Origin: Chloroflexota bacterium
Lineage (GTDB): Bacteria; Chloroflexota; Ktedonobacteria; Ktedonobacterales; Ktedonobacteraceae
Direction: 5' to 3'
Length of the DNA stretch: 42,444 nt
NCBI GenBank assembly: GCA_902810755.1
Contig: CADDYT010000046.1
Coordinates: 1-42,444 of the forward strand
Position 1 is the stretch's first letter; every line of letters begins with the position of its first letter. Made by a program: the position numbers and the translations under genes. This document shows positions 1 through 42,444 of this stretch, piece by piece. Below the pieces are notes generated by a model, which worked only from the letters and a program-made list of their open reading frames with translations, did not search any database and was not told where the DNA came from.

Positions 1-45
1 GCGGGTGGCCTGCAAGCGGCTGGCCTGGGCGTCGGCGTGGCCTTG
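1..45. repeat. Partial GGCC-hairpin (REP-like) repeat at window edge
   Basis: The first bases carry GCGGGTGGCC and GGCTGGCCTGG, the same words as the complete repeat copies further on (6321-6622, 25898-26004, 32669-32767, 42284-42341). The element is cut by the window edge, so its full structure cannot be judged. It lies just past the end of the acetamidase-family gene. Confidence 0.5.
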
Positions 46-59
46 CAGTCAAACAGCCG

Positions 60-1373
60 CTACAGGTGATACTGCGCGCGCACGTAGGTACCGAGGCCGA
101 CGGCATCCAGGCGGTCCATGGGGGCGAGCATGGTGAGCTGGACGACGCCGGGAAGGCGACCGATCTCAACGCCGCCGGTGATGGTGCAGCGATTGCGCAC
201 CTCGGCCTGGGTCATGCGCAGGACTTCTCCGGCGCGCTGGATGGCGTTGTCGGTGGCCTCGTTGATAGTGGGGCCGGTGCCAATGAACTGGACGGGTCCC
301 ATGTTGCGCTGCAGAGAAACGTGATAACGCTGCGCGAGCCGCTCACCGGCCTCGATCTCCGCCTGTGTGTAGGGGCGGGCGATGAAGGGCAGGTCTTCGG
401 CGACGGGCAGCAGAATGGGGCCATCGAGGGCGAGACCCTTGATGACGTTGACGCGCACCGAGGCTTCGGCGGTGATGTCAGTGGTGTGCAGGGAAAGTTC
501 GCCGTCGCCCTGGTTGGCGTGGCAGTCGCCGATGTAGATGCCGCCGCCCTCAATCTTGACGGGGCAGATGAGGACAGCGCCGGGCCGCACTTCGTTGGTG
601 TCGAGGTGCGCGTCGGTTTTGGCGCGGTTGAGTTCCTCCAGCGTCAGGCCATAGGGGTGGTGCGCGCCGACGAGGAAGTTGCCGAAGTCGCCGGCGTTGT
701 GCGAATCGGGCAGGTCGATGCTCGGCGTGGTGCCGATGTTGCCGATGAAGGGGCGCAGGCGGGCCAGCACGCCGGGGATGGTTCCCGGCTCAAAAAGCAG
801 GATGGGATGCTGGCGCGCATTGGGCGGCAGCGCGGCCACTTCGCGAGCGCGCAACGCGAAATCATGGGCAGCCCTGCCATCGACGGTGAGGCCAACCCGG
901 TCGTCGTGGTCAAAGACAATAGTGTAGCCTTCCTCGAAGCCGAAGGGGGCGACGACGGCGCCGCAGTTGGCGCAGCGAATGCTGCTCTCGCCCGTGCCTT
1001 CAACGCGGCTGGCAGGCCACGCCGTGCCGCAGCCGGGGCATTTCTTGTCCACGAAGGGATCATCGCCAAAGGCGGCGGCATTCGTAACCATCGTGCCGGA
1101 AGAGGTCGCCAGCGAAAGCACGCGCATAGATTCGATGGTGATGGCGATAGCGTCGCCCACCTGCGCTCCCGCGACGGCAACGGGCCGCGTCACTTCATGC
1201 CCGCCGCGAAAATCGGGCGTAATCATTGGCCCCCAGCAGCCGGGCGGCACCACACAGCGGATGCGACCGCCATCCCTGACGGTCGCGGCAAAGCCCAGGC
1301 CGGGGCCAACCAGCCCGCCCGTGTACTGATCTACAAAGACATCATCCCTGACTTCGCTGTCCATGGTCTGCAT
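60..1373 (-). CDS. Acetamidase/formamidase family protein with zinc-ribbon insertion
   Basis: A 437-residue protein matching the FmdA/AmdA family in length and layout; these cytosolic enzymes hydrolyse short-chain amides such as formamide or acetamide to ammonia and the acid. Family-like stretches include the GDAIAITIESMRVL segment near residue 75 and the NAGDFGNFLVGAHHP segment in the middle. At about residues 111-140 two Cys pairs (CPGCG and CANCG) form what looks like a four-Cys zinc ribbon inserted in the barrel. The ATG is preceded at 7 nt by AGGAGA (1381-1386), which fixes the start. It stands alone on the minus strand; the upstream gene is the Ser/Thr kinase, 448 bp away. The substrate cannot be told from sequence. 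Confidence 0.85.
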   Translation of the reverse strand: MQTMDSEVRDDVFVDQYTGGLVGPGLGFAATVRDGGRIRCVVPPGCWGPMITPDFRGGHEVTRPVAVAGAQVGDAIAITIESMRVLSLATSSGTMVTNAAAFGDDPFVDKKCPGCGTAWPASRVEGTGESSIRCANCGAVVAPFGFEEGYTIVFDHDDRVGLTVDGRAAHDFALRAREVAALPPNARQHPILLFEPGTIPGVLARLRPFIGNIGTTPSIDLPDSHNAGDFGNFLVGAHHPYGLTLEELNRAKTDAHLDTNEVRPGAVLICPVKIEGGGIYIGDCHANQGDGELSLHTTDITAEASVRVNVIKGLALDGPILLPVAEDLPFIARPYTQAEIEAGERLAQRYHVSLQRNMGPVQFIGTGPTINEATDNAIQRAGEVLRMTQAEVRNRCTITGGVEIGRLPGVVQLTMLAPMDRLDAVGLGTYVRAQYHL

Positions 1374-1731
1374 CGAATTGTCTCCTTTCGCTCAGACAGA
1401 CACCACGCGCCATCCCGGACACGCCCGCGCCTGCCGAACAGCCTCAAATAACAGTTGCGCCGGGACGCTGCACCTTATAAACAGGCCAGCGTCCACCGAC
1501 AGGCAAAATATCCTGTCTTAATCAACCGGGAAAGGACTTACCACTACCTCTCAATAGATCAGGTTAAAGTACACGACGAAATACAGGACGGGTATCCGCT
1601 CATTCCACATACACTGTACCGCAGAGCAGGTAGAGCCGTCAATGCTCTCTATTTCAAATGGCGAAACACTGCACCTGCACGTGAACAGGCCCGGACCTCT
1701 CATGCAATGGCAAACCACCGCCAATGGTGTC
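1374..1731. other. Intergenic region without recognised gene
   Basis: Between the acetamidase start and the REP-type repeats at 1732. Short open frames exist on both strands (for example 1455-1799 plus), but they have no Shine-Dalgarno site, show no recognisable domain and run into the repeats. The only element I can name is the ribosome binding site of the acetamidase gene at 1381-1386. Confidence 0.5.
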
Positions 1732-1802
1732 ATGCTTCGCTCTCGCTCAGCATGACACCTCCGGGGCCGACCCAGATGCTTCGCTCTCGCTCAGCATGAC
1801 AC
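1732..1802. repeat. Two direct 27-bp REP-type repeats
   Basis: Identical 27-bp units at 1732-1758 and 1776-1802 start ATGCTTCGCTCTCG and end CAGCATGACAC. The second copy continues into GTTGG, so CAGCATGACACGTTGG is identical to the right arm of the large palindrome at 40095-40110. They are therefore half-sites of the same dispersed family. They sit just past the 3' end of the kinase gene. Confidence 0.75.
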
Positions 1803-1821
1803 GTTGGATGTCGGCGCATGC

Positions 1822-3582
1822 TCAAGAACGCGGGCCAACGGTGAAATAGCCTGTATTCGAATCACAGGTGCCTGTCGTGCTATTGCAAAAGTTTCCATGC
1901 AGGTAAACGCTGTTCTGGACGGAGCCGTAGAAGACGAGCGGCTGTTGCCCCTGCCCTTGCTGCACGGAAAAGGAAAAGTTGCCCTGCTTATCCACCGTTC
2001 CACTGAGTGATCTGGTGGTGGGCGAAGATGTTTTGAAGGTAACTGATCCGTTCAATATGCCACTGCCCTGCGTTTGCCGGATAAAAACGGTGATGAAGGT
2101 GGTCTGGTTCGTCGTCGAGTTGAACATCGAGCCGTTGTACGTACCGGCAATATAGAGGCCCGGTGGGGGAGTCGGCGTCGGCGTCGCGGTTGGCACGCTC
2201 TTTGTCGCCTGTGCCTGCGCAGTAGCCGTTTGCGAGTGAGAGAGGGCCGCGAGATTGGCCTGCTGCTGGTCGCTGTAGAGGCGGGTGCCATAAACGGCGG
2301 CGGTGGCTACCAGCGCCAGCAGGACAATTACGCCGATAATGGCAAATACTCTCGCGCCGGAGCGAGGCTTTTGCGGGGCGGTGGTCTGCGGTACCGGCGA
2401 CACAACTTGAGCCGACTTTGACAGGCCAACACTTGCCACCTGCTGGCTGGCGACCGTCGGAGCGTCGTGTTCCGTAAAATGAGCCGAGGGCTGCGAGAGG
2501 CGGCTCTGTGACGGTTCCAGCATTGTTGGCAGGGAACTTACCGGGTCTGGGGAGACGCGATTCTGCGATGCCTCCTGGGTTGGCAGCGCGCTTACCATAT
2601 CCGGGGACAAAGGCGGTGTGCCAGCCTGGGCGGAAGAAGAAAAAACCGTTGGCGCGGCGCTCAGCGAGGCGGCGCTATCGGCATTGCCCTGTCCAGGCGA
2701 CGCGGATTGAAGCAGCGCCTCCTCCAATGCGGAGGCAAAGGCAGTGATGGACGGGTAGCGATCTTCCGGCTTCTTGGCAAGCGCGCGCAGCAACACCTGG
2801 TCGACGGCGGGCGAGAGCTGAGGGTTGAGCTTGCTGGGCGGGCCGGGCTGGGCAGTGAAGTGCTGGTACATCAACTGCTCCATGCTGCCGACAAATGGCG
2901 GGCGACCGGTCAACAGTTCATAGGCCATGACCGCCAGCGAATACTGGTCGCTGGCCGCTACCGGCTTGCTGCTCCAGTGTTCGGGCGCCATCGCCGTCGG
3001 GGTGCCGCGAATGGTACGGCTGGAACTGGACGTGGTGGTGCTGCTGCGCGCCACGCCGAAGTCCGCCAGCAAGAGCGTCGGGCGATTGGAATTCTTCTGG
3101 TTGGTGCGCAGGAGAAAGTTCGAGGTCTTGACATCCAGGTGAATCATCTGGTGATCGTGCGCATACTGAAGAGCGTCTGCCGCCTGCGTAATGAGATAGG
3201 CAACGTCGCGCAGCGAGAGGGAAGAGGAGGCTGCCGGGTCCCGTTTCTGCCGCAGCCAGTCGGTTAGCGAGCCATCGGGGCAGAAGGGCATGACCATATA
3301 GGTGATGCTGTTGCCTTCAAGCTTCTCTTCTCCAAAATCATAGAGGGGTAAGATATTGGAGTGTTCGAGCGCGGCAATGGCACGGGCCTCGCGCTGGAAA
3401 AGACGGGCGGCGTCTTTAGAAACGTCGCTGTCAGGATAGGGGTCAACTTCGGCACGCAGCACTTTGATAGCCACCAGTCGATTGACCCGTGTATCATTCA
3501 TCAAATAGACTTCACCCATGCCGCCGCTTCCGAGCAGGCGTACCCGGCGGTAGCGCCCACTTTGCAATTCTTCTACCGGCAT
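1822..3582 (-). CDS. Transmembrane serine/threonine protein kinase
   Basis: A 586-residue PknB-type kinase. The cytosolic N-terminal domain has the glycine loop GSGGMGEVY, the ATP-binding Lys in VAIK (about 40), the catalytic loop HLDVKTSN, the DFG motif (about 174) and MAPEHW. The catalytic loop has HLD rather than HRD, so it is a non-RD kinase, which usually means activation-loop phosphorylation is not the main switch. A Ser/Pro/Gln-rich linker leads to one membrane helix (VFAIIGVIVLLALVATAAVYG) and a Thr/Pro stalk. The roughly 120-residue outer domain is beta-rich with two Cys near the end and no PASTA repeats. I chose the ATG at 3582 because GAGGG lies 5 nt upstream; an ATG at 3600 is in frame but has a poorer site. 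FHA proteins at 28304-30832 and 32920-34041 are plausible phosphothreonine readers, by inference only. Confidence 0.92.
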   Translation of the reverse strand: MPVEELQSGRYRRVRLLGSGGMGEVYLMNDTRVNRLVAIKVLRAEVDPYPDSDVSKDAARLFQREARAIAALEHSNILPLYDFGEEKLEGNSITYMVMPFCPDGSLTDWLRQKRDPAASSSLSLRDVAYLITQAADALQYAHDHQMIHLDVKTSNFLLRTNQKNSNRPTLLLADFGVARSSTTTSSSSRTIRGTPTAMAPEHWSSKPVAASDQYSLAVMAYELLTGRPPFVGSMEQLMYQHFTAQPGPPSKLNPQLSPAVDQVLLRALAKKPEDRYPSITAFASALEEALLQSASPGQGNADSAASLSAAPTVFSSSAQAGTPPLSPDMVSALPTQEASQNRVSPDPVSSLPTMLEPSQSRLSQPSAHFTEHDAPTVASQQVASVGLSKSAQVVSPVPQTTAPQKPRSGARVFAIIGVIVLLALVATAAVYGTRLYSDQQQANLAALSHSQTATAQAQATKSVPTATPTPTPPPGLYIAGTYNGSMFNSTTNQTTFITVFIRQTQGSGILNGSVTFKTSSPTTRSLSGTVDKQGNFSFSVQQGQGQQPLVFYGSVQNSVYLHGNFCNSTTGTCDSNTGYFTVGPRS

Positions 3583-3647
3583 CGTTTCCCTCACAGTCAT
3601 TCAGAGAAGAAAGCCTCTTTCCCTCTGCTAATGCTCAATCTCATCCA

Positions 3648-3676
3648 AGTATAACATGATTATGACAGGATGCAAA
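3648..3676 (-). promoter_or_regulatory. Candidate sigma70-type promoter of the kinase gene
   Basis: Read on the minus strand: TTTGCA (3676-3671), a 17-nt spacer, then TATACT (3653-3648), about 65 nt upstream of the kinase start. The -10 matches the consensus at 5 of 6 positions and the -35 at about 4. Confidence 0.45.
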
Positions 3677-3718
3677 GTAGATACGCTCCCTTGCTCCCCT
3701 GAAGCTGATGCTTGAGAC

Positions 3719-3747
3719 TTGCAAGTCTGCGCGATACCTGTTATTCT
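3719..3747 (+). promoter_or_regulatory. Candidate promoter of the BON-domain gene
   Basis: TTGCAA (3719-3724), a 17-nt spacer and TATTCT (3742-3747), about 100 nt before the ATG at 3846. Each hexamer matches consensus at 4 of 6 positions. It diverges from the kinase promoter in the same 245-bp gap. Confidence 0.35.
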
Positions 3748-3845
3748 TAATATATGAAAGCTACGGTGGCATAGCCATAGCTGTGCATGTCCCGGAGCAG
3801 CGTTTGTTAGGATAAAATCGCGGTGGAAAGCGAGAAGATGAACTC

Positions 3846-4682
3846 ATGGAAACTCCTCTTCAAAGCGTGCAGATGGCGGAGGTAGAGCAGCCATCGCAGG
3901 CACTGGCAGAGCAAGAAGATGAATATGGTTTCGGTGGCGAACACCACATCCATATGCCGAACCCCAGTTTGTGGCCGCTTCTCACGGCTATTCCGATTGC
4001 GCTGTGTATCGCGGCGTTTCTCACGTGGTCGATCGGCTCTGTACCCTGGCTGAGTTTTATTTTTGGCGTTCTCGTCCTGGTCGCCATTATCGGCTGGGCG
4101 CTACAGAACCCGTTTGCGGAGCGTCACGCCCGCCGCAAAACGTCGCAGTTTGCCACCACCTACGCGGAAGTGGAGACAACGGGCGAGATCACCTATGCCG
4201 CCTACCAGACGCTGCAAGAGGCGCGCCGCATCGCCGACCAGATGGTGACGATCAGCAGCACAGAGTGGAGCGCGCATCCTGTCAACGTGGAAGTCGAGAA
4301 AGAGGGCGTGATCCTGGCGCTCTATGGGAAGGTCGAGCTGGAAGCGCAGCGCGAGGCGCTGGAGAAGGCCTTGCTGCAACTGCCGGGCGTGCTGGATGTC
4401 CGAAACTTCCTCGTCGCCGAAGACGCGCTGCTCAACGCCGTCGAGGCGAAGATCGCGAGCCTTCAGGAAGCGGGCAAGCTCAACGGGGCGAAAGACCTGC
4501 GCGTCCAGGTCGAAAACTACATTGTGAATCTCTACGGCTACACACCGACGCCTGAGATGAAGTATATGCTGGAACGCGAGATTGTCGCCATTCCCGGCGT
4601 GCGCGTCGTGGTGAACCATATCGGCCTGGATGAGAATATCCCGGGCTACCTGGGCAAAACCAACAATAAAGTCGGAAAGTAA
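3846..4682 (+). CDS. BON-domain membrane protein
   Basis: A 278-residue protein. An acidic N-terminus ends in HHIHMPNPSLWPLL and leads into two close membrane helices (about residues 43-63 and 69-88), a hairpin that resembles the small subunit IV of bacterial cytochrome c oxidases (weak resemblance). The soluble part holds a BON-type alpha/beta unit (about 148-195; VNVEVEKEGVILALYGKVEL, then a helix ending LPGVLDVRNFL) and a second, weaker repeat of the same pattern ending IPGVRVVVNHIGL near the C-terminus. BON domains are thought to bind membranes or ligands. It is probably membrane-anchored with both BON units on one face. The gene is monocistronic with a strong terminator 12 nt past its stop. 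The function is unknown. Confidence 0.75.
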   Translation: METPLQSVQMAEVEQPSQALAEQEDEYGFGGEHHIHMPNPSLWPLLTAIPIALCIAAFLTWSIGSVPWLSFIFGVLVLVAIIGWALQNPFAERHARRKTSQFATTYAEVETTGEITYAAYQTLQEARRIADQMVTISSTEWSAHPVNVEVEKEGVILALYGKVELEAQREALEKALLQLPGVLDVRNFLVAEDALLNAVEAKIASLQEAGKLNGAKDLRVQVENYIVNLYGYTPTPEMKYMLEREIVAIPGVRVVVNHIGLDENIPGYLGKTNNKVGK

Positions 4683-4694
4683 AGCACACCCTTC

Positions 4695-4743
4695 AAATAA
4701 AGAGGAGACTCGATATGCGATATCGAGCCTCCTCTTTATTTTT
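4695..4743 (+). terminator. Rho-independent terminator after the BON gene
   Basis: A 22-bp stem with one A-C mismatch (AAATAAAGAGGAG and CTCGATAT on the left) closes on a GCG loop and ends in TTATTTTT. The A-rich left flank makes it potentially bidirectional, but no minus-strand gene ends here. Confidence 0.9.
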
Positions 4744-4799
4744 GATGTAATGCCTCCTGAACGACTCTGCCTGCTGGCCGATGAACTGAGCGTAAAGCG

Positions 4800-4828
4800 T
4801 TGAACTTCGATCTTCTTTATGCTATAAT
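4800..4828 (+). promoter_or_regulatory. Sigma70-type promoter of the Pro/Gln-rich membrane protein gene
   Basis: TTGAAC (4800-4805), an exact 17-nt spacer and a perfect TATAAT (4823-4828). This predicts a leader of roughly 125 nt before the ATG at 4959. Confidence 0.7.
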
Positions 4829-4958
4829 GCTCTCAACTCCCAGGATGGTTGAAAATGAAAACGTCAATTGTATAGTAGCCTGTGGCCCTATGGAGTGAGG
4901 AACGTTAAAGCGTACCACTGTAAGTAGAACGCGCCAGCATCTGAGAAGGAGATTGGTC

Positions 4959-6011
4959 ATGGATCCTCGTTTTAACCCCAACCAGCAGCCCTACCAGCCG
5001 TATAATCCTGATCCGTATCAACAGGGACAGAACCCATACCAGCAGGGGCAGAGTACTCCTCCTCCGCCTCCTTATGGCCCCACCAATCCCGACCCGTATA
5101 ATCCATATATAGCACCCCCAACGGTTCCTGACCCGTACACTCCCTATGCGCCTCCTCAGCAACAACCGCCACAGCCGCCGGTGCAGCCAACATACAGCAG
5201 GCCGCCCACGCGCTCAAAAGGAAGACTGTGGCTCATACTGTCGGTTGTACTGATCGTGATCGTGATAGCCGCTCTGGCTATTTTCATTCCATATCAGAAT
5301 ACACAGAACGAGCATGCCACCGCCACCAGTACCGCGCAGACGAAGGCCACCAACGTCGCCAGGGCGGCAACAGGCACAGCGAACGCCAGCAATGCGACGG
5401 CCACCGCCGTCGCTCAGGCGCAGGCGGCACAGACGGCCACCGCCGTTGTCCTGAACCAGAATCCCTATCCCCCTCACACAGGGACGCTCACCCTTTCTGA
5501 TCCGCTGGCAGACAATAGCAAGGGCAATAACTGGCCTGACAGCGTGGACCAGAACGGCAGCGGCTGCACATTCAAAGATGGGGCCTATCACCTCATCCAG
5601 CCGGTCAAAGGGTACATTCAGTCCTGCACAACGGGAACCTTCAGCAACCTGGCGGCGCAGGTCGAGATGACCATTCTCAAAGGCGATTGTGGGGCGTTGA
5701 TCTTCCGGCAGGGGGACTCGTACTATACCTTCAGCGTGTGCCAGAACGGCAGTTACTTTCTGGACATCTATGGCAAAGTTTCGAAGAACCTGGTGACCAG
5801 TTCCAGCACGGCCATCAAAACCGGTCTCAACCAGATGAATCTGATCGCGGTCGTCGCCAACGGTAGCAGCATTACACTCTATGTGAACGGACACGATCTG
5901 AGCAGCTTGAACGATGGCACGCTCCATTCCGGCGGCGTCGGCTTCGGAGCGAATGCGTTCACCGGCGCGACCGAGGTGGCCTATACGAACGTGAAGGTGT
6001 GGACCCTGTGA
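4959..6011 (+). CDS. Membrane-anchored protein with Pro/Gln/Tyr-rich head and jelly-roll-like outer domain
   Basis: A 350-residue protein in four parts. A cytosolic low-complexity head (1-88) is rich in P, Q, Y and N with repeated NPYQQGQ-like units. One membrane helix follows (LWLILSVVLIVIVIAALAIF). An Ala/Thr-rich stalk (about 115-168) comes next. The outer domain of about 180 residues (LSDPLADNSKGNNW to VAYTNVKVWTL) has the look of a concanavalin-type or DUF1080-like sandwich, with Cys at several sites. The start is the ATG at 4959, 6 nt after AGGAGA (4947-4952); an in-frame TTG at 4953 sits directly against that site and is unlikely. A surface-binding or sensing role is likely, and the ligand is unknown. 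Confidence 0.75.
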   Translation: MDPRFNPNQQPYQPYNPDPYQQGQNPYQQGQSTPPPPPYGPTNPDPYNPYIAPPTVPDPYTPYAPPQQQPPQPPVQPTYSRPPTRSKGRLWLILSVVLIVIVIAALAIFIPYQNTQNEHATATSTAQTKATNVARAATGTANASNATATAVAQAQAAQTATAVVLNQNPYPPHTGTLTLSDPLADNSKGNNWPDSVDQNGSGCTFKDGAYHLIQPVKGYIQSCTTGTFSNLAAQVEMTILKGDCGALIFRQGDSYYTFSVCQNGSYFLDIYGKVSKNLVTSSSTAIKTGLNQMNLIAVVANGSSITLYVNGHDLSSLNDGTLHSGGVGFGANAFTGATEVAYTNVKVWTL

Positions 6012-6020
6012 TATCAAATC

Positions 6021-6140
6021 CGATGATGAATTTGAACAACCAGAATCGGTAATCGCTCCTGGCAGAACCCGATCAGAGCTGCCATTCTGGCGCAGAGGTG
6101 AAACCTCTTCACCGATCTTGTTTGTTCAATTTCATCATCG
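6021..6140. other. Structured 120-bp inverted-repeat element
   Basis: Begins 9 nt after the preceding stop codon. Outer arms 6021-6039 and 6122-6140 are complementary over 19 bp with one mismatch. Between them are further pairings: 6040-6046 with 6084-6090, 6060-6065 with 6079-6084, and a tight hairpin 6094-6108 (AGAGGT, loop GAA, ACCTCT). A competing pair is 6045-6050 with 6111-6116. It could be a folded 3' UTR, a small RNA or a small non-autonomous transposable element with 19-bp ends; there is no T-run. Confidence 0.55.
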
Positions 6141-6320
6141 CTGCTCATTCACAGAACGGAACGGCAGTTTGCTTCTCAAGCCGGTTGCGTCAGCCAAATG
6201 TATGGGAAGCAACCGGATTTGATAGAAAACGCTGACAGAAGCCAGAGCAAGCTCCACAGGCAGAGATGGAAGAGGGTGCAAGGGCGAACTAGCCATCGGT
6301 CGGCTACCCACAGCCCACCC
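6141..6320. other. Intergenic, nothing recognised
   Basis: Lies between the structured element and the GGCC repeat block. No gene, promoter match or terminator was found; a short open frame across it on the minus strand reads through the repeats and is not credible. Confidence 0.4.
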
Positions 6321-6622
6321 AGGCCACCCGCCAGGGGTGGCCTGCCTGGCGCTCGCACGGGCTTAAGTGAACGCCTATGGAGGTGGCCCTCCTCTAGACG
6401 GACGTATCGTAGGGCTTGTGGAGCCGCCGCGTAGAGTAGGGCCACCCCTGGCGGGTGGCCTGCCCGCCGCCGCGTCGGTGCCCTGCCCGCCGCCGCGTCG
6501 GTGGTCTGCGTCGCGCTCGCACGGCCTGAAGTGAACGCTTCTGTGGTCACCCCTTGCCGCTGGCCTGTCCGGGCCGCGCCAGATCATGGGTTCACGCTCT
6601 GGGGCCACCCCTGGCGGCTGGC
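6321..6622. repeat. GGCC-hairpin REP-like repeat cluster
   Basis: Holds three hairpin units: 6322-6342 (GGCCACCC, GCCAG, GGGTGGCC), 6440-6460 in the opposite orientation and preceded by GTAG, and 6603-6622. Two direct repeats of a 26-bp companion module (GCGCTCGCACGG to AAGTGAACGC) lie at 6349-6374 and 6513-6538. That module recurs, inverted, beside the copies near 32600 and 42345. The block lies past the 3' end of ftsZ. Confidence 0.8.
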
Positions 6623-6687
6623 CTGCTCCCTTCCCCTTAATGCCTGTGAGATCGCTCTGGTTTTATGTTGCCTTTGCTCTCGCTATT

Positions 6688-8262
6688 TCACCGTTTGCGC
6701 AGGAAGGCGGGGATGTCGATGACATCGCCGATGGGGGCGTTGCGGTTGCCGCGTGGCAGGCCCAGCACTTTGGGATCCGGGCGGCGAATGGGCCGCTGCT
6801 GGCGCTGGTCGCCGGACGGGCGCGGCGCGGGCTGCTCCTCCGGCTGCGGCGCGGGAACGCTGCCGCGCGGGCTGGCGCTCACCGGCTCCTCCTCCAGATC
6901 ATACTCATCGTAGGCATCGTCTTCGACATCGTCCATACCCTGCGCGGCAGGCTGAGAAAGGCGGGGATCGTGGCCGTCACCGCGCGCCGGAGTCAGAGGC
7001 GGCATCGGAGCGGATGGCGACGGGGGCAGAGGCGAGCGCATCGGCTCCTGCATCGGCTGGGCCAGCGGGCGCGGACGCAGCGAAGCCAGTGACGAATCTG
7101 CCTGCGCGGACGAAGGCGTCGGCCCGGTTGGACGATTCGCCATGCTGTTCATAGGCGGCGGCGTGACCGGCAGCGCGCTGTAGCTGTTGGACGAAATGCC
7201 CTGCGAAGCCGAGGACGAGCGCGCAAAACTGCCGTTGCCGCCAACCGGAACAGACGGGTAGTACGAACTGCGGTCGTAGCGGCCCGACTGCTGCGGTTGC
7301 TGCCCCTGGCTGTCAAAGCCGGTGGCGATGACGGTAATCTTGACCTTGCCATCATAGGACGGGTCCTGCACCGCGCCGAAGATGATGTTGGCCTCTGGAT
7401 GCGCCGCCTTGCTGATAATATCAGCTGCCTCGTTGACCTCGTAGAGCGTCAGGTCGGTGCCGCCGGTAATATTGAAGAGTACACCGCGCGCCCCGCTGAT
7501 ATCGATGTCGAGCAACGGGCTGGCAATCGCCAGCTGGGCGGCATCAATGGCACGCGACTCGCCGCTGCCCTCACCGATGGCCATGAGGGCAGAACCGGCC
7601 TGCGACATGATCGTCTTCACGTCAGCGAAGTCAAGGTTGATGAGGCCGGGGACGGTAATCAGGTCGCTGATGCCCTGAATGCCCTGACGCAGCACATCAT
7701 CGGCCAGCCGGAAGGCTTCTGAAAGCGGCATGCGCTTATCGGCCACCTGCAAGAGGCGGTCGTTGGGGACGGTGATGAGCGTATCCACGTGCTGCTTCAG
7801 GTTGGCGATGCCCTCCTCGGCGGCGAGGCGGCGCTTGTTGCCCTCGAAGGTAAAGGGCCGGGTGACGACGCCGACGGTCAGCGCGCCGACCTCGCGGGCA
7901 ATCTGCGCCACGACGGGGCTGGCCCCCGTGCCGGTGCCGCCGCCCATTCCGGCGGTAATAAAGACCATATCGGAGCCTTTGAGGGCCTCGTAGATCTCCT
8001 CCGCGTTCTCCTCCGCAGCCTTCGCGCCAATAGAGGGGTTGCCGCCGGCGCCGAGGCCACGAGTCAGCTTGTCGCCGATACGGATCCAGTGTGGGGCCTC
8101 CGTTTGCAGCAACGCCTGTGCATCGGTGTTGATGGCGATAAATTCAATCCCTACCATACTGGCACGAATCATACGGTTTACCGCATTGGTTCCCCCTCCT
8201 CCAACACCGATCACCCGAATCTGGGCAAAGCCCTCAACTTGATGATTTCCCATTGGTACCAT
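6688..8262 (-). CDS. ftsZ: Cell division protein FtsZ
   Basis: The tubulin-like GTPase that polymerises into the Z-ring at mid-cell. It is 524 residues, against about 350-400 in most bacteria. The core (about 10-325) has [14 protein letters not shown], the GTP-binding [13 protein letters not shown] loop and the T7 loop [11 protein letters not shown]. The extra length is a disordered linker of about 180 residues rich in P, S, Q and R with an acidic stretch ([16 protein letters not shown]). It ends in the conserved peptide DIPAFLRKR that binds FtsA and other anchors. The ATG at 8262 follows the site CCTCCTT complement (8268-8274) by 5 nt. That site touches the ftsA stop, so the two are probably translationally linked. 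It is the last gene of the cluster. Confidence 0.98.
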
Positions 8263-8277
8263 AGTGGCCTCCTTTAC

Positions 8278-9513
8278 CTACGGAAGAAACGCGCGCAGCC
8301 AGCGCCCGAAACGATTGACAACATTCGTATTCCCTTGCTCTTCCCGTTCCTCGTCCTCAATGAGGAAGGAAGTGTGCCGCAGGCCCCATAACAACAGACC
8401 GACCGAGGTGGCATAGGCCGGACGGCAGATGGAATCGGCCAGGCCGTGCAGTCCGAGCGGAGAGCCGAGACGTGCAGGCAGGTCGAGCGTTTGCCCCGCC
8501 AGTTCCAGAATGCCCGGCAACTCCGCTGACCCGCCCGTCAGAACCAGGCCCGCCGGGAGCAGCCCCTCGTAGCCAGATTTTTTAATCTCCTCATGCACCA
8601 TTTCAAAGAGTTCTTCCACGCGGGCCTGGATAATTTCCGCCAGCAATTTACGCGGCACCAGGTCGTTGCAGTCCGGCATAAATTGCGCCAGGTCTATCAT
8701 ATCGTCCTCGGAGATGGTGGCAGGGTCGCAGTGTCCATAGGTCACTTTGAGTTCCTCGGCCACCCCGAAGGGCAGGCGCAGGCCGATGGCGATGTCGCTG
8801 GTAATCAGGTTGCCGCCGACGGGCAGCACGACGGAATGCCAGATAGCCCCATCGGCAAAGACGGCGACATCGGTGGTGCCGCCGCCCACATCGACCAGCA
8901 CCACGCCCAGGTCAGTCTCGCCGTCGCCCAGCACCGCCTCGCTTGAGGCCAGCGGCTCCAGCACCAGGTCCTCAATCTCCACCTGCGCCTTATGCACGCA
9001 CTTAATCAAATTGTGAATGGAAGAAACCGAGCCGGTCACGATGTGCGTCTCTACCTCCAGGCGGAAGCCGGACATGCCGATCGGGTTCTTGATACCCTCC
9101 TGACCATCCACGACATAGCCGCGAGGAATGACATGGATCACCTCACGGTTGGCCGGCATAGCAATGGCCCGCGCCACCTCGATGGCACGGCTGATGTCGT
9201 TCTGCACGATGTCGCGATGACTGGGCGAGATAGCGACAAAGCCCTTGCTATTCTCCGATTCGATATGGCTTCCTGCAATGCCCACGTAGGCGGTGGTAAT
9301 GTTCTTCCCTGAAAGGCGTTCTGCACGATCAAGCGCCGCAGCAATGGATGTGACGGTCTCTTCAATGTTCACCACCACCCCACGGCGCAACCCCTGCGAA
9401 GGGCAGGTGCCAACGCCAACAATATTCAGTTTCCCGTCGCGGTCCAGCTCGCCGACGAGAACGCAGATTTTTGTTGTTCCTACGTCGATACCGACAATCA
9501 CCCGCTCTTGCAC
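8278..9513 (-). CDS. ftsA: Cell division protein FtsA
   Basis: Actin-like membrane anchor of the Z-ring, 411 residues. Nucleotide-binding motifs are VGIDVGTTKICVLVGEL at the N-terminus, VLVDVGGGTTDVAVF in the middle and LPAGLVLTGGSAELPG towards the end. The 1C subdomain (about 85-165) is present. The last residues (NVVNRFGRWLRAFLP) form the amphipathic membrane-targeting helix expected of FtsA. The start is GTG (9513-9511), 7 nt after AGGAGC. It ends 15 bp before ftsZ and lies 42 bp after ftsQ, the usual order for the bottom of a dcw cluster. Confidence 0.97.
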   Translation of the reverse strand: MQERVIVGIDVGTTKICVLVGELDRDGKLNIVGVGTCPSQGLRRGVVVNIEETVTSIAAALDRAERLSGKNITTAYVGIAGSHIESENSKGFVAISPSHRDIVQNDISRAIEVARAIAMPANREVIHVIPRGYVVDGQEGIKNPIGMSGFRLEVETHIVTGSVSSIHNLIKCVHKAQVEIEDLVLEPLASSEAVLGDGETDLGVVLVDVGGGTTDVAVFADGAIWHSVVLPVGGNLITSDIAIGLRLPFGVAEELKVTYGHCDPATISEDDMIDLAQFMPDCNDLVPRKLLAEIIQARVEELFEMVHEEIKKSGYEGLLPAGLVLTGGSAELPGILELAGQTLDLPARLGSPLGLHGLADSICRPAYATSVGLLLWGLRHTSFLIEDEEREEQGNTNVVNRFGRWLRAFLP

Positions 9514-9555
9514 GATACACGCTCCTATCGGGCGGTCACTGTGAGACGCACTACG

Positions 9556-10671
9556 TTAACTCTGTAAGGTATAAACAGGCCGCAGGCCGAAACGTAGATC
9601 AACCGTCGCGAGATGCAGTTGTTGTCTCTGCGCCAGCGCGAGAATTTGCTGGAGTTCCAGCAGGCGGTTCTCCAACGGATTGCGGTCACCGGTGCTGCCA
9701 AGATAGGCGCGCCAGCCCGCCGGACTGACAATGACAAATGAACCGGCTTCTCCCGGCGCGACGGCCAGAGTATCCGTATAATCCAGGGTAAAGGCCGTAA
9801 GGCCCGTAAGCCGGGGCAGGCTGCTGAAGACCTGCATCGCGAAGCGCACATCGGCGGCATTCACGTGACTGCCCGGTTGTAGCCTGCTACTGCCCTTCCC
9901 TGTCGCTATATCTTTACGGGTGTCCACGACTGCCATCAACTGACCCGCCCCCGGCGTCTCGCTCGCCAGGGCGATCACCACTCCCTGCGCGTCCACGCTA
10001 TAGGTGCCATATCTTGTCTGCCAGAGCAGAACCGGCACGCGCTCGCTCACCGCTACCGACAACTGATTGGGCCATTGCCGCGAGACGCTGGCCGAGGAGA
10101 CCGGCGGCAGCGCCTCGACGCGCGCGGTAAGCGAGGCGACATCTACCAGAAAGATGTTCTGCCCCTGCATGCCCATATTTTGAATGGTCTGGATCAGGGC
10201 GCTGTTATGCGTTCCCCTGACGTTGACCTGCTCGATACGAAAGGCCGTGCCGGTCAGGGCAAAGCTGGAGCCGAGAGCGGCAGCAACCGCGAGAACGAGA
10301 AACCCCAGCACTTTCCAGAGCAGGCCTCGACGCCGACGCCGGGGAATCGGCGTGCCGTTGTACGGCGGCAAATGGCGGCGCGGCAGAGGTCGGCCAGCCA
10401 GCCCGCTCTGCGAGAGGCGGCGCGGCACCATGCCGCCAGAGGTCTGCTGGCGCTGGCGGGCGCGGAAACGCTCCTCGCGCCGCCGCTCAAAATCGCTCCA
10501 TGCCTGCTCCGGCTCAACCTCCTGTGATAGCGTGACGATGCGCTGCTGGTACTGTTTTGCCTGCGCCCTCTGCGCCCCTCTCGCCTGCTGCTCCAGCGAT
10601 GCTCGCCTCGTCAATGGACGTTTGTATGTGTGAGAGGCTCTCTGCTCTCGTTGTGGTCGGTAGTTTACCAT
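9556..10671 (-). CDS. ftsQ: Cell division protein FtsQ/DivIB
   Basis: Bitopic divisome protein, 371 residues. A long basic cytosolic N-terminus (about 130 residues, rich in R and Q) precedes one membrane helix (LLWKVLGFLVLAVAAALGSSFA). A POTRA domain follows (FRIEQVNVRGTHNSALIQTI to WPNQLSVAVSERVPVLLW), then the beta domain (to VDLRFGLRPVYTLQS). The start ATG lies inside the end of murB (ATGGTAA, 7-bp overlap), which points to translational coupling. FtsQ bridges the early and late division proteins with FtsL. The cytosolic tail is longer than in most species, as also seen here in FtsW. Confidence 0.93.
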   Translation of the reverse strand: MVNYRPQREQRASHTYKRPLTRRASLEQQARGAQRAQAKQYQQRIVTLSQEVEPEQAWSDFERRREERFRARQRQQTSGGMVPRRLSQSGLAGRPLPRRHLPPYNGTPIPRRRRRGLLWKVLGFLVLAVAAALGSSFALTGTAFRIEQVNVRGTHNSALIQTIQNMGMQGQNIFLVDVASLTARVEALPPVSSASVSRQWPNQLSVAVSERVPVLLWQTRYGTYSVDAQGVVIALASETPGAGQLMAVVDTRKDIATGKGSSRLQPGSHVNAADVRFAMQVFSSLPRLTGLTAFTLDYTDTLAVAPGEAGSFVIVSPAGWRAYLGSTGDRNPLENRLLELQQILALAQRQQLHLATVDLRFGLRPVYTLQS

Positions 10672-11720
10672 ATGACCCCCCAGACGCCGCGCAACTCGAC
10701 TTCCAGTTCCAGGTCCACCCCGAATTGCTCCAGTACGCGGTCATGTGCTTCGATAATCAATGCTACGATGTCGGCGGCGCTTGCCCCCCCTGAGTTGACG
10801 ATAAAGTTGGCGTGGCGCGGCGAAATCTGCGCCTTGCCGTGCATTTTGCCCTTCAGCCCGGCGGCCTCAATCAGGCGACCGGCGAAATCGCCCGGCGGGT
10901 TCTTGAAGATGGAACCCGCGCTCTGCTGCGGCGGCTGCGTCTGCTTGCGATGCAGCCTGTATTGCTCCACCAGCGCGCGCAGCTTCTGCGGCTCCTCGCG
11001 GTGCAGGCGAATGCCCAGTTGCAATACGATCTCTTCCGGCTCGATCATGGCGCGCGGAGCCGGAACCGGGTAGCCCGCCTCATTGAACTCGACGCGCCGG
11101 TCGGCGCGGAAGCGGCTGTTGCGATAGGCCAGCGCCAGTTCGTCATGATTGAGACGGCGCACAACCGGCGCCTGCTGCGGCATTTCTGGCTCGTCGCGCA
11201 GTTCTGAGCGCCTGACATCCAGTTCATCGACCCATTCCAGCACACGCCCAATCTCACTGCCGTGCGCGCCCGCGTTGCTAACGACGCCACCCCCCAGCGT
11301 ACCGGGGATACCGGGGCCAAATTCCAGTCCGCCCCAGCCCTTCGCTACCAGATCGTTGATCAATTTCGGCCAGTTCACCCCTGCATCTGCTATGAGCAGG
11401 GCCGTACCGTCGCCGCGCTCCTCAATGCTATAGCGGTCGAAGGCGATGCGCGCCACGATGCCGGAGACACCCATATCGGAATAGAGAATGTTGGTGCCAT
11501 TGCCGACAAACAATACTGGCCAGCGCAGCGCCGAACAGAGCTTCACCAGCTCAATCAGTTCTTCCTGTGATGCCAGCGAAATCCAGATGTCCGCCTTGCC
11601 GCCGACGCCAAAGGTATTATGGCGGGAGAGCGGCTCGTTGATGCGCACGCGCTCGCCAAAACGCGGGCGCAATTCAGCGTAAGCAAGCTCTATATCAAAT
11701 TGTTCAAAATCAAAAGCCAT
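10665..11720 (-). CDS. murB: UDP-N-acetylenolpyruvoylglucosamine reductase MurB
   Basis: A cytosolic flavoprotein that reduces the enolpyruvyl group of UDP-GlcNAc-enolpyruvate with NADPH to give UDP-MurNAc, the second committed step of peptidoglycan synthesis. It is 351 residues. FAD-binding stretches are NTFGVGGKADIW, VLFVGNGTNILYSD and GLEFGPGIPGTLGGGVVSNAGAHG. The catalytic regions AYRNSRFR and SAGSIFKNPPGDFAGRLIE, and a Glu in the last strand (LELEVELRGVW), are present. A weak AGGGGA site precedes the ATG. It lies 30 bp after murC and overlaps ftsQ by 7 bp. Confidence 0.97.
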   Translation of the reverse strand: MAFDFEQFDIELAYAELRPRFGERVRINEPLSRHNTFGVGGKADIWISLASQEELIELVKLCSALRWPVLFVGNGTNILYSDMGVSGIVARIAFDRYSIEERGDGTALLIADAGVNWPKLINDLVAKGWGGLEFGPGIPGTLGGGVVSNAGAHGSEIGRVLEWVDELDVRRSELRDEPEMPQQAPVVRRLNHDELALAYRNSRFRADRRVEFNEAGYPVPAPRAMIEPEEIVLQLGIRLHREEPQKLRALVEQYRLHRKQTQPPQQSAGSIFKNPPGDFAGRLIEAAGLKGKMHGKAQISPRHANFIVNSGGASAADIVALIIEAHDRVLEQFGVDLELEVELRGVWGVIW

Positions 11721-11750
11721 AAGCGCGTTCCCCTGGAGCTTTCCAGACAG

Positions 11751-13295
11751 CTATCTCCTCTTCACCTCACCGGCCACGTCTTCTTGCAAAAGCATTTCAG
11801 TTACCGTATAGACATCGCCCGCGCCCATAACGAGTACCAGATCGCCCGAACGCAGGACGCGGCGCAGCGCCCTGGCCGTTTCTTGCACGCCGCCACTATG
11901 TATCACCTTACGCCGCCCATCGGCGAAAGACGGTTGCTGCGCGATGGCCGCCACCAGGTCTCGCGAGGAGATCAGGCCGCTATCGCGCTCGCGCGCCGGA
12001 AAAATATCGGCGATGAGCGCCACATCAGCCACATCAAAGGCGGTGCGAAACTGCTCGAAAAAGGTCTTTGTCCGACTAAACATGTGCGGCTGGTAGACCG
12101 CGACCAGCCGACGTACAGGATACCGCTGACGAGCCGCCAGCAAGGTCGCCTCGATGGCAGTGGGATGATGGGCGTAGTCATCGACAAGGATGATATCCTC
12201 TGCCTGCTGAACCTGCCCGTTTTCTCCCTCGATTGTCAGCGCGCCAGCGTGACGGATCTCGAAGCGCCGCCGGATGCCGGAGAAACTTTCCAGCGTTTGC
12301 CTGATCGTCGCGGCATCCACGCCGAGCAGAGATGCCGCTGTGAGCGCAGCCAGCGCATTTTGCACATTGTGGACGCCTGGCAGACGCAGACGGATAGTCT
12401 CCGCCCACACCTCGCCGTCTGGCCCACGCACGCGAAAGCTCGTTTCGCCTTCCAGCTTCACATCAATTGCCTGAAACGTTGCCCGCTCCCTTATAGACGC
12501 CGCACCTGCCCCTTTTTGAGAGGGTGCGAGGCCCGCGACGGAGCAGGTGACGATGCGGCCCGGCCAATCGCTCAGCCGGTCGCGCAGTTCCAGACAGCCA
12601 GGGCTATCGGCATTCAGGACAAGCGTTGGCGGTAGTGACCGCTCGTCGCTCATGTCCATGCCGCGTATGAAATGCTCAAACGCGGCCAGGAATGCCTCGT
12701 AGTCGGCGAAGAATTCGGGGTGTTCAAACTCAATCGAAGTCACAACCACCAGACGAGGGTGATAGTGCCAGAAATTGTGATTGAACTCGTCGGCTTCGTT
12801 CACCGCGTAGCGGCTCTGGCCGAGCCGGTAGTTCGCGCCGAAACGCGGGACGACCGCGCCGATCTCGACCGTCGGGTCGAGACCGGCATCGACCAGCATC
12901 AGCGCGAGCATGGCAGTGGTCGTTCCCTTGCCATGTACCCCACTTACCGAGAGCAAACACTTCCCACGCATCAACTCGCCCAGCAGTTCCTGCCAGGGGA
13001 TGACCCGCACGCCACGCCGCCGCGCCTCCGCCAGTTCCGGGTTATCCGCGTCAAGGGCCGTCACCGCCGGGCTGATCACCAGGGCATCGATCTCAGCGCC
13101 CTCTACCACCACATGCTCCGGGTTATGCCCGATGGCCACCGCGATGCCTGCACGTTCCAGCATACGAGTGGTTGCTGAAGCTTGCCGATCACAGCCGGTC
13201 ACGACATCGCCCGCCAGTCGCGCCATCTGCGCGACAGCGGAGATGCCCTGGCCGCCTATGCCCATAAAATGTAAGCGAGAATGTCTCTGTTTCAA
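11751..13295 (-). CDS. murC: UDP-N-acetylmuramate--L-alanine ligase MurC
   Basis: An ATP-dependent cytosolic ligase that adds L-Ala to UDP-MurNAc. It is 514 residues, slightly long for the family. The Rossmann-like N-domain starts HFMGIGGQGISAVAQMARL. The ATP loop (about 119-127) reads GVHGKGTTT instead of the common GTHGKTTTT. The central domain has NEADEFNHNFWHYHPRLVVVTSIEFEH split around the usual Mg/substrate residues, and the C-domain has VDDYAHHPTAIEATL and YQPHMFSRT. The start is TTG (13295-13293), sharing TTGA with the murG stop, so translation is coupled. An ATG ten codons in would remove the start of the conserved glycine loop. Confidence 0.95.
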   Translation of the reverse strand: MKQRHSRLHFMGIGGQGISAVAQMARLAGDVVTGCDRQASATTRMLERAGIAVAIGHNPEHVVVEGAEIDALVISPAVTALDADNPELAEARRRGVRVIPWQELLGELMRGKCLLSVSGVHGKGTTTAMLALMLVDAGLDPTVEIGAVVPRFGANYRLGQSRYAVNEADEFNHNFWHYHPRLVVVTSIEFEHPEFFADYEAFLAAFEHFIRGMDMSDERSLPPTLVLNADSPGCLELRDRLSDWPGRIVTCSVAGLAPSQKGAGAASIRERATFQAIDVKLEGETSFRVRGPDGEVWAETIRLRLPGVHNVQNALAALTAASLLGVDAATIRQTLESFSGIRRRFEIRHAGALTIEGENGQVQQAEDIILVDDYAHHPTAIEATLLAARQRYPVRRLVAVYQPHMFSRTKTFFEQFRTAFDVADVALIADIFPARERDSGLISSRDLVAAIAQQPSFADGRRKVIHSGGVQETARALRRVLRSGDLVLVMGAGDVYTVTEMLLQEDVAGEVKRR

Positions 13296-14449
13296 ACTTT
13301 CGCATCCTGATTGTGCCTGTTTTGCGCTGCTGCGCCCGCCAGTGTCTTTATATGTAAAGCGATTTCTCGCGTTGCGTCCGGTTTCGCGATTCTCCCGGCT
13401 GCCTGAGCCATTGACTCAAGTAATGAACGAGACGAGAGAACAGTTATTACACGATCCAGCAGCATTTCGGGTGTCAGGTCATCGTCGCGAATGACCTGCG
13501 CCGCCTGCTGGCGTCCAAACATGGCCGCATTCACCTCCTGCGGTGAGCCACCGAGGGCGGGCGGCAGCGGAACCAGGATGCTCGGTTTGCTCAAGACGGC
13601 CAGTTCGCTCAGGGTTGCCGCCCCGGAGCGACACAGGACCAGCTCTGCTGCTTGCAGGGCCGTCGGCATCTCGGCGTCCATGTATGGAACCAGATGGTAA
13701 CGCTGTTTCTCCTGATCGGCCAGGTTCGCCATCGTTTGTTCAGCCAGTTCGCGTGTTTCGTCAAATAGCTTCTTGCCGCTAATTTGCAAAACCTGACAAT
13801 GGGTGAGAAGCCCTGGCAGGGCGTGACAGACAACCTGATTGAGATGTCTGGCCCCCTGGCTGCCTCCGGTGACGAGCAGGACTGGCGCTTCCGCCTCCAA
13901 CCCCAGCGAGCGCCGCGCCTCCTGTGGAGAGCTGGCCCGCGCCTCCAGGATTGCTTCTCGTACCGGATTACCGGGTTGCAACGTTTTCTGTCTCGGAAAG
14001 TACGCCAGCGAATCGGCGAAAGCGACCGAAATGCGCGTCGCCAGCGGCGCGAGCAGGCGGTTTGACAGGTTGGGCGAGACATCTTCCTGATGCATCAGGA
14101 AAGGCACGCCATTGAGACGAGCCGCCACTCCCGCCGGAACCGCGACATAGCCGCCACTGGTAAAGACGGCGTGCGGGCGAAACGTGCGCACGATGCGCAC
14201 CGCCTGGGCTATACCCACCGGCACCCTTGCCACCCCCGTTACCGTTTTCCATGAGATGTACCGTTGCAACTTGCCAGCCTTGATAATGGCGTAAGGGAAA
14301 CCCATCTGTGGGGCCAGTTCGGTTTCCAGACCATCGTCACTGCCCAGGTACAAAATCTCGGCCTGATACTCCTTCTGTAACTGCGTCGCCACCGCCAGAG
14401 CCGGGTAGATGTGACCCCCGGTGCCGCCGCCGGATACTAACACTCTCAT
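13292..14449 (-). CDS. murG: UDP-GlcNAc--undecaprenyl-PP-MurNAc-pentapeptide transferase MurG
   Basis: A membrane-associated GT28 glycosyltransferase that turns lipid I into lipid II. From the ATG at 14449 it is 385 residues and opens with the family motif MRVLVSGGGTGGHIYPALA. Other motifs are FTSGGYVAVPAGVAARL, LLVTGGSQGARHLNQ and CRSGAATLSELAVLSKPSILVPLP, then NAAMFGRQQAA for UDP-GlcNAc binding. The usual HEQN acceptor-site motif is replaced by HQED. The frame is open for 33 codons further upstream, but that part is low-complexity spacer without a ribosome site, so I exclude it. A GGTGGG is about 9 nt before the chosen ATG. The stop overlaps the murC start. Confidence 0.95.
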   Translation of the reverse strand: MRVLVSGGGTGGHIYPALAVATQLQKEYQAEILYLGSDDGLETELAPQMGFPYAIIKAGKLQRYISWKTVTGVARVPVGIAQAVRIVRTFRPHAVFTSGGYVAVPAGVAARLNGVPFLMHQEDVSPNLSNRLLAPLATRISVAFADSLAYFPRQKTLQPGNPVREAILEARASSPQEARRSLGLEAEAPVLLVTGGSQGARHLNQVVCHALPGLLTHCQVLQISGKKLFDETRELAEQTMANLADQEKQRYHLVPYMDAEMPTALQAAELVLCRSGAATLSELAVLSKPSILVPLPPALGGSPQEVNAAMFGRQQAAQVIRDDDLTPEMLLDRVITVLSSRSLLESMAQAAGRIAKPDATREIALHIKTLAGAAAQNRHNQDAKV

Positions 14450-14631
14450 ACGCAATACAACCCACCAGACTTTATATGCACCAGACCCGGTCAGAGGGTG
14501 GGCCGGAAGGGCAGGCTCCGGGCCGGGCCTGCTCCCGCTGGCCATCACGGGTGCTGCAAGCCCTACCCCTCCATGCCTCCAGCCCTCTGGCCGGTTGCCT
14601 GGATAACCCGGTTTACTCCGGTGTCTCTTCT
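14450..14631. other. GC-rich spacer between ftsW and murG
   Basis: A 182-bp gap, unusual inside this otherwise compact cluster. It holds GC-rich, partly palindromic words (GGGCCGGGCCTG, CTGGCC, CTCTGGCCGG) that look like a degraded relative of the GGCC repeat. No gene is supported. I see no clear promoter. Confidence 0.4.
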
Positions 14632-16230
14632 TTACGCTTTCTGCCTGCGCTGGCCAACTGTCAGGGTGCGGCGCAACGCGGGCATCTCCGGCTCGCGAAT
14701 GTAACGCGAGATGTTGAGCAAGACGCCGATAGCCGCCATGGAGACGACCAGCGACGAACTGCCATAACTAATGAACGGCAGCGGCACCCCTGTGTAGGGA
14801 ATGGTGCCGGTGGTGGCCCCGATGTTAATCATGGCCTGCAAGACCAGCCAGGTCGTGATCCCCGTTGCCAGCAACGCGCCGTACATGTCCTGCGTGCGCC
14901 GGGCCAGCCGGAAGCCGCGAAAAGCGAGACACAAGAATAAAATGACGATAATGGCGGAACCGAGCAGGCCCAGTTCCTCACCGATAATGGCCATAATCGA
15001 GTCCGTATAGGGCATCGGCAGGTAGCCCGTCTTCTGACGGCTCGCGCCGAGACCCACGCCAAACCAGCCGCCCGAACCCAGAGCCAGCAACGACTGGTAG
15101 AGTTGCATGTTATATCCCGTAATATTGCTAAAGGGGTTGAGAAACCCCAGCAGACGCAGGGCGCGGTAGCCGCTGAACGCCTCCTTGAGAAAGATGAGGC
15201 CGCCGCAGACCATCGCCAGCAAAAACTGCACGATATTCGCGCCCGCCGTAAAGAACATGGCCGTCGCCATCCCGGCGATGATAATGGCCGTTCCCATGTC
15301 GTTTTCCAGCAGGATCAGGCCGAGAATCAGGCCGACCAGGATGACGAAGGGGGCCAGGCCGTAGAGAAAGGTGCCAACCTGGTTACCCTTGCGCGCCAGC
15401 CAGTCCGCGATATACAGAGCCAGCACCAGCTTGGTCAGCTCGCTCGGCTGAAACGAGAAGAACGAGCCGAAGGCCAGCCAGCGCGACGCTCCATACACTG
15501 TGACGCCAAATTTCAGCACGATCACCAGCAGGGGCAGCACAATCGCCATGCCGATCAGCGAGAAACGCCGCCAGATGCGATAATCGACACGCATGGTCAC
15601 CAGCATGGCCGCCAGCCCTACCACCATGCCCCAGAACTGGCGCAGGAAAAAGTAGGACGGGTCACCATAGTAGCGCGCTGCCGTGAACGAGCTTGCGCTG
15701 TAGACCATCACCAGACCGATGCAGAGCAGGGCCAGCGTGATGACCAGCAGCCAGGGATCGATCTTGCCCGCCACACGCGGCAGGCGCATCTCCAGCTCGG
15801 CCAGCTTTTTCTGCTCCTCCGCGCTGATGACCTGCACGCTCACATCTTCCTGCTCCGATTCCCACAGCCGCCAGCCACCGGTAACGCCGCTACGCCTGCC
15901 CACCGGCGCCCCATCGGCACCCGCACCACGCCCGCGCGGCAGCCTCTTGCGCGGTCCAACAGGAGTGGCAGGAGTGGCAGAACGCGCCAGCGCCTGCCGC
16001 GCGCCAGCGGGCCGAGGGCGGGCGCCGCCGACGCCAGAGAGCGACCGCCTGCTCTCCGCCCCGATCCGGCTCGCACCCACACGCGCAAGCGACTCGCCAT
16101 GCTCCTGCGCGTAGCTTTCCAGCGCGGGCGAACGCATCACCGGCGTCTGCTCCTGCTGGCCCTTGCGCCGCTCCAGTCGCGTCCGGCTCTCGCCTGCTCT
16201 GTTCGGTTGTCTCCCGTTGTCGCGTGACAT
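14632..16230 (-). CDS. ftsW: Lipid II polymerase / division protein FtsW
   Basis: SEDS-family glycosyltransferase that polymerises lipid II at the septum together with FtsI. It is 532 residues from the ATG at 16230, which has GGAGA 9 nt upstream; the in-frame ATG at 16260 has none. The first 150 or so residues are an Arg/Gly/Ala-rich cytosolic tail, much longer than normal. About ten membrane helices follow. Conserved pieces are GLVMVYSASS in the first helix, YGASRWLAFGSFFSFQPSELTKL, ENDMGTAIII (with the catalytic-loop Asp) and the late PYTGVPLPFISYGSSSLV. It sits between a small hypothetical gene and murG. Confidence 0.95.
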   Translation of the reverse strand: MSRDNGRQPNRAGESRTRLERRKGQQEQTPVMRSPALESYAQEHGESLARVGASRIGAESRRSLSGVGGARPRPAGARQALARSATPATPVGPRKRLPRGRGAGADGAPVGRRSGVTGGWRLWESEQEDVSVQVISAEEQKKLAELEMRLPRVAGKIDPWLLVITLALLCIGLVMVYSASSFTAARYYGDPSYFFLRQFWGMVVGLAAMLVTMRVDYRIWRRFSLIGMAIVLPLLVIVLKFGVTVYGASRWLAFGSFFSFQPSELTKLVLALYIADWLARKGNQVGTFLYGLAPFVILVGLILGLILLENDMGTAIIIAGMATAMFFTAGANIVQFLLAMVCGGLIFLKEAFSGYRALRLLGFLNPFSNITGYNMQLYQSLLALGSGGWFGVGLGASRQKTGYLPMPYTDSIMAIIGEELGLLGSAIIVILFLCLAFRGFRLARRTQDMYGALLATGITTWLVLQAMINIGATTGTIPYTGVPLPFISYGSSSLVVSMAAIGVLLNISRYIREPEMPALRRTLTVGQRRQKA

Positions 16231-16305
16231 CGCTACTTTTCTCCGGCCAGGCCTTGACATAGAACAAATTTTCGAGTATAGTTATTTACAGGAAGCAGGA
16301 GAGGG

Positions 16306-16632
16306 TTATTTCTCCTGACCGCCGGGAGCGGACTGTTCCTGCATCAGTTGCAGGGCCTGCTCCAGATCGAGATCATTCAGCGCCTGCGAATGTACCTGCT
16401 GCAGGTCGACGACCTTGATACCCTGTCCGCGCTGCAATTCAGCCCAGGGGTCGTTGCTCAACATTGGTATTTCCGGTACTTCAGCGTTGGCTGCCAGCTC
16501 TGGCCCGGCGCTGGCTGTCGCCTCTCTGGAGAGGCCGAGCAGTTCGCGCCAGGTGTCGCTCAGTTCCGGCTCGTCTTGCCCGGCCTGCTGAGCCGGTTCT
16601 TCCTGCTGATGCTTATTCTGTTCGGATTGCAT
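16306..16632 (-). CDS. Small acidic hypothetical protein in the dcw cluster
   Basis: A 108-residue acidic, Gln/Glu-rich protein with no recognised domain, no membrane helix and no Cys. It has a disordered N-terminus (QNKHQQEEPAQQAGQDEPEL), a middle with DTWRELLGLS, and a C-terminal part likely to be helical (VVDLQQVHSQALNDLDLEQ). The ATG at 16632 follows AAGGAAG by a short spacer; the frame extends 15 codons further without a site. It shares the strand and probably the transcript of ftsI (91 bp away over a repeat) and ftsW. Its place suggests a lineage-specific division or cell-wall accessory protein, by inference only. Confidence 0.6.
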   Translation of the reverse strand: MQSEQNKHQQEEPAQQAGQDEPELSDTWRELLGLSREATASAGPELAANAEVPEIPMLSNDPWAELQRGQGIKVVDLQQVHSQALNDLDLEQALQLMQEQSAPGGQEK

Positions 16633-16690
16633 GTCTTCCTTCGCTATCCTGTTTGTTTGCCCGACCGTGCCGCCCAATCGGCCGCCCCGG

Positions 16691-16752
16691 CCAGGCCACC
16701 CGCAAGGGGTGGCCCTACTATATACGAGGCCCTCCGACCGCCCCTGTATAGC
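16691..16752. repeat. GGCC-hairpin REP-like repeat between ftsI and orf
   Basis: One full hairpin at 16694-16714 (GGCCACCC, GCAAG, GGGTGGCC) is followed by CTACTATATAC, that is GTAG in front of the hairpin on the minus strand. A weak remnant of the partner arm (TGTATAGCC) ends the element. It lies inside the dcw transcript and could act as an RNA hairpin there. Confidence 0.75.
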
Positions 16753-16767
16753 CAGACGATTGCGATT

Positions 16768-18540
16768 TTATGCTTTTAGATCGTCGGGCGGGACCTGATA
16801 GTAGGCCATGAGTTGTTGGGCGATGGCTTTCCAGAGGGGAGCCGCCGCCGTGCCGCCATAGATGGTGGCCTGTGGCCGGTCTATTTTGACCAGGATGACG
16901 AACTGCGGGTTCTGCGCCGGGATGAAGCCGGCGACCGAGGCTTCCGTCTCGGAGTCAGAGATCCCCTGCGTCGTCGCGGTTCCCGTCTTGGCGGCTACTG
17001 TGTAACCCGGCACTTTGGCCGTCTGCGCCAGTCCGATAGTTGCCGCCTCCTCTAACATGCCTGTCAGCAGTTGAGCCGCGCGGGCGCTGATGACGCGCCG
17101 CACTACCTGTGGCTGCGTCGTCGCGTCCCGCCCGTTGTTGTCGATTGCGGCCAGCAAGTACGGGCGCATCATGACGCCGCCGTTGGCGATGGCTTCGTAG
17201 GCCAGCGCGACCTGGAGCGGCGTGGCTTCGATGCTCTGGCCGAACGCCTGGCGGGTCAGGTCGCTGGGCGTCCAGACCTGCGGGCTGTTCGTCGGCGTGC
17301 GATAGTAGCCGGGGGCCTCCGGGCCATCATGGAGACCGGTGGGCTGGCCGAAGCCGAAGCGCGCCAGGTACGGGTAGTAGCGCGACGCGCCTAAGATGTT
17401 GTGCGCTACGTAGGCGGCGCCGACGTTGGCCGAGTGTTCCAGCACCTGCGTCATCGTCTCCGTCCCATAGGCCAGATCATCCCAGTTATAGACCGTTGGC
17501 GCGTCCGGGAAGGTGATGTAGCCCGGATCGACCAGCGTGGTCTCAGGCGTGATCAGTTGCTGGTCGAGCGCGGCTGCCATCGTCACGGCCTTCATCGTCG
17601 ACCCCGGCTCATAGGCGCAGTAGAGCGCCGGATTGAAGTAGACATCTTCACTGCCCAGACAGCCCTTCTGGTTGGCGTACTGCCAGTATGAGTTCGGGTC
17701 GAAGGTTGGATAGCCGGCCATCGCCACCACCGCCCCGGTGCGCGCGTTGAGAACCACTACCGTGCCGCTCTGCGCCCCCAGTTGCTTCACCGCCTGCGCC
17801 AGCCCCTGCTCTACAAAGAACTGGATATCGCTATTGATGGTCAGCGTCAGGTCAGCGCCGGACACCGGGTTTTGCTCGGTGCTGGGGCCGACGACGAGCG
17901 GGTTGCCGTTCAGATCGGTCTCAGCCGTCAGGCTGCCCGGCTTGCCCGAAAGCAGCGCGTTGTACTGACCCTCGATGCCGTAGACACCCTGATTGTCGGT
18001 ATCGCTCTGCGTCACGTAACCGAGAAGTTGCGCCGCCAGGGAACCCTGCGGATAGACACGCCAGGTTCGCGAGACCAGAAAGATATCCGGCAGGTGCATC
18101 GCCTGTAATTGCTGGCTCTGCGTCGGGTCGATGCGCGTCGCTATGCGTATCGTCTGCAGGCCACTGTTAAAGTCCTTGTATAACCGATCTTCCGAGACCT
18201 GCGGCAGAACGTGATGCAGTGAGTGAATCAATTCCGCCAGGCTGGCCTGGTAATCGTCTGGATGGTCAACCGAAAACTGGATCGGCTCGATATATACGTC
18301 ATCGCGCACAACGTTGGTTGCCAGGATGCGCCCCTGGGCATCGTAGATGAGGCCGCGAGGCGCGTTCAGCACGATATTCTGTATATGTTCGTCGAGGGCC
18401 AGCTGCGCCAGGTTATGGCCGCTATGCGCTTCAACGACCTGCCAGTAGTAGAGCCGACCCAGCAGGATCAGCATGCCGAAACAGACCAGCAAGAAAATGA
18501 GCATCTGTCGATTGCGGGCGCGTCTCAGTTCCTGGCTCAC
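16768..18540 (-). CDS. ftsI: Septal transpeptidase FtsI (class B penicillin-binding protein)
   Basis: Cross-links septal peptidoglycan outside the membrane. It is 590 residues. A short cytosolic N-terminus and one membrane helix (MLIFLLVCFGMLILLGRLYYW) precede the dimerisation domain (starting near APRGLIYDAQGRILATN). The transpeptidase domain has S314-T-M-K317 (EPGSTMK), S370-A-N372 and KTGTA near 516. No PASTA domains follow. It lies 24 bp after the FtsL-like gene, in the usual order. The gene could be named pbpB or ftsI; its position next to ftsL and ftsW supports the division role. Confidence 0.95.
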   Translation of the reverse strand: MSQELRRARNRQMLIFLLVCFGMLILLGRLYYWQVVEAHSGHNLAQLALDEHIQNIVLNAPRGLIYDAQGRILATNVVRDDVYIEPIQFSVDHPDDYQASLAELIHSLHHVLPQVSEDRLYKDFNSGLQTIRIATRIDPTQSQQLQAMHLPDIFLVSRTWRVYPQGSLAAQLLGYVTQSDTDNQGVYGIEGQYNALLSGKPGSLTAETDLNGNPLVVGPSTEQNPVSGADLTLTINSDIQFFVEQGLAQAVKQLGAQSGTVVVLNARTGAVVAMAGYPTFDPNSYWQYANQKGCLGSEDVYFNPALYCAYEPGSTMKAVTMAAALDQQLITPETTLVDPGYITFPDAPTVYNWDDLAYGTETMTQVLEHSANVGAAYVAHNILGASRYYPYLARFGFGQPTGLHDGPEAPGYYRTPTNSPQVWTPSDLTRQAFGQSIEATPLQVALAYEAIANGGVMMRPYLLAAIDNNGRDATTQPQVVRRVISARAAQLLTGMLEEAATIGLAQTAKVPGYTVAAKTGTATTQGISDSETEASVAGFIPAQNPQFVILVKIDRPQATIYGGTAAAPLWKAIAQQLMAYYQVPPDDLKA

Positions 18541-18564
18541 TTCTTGCCTCCTTCCTTTTCGGCG

Positions 18565-18969
18565 TTATGGTTTGAATCGCTGCTTGAGATCATCGCTCGG
18601 AATCGGCCTGAGATGCGGGACGATCACCACCTGAACGGTCGAGGGGTCGGCGGGAACCAGTCCCATGTGCTTTGCCTGCGCAGCGATATAGGCCGGTGAT
18701 TGCTCCTTCGCGATAGTATTTACCAGGTCCTGATTCTGACGCTGCAATGCCGACTCCTGCGCGTGCAGGGCAAGCAAGGTATTGTTGGCGCTGATGGCCT
18801 GGTTGAGTTGCGACAGGTAGAGCAGGGCCATCAGACCGATGAGCAGAACGCTACAGACGGAGAGCGCGACCGGCCCCATGTGGAAGAGAAACGGGTAGAG
18901 TTGCCGTCGTCGCTTCGCAGCCTGAATCGGCCCCGGCGCTACGCTTTTCGGTCTTTGATCTTTCGTCAT
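18565..18969 (-). CDS. ftsL: FtsL-like bitopic division protein
   Basis: A 134-residue protein with a basic cytosolic tail, one membrane helix (MGPVALSVCSVLLIGLMALL) and an outer coiled-coil region rich in Q, N and L (LNQAISANNTLLALHAQESA). This is the FtsL/DivIC layout. A short tail with AKHMGLVPADPSTVQ matches the usual end of FtsL-type proteins. I chose the ATG at 18969 (AAGGA about 10 nt upstream); a GTG at 19029 is in frame but lacks a site. FtsL is poorly conserved in sequence, so the name rests on topology and on the position between rsmH and ftsI. Confidence 0.8.
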   Translation of the reverse strand: MTKDQRPKSVAPGPIQAAKRRRQLYPFLFHMGPVALSVCSVLLIGLMALLYLSQLNQAISANNTLLALHAQESALQRQNQDLVNTIAKEQSPAYIAAQAKHMGLVPADPSTVQVVIVPHLRPIPSDDLKQRFKP

Positions 18970-19047
18970 CTGCCGCAAATCCTTGAGACTCGAACAGGCC
19001 CTGCTGTCAGAGCCTGCTGTGTTATGCACGGCATGGCGTGCGACGCA

Positions 19048-20046
19048 CTACGAACCGACGACTATTTCAGCAGCCCGCAGCCGTGCGCTGCGAGCGCGAG
19101 GGTTAGCCAGAATCTCCTCCGCTGTCGGAGTGACCGGCTTGCGAGTCAGCAGACGCAGGCGAGCTTTGTGGCCGCACACACAGACGGGTGTGCCGGGCGG
19201 GCAGATACAATCCCTGCTCTCGCGCCGCATAAACTCCTTAACCAGTCGATCCTCCAGCGAATGAAACGAAATAATGACCATGCGGCCCGCGCGCTGCTCC
19301 ACACCTCCATACTCACTTTCTCTTCCGCCTGCACGCATCGCGTCGGCAGTCAGGATATCCAGTACCTGCGGCAGCGCCGTCTCCAGTTGCTCCAGTTCAC
19401 GGTTAACCGCGATGCGTAGCGCCTGAAAAATGCGCGTTGCCGGGTGAATTGCACCGTATTTATAAGGAACACCTGCCGCAGCCAGCGCCGCCAGCCGGGC
19501 AGTTGTGCGAATCGCGCCTTTTTCTCGCTCGCGCACGATACGTCGGGCAATCTGGCGCGAGCGATGTTCTTCGCCATAGCGCCAGAAGATGTCGGCCAGC
19601 TCCTGCTCGCTCAGCGTATTAACCAGATCGGCGGCGGTCAGGGCCTGCGACTGGTCGAGACGCATATCCAGGGGTCCCTCGGCGCTGAAGGAGAAACCGC
19701 GTTCGGCGCTCTCCATCTGATCGGATGAGAAACCCAGATCGAGCAAGACACCCTGTACAGACACAAAACCGGCCTCGTTTGCGAGACGGGCCAGTTCGGC
19801 GAAGTTCCCGTGTACCAGTACCAGCCGCCCTTGCTCCACCATCTGCGGAAGACGCTCCCGCACCCGCTCCAGCGCCAGGGCATCGGTATCGATTCCTAAG
19901 ACCTTCCCGTCGGGGGCCGACCGCTCAAGGATAGCGGCAGTATGCCCACCTCCGCCAAGCGTGCCATCGATATAGTGACCGCCGGGCGCGGGCCGAAGAT
20001 ATTCCAGCACCTCTTCCAGCATCACCGGCACATGTCGTGTTTGCAT
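19048..20046 (-). CDS. rsmH: 16S rRNA m4C1402 methyltransferase RsmH (MraW)
   Basis: A SAM-dependent enzyme that methylates N4 of C1402 in the decoding centre of 16S rRNA. It is 332 residues. The SAM-binding motif is YIDGTLGGGGHTAAILE, followed by VLGIDTDALAL. The family signatures LLDLGFSSDQMESAERGFSF and MVIISFHSLEDRLVKEFMR are present. The C-terminus has three Cys (CICPPGTPVCVCGHKARL) typical of longer RsmH proteins, then LTRKPVTPTAEEILANPRARSA split across the usual conserved end. It lies 70 bp after mraZ, the standard neighbour. Confidence 0.97.
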   Translation of the reverse strand: MQTRHVPVMLEEVLEYLRPAPGGHYIDGTLGGGGHTAAILERSAPDGKVLGIDTDALALERVRERLPQMVEQGRLVLVHGNFAELARLANEAGFVSVQGVLLDLGFSSDQMESAERGFSFSAEGPLDMRLDQSQALTAADLVNTLSEQELADIFWRYGEEHRSRQIARRIVREREKGAIRTTARLAALAAAGVPYKYGAIHPATRIFQALRIAVNRELEQLETALPQVLDILTADAMRAGGRESEYGGVEQRAGRMVIISFHSLEDRLVKEFMRRESRDCICPPGTPVCVCGHKARLRLLTRKPVTPTAEEILANPRARSARLRAAEIVVGS

Positions 20047-20116
20047 CGTTTCGCAATTCTCTATTGATATAAGCGCGTTTTCTATTTTTATGTGCTTTGT
20101 GTACTTCTATTTAGAA

Positions 20117-20524
20117 TTAGAAGGGATTTGTTCCCCCTTCGCTTTCCAGTCGCTCCTGGTAGGCGCGCCAGGTTGCGCGATCCCAGATTTCAAAATGGTC
20201 GCGCACGCCTGCCACCGTGACCTCGGAGCCGAGGTTGGCATAGGCGCGCAATTTCGCAGGGATAATCATGCGTCCCTGCCCGTCCAGTTCCACCTCACTG
20301 GCGCTCGGATAGATGCGCCGTTCGAAGTCGCGCAACTCCTCACTTGTCTTGCCCGAAGTCAGTTCCGCCGACTTCTCTTCCCAGCGATCCATGGTATAGA
20401 CCGATAAGCAAGCGCCCATGCCCTTGCTGATGACCGCGCCGCGATCCATCTGCGCCCGGAAACGGGCTGGAACGGCCATGCGCCCCTTCGTATCGATCGT
20501 ATGCTCATACTCGCCAAGAAACAT
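20117..20524 (-). CDS. mraZ: Transcriptional regulator MraZ
   Basis: A 135-residue AbrB-fold protein with two SpoVT-AbrB-like halves: FLGEYEHTIDTKGRMAVPAR and VELDGQGRMIIPAKLRAYA. Both carry the conserved DxKGR/DxxGR turn. MraZ binds TGGGN repeats upstream of its own gene and controls the dcw cluster; matching repeats lie at 20662-20686. It is the first gene of the minus-strand cluster, with a leader of about 160 nt. Confidence 0.97.
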   Translation of the reverse strand: MFLGEYEHTIDTKGRMAVPARFRAQMDRGAVISKGMGACLSVYTMDRWEEKSAELTSGKTSEELRDFERRIYPSASEVELDGQGRMIIPAKLRAYANLGSEVTVAGVRDHFEIWDRATWRAYQERLESEGGTNPF

Positions 20525-20661
20525 AACACCTGTTTTTCCTAACGCACCTCAAAGGGCTAAATGGAAGCCGTGCCGATACCTCCACTCCAGGGCAGAACCC
20601 TGTTATTCTCCCTTGTTTCAGGTCTGCCCCTCCACTTTCCTCTTTATACATCGAACACGCC

Positions 20662-20686
20662 TTCCATTTTTCCCCACTTTTCCCCA
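20662..20686 (-). promoter_or_regulatory. MraZ-type operator repeats
   Basis: On the minus strand, TGGGG, TGGGG and TGGAA are spaced exactly 10 bp apart (complements at 20682-20686, 20672-20676 and 20662-20666), each inside GTGGGGAAAA-like words. Three TGGGN boxes at this spacing are the known MraZ binding site. They lie directly downstream of the -10 box, over the expected transcription start, which fits autorepression. Confidence 0.7.
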
Positions 20687-20691
20687 CTTCC

Positions 20692-20719
20692 ATTATAGCA
20701 TGAACAAGCGGAATGCGAA
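20692..20719 (-). promoter_or_regulatory. Promoter of the dcw cluster (upstream of mraZ)
   Basis: A perfect TATAAT on the minus strand (20697-20692), with TTCGCA (20719-20714) 16 nt upstream as a weak -35. Expected start of transcription near 20685, inside the operator repeats. The downstream genes are closely spaced, so this is likely the main promoter for all twelve. Confidence 0.65.
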
Positions 20720-20725
20720 AAGGGA

Positions 20726-20771
20726 GTTTTCCACCAATTTGGCTGTATACCGGTGGAAAACCTGTGGATAA
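20726..20771. promoter_or_regulatory. DnaA box and adjacent inverted repeat upstream of mraZ
   Basis: TTATCCACA, the consensus DnaA box, is on the minus strand at 20763-20771. Next to it is a perfect 10-bp inverted repeat (GTTTTCCACC at 20726-20735, GGTGGAAAAC at 20752-20761), whose arms each contain a near-box TTTTCCACC. Three box-like sites within 46 bp just upstream of the -35 suggest DnaA control of division genes; a single cluster this small does not by itself mark an origin. Confidence 0.5.
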
Positions 20772-21032
20772 CTGAGAATGCGTCATGGGTTGACATACTT
20801 TGACATTAACGGGTACACCAGTGTGTATCAGAATGTACCACTACCAGTAGCCATCCATCGACCTTTTTCTATCGAATGCTTGCGATTAGCCGAACAAGTT
20901 GCCAACCATTCTCTGCCACATGTTTCCAGAAACAATTTCCAGCAAGCAGGCGAGCAAAATGATAGCCCGTTAGTCATGCTGAGTAAAAGAGCCTGTGGGA
21001 GAAACGCTTCTGAATAGAGAGAGGTAATACCC
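20772..21032. other. Intergenic, no gene recognised
   Basis: Lies between the mraZ control region and the end of the ABC-2 operon. Two TTGACA words (20790, 20800) have no good -10 partner. An open frame of 79 codons (20778-21017, plus) lacks a ribosome site and any domain. No terminator with a T-run was found for the ABC operon. Confidence 0.4.
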
Positions 21033-21824
21033 TCAACTCGACGCGCTCTCATACCTCTTCAACCCGAATTTGAACAAGAGCGATGCGCCAATCGCCAGCA
21101 GCACAGCGAAGACGAAAAATGCCGCCAGCACGAAAGGCGAGAGCGTGCCGGTCAGGGCCCGGGCGGGGATGGTGGTCATGACGCCGACGGGGATGACCCA
21201 GGTGAGGATGAGCCGCGTCCAGCCTGGGTAGAGGCCGAGAGGGTAGCGGGCCAGCTGGAAGAGGCCGTCGAAGACCCACGTGAAGAGGAAGCCCGCGCTC
21301 CAGAAGACCAGGCTCGTGAAGAGCAGCAAAATGGCGTAGAGTAGCAGGATGGCGATGCCGAGCGCGAGCAGAAAGCTGATGACCTGCCACAGCGTCAGCG
21401 ATTGAGGCAGGCGCGCTACGGCGATACCCACAACGCCTGCTCCCAGCAGCAGATCGAGGGCGGGCAGCAATTTCCAGTAGCGGAAGCTCGCCAGGAACTG
21501 GACGGGCAACGGGCGCAGCAGCGTGAAATCGAAGCGGCCCGTCCAGATCTCGCCATCCAGTCCGGCCAGCCGCTCAAAGCTCGTGCCAATCACCATGTTG
21601 CGCAGCGCGCTCAGAATGAGATATGTTCCCAGCAGGGCCAGCGTGGCCGCGAACGTCCAGCCGTGTATCGCGCTGACCTGACTGAAGAGAACGACGATAG
21701 CCAGAATGCCCGTTCCCAGGCTCAGTAGCGAATTCAGCACGCTGATCAGAAAATTTGCCCGATAGGCCATCTCCTCCTGAATGGAGACGCGCATGAAGCT
21801 CCATATGAGTTGCAGATAATACAT
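21033..21824 (-). CDS. ABC-2 type exporter permease (second subunit)
   Basis: A 263-residue integral membrane protein with six helices. The N-terminus MYYLQLIWSFMRVSIQEEMA and the middle stretch LAGLDGEIWTGRFDFTLLRP are typical of the ABC-2 permeases of the uncharacterised COG3694 group. It is the third gene of a minus-strand operon with the ATPase and the other permease, 4 bp after the latter. Such triplets export drugs, antibiotics or lipids; the substrate here is unknown. Confidence 0.85.
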   Translation of the reverse strand: MYYLQLIWSFMRVSIQEEMAYRANFLISVLNSLLSLGTGILAIVVLFSQVSAIHGWTFAATLALLGTYLILSALRNMVIGTSFERLAGLDGEIWTGRFDFTLLRPLPVQFLASFRYWKLLPALDLLLGAGVVGIAVARLPQSLTLWQVISFLLALGIAILLLYAILLLFTSLVFWSAGFLFTWVFDGLFQLARYPLGLYPGWTRLILTWVIPVGVMTTIPARALTGTLSPFVLAAFFVFAVLLAIGASLLFKFGLKRYESASS

Positions 21825-21828
21825 GACA

Positions 21829-22626
21829 CTATCCTCCTATCGCTGTGTAGTGGCGCACGCCGACACGCCAGATAAGCAGAGACAGGCCAGCTGCGACGAC
21901 GAACCACGCTATCTGATACGCGAAACCGGTAAGCGTGTGAGCGGGATTTAGCTGCCCGAGTAGCAGTTCGATGGGAAAGCCGATCATGTAGCGGAACGGC
22001 AGCACGATAGCGAGCGATTGCAGGATGCCGGGCAAAAGCACAACCGGGGCAACCTGCCCGGCCAGCAGGAAGATCAGAGCATCCTGCACCGCCAGCAGCG
22101 CGTCCGCTCGTGTCGCCCAGAAGGCCAGCAGGGCCAGCCAGTAGCCCCAGAAAAAGCGCAGCAGCCACGCCAGCAGCAAGGCTGGAACAAACCACAGGCA
22201 TTGCGCCAGCGAGAGGTGCAGCGCGGGATGGAAGACCAACGCCAGTACAGCCACCACCGGAACCACAAACAGCATATACACCACTTTCCCGGCTATCTCT
22301 GCTGAGAGCACGTGAATGAGCGGCGGTAACGGGCTGAGCAGCAGGATATTCATATCTCCGCTGCGAATGCGGTCTCCCGCCGTCCAGTTTGTCTGCGAGT
22401 ACGTCAACTGGTTCACCAGAATGAACAGCAGGTAGTAGGTCACGAAGTCCGCCTGCGTGATGCCATGCACCGGCTGGCTGCTGGAAGCCTCATACCAGAT
22501 GAAAAGGGAGATGAGCGGCGGGATCATCCAGCCGAAGGCCAGCAGGAAGAAAAAGGCGCGATGCTGCACCCACGACAGCCACGAACTGCTGATGAGTGCC
22601 CAGGCTCCTCGCAAATTCAAATGCAT
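21829..22626 (-). CDS. ABC-2 type exporter permease (first subunit)
   Basis: A 265-residue membrane protein with about six helices. The start MHLNLRGAWALISSSWLSWV and the loop TNWTAGDRIRSGDMNILLLSP resemble the COG4587 permease group that pairs with COG3694 proteins. Its ATG overlaps the ATPase stop by 10 bp (ATGCATTTGA), so the two are translated together. It probably forms a heterodimeric pore with the product of 21033-21824. Confidence 0.85.
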   Translation of the reverse strand: MHLNLRGAWALISSSWLSWVQHRAFFFLLAFGWMIPPLISLFIWYEASSSQPVHGITQADFVTYYLLFILVNQLTYSQTNWTAGDRIRSGDMNILLLSPLPPLIHVLSAEIAGKVVYMLFVVPVVAVLALVFHPALHLSLAQCLWFVPALLLAWLLRFFWGYWLALLAFWATRADALLAVQDALIFLLAGQVAPVVLLPGILQSLAIVLPFRYMIGFPIELLLGQLNPAHTLTGFAYQIAWFVVAAGLSLLIWRVGVRHYTAIGG

Positions 22627-23621
22627 AGCGCGCCTCCCTGATAGATGGAGTCAATGACCGACTCGATGGACGGGTCTTCAATCGCGACATCAACCACAGG
22701 CAGCCCGGTCAGGATGCTGGCTGTGACCTGCACCACCTCTGTCTGGCGCACGCGCATTGTCCACGAACTGGCCTCGTGTTCCAGAACATCGACACTCGCC
22801 GGAAAAAGCGCATCTCCACCATTCCCGCTATGCTCATCACTAAGCGTCACACGCAGCAACTTATAGGGCACCAGGCGGCTCGCCAGTTGTTGCAAGCTGC
22901 CGTCATACAGTACCTGTCCGGCGTTGATGAGGATAATGCGCGGGCAAAGGGCCTCTACGTCGGCCATGTAGTGACTGGTCAGCAAGATGGTTGCGCCGCT
23001 ACGCCGATTGTACTCACGGATAAAGCGGCGAAAACGCTGCTGCATCGAGACATCCAGCCCCAGCGTCGGCTCGTCCAGAAAGAGGACGGTGGGACGGTAG
23101 AGTAGCGCCGCCACCAGTTCGCACTTCATGCGTTCGCCCAGCGACAGCGTGCGCACCGGCTTCGCCAGCAACGCCTCCATATCCAGCAGGTCAATCAGTT
23201 CATCTACCGTCTGCCCCAGTTCTCTCGCAGGCACGCCATAAATCTCGCCCAGCACGCGAAACGAATCACGGGGCGGAATATCCCACAACATCTGGCTTTT
23301 ATTGCCCAGCACCATACTGATGCGGCGCAGATAGTCCGGCTTGCGCTCCCACGGCACAAAGCCCGCCACGCGCACCTCGCCCGCCGTCGGATACAACAGC
23401 CCGGCCAGCATCTTGAGCGTCGTTGTCTTGCCTGCCCCGTTTGGCCCCAGAAAGCCAACGATCTCACCCGCCTCAATACTGAAACTGATGCCGCGTACCG
23501 CCTCCACCATACGATACGCACGCCGCCACAGAGTTTCCACCGCCGCCCACAACCCCGCCTCCCGCACGGGTACACGATACGTCTTCACCAGGTCGCGTAC
23601 AACAATGCGCTGCTCGCCCAT
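22617..23621 (-). CDS. ABC-2 exporter ATP-binding protein
   Basis: A 334-residue ATPase of the COG4586 type. Walker A is FLGPNGAGKTTTLKML, the signature is TLSLGERMKCELVAALL, Walker B is PTVLFLDEPTLGLD, and the switch His is in ILLTSHYMADVEALC. A C-terminal domain of about 90 residues follows, as in drug and lipid exporters. I chose the ATG at 23621 (MGEQRIVVRDLVKTY), with AGGAAGG upstream; the frame opens 23 codons earlier in non-conserved sequence. The operon diverges from the double-MerR regulator gene. Confidence 0.92.
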   Translation of the reverse strand: MGEQRIVVRDLVKTYRVPVREAGLWAAVETLWRRAYRMVEAVRGISFSIEAGEIVGFLGPNGAGKTTTLKMLAGLLYPTAGEVRVAGFVPWERKPDYLRRISMVLGNKSQMLWDIPPRDSFRVLGEIYGVPARELGQTVDELIDLLDMEALLAKPVRTLSLGERMKCELVAALLYRPTVLFLDEPTLGLDVSMQQRFRRFIREYNRRSGATILLTSHYMADVEALCPRIILINAGQVLYDGSLQQLASRLVPYKLLRVTLSDEHSGNGGDALFPASVDVLEHEASSWTMRVRQTEVVQVTASILTGLPVVDVAIEDPSIESVIDSIYQGGALCI

Positions 23622-23716
23622 AGCGTTGTTTTCCTTCCTGTCGGTAATAATGAACGGCTTTGCAAGCGACACAAGTTTATGGTAGAACAATAATGCAAGA
23701 ATTGAAGGTTGTGGCA

Positions 23717-23732
23717 GTTTGCACGGGCAAAC
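23717..23732. promoter_or_regulatory. Candidate operator between exporter and MerR genes
   Basis: A 16-bp perfect palindrome, GTTTGC-ACGG-GCAAAC, in the short gap between the divergent exporter and regulator genes. MerR proteins bind dyads of this kind between widely spaced promoter hexamers. No clear -10/-35 pair was identified around it, so the assignment is from position and symmetry. Confidence 0.35.
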
Positions 23733-23790
23733 ACGCTCATGAAGAAATGTACAGGTATGAAAAGACTCACATTGTACATGAGGGTTTCAG

Positions 23791-24510
23791 TTGAAGGTAA
23801 AGCTGCGTCCCATTGACCTGGCGCGAGCGGCAGGCATCAGTGCGCAGGCGGTGCGCGACTACGAGCGGCTCGGCTTCCTGCCTGCGGCAGAGCGCAGCTC
23901 GCAGGGCTATCGTCAGTACGGCCCACAGCACCTGCAAGCCATACTGGCAGCGCGTACTATGATCGCGGGGTTCGGCTGGGAACACGCGCTGCACATCATG
24001 CAGGCCATCCACCGGAACGACCTCACTACAGCTCTGGCGCTCATCGATGCTCGCCACGCCTCCATCCACGCCAGCCGCCGCGAAGTCGAAACCATGCTAC
24101 AGGCGCTTCAGGCCATCTCAACCGAGCTACCGCCCGCAACAGACGCTCCTGGCAGTAAAAAACTGCTCTCTATCGGCGAGGCAGCCCGGCGTGTCGGCGT
24201 GCGCGTCTCCGCCATCCGCTTCTGGGAAGAGCAGGGCCTTGTCCGGCCAGCGCGCGACAAAAGCAGCCAGTACCGCCTCTACGACGAGCAGCAGGTGCGC
24301 CTGCTCCAGATCGTCACCCTCCTGCGCAAGAGCGGTTACAACCTGGAAGCCACGCGCACTGTCCTCTCCCGGCTGGCAACCGGCACCCCGCAGCAGGCCC
24401 TGCAAGCAGCCCGACAGCGCCTCAACGACCTCTCCGCCGCCAGCCGCCGCTGCGCCGAAGCAACCGCTGCTGCGTGGCAATATATGCGCAGCAACTTTTT
24501 AGCCGGGTAA
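23791..24510 (+). CDS. Regulator with two MerR-type DNA-binding heads
   Basis: A 239-residue protein with two MerR-like winged helices. The first (about 4-70) reads IDLARAAGISAQAVRDYERL then GYRQYGPQHLQAIL. The second (about 128-195) reads LLSIGEAARRVGVRVSAIRF then QYRLYDEQQVRLLQIV. Each is followed by a helical stretch, so the chain is close to a tandem MerR dimer in one polypeptide. No Cys-rich metal site is seen. The TTG start has GAGGG 6 nt upstream. It diverges from the three-gene exporter operon, the usual place for a MerR activator of a drug exporter. The inducer is unknown. Confidence 0.85.
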   Translation: MKVKLRPIDLARAAGISAQAVRDYERLGFLPAAERSSQGYRQYGPQHLQAILAARTMIAGFGWEHALHIMQAIHRNDLTTALALIDARHASIHASRREVETMLQALQAISTELPPATDAPGSKKLLSIGEAARRVGVRVSAIRFWEEQGLVRPARDKSSQYRLYDEQQVRLLQIVTLLRKSGYNLEATRTVLSRLATGTPQQALQAARQRLNDLSAASRRCAEATAAAWQYMRSNFLAG

Positions 24511-24839
24511 TCCACTCTCGCCCTGGCCCACCCGCTCTGCTCCCGACCTCCCATCACCACCTCTGAACCAGGAATCAACAACTCGAATAGGTATTTCTAC
24601 CTAATGCATACTATCTGGACGAAAACAGTAGGCAGTGTATGTGAGCATAAGCGCAAGAAAGTTTGCAAATTCACGTTAAAAATGTGAAAAAAATAGCAAC
24701 CAGAACCGCCGAACTGTGATATACTCATCCCAACACTATGATTACCTATCCCTGCAGGAGAGTTCTGGCCAAGTCAGGTAAGAAAGGTCTATGTTTACTC
24801 GCTTTCTGTATGCCATAGAAAGAGTAGGAATAGAATTCT
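24511..24839. other. Upstream region of the ATP-grasp/exporter operon
   Basis: A relatively AT-rich gap of 329 bp. A TATACT at 24720-24725 could be the -10 box of the operon; no good -35 precedes it. Just after it a 26-codon frame (24738-24818) begins ATGATTACC and encodes a basic peptide with three Cys, but it has no ribosome site. A weak site (AGGAATAG) precedes the ATG at 24840. Confidence 0.4.
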
Positions 24840-27302
24840 ATGCACATCTGTCTGATTATCGATAACCCGGAAACGCCGCATCATCCCATTATTGCCAGTG
24901 TAGTGCAAAAGCTGAGCGCGGCCCATCGTGTGCGTATGCTCGATGTGCGCCAGCGCACGGGCGCGCAGGCCCTGGCAGAAGAGGAGCGGCATGCGCCAGC
25001 CGACCTCTATCTCTTGAAATCGCATGCGCCGCAGGCGCTGGAAGTCGCGCAGGCGCTCGAACAACGAGGCGCGCTGCTGGTCAACAGCTACGCCTCGACG
25101 CTGGCCTGTCAGGATCGCGTGCTGTTGAGTCAGCGCATGGAAGAGGCGGGCCTGCCCTGGCCGCGCAGCATGGCCTTCCCCTCACTGGCGCACCTGCTGG
25201 CTCAGGACGACCTGCTGGCGACGCTCTCCTTTCCACTCATCGTCAAAAGCCGCTACAGCAGGCGCGGCGACCTGGTGGCAAAGGTGGGGAGCAGCGAGCA
25301 ATTGCGCTCATACCTGCCGCAATGGAGCCAGGAGCCGATCGTGCTGCAACAATTTATGGCCGGTGACGGCTGGGACATCAAAATGTGGGTGATCGACGAG
25401 CAGATTTTCGCCGCGCGCAGGCGCACGCCGCTGGCCGGTGAGGGAAAGAAGGACTATCCCATCGGGCCGGACGAGCTGCCTGAAGCCTGGGCGCGTATCG
25501 CTCGCGAGATCGGGCGCGCCTTCCAGTTGCGGCTCTACGGCGTTGACCTGCTGGTCTCCGAGTCCGGGCCGGTCATCGTCGACGTGAACTCCTTTCCCGG
25601 CTTTCGCGGCGTCCCCGGCGCGGACGACGCTCTGGCGCAACTGGTGGAACACATCGGACAGGAAAGTCAACAGGGACATACAGACGGCGCGACAACTCTC
25701 TCCATCAACGACCTGCCAGCAGTAGTGAGGCGGCTGTGCGAGCGAGCGGGCCTGCTCCTGCTGCCCGGCGCGCGCGGCCCGGTCGATCTCTTCGTGCGCT
25801 ACCTGCGGCGCAAACCGGAGCGCGGCCTGGCGGTCATCTACCACGTCGATGAGCGGCACGCGGGCGGTAGGAGCGAGCAGTCACTGCCCACCCCGCCCCC
25901 CCCAGGCCACCCGCAAGGAGTGGCCCTACCATACACGATGACGGCCAACGAGCCAGAACATTCTGCGTATAGTAGGGCCACTCCCTTGCGGGTGGCCTGG
26001 GGGGAGAGCAGGGGGGCCTGGGGGCCAGAGCGAGCGGTGAGCCTGACGCTGGCCGAATCGGCCCTGGATGGCGCACGTATTCGCTTCAACGCGCAACAGG
26101 TCGAGCAGGCTGAACTCCAGGTAACGGAGACGGGCATCCTGCAGGCGACCGAGCCGGGTCTCTCGGTGCAGGCGTTCCCGGCGGATGCCGCGTTGCCCAC
26201 CCTGGCTGCCTGCTGCGACACCACGCCCCAGGGCCAGCTCTGGCAAGAACTGCAAAAGGCCGCGCGGCAGCAGTTGGGCGATGCGCGCTGGCAACTTATC
26301 GCGGCGGTCGCGCAGCCCGTGCGCTATAAGCCCGGCAGTCGCTGCGTCATCAGATACAGGCTGACCGTCAGGCGGGAGGGCGACGAGGGGCAGGGTGAGC
26401 AGAAGGCCCTGGCGATCTTTGGCAAAGTCTACGCCGATGCAGAGCAGGCACGGAATGTGCAGGCGATGATGCAGGCCCTCTACGCGGAACAGGCCGGGCA
26501 ATCGCTCCCATTTCTGCCGGAGCCGCTCGGCGTCAGCGATATTCCCGGCCTCGTCTTTAATGAGGCGGTCGAGCCGGGCGAGGATGGGTCGGAGAACCGG
26601 GTGAGGACGGGAAACGAGCGTTTTCGTTTTCAGGCTGAATACGGGCGCGGCGGCGCGGTGAGCAGGGTTATCGTGCCTGAAGAGGAGTTGCGGCTCACGG
26701 CGCGCGCGCTGGCGCAACTGCACACGAGCGCGCTGGTGCCGGGCAAGAAACGCATTGGAGGGCAGGAGGCGCGGCGAGCGCGCGAGCGCGCGGCCCTGCT
26801 GGCGGGCCACAGCCCGGCGCAGGCAAACGAGGTATTGCAACTGGCGCAACGATTGAGCGCCGCTCTGGAAGCGCAGCAGCCGGAGTGCTATCGACCCGCG
26901 CACGGCGGCTTCAAGCCCAGTCAGTTGCTCTTCCACAGCCATTGCGCCTTCGTCGTCGATTTCGACGGCCTCTGCCTGGCCGACGCCGCGCTTGACATCG
27001 GCTACTTCCTGGCATACCTGCGCCCGGCCTCGCTCTGGTATCATCGACCCGGCACGCGCCAGTGGTTCGAGGAGAGCGCGGCCCTGTTCACGGACGCCTA
27101 CCGTGAGGCTATGCGCGCCCGCGCTATCGCAGCGCAGGAGATAGAGGACAGCATCAGGCGGGCAAAGCTCTATGAAGCGGCTTTGCTTTTCAAAATCGCG
27201 ACCCGGCGCGTCAACCGGCTCAACAGCCCGCGTCCCGGCGAACTCGCCGCCATGCTCGACGAGGTGGCGCGCTGCCTGAGCCTGGCGCAGCAAGAGAGAT
27301 AA
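24840..27302 (+). CDS. ATP-grasp ligase fused to phosphotransferase-like domain
   Basis: An 820-residue fusion. Residues 1-275 form a RimK-like ATP-grasp domain, with the ATP lysine region FPLIVKSRYSRRGDLVAKV and the metal-binding end PVIVDVNSFPGFRGVPG. Residues 353-388 are encoded by a complete palindromic repeat. From about 440 on the chain resembles the APH/choline-kinase fold: AVAQPVRYKPGSRCVIRYRL, a PAHGGFKPSQLLF loop (688-698) and VVDFDGLCLADAALDIGYFL (705-725). In place of the usual HGD...N it has HGG...Q, so phosphotransfer activity is doubtful. ATP-grasp enzymes join a carboxylate to an amine. It is the first gene of a three-gene operon with a second ATP-grasp and an exporter, 23 bp before the next. 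The substrate is unknown. Confidence 0.85.
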   Translation: MHICLIIDNPETPHHPIIASVVQKLSAAHRVRMLDVRQRTGAQALAEEERHAPADLYLLKSHAPQALEVAQALEQRGALLVNSYASTLACQDRVLLSQRMEEAGLPWPRSMAFPSLAHLLAQDDLLATLSFPLIVKSRYSRRGDLVAKVGSSEQLRSYLPQWSQEPIVLQQFMAGDGWDIKMWVIDEQIFAARRRTPLAGEGKKDYPIGPDELPEAWARIAREIGRAFQLRLYGVDLLVSESGPVIVDVNSFPGFRGVPGADDALAQLVEHIGQESQQGHTDGATTLSINDLPAVVRRLCERAGLLLLPGARGPVDLFVRYLRRKPERGLAVIYHVDERHAGGRSEQSLPTPPPPGHPQGVALPYTMTANEPEHSAYSRATPLRVAWGESRGAWGPERAVSLTLAESALDGARIRFNAQQVEQAELQVTETGILQATEPGLSVQAFPADAALPTLAACCDTTPQGQLWQELQKAARQQLGDARWQLIAAVAQPVRYKPGSRCVIRYRLTVRREGDEGQGEQKALAIFGKVYADAEQARNVQAMMQALYAEQAGQSLPFLPEPLGVSDIPGLVFNEAVEPGEDGSENRVRTGNERFRFQAEYGRGGAVSRVIVPEEELRLTARALAQLHTSALVPGKKRIGGQEARRARERAALLAGHSPAQANEVLQLAQRLSAALEAQQPECYRPAHGGFKPSQLLFHSHCAFVVDFDGLCLADAALDIGYFLAYLRPASLWYHRPGTRQWFEESAALFTDAYREAMRARAIAAQEIEDSIRRAKLYEAALLFKIATRRVNRLNSPRPGELAAMLDEVARCLSLAQQER
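25898..26004. repeat. Complete BIME-like palindrome inside a coding region
   Basis: Arms 25898-25934 and 25967-26004 are complementary over about 37 bp with one mismatch and one missing base. Each arm is itself a GGCC hairpin preceded by GTAG (read outward from the loop), and TACTATAC or TACCATAC faces the 32-nt loop. The ORF reads straight through and gives a Pro-rich segment (PPPPGHPQGVALPY...). It lies between the ATP-grasp and phosphotransferase-like domains. Confidence 0.9.
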
Positions 27303-27325
27303 CCGGCGGCAGGAGGGAGATCAGC

Positions 27326-28258
27326 ATGCGTTTCTGTTTTATCATTGAGGAGCAATATCGCAATGAGCCGATGCCAATGGTCATTGGCGATCAACTCCGT
27401 CAATGGGGCCACACGGTCGATAAACTGGAGCCGCAGGTGATGGTGACGAACCTCTCTGCGCTCCCTTCATATGGCTATGATGCCTATGTCCTCAAAACGG
27501 TCTCAGACGGCCCCGGCCTGATTATTCTGGAGGCGGCGGAGGCGGCGGGCATCCTGACCATCAATAATTCGCGCGCCATTCGCCGCGTGCGCGACAAGGC
27601 GGTGGCGGCCTCGTTCGCGCGTGCGCACGGCCTGCCCATGCCGACCACCTACTTCGTCTCCCATCCGCGCCTGCTGACGCAAATCCCCCCGGCGGAGTAC
27701 CCGTTAGTGGTCAAGCCGAACAATGGCAGCTCCTGCCGCAACGTTTTCCGCTTGCAGACGCCTGACGATCCTGTACTGTATGAAATTGAGAAAGAGCAGG
27801 AGAAGTTCTTTCTCGCGCAGCCCTATATTGAAAACACTGGATATGATATCAAACTCTATGTCACGGGAAAAGAAGTCTATGCTGTCGCTAAAAAATCGCC
27901 GCTGCATGGGAGCATTCGGGAGGGCCTGATTCCCGTCACGCCGCAGATGCGCAGGCTGGCGCTGAACGTGGGCAAACTCTTCGGCCTGGTCATTTTCGGC
28001 CTGGATGTCGTTGAGACGCCGCAGGGATTGGTCTTGCTCGATATTAATGATTTTCCGAGCTTCGGCCAGGTGCCGCGTGCTGTGGCGCGGGTCGCCGAAT
28101 ATATTCTGCATGCCGCCAGCCATGCCGAGGTGCTGCGCGAGGAGCGGCTGGCGCGCAACCTGCGTCGTCGTGTGGCCCGAGAGGCGCAAAGAACGGCGAA
28201 AACGGCGAGAATGCGTCAGCCCGAAAATGCATTATCCTTACCTGGAAAAGACTTTTAA
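27326..28258 (+). CDS. RimK-like ATP-grasp ligase
   Basis: A 310-residue stand-alone ATP-grasp enzyme. It has the ATP lysine stretch YPLVVKPNNGSSCRNVFRL, a catalytic-loop segment YDIKLYVTGKEVYAVAKKSP and the metal/ATP-binding end LVLLDINDFPSFGQVP. A basic C-terminal tail (RRRVAREAQRTAKTARMR) follows. It resembles the ATP-grasp half of the upstream fusion in layout and in the DxNxFPxF motif, so the two may be paralogues acting in sequence. The ATG has GGAGGGAG about 6 nt upstream. It lies 23 bp after the fusion gene and 45 bp before the exporter. Ligation of an amino acid or peptide is likely, the substrate unknown. Confidence 0.88.
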   Translation: MRFCFIIEEQYRNEPMPMVIGDQLRQWGHTVDKLEPQVMVTNLSALPSYGYDAYVLKTVSDGPGLIILEAAEAAGILTINNSRAIRRVRDKAVAASFARAHGLPMPTTYFVSHPRLLTQIPPAEYPLVVKPNNGSSCRNVFRLQTPDDPVLYEIEKEQEKFFLAQPYIENTGYDIKLYVTGKEVYAVAKKSPLHGSIREGLIPVTPQMRRLALNVGKLFGLVIFGLDVVETPQGLVLLDINDFPSFGQVPRAVARVAEYILHAASHAEVLREERLARNLRRRVAREAQRTAKTARMRQPENALSLPGKDF

Positions 28259-28303
28259 CATCGCTCGCGCTTGATTGCTAGCGTGTAAGGCAAGGAGGGA
28301 ACT

Positions 28304-30832
28304 ATGTTCCTGTTCAAGTTTCTCTACCGCAACCTGAAAGGGTATCGTCTTCTTGTCCTGCTTGCCATTTTCGTGGCGGTCTTGCAGGTCAGCAGCGATA
28401 TCATTGCGCTCCAACCGCTGAAGTGGATTCCGAGCAAGGCCCAGAACCCTGGCAATGATCCGGCCTGCACCTTTCCTTTTCTCGGTCTAAATGATAATCC
28501 CGGCATTCTGGACTGGTTCGATACGCCCAGACTCGACCCATCGCTCAACCCGCCGCCGGGAGGCCATAATCCGGTGCCGCCGCCGACCTCGCCCTGCCCG
28601 GCCAATCCATCGGACCCGCGCACGCTGGTCAATCCCGATATCACGCATCACAGCGTGATCGGCGTAATTGTCTTTTCGATCATCGTCCTTATTGTTTTCG
28701 CCACTCTCAGCGCGGCGCTGGCATGGCTCGATCTCTTCCTGGCCGCCTACATCGCCCAGAGCCTGAGCGCGCGGCTGCGCAAACAACTGTTTGAACACCT
28801 GCAGCGTATCTCCCTCGACTGGCACGGCAAGCAGAAAAAAGGCGACCTCGTGCAGCGCATCACCAGCAACATCGCCGATATCGAGAAATTCGTCACCGAC
28901 GGCCTGGTCGATCTGCTGGTGGGCATCCTCACGCTGGTCGGCGTGGCCGCCATCATGCTCTTCTACAGCGTCCCCTATACCATTCTCTCGCTCGCCATCG
29001 CCCCGGCCCTCTTCGTGATCGTGCTGATCTACACGCGCAATATCAAGGCAGCCGCCAGGAAGCAAGCCAAGACCGGCGGGCAGGTGGCCGATGTCGCCAC
29101 TGAAGACATCAACGCGCTCACCGTCATTAAAGTCTTCACGCGAGAGGAGCGAGAGGATATGCGCTTTGGCGGGCGCGTGAGCGAGAACCGGGCAGCCGGG
29201 CTGCGCGCGGGCAGCCTGGCGGCGCAGTTCGCGCCACTGGTGGCCCTGCTCGTCGCCATCGGCACCGCAACCATCGTCGGCGTTGGCGGCTACGTGGCAT
29301 CCGGCAACCCTTTCATCGTTGGCCCCTTCCAGCTCCAGCCGGGCATCATCGACGCCGGCCTGATCGTCTCCTTCCTTTTCTACCTCAAGCTGCTCTACCA
29401 GCCGATGCGCGACCTCTCCAAGCTGACGACGCTGGCCAACGCGGCCTCTGCCGGGGCCGAGCGCATTCAGGAGGTGATGGAGCAAGCGCCGGAGGTCATT
29501 GAGAGCAATGTGCCGTTCCACGGGCCAACGCGGCTGCGCGGCGATATCCTCTTCGAGAACGTCACCTTTGGCTACATCCCGGAGCGGCCCGTCCTCAAGG
29601 GCATCAACCTGCATATCCCGGCAGGACGAAAGGTCGCGCTGGTCGGACTCTCTGGCGGAGGCAAAACGACGCTGGTCAAGCTCATTCCCCGCTTCTACGA
29701 AATCCAGCAAGGCTCGGTGAAAATCGACGGCATTGATAACCGCATGTTCCCGCTGCACGTGGTGCGCGGCAATGTGAGCATGGTCTTGCAGGACTCGGTT
29801 CTCTTCGAGGGAACTATCCGCGAAAACATCGAGGTCGGCAAGCCGGGCGCAACCGATGCCGAGATCATCGACGCGGCGAAAAAGGCGCAGATGCACGAGA
29901 CGATCATGAGTTTTCCCGACGGCTATAACACGCTGGTACGCGAGCAGGGCAAGAACTTCTCCGGCGGCCAGCGCCAGCGCCTGGCCATCGCCCGCGCCAT
30001 CCTGCGCGACGCGCCCATCCTGATCCTGGACGAACCCACCGCTTCGCTGGACGTCGAGGCCGAGGCCGAAGTTATGCGCGCGCTGGACACGCTGATCGTG
30101 GGGCGCACGGTAATCGTGATTTCGCACCGCCTCAGCACGCTGGGCAATGTCGATGAGATCATCGTGCTGAATGATGGGCGCATCGCCGAGCAGGGCAGCT
30201 ATATGGAACTGAAACGACTGGGCGGCATCTTCGCCGGGCTGCTGGAGGAGCAGAACCGCTACAGCGCGGAGCGACTGGCCGAGCGTGAGGGCAACAAATC
30301 TATCCTGCGCTCAGCCTTCGTCCCCTCGCCCGTCGGCTACGAAACGGTGCAGACCCCCCAGGTCTCCATGGGGCAGCAAAACTGGCCCCCGGTGGTCGTG
30401 CCAGCCCCGCAGTCACCACGCAACCGGCCATCGACCCCCGGCGTGCCTGTGACACCGGCGGCAAACAGGTTCGATGGGCAGGGCGGCAATGGCTCCGGGG
30501 CAATGTCGGCGCGGGGGCAGGGACGCGAACAGGGCATGCCGCGAGCGCGCCTGCGCGTGGAGGTTGATGGGCAGGTCGTCGGCGAGCGGCAGCTCGACAA
30601 GCCGGTAATGACGATTGGACGCCTGCCCAGCAACGATGTGCAGGTTCCCTCGCGCCGCGTCTCCCGCTTCCACGCCCGCCTGCGCTGGAGCAATGGCGCC
30701 TGGCTGATCGAAGATGTCGATAGCCTCAACGGCATCGCCTACCAGGGCGTGCGCGTCGACCGCCATCCCCTCGCCAACGGCGACCGCATCTTCCTCGGCC
30801 CCGGCGCCTCTCTCTATTATGAGACCCTGTGA
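28304..30832 (+). CDS. Type I ABC exporter with C-terminal FHA domain
   Basis: An 842-residue half-transporter. The membrane domain (about 1-370) has six helices; the first outer loop (about 36-110) is unusually long, Pro-rich, and holds two Cys. The ATPase domain has Walker A GLSGGGKTT (about 447), the Q-loop in VLQDSVLFEGTI, the signature NFSGGQRQRL (about 552), Walker B ILILDEPTASLD and VISHRLST. A disordered Pro/Gly linker leads to an FHA domain (about 745-842) with TIGRLPSND, SRFHARL and LNGIAYQG, the residues that bind phosphothreonine. An FHA fused to an exporter suggests gating by a Ser/Thr kinase, by inference. The ATG follows AAGGAGGGAA. It is the last gene of the ATP-grasp operon. 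Confidence 0.92.
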   Translation: MFLFKFLYRNLKGYRLLVLLAIFVAVLQVSSDIIALQPLKWIPSKAQNPGNDPACTFPFLGLNDNPGILDWFDTPRLDPSLNPPPGGHNPVPPPTSPCPANPSDPRTLVNPDITHHSVIGVIVFSIIVLIVFATLSAALAWLDLFLAAYIAQSLSARLRKQLFEHLQRISLDWHGKQKKGDLVQRITSNIADIEKFVTDGLVDLLVGILTLVGVAAIMLFYSVPYTILSLAIAPALFVIVLIYTRNIKAAARKQAKTGGQVADVATEDINALTVIKVFTREEREDMRFGGRVSENRAAGLRAGSLAAQFAPLVALLVAIGTATIVGVGGYVASGNPFIVGPFQLQPGIIDAGLIVSFLFYLKLLYQPMRDLSKLTTLANAASAGAERIQEVMEQAPEVIESNVPFHGPTRLRGDILFENVTFGYIPERPVLKGINLHIPAGRKVALVGLSGGGKTTLVKLIPRFYEIQQGSVKIDGIDNRMFPLHVVRGNVSMVLQDSVLFEGTIRENIEVGKPGATDAEIIDAAKKAQMHETIMSFPDGYNTLVREQGKNFSGGQRQRLAIARAILRDAPILILDEPTASLDVEAEAEVMRALDTLIVGRTVIVISHRLSTLGNVDEIIVLNDGRIAEQGSYMELKRLGGIFAGLLEEQNRYSAERLAEREGNKSILRSAFVPSPVGYETVQTPQVSMGQQNWPPVVVPAPQSPRNRPSTPGVPVTPAANRFDGQGGNGSGAMSARGQGREQGMPRARLRVEVDGQVVGERQLDKPVMTIGRLPSNDVQVPSRRVSRFHARLRWSNGAWLIEDVDSLNGIAYQGVRVDRHPLANGDRIFLGPGASLYYETL

Positions 30833-30880
30833 AAATCGCCCTCTCGCATGGCATGCATATCGTAAAAAGTGGCCGGGACA

Positions 30881-30974
30881 TGTCATCTTGAGCAGGTAGA
30901 TACCGTTGGCGAAGGCATGGTCCGGGAAGACACCGGGATGAACCTATGTCATCCTGAGTGAAGCGAGGGATCGG
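30881..30974. repeat. REP-type GTCATCCTGAG repeats
   Basis: TGTCATCTTGAGCAGG at 30881-30896 and TGTCATCCTGAGTGAAGCGAGGGATC at 30947 onward are two copies of a short motif; a third, GTCATCCTGAGTGG, is near 38023. Similar GTCAT..CTGAG words are common dispersed repeats in many genomes. They lie past the end of the exporter gene. No T-run follows. Confidence 0.5.
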
Positions 30975-31028
30975 CGAGCCGCCGGGCCGCATCGTTCCTC
31001 AAAGGTGAGACTATCGGGCTTTGACAAA

Positions 31029-31093
31029 GGGCGCGCTCAGCATCTCTGGCGAGCAAAACCGCATGCTGGCCGCCAGAGATGCTGAGCGCGCCC
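31029..31093. repeat. Perfect 23-bp inverted repeat
   Basis: Arms 31029-31051 and 31071-31093 (GGGCGCGCTCAGCATC...) are perfectly complementary around a 19-nt loop. A further half-copy, GGCGCGCTCAGCACGACACG, lies near 31141. The surrounding 411-bp gap between the exporter and the convergent YncE-like gene has no other feature that I can name. There is no T-run, so it is not a classic terminator. Confidence 0.75.
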
Positions 31094-31244
31094 CGTGCAG
31101 CAAGAGCGGCACCCTGTTGATGAAATACGGCCTCAGTCGGCGGCGCGCTCAGCACGACACGTCTCCCGGACTTCTTTCTGACAGGCTGACCTTGAACGAT
31201 ACAGCGCCCCTTTAATGATCTCAACGCTGAATTGTTGCAAGGAA

Positions 31245-32540
31245 CTACACCCCGTTCGCCACGTACTTGATGATGCGCAGGACGGGGCGATCACCCAGGG
31301 AGGGCTGCGGCAGGTAGATCAACTGGGACTGCTCATTGATGGCGATGGTATGATGGCTGCCGCCGCCCAGGTAGTAGTTGCCCAGCGCCTTCAGGCCGCG
31401 CCCGCTTTCATCAAAGATCGAGATGCCGCCGGCGCAACCGACGAAGAGCAGGTGTAGCGGCGCGTCCAGGCGCACAATGTCGGGATTGTAGGCCAGCGGC
31501 AAGAGCGCGCCGGGAAACGGCTTCATCGTGTTCAAATCGACGTGTGCCAGGTTGTTGGAATCGACACAGGCCACAAAGGCTTCTCGCTGCTGCACGTCAA
31601 TTGTCAGCCCGTGCGGGGCCAGGCAGGCATCCGGCAGGCGAATCTCTGAGACGATTTTGAGCGCCACCGGGTCAATTACCGCCAGAAACGAGGGCGGCGT
31701 CTGTGGAGTATTGAGGTTCTGATCGACCAGCGGCAGTGTCACCAGAAAAAGGCGGTGGGTCACGGGGTCGTACTGGATATGCCCCACATCATCGCCAAAC
31801 GGTTTGTGAACGCCGATCTGAATCTTGCCGATCAGCTTATCGTCCGTGGCATCGATGACCGCCACGTTCTGATTTTTCAGCGCAATATTCGCGTCATCGG
31901 GGCTGATAGGCGCGCCAGGGTCGGAGACGAAGATTCTCTGGTCGGTGGGGTCATACTCAATGGCATCCGGGCTATCAGAGGGATCGAGCTTGATTTTATC
32001 AAGGATTTTGAACGGGCTTTGCTCGCTGAAGACGTAGATGATACCATCACCGGCGTCACCGGCAAAAACTTTGCCCAGTTCCGGCACGACCAGAACGCCC
32101 GCCGCCTGTGGAATATCGACAAGACCAACAACCCTGTTCAGCTTCGTATTGAAGACAACAATATTGCCATCGGTCTCCGCGTCAAAATCCGGGTTGTGCA
32201 GAATCGCCGCCTCTTTATCAGGATTCGGCCCCGTGTGAACGATAAAGAGCAGATGGGTTGCCGGGTCATAGGACTGGAAGTCGAAGTGATCAAAACGCTG
32301 CGCCTGCCCCGGCGCGAAGGGGTTCTGCGCCGTGCGGTGCGGATCCGGCAGCGCGTCCGGCAGGGGAATCTCCTGCGCAATCTGCAAGCGGTGCAGCGGT
32401 ATCGGCGTCGAGAAGCGAACAGCCTCCTCGACCAGGATAAAGAGCAGCAAGGCAAAGCTGACCGCGACCAGCAGCCACCAGCCGACGCGGCCCAGCCACC
32501 CTCCTCGCTGAGATGATGAAGCCACAGCCTGTTGAGCCAC
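31245..32540 (-). CDS. Membrane-anchored YVTN/YncE-type beta-propeller protein
   Basis: A 431-residue protein with one N-terminal membrane helix (VGWWLLVAVSFALLLFILVEE) and an outer propeller of repeated blades. The blades show the pattern hLFIVHTGPN, VVVPELGKVFAGDAGDG, RIFVSDPGAP, RLFLVTLPLVDQ, EAFVACVDSNN and LLFVGCAGGIS, as in YVTN/YncE proteins. The true start is the GTG at 32540, 6-7 nt after AAGGAGGGAA; a GTG at 32564 is in frame but without a site. It is probably attached to the outer face of the membrane. Ligand and role are unknown. It converges with the exporter operon. Confidence 0.85.
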   Translation of the reverse strand: MAQQAVASSSQRGGWLGRVGWWLLVAVSFALLLFILVEEAVRFSTPIPLHRLQIAQEIPLPDALPDPHRTAQNPFAPGQAQRFDHFDFQSYDPATHLLFIVHTGPNPDKEAAILHNPDFDAETDGNIVVFNTKLNRVVGLVDIPQAAGVLVVPELGKVFAGDAGDGIIYVFSEQSPFKILDKIKLDPSDSPDAIEYDPTDQRIFVSDPGAPISPDDANIALKNQNVAVIDATDDKLIGKIQIGVHKPFGDDVGHIQYDPVTHRLFLVTLPLVDQNLNTPQTPPSFLAVIDPVALKIVSEIRLPDACLAPHGLTIDVQQREAFVACVDSNNLAHVDLNTMKPFPGALLPLAYNPDIVRLDAPLHLLFVGCAGGISIFDESGRGLKALGNYYLGGGSHHTIAINEQSQLIYLPQPSLGDRPVLRIIKYVANGV

Positions 32541-32576
32541 GATCTTCCCTCCTTTTGCCAGCACTTGTTAGCCCCA

Positions 32577-32775
32577 TCAGGCCACCCGCAAGGGCTGGCT
32601 CCAGAAGCGTTCACGGAAGCCAGTGCGAGTGCCAGGCAGGCCAGTTGGTACCCAGGGCAACCGGTGCCCAGGCCAGCCGCCAGGGCTGGTCCTACTATAC
32701 GCCAATGCATCCACAGGCAGCACGAACTCCACCGTATATAGTAGGGCCAGCCCTGGCGGCTGGCCTGACGGCTGC
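32577..32775. repeat. GGCC-hairpin BIME-like repeat with companion module
   Basis: Arms 32669-32700 and 32734-32767 are complementary over 32 bp (one mismatch, a 2-nt extra); both contain the hairpin GGCCAGCC-GCCAG-GGCTGGCC, and TACTATAC faces the loop. Upstream at about 32600-32635 is the inverted companion module (CAGAAGCGTTCACGGAAGCC) also seen near 6513 and 42342. It fills most of the gap between the YncE-like gene and the FHA gene. Confidence 0.85.
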
Positions 32776-32919
32776 CCTGGGCGCCGACTGGTCTGGGCAG
32801 TGGCTGGCCTGCTCGCGCCTGTACTCTCTTACATTCGTATCTATGATATCGAACTCAGCCTATTATAGCAAAAAGTGCGGGCGGCGTATATGAACTGCTT
32901 CACAAACGCGGGAGCATCA

Positions 32920-34041
32920 TCACGGCGTGGAAACTTTTGATGGCGACGAGAAAAGCCGCGCGATAAGCCTTGCCAGCAGATAGAGGCCGACAAGGATAAA
33001 GATGAGAAAACTCTCGCTGCCCAGAATTGATAAAGCATATGCCGGTAGCTCAATAATAAGAGAGGCATTCCCACTTAAGTTCATTTTGCTCACCAGAACA
33101 CCCAGAACCACCGCCAGTGCAGTAATGCCTGCTGTTATCCATAGTACTTTTCCGCCTGCCAGGAGCCTTTTATGCAGCAAGATGAAAATCTGTACAATAG
33201 CGGTAATGAATGAGATTAGTATGCCAGCCAGAAACACAAGGAATGAGATGGCAAGCGCATCGGCCGCTGTCTGTTGCCCGCCTGCAAACGCGACAACAAA
33301 GGCCAGAACGATCGTAATAGTAGAGACAATTACCAGGGTAATATTGAGCAGCAGAGAATACAGTAATGCTTTGCGCCCCGTGAATCTCAGTTTTCGCGCT
33401 GCACCCTGCGGGGATAGAGCTACCCTTCTCGCCCTCAAAACCATGAAAGCGCACAGGAAAAGCGTGACGACTGCGGTAATAGCCTGTAGCGTAACCCCCA
33501 TCGAAGGGATGGGCGCTTCCAGAGCGATGATGATGCCGCCCACTCCGGTGAAAATACCCACAGACTGCCACGCGGGATGACCCGGATTTTTAAATGGATC
33601 ATCGCTTGCAGGCAGAGCTGGTTGAACAGGTTGTCTCTGATTGACACCTGGGACCGGCTGTTGTCGCCGATAGACGGTAGGAGCGGTAGCCGGATCGGGC
33701 TTTTTTTCAGGGATAAGCGATAAGAAGAGCAATTCAACGTCAGGCCCCAGACCAATCACGTTCTGGCTGCGAATGGCGCCGCCTTGCTGCACAGGCTGCT
33801 TGTTGATGAAAAGCGTGTTATGCGCGCTCAACTTATTGATGCGCCAGACGCCATGATCCAGGATAATTTCAGCGTGAAAGCGCGAGACGCTGGCTTCAGG
33901 GACGATGAGGTCGTTGCCGGGGTCGGGCTGGCGACCAATGCCGGTGCGTGCCTTTGTAATCCGAAACGTCTCTCCCTTGCGAGGCCCGCTCAGAAAGAGA
34001 ATCTCCCCCAACACTGGAGGTTGCCTGTTCACATTCATCAT
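32920..34041 (-). CDS. FHA-domain polytopic membrane protein
   Basis: A 373-residue protein. An N-terminal FHA domain (about 10-105) has TGIGRQPDPGNDLIVPE, SRFHAEI and the late LSAHNTLFINKQ, where H-N replaces the more common S/N-G pair. A Pro/Gln-rich linker follows, then six or seven membrane helices (for example LLYSLLLNITLVIVSTITIV). FHA binds phosphothreonine on protein partners, so the protein is a possible target or partner of the Ser/Thr kinase at 1822-3582; that is inference. The start is the first of two ATGs at 34041, with GGAGGT 6 nt upstream; the frame opens 39 codons earlier without a site. Confidence 0.85.
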   Translation of the reverse strand: MMNVNRQPPVLGEILFLSGPRKGETFRITKARTGIGRQPDPGNDLIVPEASVSRFHAEIILDHGVWRINKLSAHNTLFINKQPVQQGGAIRSQNVIGLGPDVELLFLSLIPEKKPDPATAPTVYRRQQPVPGVNQRQPVQPALPASDDPFKNPGHPAWQSVGIFTGVGGIIIALEAPIPSMGVTLQAITAVVTLFLCAFMVLRARRVALSPQGAARKLRFTGRKALLYSLLLNITLVIVSTITIVLAFVVAFAGGQQTAADALAISFLVFLAGILISFITAIVQIFILLHKRLLAGGKVLWITAGITALAVVLGVLVSKMNLSGNASLIIELPAYALSILGSESFLIFILVGLYLLARLIARLFSSPSKVSTP

Positions 34042-34177
34042 ACATCCACCTCCGAAAGGTGAATACCTCTCTATAGAAACAGAGAGTAAAGCATCTTTTC
34101 TATCTCTGTAGAGAAAGACGTTCAGACAGCGAAAAATCAGGCATCTTCTGGCGTACAAACAACTTCAGGTAGAACGT

Positions 34178-34183
34178 ATTATA
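34178..34183 (-). promoter_or_regulatory. Candidate -10 box of the FHA gene
   Basis: A perfect TATAAT on the minus strand (34183-34178), about 137 nt upstream of the FHA start. No matching -35 is seen. The intervening leader contains a small hairpin (CTCTCT ... AGAGAG near 34068-34088). Confidence 0.35.
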
Positions 34184-34271
34184 CCTCAAGCGATGAAATA
34201 TAGCCATACAGCTGATGACAGTACCCGTAAAAAACGTGAGGAAGCCGTTTGCCAGGACATGCAGATAAAAC

Positions 34272-34811
34272 TTACAGGTCAATCCAGTAACACGAAAGCA
34301 ACTCGCCAGTTTCTGGCAGGCGGCGCCGGTAATCGAGCCAGCCGCCGTTCTTTTCGATCACGCGCACCGAGGCGGGATTACCGCCCTCAATGGTGAGCAT
34401 GACGCGAGGGAGGCCAGCGCGGCGGGCCTCCTGCAACACGAGAGCCAGTTGCAGCGTGGCATAGCCGCGACCGCGTTGTGAGAGGCGGATGTTATAGCCA
34501 ATATGGCCGTTGTGCTGCTCAAAAGGCTCCGTGATCGCCGGGCGCAGACGGATTTCGCCCAGAATAGTCGCTCCATTCTCATCCTCCCGCAGCAACCAGT
34601 ACGTCTGTTGCCGCGCCACAGCGGGCGGCAAGTTGATGCCCTGCGCCTCCTCTTCAAGCTCGCGCACAAACGCTGGAAAATCTTCCAGCGCCAGCGGGAA
34701 ATTGTTAAACCACGCCTCCTCCGTTTGCAGAAACTCCCGCACCATCTCCGCATACGCCTCCCCATACTCCACTGCGGGCTTCACCAGCCGGACTCGCTCC
34801 TCTGCATGCAT
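34272..34811 (-). CDS. GNAT-family N-acetyltransferase
   Basis: A 179-residue cytosolic acetyltransferase of the RimJ/RimL-like type. The acetyl-CoA motif is QRGRGYATLQLALVLQEAR, preceded by HIGYNIRLS and followed by VMLTIEGGNPASVRVIEKNG, the usual motif B. The ATG at 34811 follows AAGGAGGT by 8 nt; the frame opens 38 codons earlier in unconserved sequence. The acceptor is unknown. It diverges from the F420-type oxidoreductase gene across a palindrome-rich gap. Confidence 0.88.
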   Translation of the reverse strand: MHAEERVRLVKPAVEYGEAYAEMVREFLQTEEAWFNNFPLALEDFPAFVRELEEEAQGINLPPAVARQQTYWLLREDENGATILGEIRLRPAITEPFEQHNGHIGYNIRLSQRGRGYATLQLALVLQEARRAGLPRVMLTIEGGNPASVRVIEKNGGWLDYRRRLPETGELLSCYWIDL

Positions 34812-34894
34812 TTCGATAACCTCCTTTAATCCCTGTATATGCAATCCCATTATAGCCACAAAAGGGACTGTTGCGCTATCCTCTACGATCAGCA

Positions 34895-34914
34895 TTTGAC
34901 GCCGGTCAAACCGG
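34895..34914. promoter_or_regulatory. Overlapping palindromes in divergent promoter region
   Basis: TTTGAC-GCCG-GTCAAA (34895-34910) overlaps CCGGT-CAA-ACCGG (34902-34914). They lie between the divergent acetyltransferase and nitroreductase genes. Regulator binding is plausible but not shown. Confidence 0.3.
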
Positions 34915-34960
34915 TATGCTAGCATGAAACCATCATCTCACCAGCCTCGCACGCTAGAGA

Positions 34961-34981
34961 GATGCCGACCGGGTCGGCATC
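34961..34981. promoter_or_regulatory. Perfect 21-bp palindrome upstream of the nitroreductase gene
   Basis: GATGCCGACC, a central G, then GGTCGGCATC: 10-bp arms with a 1-bp centre, ending 21 nt before the ATG at 35003. The tight symmetry is typical of an operator for a dimeric repressor. No T-run follows, so a terminator is unlikely. No candidate regulator gene is adjacent. Confidence 0.5.
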
Positions 34982-35002
34982 AATGTTAGATAGAGGAAAA
35001 CT

Positions 35003-35425
35003 ATGCCTGAGAGGAATGACTGGAATCGCAAGATTATTGAAGAGTTTCGGACCAACGGAGGGAAGGTCGGCGGCATATGGGAAGGCCGACCCTTGCTGCT
35101 CCTCACGACCACCGGCGCGAAGAGCGGCCAGCCTCGCACCCACCCGATGATGTACATGCGCGACGGCGACCGCCTGTTCGTCTTCGCCTCCAAAGGCGGC
35201 GCGCCCACCAACCCGGCCTGGTACCACAACCTGCTCGCCCACCCCGAAGTCACCGTCGAGGTCGGCAACGAGAAATTTCATGCCATCGCCAGACCCGTAA
35301 CAGGCGAGGAACGCGACAAAATCTACGCCCGGTGGGCGCAAATGTACCCGCAGTTCGGCGAGTACCAGCAGAAGACGACGCGCAAGATTCCGGTGATTGA
35401 ACTGCGGCGCGTCGGCCAGCCATAA
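35003..35425 (+). CDS. Deazaflavin (F420)-dependent nitroreductase-family protein
   Basis: A 140-residue protein of the Ddn/FDOR family, split-barrel enzymes that use reduced F420 to reduce nitro compounds or quinones. Family motifs are LLLTTTGAKSGQPRTHPMM, FVFASKGGAPTNPAWYHNLL and ANPEVTVEVG-like HPEVTVEVG, and the C-terminal IPVIELRRV. The ATG has AGAGGAAA upstream. The family is known from F420-making bacteria, which includes Chloroflexota. Physiological substrate unknown. Confidence 0.9.
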   Translation: MPERNDWNRKIIEEFRTNGGKVGGIWEGRPLLLLTTTGAKSGQPRTHPMMYMRDGDRLFVFASKGGAPTNPAWYHNLLAHPEVTVEVGNEKFHAIARPVTGEERDKIYARWAQMYPQFGEYQQKTTRKIPVIELRRVGQP

Positions 35426-35510
35426 AGGCTCCTTCACCTGTCACGCTGACATGACAGGAGCGAACATACTGAAACTTGCCCGTCTGCCTGCCCGTGTTCT
35501 TCTTGAGGTT

Positions 35511-35592
35511 ACTATTTTGGTGCAGACCAAAAAATAGTTTCCTTGCCTCTGCCTTCAGCGCCTCTGCCTTCAGCAAGACGCTGAAGGCAGAG
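35511..35592. repeat. Two adjacent hairpins and a tandem 15-bp repeat
   Basis: Hairpin one: ACTATTTTGGT (35511-35521) with ACCAAAAAATAGT (35526-35538), a 2-nt bulge. Then a 15-bp unit (GCCTCTGCCTTCAGC) is repeated directly at 35545-35559 and 35560-35574. Its second copy pairs with 35580-35592 as a perfect 13-bp hairpin around AAGAC. The first hairpin could help end transcription of the nitroreductase gene; the second would lie in the leader of the response regulator gene. Confidence 0.6.
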
Positions 35593-35675
35593 AGTCTGCG
35601 CAACATAAGGAGAAAGGACAGGTGAAAGATTGCCCGCCTCTCCTCGTGAGAAGGGCATAGAAAAGGTATTTCAGT

Positions 35676-36410
35676 ATGGAAACTGCACACATTTTGCTGG
35701 TAGATGACGACCCGGCCCTGTTACAGGCGCTGCCTCTGACGGTGAGCCTGCGCATGAGCAACGTCGAAGTTCACACGGCGGCTTCCGCGACCGAGGCGCT
35801 GACACGACTGCAACAGCATCCATACGATGCCATTGTCAGCGACATCAAGATGCCGGGCATGGACGGCTTCGACCTGCTGGCTATCGCATCCCGGCAGTAC
35901 CCGGATATTCCGGTGTTGCTCATCACGGGACACGGCGAACACGATCTGGCGATTCGCGCGCTGCGCGGCGGCGCCTACGATTATATCCTCAAACCCATCG
36001 ACCGCGACGACCTGGTCGCTTCCCTCTACCGCGCGCTGCACACGCGCCGTCTGCAACAAAAACTCCAGGCGCAACAGCGCACCTTAGAGCGATACGCGCT
36101 CGACCTCGAACGGCTGGTCGAGCAGCGCACCGGCGAACAGAAAGCAGCCCGCGCGGCCAGCGAGCAGGCTCTGTTCCTGGTAAAAGATGAATTGAACCTC
36201 GCGCTTGCCCGTCTCAAGCTGGCGGCGCGGCAGGTCGAAACCTCGCTCCCGCCATCCAGCAGGCCGGAAGCATTCGAGCGCGGCCTGGCAGAAATGAGCC
36301 ATACCCTGCAAACACTGGAAGAGGTGAGCGCGCGCGTGCAACGCTCCACCGCCATTCAGGGCAGCCACCTCGCCTATGAAGAGGCCAGAAGCCCCTCTTC
36401 CCTATCTTGA
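35676..36410 (+). CDS. Response regulator with coiled-coil tail and no output domain
   Basis: A 244-residue protein. The receiver domain (1-120) has the acidic pocket D10-D12, phospho-acceptor D56 in SDIKMPGMDG, T84 and K106 in ILKPID. A long helical segment (125-165, LQQKLQAQQRTLERYALDLE) then a second helical region (175-235) follow. The latter has the look of a degenerate histidine-kinase dimerisation domain without the His. No DNA-binding or enzyme domain is present, so it may act by protein contact or in a phosphorelay. No histidine kinase gene is in the window. Its 3' end overlaps the convergent glycosyltransferase gene by 37 bp. Confidence 0.88.
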   Translation: METAHILLVDDDPALLQALPLTVSLRMSNVEVHTAASATEALTRLQQHPYDAIVSDIKMPGMDGFDLLAIASRQYPDIPVLLITGHGEHDLAIRALRGGAYDYILKPIDRDDLVASLYRALHTRRLQQKLQAQQRTLERYALDLERLVEQRTGEQKAARAASEQALFLVKDELNLALARLKLAARQVETSLPPSSRPEAFERGLAEMSHTLQTLEEVSARVQRSTAIQGSHLAYEEARSPSSLS

Positions 36411-37546
36411 AGTGAGGAACAAATAGCGTCCGTAAGTTCTTGCGGGACAATATGATCGAACAAATTTTTGCCCGCCGGATCATACAAATCCTTCATCACG
36501 CCGGGCGCAATGCGCGTCTGCTCTTTTCTGCCCCGGCCTAAGATAATGCTGCGTTTGCTATAGCCGTGCAAAGCAGGGTTGGTGCCGCCGAAAAGAGAGA
36601 TGATTTTCACCGTATTGCGCGGCTCACATGCGCCACCGCTCGCGCTCGCCAGCCTTTTCGTCGCGGCGGCCAGGTGCATGACCCCTGTATCGCCACTGAC
36701 AAAGAGATCACATTGATCGATCAAAGCCGCCAGTTCGAGCAGCGAGGGGGCCGGCTCGGCAGGCAGCAGGAAGACGCGCCCAGGAAAGGCGGGCAACAGA
36801 GCCTGCTCCAGGCGCGGCGCCGCGTCCACATCCGTGTAACCCGGCAAGATCACTACCAGCAGCGAATGGTCGCGCCTGAGCGCGGCGGCTATCCCTTCTG
36901 CCAGCAGCCGCGTCGGCGGCCTTGTAATCACCGATGACGTATCCGGCGCGACCATCAGCAATTTCCCCCACCCTTGCGGCATACCGGCTTGCGCCCTGAT
37001 CCATGCCACCGTTCGCCTGGCTTTCAGCACGTGTTCGGGACAGATGTAGAGCGGAATCGTCGCCTCAGACGTGAAGTCCAGCGCCTTCTTGCCAGCATAT
37101 TTATTGATAATCCCGCGAATCAGCATCTGCATCGGCGCATCTTCCAGCGCGCGCAGGCGAGCCATGATCCGCCATGCCTGCCAGGGATTGAAAAACATCA
37201 CCGGCAGGTGTAAGCAATAAAAAAAGGTCGGGGCAAACAGAAAGGGTAAGACGGCGGCGTAGCTCTGCGCGCGCAAAAACTGCGCCAGCTTCACCTGTTC
37301 AGCAGACAGAAACACACCCCGTTTCCATATTCCAGTCGCGCCGAGGGGAAACAGTTCTCTGTCCACCTCAATCACACGATGAATACGCGCATCTTCTGCG
37401 AAAATTTCCCTCTGTACCTGATTGCACAGCACATCAATCTCGACCTCACCGGCGGGGTCGTTGCATCTGATCTGATCGACGGCGCTCAATCCTACCACAA
37501 TCGCGTCACCAATGCCCCAGGGCATCGTAATAAGGAGTCGCTTCAC
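36374..37546 (-). CDS. Glycosyltransferase family 9 (heptosyltransferase-like)
   Basis: A 390-residue GT-B enzyme of the ADP-heptose transferase family. The N-terminus KRLLITMPWGIGDAIVVGLS matches the family opening, and the C-terminal half has DLFVSGDTGVMHLAAATKR and VKIISLFGGTNPALHG, which bind the nucleotide sugar. In a lineage thought to lack LPS it more likely acts on another cell-surface glycan. The start is uncertain: GTG at 37546 gives the right N-terminus, with AGGAGA only 1 nt upstream. The frame stays open to 37951, but that extension runs through a repeat. It converges with the response regulator, sharing 37 bp. Confidence 0.85.
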   Translation of the reverse strand: MKRLLITMPWGIGDAIVVGLSAVDQIRCNDPAGEVEIDVLCNQVQREIFAEDARIHRVIEVDRELFPLGATGIWKRGVFLSAEQVKLAQFLRAQSYAAVLPFLFAPTFFYCLHLPVMFFNPWQAWRIMARLRALEDAPMQMLIRGIINKYAGKKALDFTSEATIPLYICPEHVLKARRTVAWIRAQAGMPQGWGKLLMVAPDTSSVITRPPTRLLAEGIAAALRRDHSLLVVILPGYTDVDAAPRLEQALLPAFPGRVFLLPAEPAPSLLELAALIDQCDLFVSGDTGVMHLAAATKRLASASGGACEPRNTVKIISLFGGTNPALHGYSKRSIILGRGRKEQTRIAPGVMKDLYDPAGKNLFDHIVPQELTDAICSSLQDREEGLLASS

Positions 37547-37737
37547 ATCTCCTACCCGTTCTCTGATTTCTCCATAGACAACCAGACTTCCACAGAATGG
37601 TACGTCACCGGCGGCGAAAAGAATACCAATCCACTTGCAATATCCCCTCGCTTCGATGAGACTATGGAAGCTAGCTCTACAGCTATACAGTTGGGAAGCG
37701 ACATCAAGCATGGTAATATATCGAACAGTACCCATCG
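37547..37737. other. Intergenic, leader of the glycosyltransferase gene
   Basis: No second gene is supported. Open frames on both strands here end in the repeat region and have no ribosome sites. No convincing promoter was found. Confidence 0.35.
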
Positions 37738-37885
37738 CGCCACACATCGCAAGCCACCCGCCGCAGGCCAGCCATGCCGCAGCAGGCCAGCAGCCATCAG
37801 GCAAGCCAAGCCATGCCGGTGGCCTGCTGCGGCTGGCCTCTTGCCGGTGGCCTGCTGCGGCTGGTCTGCTTGTTGGCGGCTGGCC
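37738..37885. repeat. GGCC-type repeat array, degenerate
   Basis: Alternating words GGCCTGCTGCGGCTGGCC, GCCGGTGGCCTGC and their complements repeat every 20-30 bp across about 150 bp. Related by motif to the GGCC hairpins elsewhere, but without the TACTATAC arms. It lies upstream of the glycosyltransferase and in the open extension of its frame. Confidence 0.65.
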
Positions 37886-38158
37886 TGAGACAGGGTGGGG
37901 ATGAAGCTTAATAAATTGATGCCGGTCGCTTGCCCTGTCCTCTTCTAGCATAATATCTTACACCTCTTTCATGCTCGTAATGATTATCAGCTATTATATG
38001 CCTTAATGAAAACTCTCGCACATGTCATCCTGAGTGGCTGAGCGACGCTCTTTGATATGTTGCTCAAGATCAGTCGTCTTTCATTTCCGCTTTCTGGCAG
38101 CCATGCTAGAATAGATAGATGAAGTCAAGAAGGGTACAAACCATATGAAAGGCGGGGT
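37886..38158. other. Intergenic region upstream of the VOC gene
   Basis: A 273-bp gap with one GTCATCCTGAGTGG repeat half-site near 38023. A TAGAAT at 38107-38112 may be the -10 box of the VOC gene; the -35 is poor. Nothing else is recognised. Confidence 0.35.
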
Positions 38159-38536
38159 ATGACAATGGCCGATGAAAAAATTATGATGGTGATGATGGCA
38201 GTCACCGATATGGCGAAGGCGAAAGCGTTCTACGCAGAGCAACTGGGTTTTCAGGTCACCGTAGACTACGGGCAGGGTGATCAGCACTGGGTCACGCTCC
38301 AGCCACCGGGAGGCGGCCCCTCGCTGACACTGTCCACGCTGCACGGCAATATGCGACCCGGTACGATGAGGCTCTACCTCTCGACCTCAGATATTGAGGC
38401 GATGCACAACGAACTCAAAGCGAAGGGCGTCAAGGTCAACGACGTGAAGGATGATCTCTATGGCCCGGAATCTGGCGTCAAGTGGTTTGACCTTCGCGAT
38501 CCCGATGGCAACCTGTGGCAGGTAGCTCAATCCTGA
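38159..38536 (+). CDS. VOC (glyoxalase/bleomycin-resistance) family protein
   Basis: A 125-residue single VOC unit made of two beta-alpha-beta modules: AVTDMAKAKAFYAEQLGFQV and MRLYLSTSDIEAMHNELKAK, ending FDLRDPDGNLWQVAQS. The family includes glyoxalases, dioxygenases and antibiotic-binding proteins, so no reaction can be assigned. Two ATGs compete (38159 and 38165); an AAAGG and a GGCGGGG upstream suit either. A strong terminator follows 17 nt after the stop. Confidence 0.85.
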   Translation: MTMADEKIMMVMMAVTDMAKAKAFYAEQLGFQVTVDYGQGDQHWVTLQPPGGGPSLTLSTLHGNMRPGTMRLYLSTSDIEAMHNELKAKGVKVNDVKDDLYGPESGVKWFDLRDPDGNLWQVAQS

Positions 38537-38553
38537 TCGCCTCGCTCTTGAAC

Positions 38554-38604
38554 AACACGAGGGCGGAGAAGCATCGCAAGATGACTTCTCCGCCCTCGTG
38601 TTTT
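38554..38604 (+). terminator. Rho-independent terminator after the VOC gene
   Basis: A perfect 18-bp stem (38554-38571 with 38585-38602; left arm begins AACACGAGGGCGG) around a 13-nt loop and ending in TTTT. Confidence 0.88.
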
Positions 38605-38697
38605 CTCCATCCTTATAGCCCATTTCTCCTATCATCGAGGCATGTAAGCGTATCAAGATGCGTCATTATGATATACGATGATACAGGAGGTAACACA

Positions 38698-39189
38698 ATG
38701 AACAACGTATTTCTGGCGTTGATACGCCTGCGGGGCCTTGTCCTGCTTGTTGTACTGCTTGGGACGCTGGTAACGGGGGTTACGCTCTTGCGGGCGCATG
38801 CCAGCGAGTGTAGTGAGTGGGATCACTGCCCTATCACACAGCGATACGGGCAAAACGAGGAGCATGGGGTCGATCTGGCAACGCATGGCCTGCCCATCAC
38901 GGCATTGCTCGCCGGCGCGATCACCTTCAGTCATGAGGAATGCTGGGATGGCGAGTGTGTCATGGACATCACCTGGAAGCTTGACAATCCCGCTCAGGCT
39001 GGCGGGTCGCCATACATGTATGTGCAAATCAACACGAGCAGCGTCTACGTAGGCCAGCACGTGGCCGTCGGCACCTTGCTCGGCTATTCCGGTTCGTTCA
39101 TGGAGGTGGGACTGACGCCTGACTGGGCCTATGGCGTAATTAACTGGCGCTGGGGCGTCGATATTTTGACCGTTTTCCCCTGGCTATAA
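38698..39189 (+). CDS. Secreted degenerate M23/LytM-like protein
   Basis: A 163-residue protein with a signal peptide (GLVLLVVLLGTLVTGVTLL, likely cut after AHA near 32). The mature part follows the M23 peptidase pattern: ITQRYGQNEEHGVDLATHG, LPITALLAGAITF, and VYVGQHVAVGTLLGYSGSF. The first zinc-site region HGVDLA is there, but the second His region (HxH near the end) reads MEVGL, and the His before the GQ turn is Asn (QINTSS). It should lack peptidase activity and may act as a binding or regulatory LytM domain. The start ATG at 38698 has AGGAGG 7 nt upstream; a longer frame opens at 38515 but runs through the terminator. Confidence 0.8.
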   Translation: MNNVFLALIRLRGLVLLVVLLGTLVTGVTLLRAHASECSEWDHCPITQRYGQNEEHGVDLATHGLPITALLAGAITFSHEECWDGECVMDITWKLDNPAQAGGSPYMYVQINTSSVYVGQHVAVGTLLGYSGSFMEVGLTPDWAYGVINWRWGVDILTVFPWL

Positions 39190-39409
39190 GCCGCAATCTC
39201 GCAGGCGCTCCACTGGCGGTGTGTACTGTCAGTGGCGCGCTGCGCGACAATACCTGTTTGCAGCACACTAAACGTGGAGATATACCCTCAACATGGGGGA
39301 AAATGGAAAAGAAACAAGACCAGGAACAGCCCCCGGCCTTGCCTCTTTGATTGGCTGTTGAAGCAATGATTGCTGTTATCGTGTTGCGCTACGATACGAG
39401 ACGGCGCGC
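39190..39409. other. Intergenic between convergent genes
   Basis: A 220-bp gap between two convergent genes. A modest hairpin (CCACTG with CAGTGG near 39207-39232) could help terminate transcription, but no T-run follows. Nothing else was recognised. Confidence 0.35.
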
Positions 39410-39718
39410 TTAGCTGCGGGCTACGCGCACTTTATCGTAACAGGTGCTGCAATAGACCGGGCGATCATTCTTGGGCAGGAATGGCACCTGGGTCTCTGCG
39501 CCGCATTCAGCACAAATAACAGGGTGCATCTCGCGTGGCGCACGATCAGATCGGCTGCCAGACGAACTGGACGCATTACGACGGGCTGCACGACAGGAAG
39601 GACAGCGACCTGGCTGATTCATCAGCCCTTTCTGCTGGTAGAACTCCTGTTCCCCTGCGGTGAATACGAAATCATTTCCGCACTCACGGCACTTCAGAGT
39701 CTTGTCAACGAAACTCAA
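39410..39718 (-). CDS. Small double zinc-ribbon protein
   Basis: A 102-residue protein with two zinc ribbons: CRECG with CPSCR (about residues 9-43) and CAECG with CSTCY (about 69-96). A disordered Ser/Arg linker separates them. Similar short CxxC-CxxC proteins are widespread in this phylum; the role is unknown, with nucleic-acid or protein binding most likely. The start is TTG (39718-39716), 5 nt after GGAGGT. Confidence 0.85.
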   Translation of the reverse strand: MSFVDKTLKCRECGNDFVFTAGEQEFYQQKGLMNQPGRCPSCRAARRNASSSSGSRSDRAPREMHPVICAECGAETQVPFLPKNDRPVYCSTCYDKVRVARS

Positions 39719-40023
39719 CTAGGACCTCCTTGTGATGTGTTGGTATTCCATGCCTCAGGGTCCAAATCCTAGCAGTTGTCACCAGCCTGTCTGTCACCTC
39801 TAGCAGCGCGGGACGGGCGTTCTGGACGAACACTCTACCGAGACCGAGATCGGATACCGCAAAAAAGCATACACTATGATTTCGCAAATTTCAAGAGGTT
39901 TTCTCGCCAGATTATCGAAATTTCCCGGTTTTTAGAAAATTTTTATGTGTACTTTTCACACTATGTCAGCAGGAAACATGGCAGTTTTACAGTAAAATAA
40001 TCAAAAACACCTCTGCTCCCCTG
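39719..40023. other. AT-rich intergenic region
   Basis: About 300 bp, noticeably richer in A and T than the rest of the window from 39860 on (runs such as GAAAATTTTTATG). It probably holds the promoter of the zinc-ribbon gene, but no convincing -10/-35 pair was found on either strand. Confidence 0.35.
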
Positions 40024-40109
40024 CAACGTGTCATGCTGCGTGAAGCGCAGCATCTGGACGCGCGTTCTGGTTTACTCGGATGCTGCGCTTCACGCAGCAT
40101 GACACGTTG
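40024..40109. repeat. Perfect 31-bp inverted repeat (REP-type)
   Basis: Arms 40024-40054 and 40079-40109 are perfectly complementary over 31 bp (left arm begins CAACGTGTCATGCTGCG) around a 24-nt loop. Each arm also contains an inner palindrome (GATGCTGCGCTTCACGCAGCATG). The right arm ends CAGCATGACACGTTGG, shared with the direct repeats at 1776-1802. It lies upstream of tgt. Confidence 0.85.
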
Positions 40110-40219
40110 GCTGGACTCCTGCAACCTTGACGTATGTGAGAAAATTGAGAAAAGAAGCTGTCTTTTTTCATAGAAAGCGGGCATCTCACCGATGCCCTTG
40201 TTCGTCTTATCGGGAATTC

Positions 40220-41401
40220 ATGGCATCGTTTTCTTTTACGATTGACGCGGAGTGTTCAGAGAGCCAGGCGCGCGCGGGAACGATTACTACTCCGCACGGG
40301 GTGATTCATACGCCGATCTTCATGCCGGTGGGGACGCAGGCAACGGTGAAGAGCGTATCGCCGGAGGAACTGCGCGCGGCAGGCGCGGAGATTATCCTGG
40401 CGAATACGTATCATCTGATGCTGCGGCCCGGCTCCGAGTTGATTGCGGAATTCGGCGGGCTGCACTCGTTTATGCACTGGGATGGGCCGATGCTGACGGA
40501 TAGCGGCGGCTTCCAGGTCTTCAGTCTGGGCCACCTGCGCAAGGTGAGCGAGGAGGGAGTGGCCTTCAAGTCTCATCTGGACGGCTCGCCGCGCACGCTG
40601 ACGCCCGAAAGCGTTATGCGCATCGAGGCTGAACTGGGGGCCGATATCATCCTGCCGCTGGATATCTGCGTGGGCTACCCCTGCACCACAGAGCAGGCAC
40701 GCGCGGCGATGAAGACGACGCATCGCTGGGCCGAGCGGGCGCTGGCGGCGAAGCAGCAGTATCGACCGGAGCAGACGCTGTTCGGCATTGTGCAGGGCGG
40801 ATTCGACGCGGAACTGCGCCAGCAGAGCGCGCGCTTTGTCGGCGAGCTGCCCTTCCCCGGCCTCTCAATTGGCGGCCTCTCCGTGGGCGAGCCAAAGGCG
40901 GTGATGTGGGAGATGCTGCGCACCACCACCCCCGCCCTGCCGAGGATGAAACCGCGCCACCTGCTGGGCGTTGGCTCGCCGGAAGACCTGGTGATCGGCG
41001 TCGGGCTGGGCATGGATATGTTTGATTGCGTCCTGCCCACGCGCGTCGCCCGGCATGGGGGGCTGTTTACCCCATACGGGCGCGTCAGCATTAAGACGGC
41101 CCGTTTCCGTGCCGAGAAGGGGCCGGTTGAAGAGGGCTGCGACTGCTACACGTGCCGCAACTACAGCGCCGCCTACGTTCACCACCTGGCCCGAACCGAG
41201 GAACAGTTATATTACCGGCTGGGCAGCATCCACAATATCCGCTTCATGCTGCGGCTCGCCCGTTCACTGCGCGAGGCCATCCTGGCGGGGAACTACCCGC
41301 AGTTCCGTGACGAGTTTCTGGCGCGCTACACGCCGGCTTCTGAGCAGGTGCGCGACGCCCAGCGCGAGAAGTGGAAGTTGGCCCGCGCTCAGAGGGATTG
41401 A
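40220..41401 (+). CDS. tgt: tRNA-guanine transglycosylase (queuosine pathway)
   Basis: Exchanges guanine-34 for preQ1 in tRNAs with a GUN anticodon, in the cytosol. It is 393 residues. The family opening FTIDAECSESQARAGTITTPHGVIHTP is split across the usual start, then FMPVGTQATVKSV and MLTDSGGFQVFSLG. The catalytic Asp lies in MDMFDCVLPTR-like GLGMDMFDCVLPTRVARHG, and the zinc site is CDCYTCRNY with a following His. The ATG at 40220 places the family start correctly; the frame opens 31 codons earlier without a plausible N-terminus. No other queuosine gene is in the window. It ends 3 nt before the lipoyl-transfer gene. Confidence 0.97.
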   Translation: MASFSFTIDAECSESQARAGTITTPHGVIHTPIFMPVGTQATVKSVSPEELRAAGAEIILANTYHLMLRPGSELIAEFGGLHSFMHWDGPMLTDSGGFQVFSLGHLRKVSEEGVAFKSHLDGSPRTLTPESVMRIEAELGADIILPLDICVGYPCTTEQARAAMKTTHRWAERALAAKQQYRPEQTLFGIVQGGFDAELRQQSARFVGELPFPGLSIGGLSVGEPKAVMWEMLRTTTPALPRMKPRHLLGVGSPEDLVIGVGLGMDMFDCVLPTRVARHGGLFTPYGRVSIKTARFRAEKGPVEEGCDCYTCRNYSAAYVHHLARTEEQLYYRLGSIHNIRFMLRLARSLREAILAGNYPQFRDEFLARYTPASEQVRDAQREKWKLARAQRD

Positions 41402-41404
41402 GAT

Positions 41405-42232
41405 ATGGAGAGAGAGAGCAGAGCGTATCGTTTTCTCAACACGGGCATTCAGGACGCGGCCACAAATATGGCCATCGATGAGGCCGTGCTGATTCACCAC
41501 CTGCGCGACGAGGTGCCGCCGACGCTGCGCGTCTTTCGCTGGTCGCAGCCATCCATCTCGCTGGGGCGTTTCCAGCGGCTGGAGCAGGAGATTCGGCTGG
41601 ATGCCTGCCAGCAACAGGGTGTGGCGCTGGTGCGCCGTCCAACGGGGGGGCGCGCCGTTTATCACCGCGATGAATTTACGTATAGCATCGTCATCAGCAA
41701 GAGCTACGAGGTGCCGTCGGGGGTGGTCGCCGCGTATGCCTATCTGGCGCAGGGCATCATCGCCGCGCTGGCAGAGCTGGGGGTAGCGGCGGAACTGAGC
41801 GAGGGGCGCGTCAGCAAAAATCCCTCCGCCGCCTGCTTCGCCTCCTCCACGCAGGCCGACCTGACCAGCGGGGGCTATAAGATGGTGGGCAGCGCGCAGG
41901 TCTGGCGCGAGCATGCCCTGCTGCAACAGGGGTCGCTCCCGCTCGACGACCGTTCCGCCGAGTTCTATGACCTGCTCTCCTTCCCTTCAGAAGCTGAACG
42001 CGAGCAGGCGCTGGCCCTCTATCGGGAGCATACCACCCCCCTGCACACCTTCGCCCCCACAGCATCATGGGATGATGTCGCTCACGCCTTCCGCAACGGC
42101 TTCAGCCAGGCCCTGCACGCCGAATTCATCCCCGGCGAACTGACCGCCTCAGAATGGGCGCTGACCCGCGAGCTGGTCGAGGAGAAATACGGCAAGTTGA
42201 CCTGGCGCGAAGAGCGCGTTAGACTGGTGTGA
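41405..42232 (+). CDS. Lipoate-protein ligase / octanoyltransferase (LplA/LipM family)
   Basis: A 275-residue enzyme that attaches lipoate or octanoate to lipoyl domains of 2-oxoacid dehydrogenases or the glycine-cleavage H protein. Family motifs are NMAIDEAVL, RWSQPSISLGRFQ, VRRPTGGRAVYHRDEFTYS and GGYKMVGSAQVW with the catalytic Lys. A Cys in the SAACFASS stretch is placed like the catalytic Cys of LipM octanoyltransferases. LipM rather than a true ligase is therefore possible. It is coupled to tgt (3-nt gap) although no metabolic link is known. Confidence 0.9.
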   Translation: MERESRAYRFLNTGIQDAATNMAIDEAVLIHHLRDEVPPTLRVFRWSQPSISLGRFQRLEQEIRLDACQQQGVALVRRPTGGRAVYHRDEFTYSIVISKSYEVPSGVVAAYAYLAQGIIAALAELGVAAELSEGRVSKNPSAACFASSTQADLTSGGYKMVGSAQVWREHALLQQGSLPLDDRSAEFYDLLSFPSEAEREQALALYREHTTPLHTFAPTASWDDVAHAFRNGFSQALHAEFIPGELTASEWALTRELVEEKYGKLTWREERVRLV

Positions 42233-42259
42233 ATCGCGCCCTGTACCATCCGCATGACA

Positions 42260-42444
42260 GCCCGCACCCCTGGCGGCTGGCCTGGGCTGGCCCTACTATA
42301 CACGGCGCGCCCACGTGATTCGCGTATAGTCGGGCCAGCCCCAGAAGCGGTAACGGAAGCCCGTGCCAGCGCGACGCAGGCCAGCCAGGCACCCGCCACA
42401 CAGGCACCCGCCGCGCAGGCCACACAGGCACCCGCCGCGCAGGC
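42260..42444. repeat. GGCC-hairpin BIME-like repeat and downstream repeats
   Basis: Arms 42284-42301 (GGGCTGGCCCTACTATAC) and 42324-42341 are complementary over 18 bp with one mismatch, the loop facing TACTATAC as in other copies. The companion module follows (CCAGAAGCGGTAACGG, 42341-42356). A tandem of GGCACCCGCC / GCAGGCCACACA words then runs to the window edge. It lies past the end of the lipoyl-transfer gene. Confidence 0.8.

What the first reader, a model, noticed from the sequence alone, without database searches (positions are those of the whole stretch)
24840..30832. Three-gene ATP-grasp / ATP-grasp / FHA-exporter operon: candidate undescribed peptide-ligation system
Seen: an ATP-grasp/phosphotransferase-like fusion, a second RimK-like ATP-grasp and an ABC exporter sit on one strand with gaps of 23 and 45 bp. 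Known: tandem ATP-grasp ligases next to exporters make and secrete peptide-like or amino-acid-modified compounds in several natural product families. Inference: the two ligases join amino acids or a small acceptor and the exporter removes the product. No usual natural product core enzyme or obvious precursor is nearby, which makes the system hard to place in known families.
Basis: partly seen in the sequence, partly recalled or inferred. Interest (0 to 1): 0.8.

Follow-up and report, generated by a model that had tools for sequence, protein, structure and literature searches.

The report
Bacterial inositol-phosphate kinase and exporter cassette
Three neighbouring soil-bacterium genes, first read as a peptide-making system, look more like enzymes that add phosphates to a small sugar alcohol (inositol) together with a pump for the product, a kind of chemistry so far known mainly from plants, animals and fungi.

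Summary
The trio is real: an ATP-grasp/APH fusion (24840-27302), a second ATP-grasp (27326-28258) and an ABC exporter with a C-terminal FHA domain (28304-30832), 23 and 45 bp apart. It is a conserved cassette: 9 of 47 Ktedonobacteria genomes hold the first ATP-grasp, and in all 9 the second ATP-grasp, the APH protein and the FHA exporter lie near it. The peptide-ligase reading is not favoured. In five loci labelled as other phyla the second ATP-grasp sits near myo-inositol-1-phosphate synthase (MIPS); in one genome MIPS, the first ATP-grasp and the APH protein stand in a row; in another a beta-propeller phytase abuts APH and the first ATP-grasp. Three acidobacterial clusters of four related ATP-grasps also carry phytase. 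The window's ATP-grasps have the D-x-N-x-F-P motif of maize ITPK1, an inositol phosphate kinase; LysX/RimK ligases have E-x-N. I propose a bacterial inositol-polyphosphate synthesis and export module. Against it: nearest solved folds are LysX/RimK (PPIP5K and ITPK close behind), MIPS is missing from 8 of 9 and phytase from 9 of 9 Ktedonobacteria genomes checked, the APH domain lacks the usual catalytic Asp, and no activity is shown. My literature searches listed no such system.

The parts
24840..25670 (+). AG1: ATP-grasp domain (residues 1-277) of the fusion; motif IVDVNSFPGFRGVPG; proposed inositol-phosphate kinase
   Evidence: Pfam RimK 49.9 bits and Ins134_P3_kin 33.6 bits; AF2 model; fold matches LysX/ArgX, PPIP5K2, ITPK1; motif
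26037..27302 (+). APH-fold domain (about residues 400-820) of the same ORF, after a low-confidence linker (residues 341-395); usual catalytic-loop Asp replaced (HGGFKPSQ); a separate gene in 8 of 9 other cassette loci
   Evidence: Pfam APH 45.3 bits at residues 533-730; model; folds: methylthioribose kinase, LxmK, maltokinase; loop read in 82 proteins; D-to-G seen against glucosamine kinase
27326..28258 (+). AG2: second ATP-grasp, motif LLDINDFPSFGQVP; proposed second inositol-phosphate kinase
   Evidence: Pfam RimK 36.4 bits, Ins134_P3_kin 22.6 (cut-off 23); model pLDDT 86; folds; D, N, F and S of the motif in 120 of the 120 listed of 2063 homologues
28304..30832 (+). ABC exporter (MsbA-like half transporter) with C-terminal FHA domain (residues 770-832, window 30611-30799)
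   Evidence: Pfam ABC_membrane, ABC_tran, FHA; FHA on 10 of 10 Ktedonobacteria homologues examined
31245..32564 (-). Recurrent neighbour: YVTN/YncE-type beta-propeller protein with a hydrophobic N-terminal stretch, role unknown
   Evidence: Cluster C2 in 6 loci including the window plus L044; profile matches S-layer propeller 1l0q and YncE, no phytase among the 9 listed; no Pfam family at E 0.01

Best explanation
The trio is the Ktedonobacteria form of a bacterial inositol-phosphate module. Two ITPK-like ATP-grasp enzymes (AG1, AG2) use ATP to phosphorylate an inositol phosphate step by step; the APH-fold domain fused to AG1 performs or assists a further step; the FHA-tagged ABC exporter moves the product out of the cytoplasm, probably sensing Ser/Thr phosphorylation through FHA. 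In relatives of other phyla the starting material, inositol 3-phosphate, is made by a MIPS encoded nearby, and a phytase encoded nearby can take phosphates off again. Shown: genes, linkage, folds, motifs. Inferred: substrate, kinase chemistry, direction of transport, gating.
For: (1) MIPS lies 2 bp to 2.4 kb from AG2 in L013, L016, L017, L018, L021, and 6 of 6 genomes of other phyla reached through AG2 have MIPS. (2) L047: MIPS, a 191-aa ORF, AG1 and APH in a row on one strand. (3) L098: beta-propeller phytase convergent with APH and AG1, the latter cut by the contig end. (4) Acidobacteriota: four-ATP-grasp clusters with MFS; phytase in 4 of 5 genomes with the cluster against 5 of 292 without, Fisher p 2e-6, relatedness not corrected; within a few kb in 3 of the 5. 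(5) D-x-N in 16 of 17 AG1 and AG1-like (the other D-x-D) and 20 of 20 AG2, E-x-N in 2 of 2 LysX from the same class; against the AG1 profile maize ITPK1 reads VIDINYFPGYAKMPG, RimK VMEVNSSPGLEG. (6) PF05770 is hit by AG1, AG2 and the four ATP-grasps of L104, not by the one LysX control, L055. (7) In Arabidopsis, ITPK1 plus IPK1 suffices to make InsP6 from Ins3P (PMC7618535, abstract seen).
Confidence: 0.58

Rival explanations
1. AG1 and AG2 are RimK/LysX-type ligases that join an amino acid or peptide to an acceptor, and the exporter removes the conjugate.
For: Top fold and profile matches are LysX/ArgX/RimK; the RimK domain is the best Pfam hit of both.
Against: No ligase model reaches its cut-off (rimK_fam 74.6 and 103.4 bits against 143.4); D-x-N for E-x-N and K for R at two aligned positions; recurring neighbours in other phyla are MIPS and phytase.
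Confidence: 0.2
2. The enzymes build an inositol- or cyclitol-based secreted natural product or envelope component, MIPS supplying the cyclitol; the ATP-grasps may ligate or phosphorylate it.
For: MIPS with a glycosyltransferase and MFS beside AG2 in L016 and L017; MraY/WecA-type glycosyltransferase and Mur ligase upstream of the cassette in L002-L004; flippase behind two AG1-like genes in L045.
Against: Phytase, which removes phosphates from inositol polyphosphates, is the partner in three acidobacterial clusters and in L098; the glycosyltransferase of L016/L017 was not found beside the other MIPS loci.
Confidence: 0.15
3. Not exclusive of the others: the APH domain is an inactive or non-kinase partner and the ATP-grasps do the chemistry alone.
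For: The Asp of the catalytic loop is G, A, S or T in 82 of 82 APH-domain proteins read.
Against: The loop Lys is kept, and D393 and D395 of the DFDG motif are invariant in the 12-row alignment A9; a phosphate acceptor would need no base (inference).
Confidence: 0.35

Closest known systems
Lipid-independent InsP6 pathway of eukaryotes (MIPS + ITPK1 + IPK1)
   Same: Start from Ins3P; an ATP-grasp kinase and a second kinase act in series (PMC7618535, abstract); D-x-N-x-FPG motif shared with AG1. That IPK1 has a protein-kinase-like fold is recalled
   Different: Bacterial; two to four ATP-grasps; APH-fold partner without the catalytic Asp; genes clustered and tied to transporters; overall fold nearer LysX/RimK
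RimK/LysX/ArgX ATP-grasp ligases
   Same: Fold, length, best overall profile and structure match
   Different: D-x-N for E-x-N, K for R at two aligned positions, below family cut-offs, no amino-acid gene seen among the neighbours scanned
PPIP5K / Vip1 inositol pyrophosphate kinases
   Different: No histidine phosphatase domain; sequence similarity very weak (E 0.07-0.16 for AG1)
MsbA-type and cyanophycin-associated ABC exporters
   Same: Half-transporter core (CphA_assoc_ABC 399 bits, MsbA 389 bits)
   Different: Below both cut-offs (880, 602); C-terminal FHA domain

Membership tests
ITPK (PF05770) | PF05770 ATP-grasp domain over the gathering score (23 bits) | tested here: inconclusive
   AG1 33.6 bits, over; AG2 22.6 bits, just under; the best stretch covers only about the last third of the profile
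ITPK (PF05770) | D-x-N-x-F-P-G motif (recalled as characteristic; seen here in maize ITPK1) | tested here: inconclusive
   AG1 and AG1-like: D-x-N 16 of 17, FPG 16 of 17; AG2: D-x-N 20 of 20 but FPS 20 of 20
ITPK (PF05770) | Inositol phosphate kinase activity | not testable with these tools
   No assay possible
RimK family (TIGR00768) | Family cut-off 143.4 bits | tested here: not met
   AG1 74.6, AG2 103.4 bits
RimK/LysX ligases | Glu in the E-x-N metal motif (recalled as general; seen in the RimK and LysX rows) | tested here: not met
   D in 17 of 17 AG1/AG1-like and 20 of 20 AG2
LysX | PF22626 LysX preATP-grasp domain over cut-off (27 bits) | tested here: not met
   AG2 16.7 bits; AG1 not listed at E 0.01; control LysX L055 94.7 bits
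APH kinases (PF01636) | PF01636 over the gathering score | tested here: met
   45.3 bits against 23.2
APH kinases (PF01636) | Asp of the HGD catalytic loop (recalled; seen in the glucosamine kinase row) | tested here: not met
   G, A, S or T in 82 of 82 read
Graspetide/ATP-grasp RiPP systems | Small precursor gene beside the ligase | tested here: inconclusive
   Gaps of 23 and 45 bp hold none; flanks not searched for short precursors
Beta-propeller phytase (for neighbour 31245-32564) | PF02333 match | tested here: not met
   No Pfam family at E 0.01

The most novel reading that the evidence does not exclude
Bacteria of several soil phyla make inositol polyphosphates (phytate-like or pyrophosphorylated), de novo or from imported inositol, with their own ATP-grasp kinases, aided by an APH-fold enzyme whose missing catalytic Asp fits a phosphate rather than a hydroxyl acceptor, and export the product through phosphorylation-sensing (FHA) transporters; part of soil phytate would then be of bacterial origin.
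Probability: 0.4. Interest if true: 0.9.

Novelty: new variant of a known kind. Interest (0 to 1): 0.72.

Why it matters
Passages of two papers seen here describe inositol phosphate kinases as eukaryotic, with Lokiarchaeota and a giant virus as recent additions (PMC8024741; PMC10897400). A bacterial set with synthase, kinases, phytase and transporters together would move that boundary, would give a compact test system for inositol phosphate chemistry, and bears on where soil phytate comes from. It also questions database names: several close homologues are labelled ribosomal protein S6--L-glutamate ligase or glutathione synthase/RimK-type ligase.

Tried and rejected
Peptide ligase as first choice: set back for context and motif, kept as rival. 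Neighbour propeller as a divergent phytase: not supported, its profile matches an S-layer propeller and YncE and Pfam gives nothing at E 0.01. MIPS as a general partner in Ktedonobacteria: not so, 1 of 9 genomes, and there (G034) on another contig than the cassette. MerR-type gene 23791-24510 as cassette regulator: no match among the ORFs kept from the 21 loci. Cyanophycin-linked exporter: far below cut-off. Genome search around the window: no genome is held. Fold lists do not settle kinase against ligase: both kinds stand within a few Z units.

Literature: ten searches. Searches listed nothing. Searches (3 papers; 1; 1; 2) listed seven papers, none of them titled or summarised as a bacterial inositol phosphate kinase system; I looked at passages of four and at the listing only of PMC4844270, PMC7036367 and PMC8868522. 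sought ITPK structures (12 of 21 papers listed); of these I saw passages of PMC10765375 and PMC7614388 and abstract and outline of PMC7618535. The library holds open-licence papers only; Desfougeres 2019 and Zong 2022 are not held.

Full report
WHAT IS THERE. Gene 1 is an ATP-grasp domain (AG1) followed by an APH-fold domain, gene 2 a second ATP-grasp (AG2), gene 3 an ABC half-exporter with a C-terminal FHA domain. Upstream on the minus strand lie a cell-division and peptidoglycan cluster (MraW, PBP, FtsW, MurG-type, Mur ligase, MurB, FtsQ-type, FtsA, FtsZ) and an ABC-2 transporter set.

IT IS A CONSERVED CASSETTE. A scan of genome contigs with AG2 gave 21 loci. Eight of the 21 hold AG2, AG1, APH and the ABC-FHA exporter (L001-L006, L014, L020; AG2 is cut by the contig end in L014 and L020). 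One has AG2 and ABC only (L011). Six Ktedonobacteria loci hold AG2 without the rest (L009, L010, L012, L015; L007, with two AG2, and L008 end near the contig end and cannot be judged). Five have AG2 near MIPS (L013, L016-L018, L021). L019 has AG2 with neither on the stretch seen. Of 47 genomes of the class of K. rubrisoli, 9 have AG1 at E 1e-40 or better, and in all 9 the cassette genes are near it, including G034 with an AG1-APH fusion as in the window. In the other eight, AG1 and APH are separate genes, so the fusion links their functions. FHA is present on 10 of 10 exporters examined (the nine cassette loci and L011).

WHAT THE RELATIVES SIT NEXT TO. In five loci labelled as other phyla AG2 lies 2 bp to 2.4 kb from MIPS, with an MFS transporter in all five. 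Of the 14 genomes first examined, MIPS is in 6 of 6 of other phyla and 0 of 8 Ktedonobacteria; G034 adds one Ktedonobacteria genome with MIPS, on another contig than the cassette. In L047 MIPS, a 191-aa ORF without Pfam match, AG1 and APH follow each other on one strand. In L098 (same genome as L018) a beta-propeller phytase is convergent with APH and AG1. In Acidobacteriota, 5 of 297 sampled genomes have clusters of related ATP-grasps (a sixth hit, G014, is its AG2). The four clusters I read have four ATP-grasps and an MFS each (G058, G288, G328, G344). Phytase is in 9 of 297: in 4 of the 5 with the cluster and 5 of the other 292. It is within a few kb of the cluster in G288, G328 and G344, on another contig in G272, and not found in G058. 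Fisher p is 2e-6 without correction for relatedness. Next to phytase stands an FHA-protein kinase-MFS fusion in the two cases scanned (L103, L104): again a transporter tied to FHA. In K. rubrisoli two further AG1-like genes precede a flippase-type transporter.

KINASE OR LIGASE. By overall fold and profile both ATP-grasps are nearest LysX/ArgX/RimK, with PPIP5K2 and ITPK1 behind. For AG1 the Foldseek E-values of ArgX and maize ITPK1 are close (7e-15 and 1e-14), and maize ITPK1 has the highest identity among the ATP-grasp rows listed by VIA-align (24%). In the profile of the second half of AG1, two RimK chains stand first and maize ITPK1 third; for the acidobacterial ATP-grasps RimK is first at 99 bits and Entamoeba ITPK has 62. 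At the second metal motif AG1, AG1-like and AG2 read D-x-N-x-F-P (36 of 37 D-x-N), the LysX of the same class E-I-N (2 of 2), and maize ITPK1 DINYFPG against RimK EVNSSPG. At two further aligned positions they have Lys where LysX has Arg (37 and 36 of 37). The 16 acidobacterial ATP-grasps are mixed: D in 9 and E in 7; Lys in 11 and 16. PF05770 is hit by AG1, AG2 and the four ATP-grasps of L104, not by the single LysX control.

THE APH DOMAIN. Its fold resembles methylthioribose kinase, the lanthipeptide kinase LxmK and maltokinase. Of the 92 proteins, the catalytic loop could be read in 82: G in 73, A in 7, S in 1 and T in 1, never Asp; the other 10 are ATP-grasp proteins without an APH domain in their Pfam column. 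The loop Lys and the DFDG aspartates are kept. It may be a kinase for phosphate acceptors, which need no base, or a partner without activity; this is inference.

MODEL. Ins3P (from MIPS where present, otherwise from an unknown source such as import) is phosphorylated in turn by AG1 and AG2, APH adds or helps a step, and the exporter releases the product; phytase, where present, could reverse the phosphorylation. Linkage, folds and motifs are shown; substrate, chemistry, direction and gating are inferred. The closest worked-out parallel is the plant route in which ITPK1 and IPK1 make InsP6 from Ins3P (PMC7618535, abstract). Passages of PMC8024741 and PMC10897400 say that such kinases had been thought eukaryotic, with Lokiarchaeota and a giant virus as exceptions. 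My searches listed no bacterial system.

LIMITS. The loci of other phyla are soil MAGs with similar sample codes and may be mislabelled, though L047 and L016 carry TonB-receptor genes and L017 an RND pump, which fits diderm hosts. The window's own genome is not held. Genome samples are partial, and in the large samples only part of the candidates of the first look was scored, so those counts are lower bounds. The linkage odds assume independent genomes.

Noticed in passing
L002 17413-20862, L003 17262-20885, L020 6935-9220, L044 10304-14296: A CHAT-domain / NB-ARC-type / TPR protein family flanks the cassette in four Ktedonobacteria loci (domains scanned in L002 only; the others by similarity); no role assigned.
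   Followed up: partly
L002 4582-9725, L003 4870-9609, L004 4956-9762; L044 3-1130: Queuosine-salvage protein, Mur ligase and an MraY/WecA-type glycosyltransferase of 673-691 aa stand upstream of the cassette (domains scanned in L002; only the glycosyltransferase seen in L044).
   Followed up: partly
L045 8983-13184: Two tandem AG1-like ATP-grasps followed by a 734-aa MATE/Wzx-type flippase in K. rubrisoli: another ATP-grasp plus transporter set.
   Followed up: partly
L104 8100-11186, L103 3848-6946: FHA-protein kinase-MFS fusion next to phytase in Acidobacteriota: sensor, kinase and transporter in one protein.
   Followed up: partly
window 23791-24510: MerR-type protein with two MerR DNA-binding domains in one chain, upstream of the trio.
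   Followed up: partly
window 6688-20046: Division and cell-wall cluster on the minus strand; no mraY, murD, murE or murF was recognised between mraW and ftsW (only the longer ORFs were scanned).
   Followed up: partly
window 32920-34158: FHA domain followed by hydrophobic stretches that look like several membrane passes: a second FHA protein close to the trio.
   Followed up: no
L047 14070-14645: 191-aa ORF without Pfam match between MIPS and AG1.
   Followed up: no
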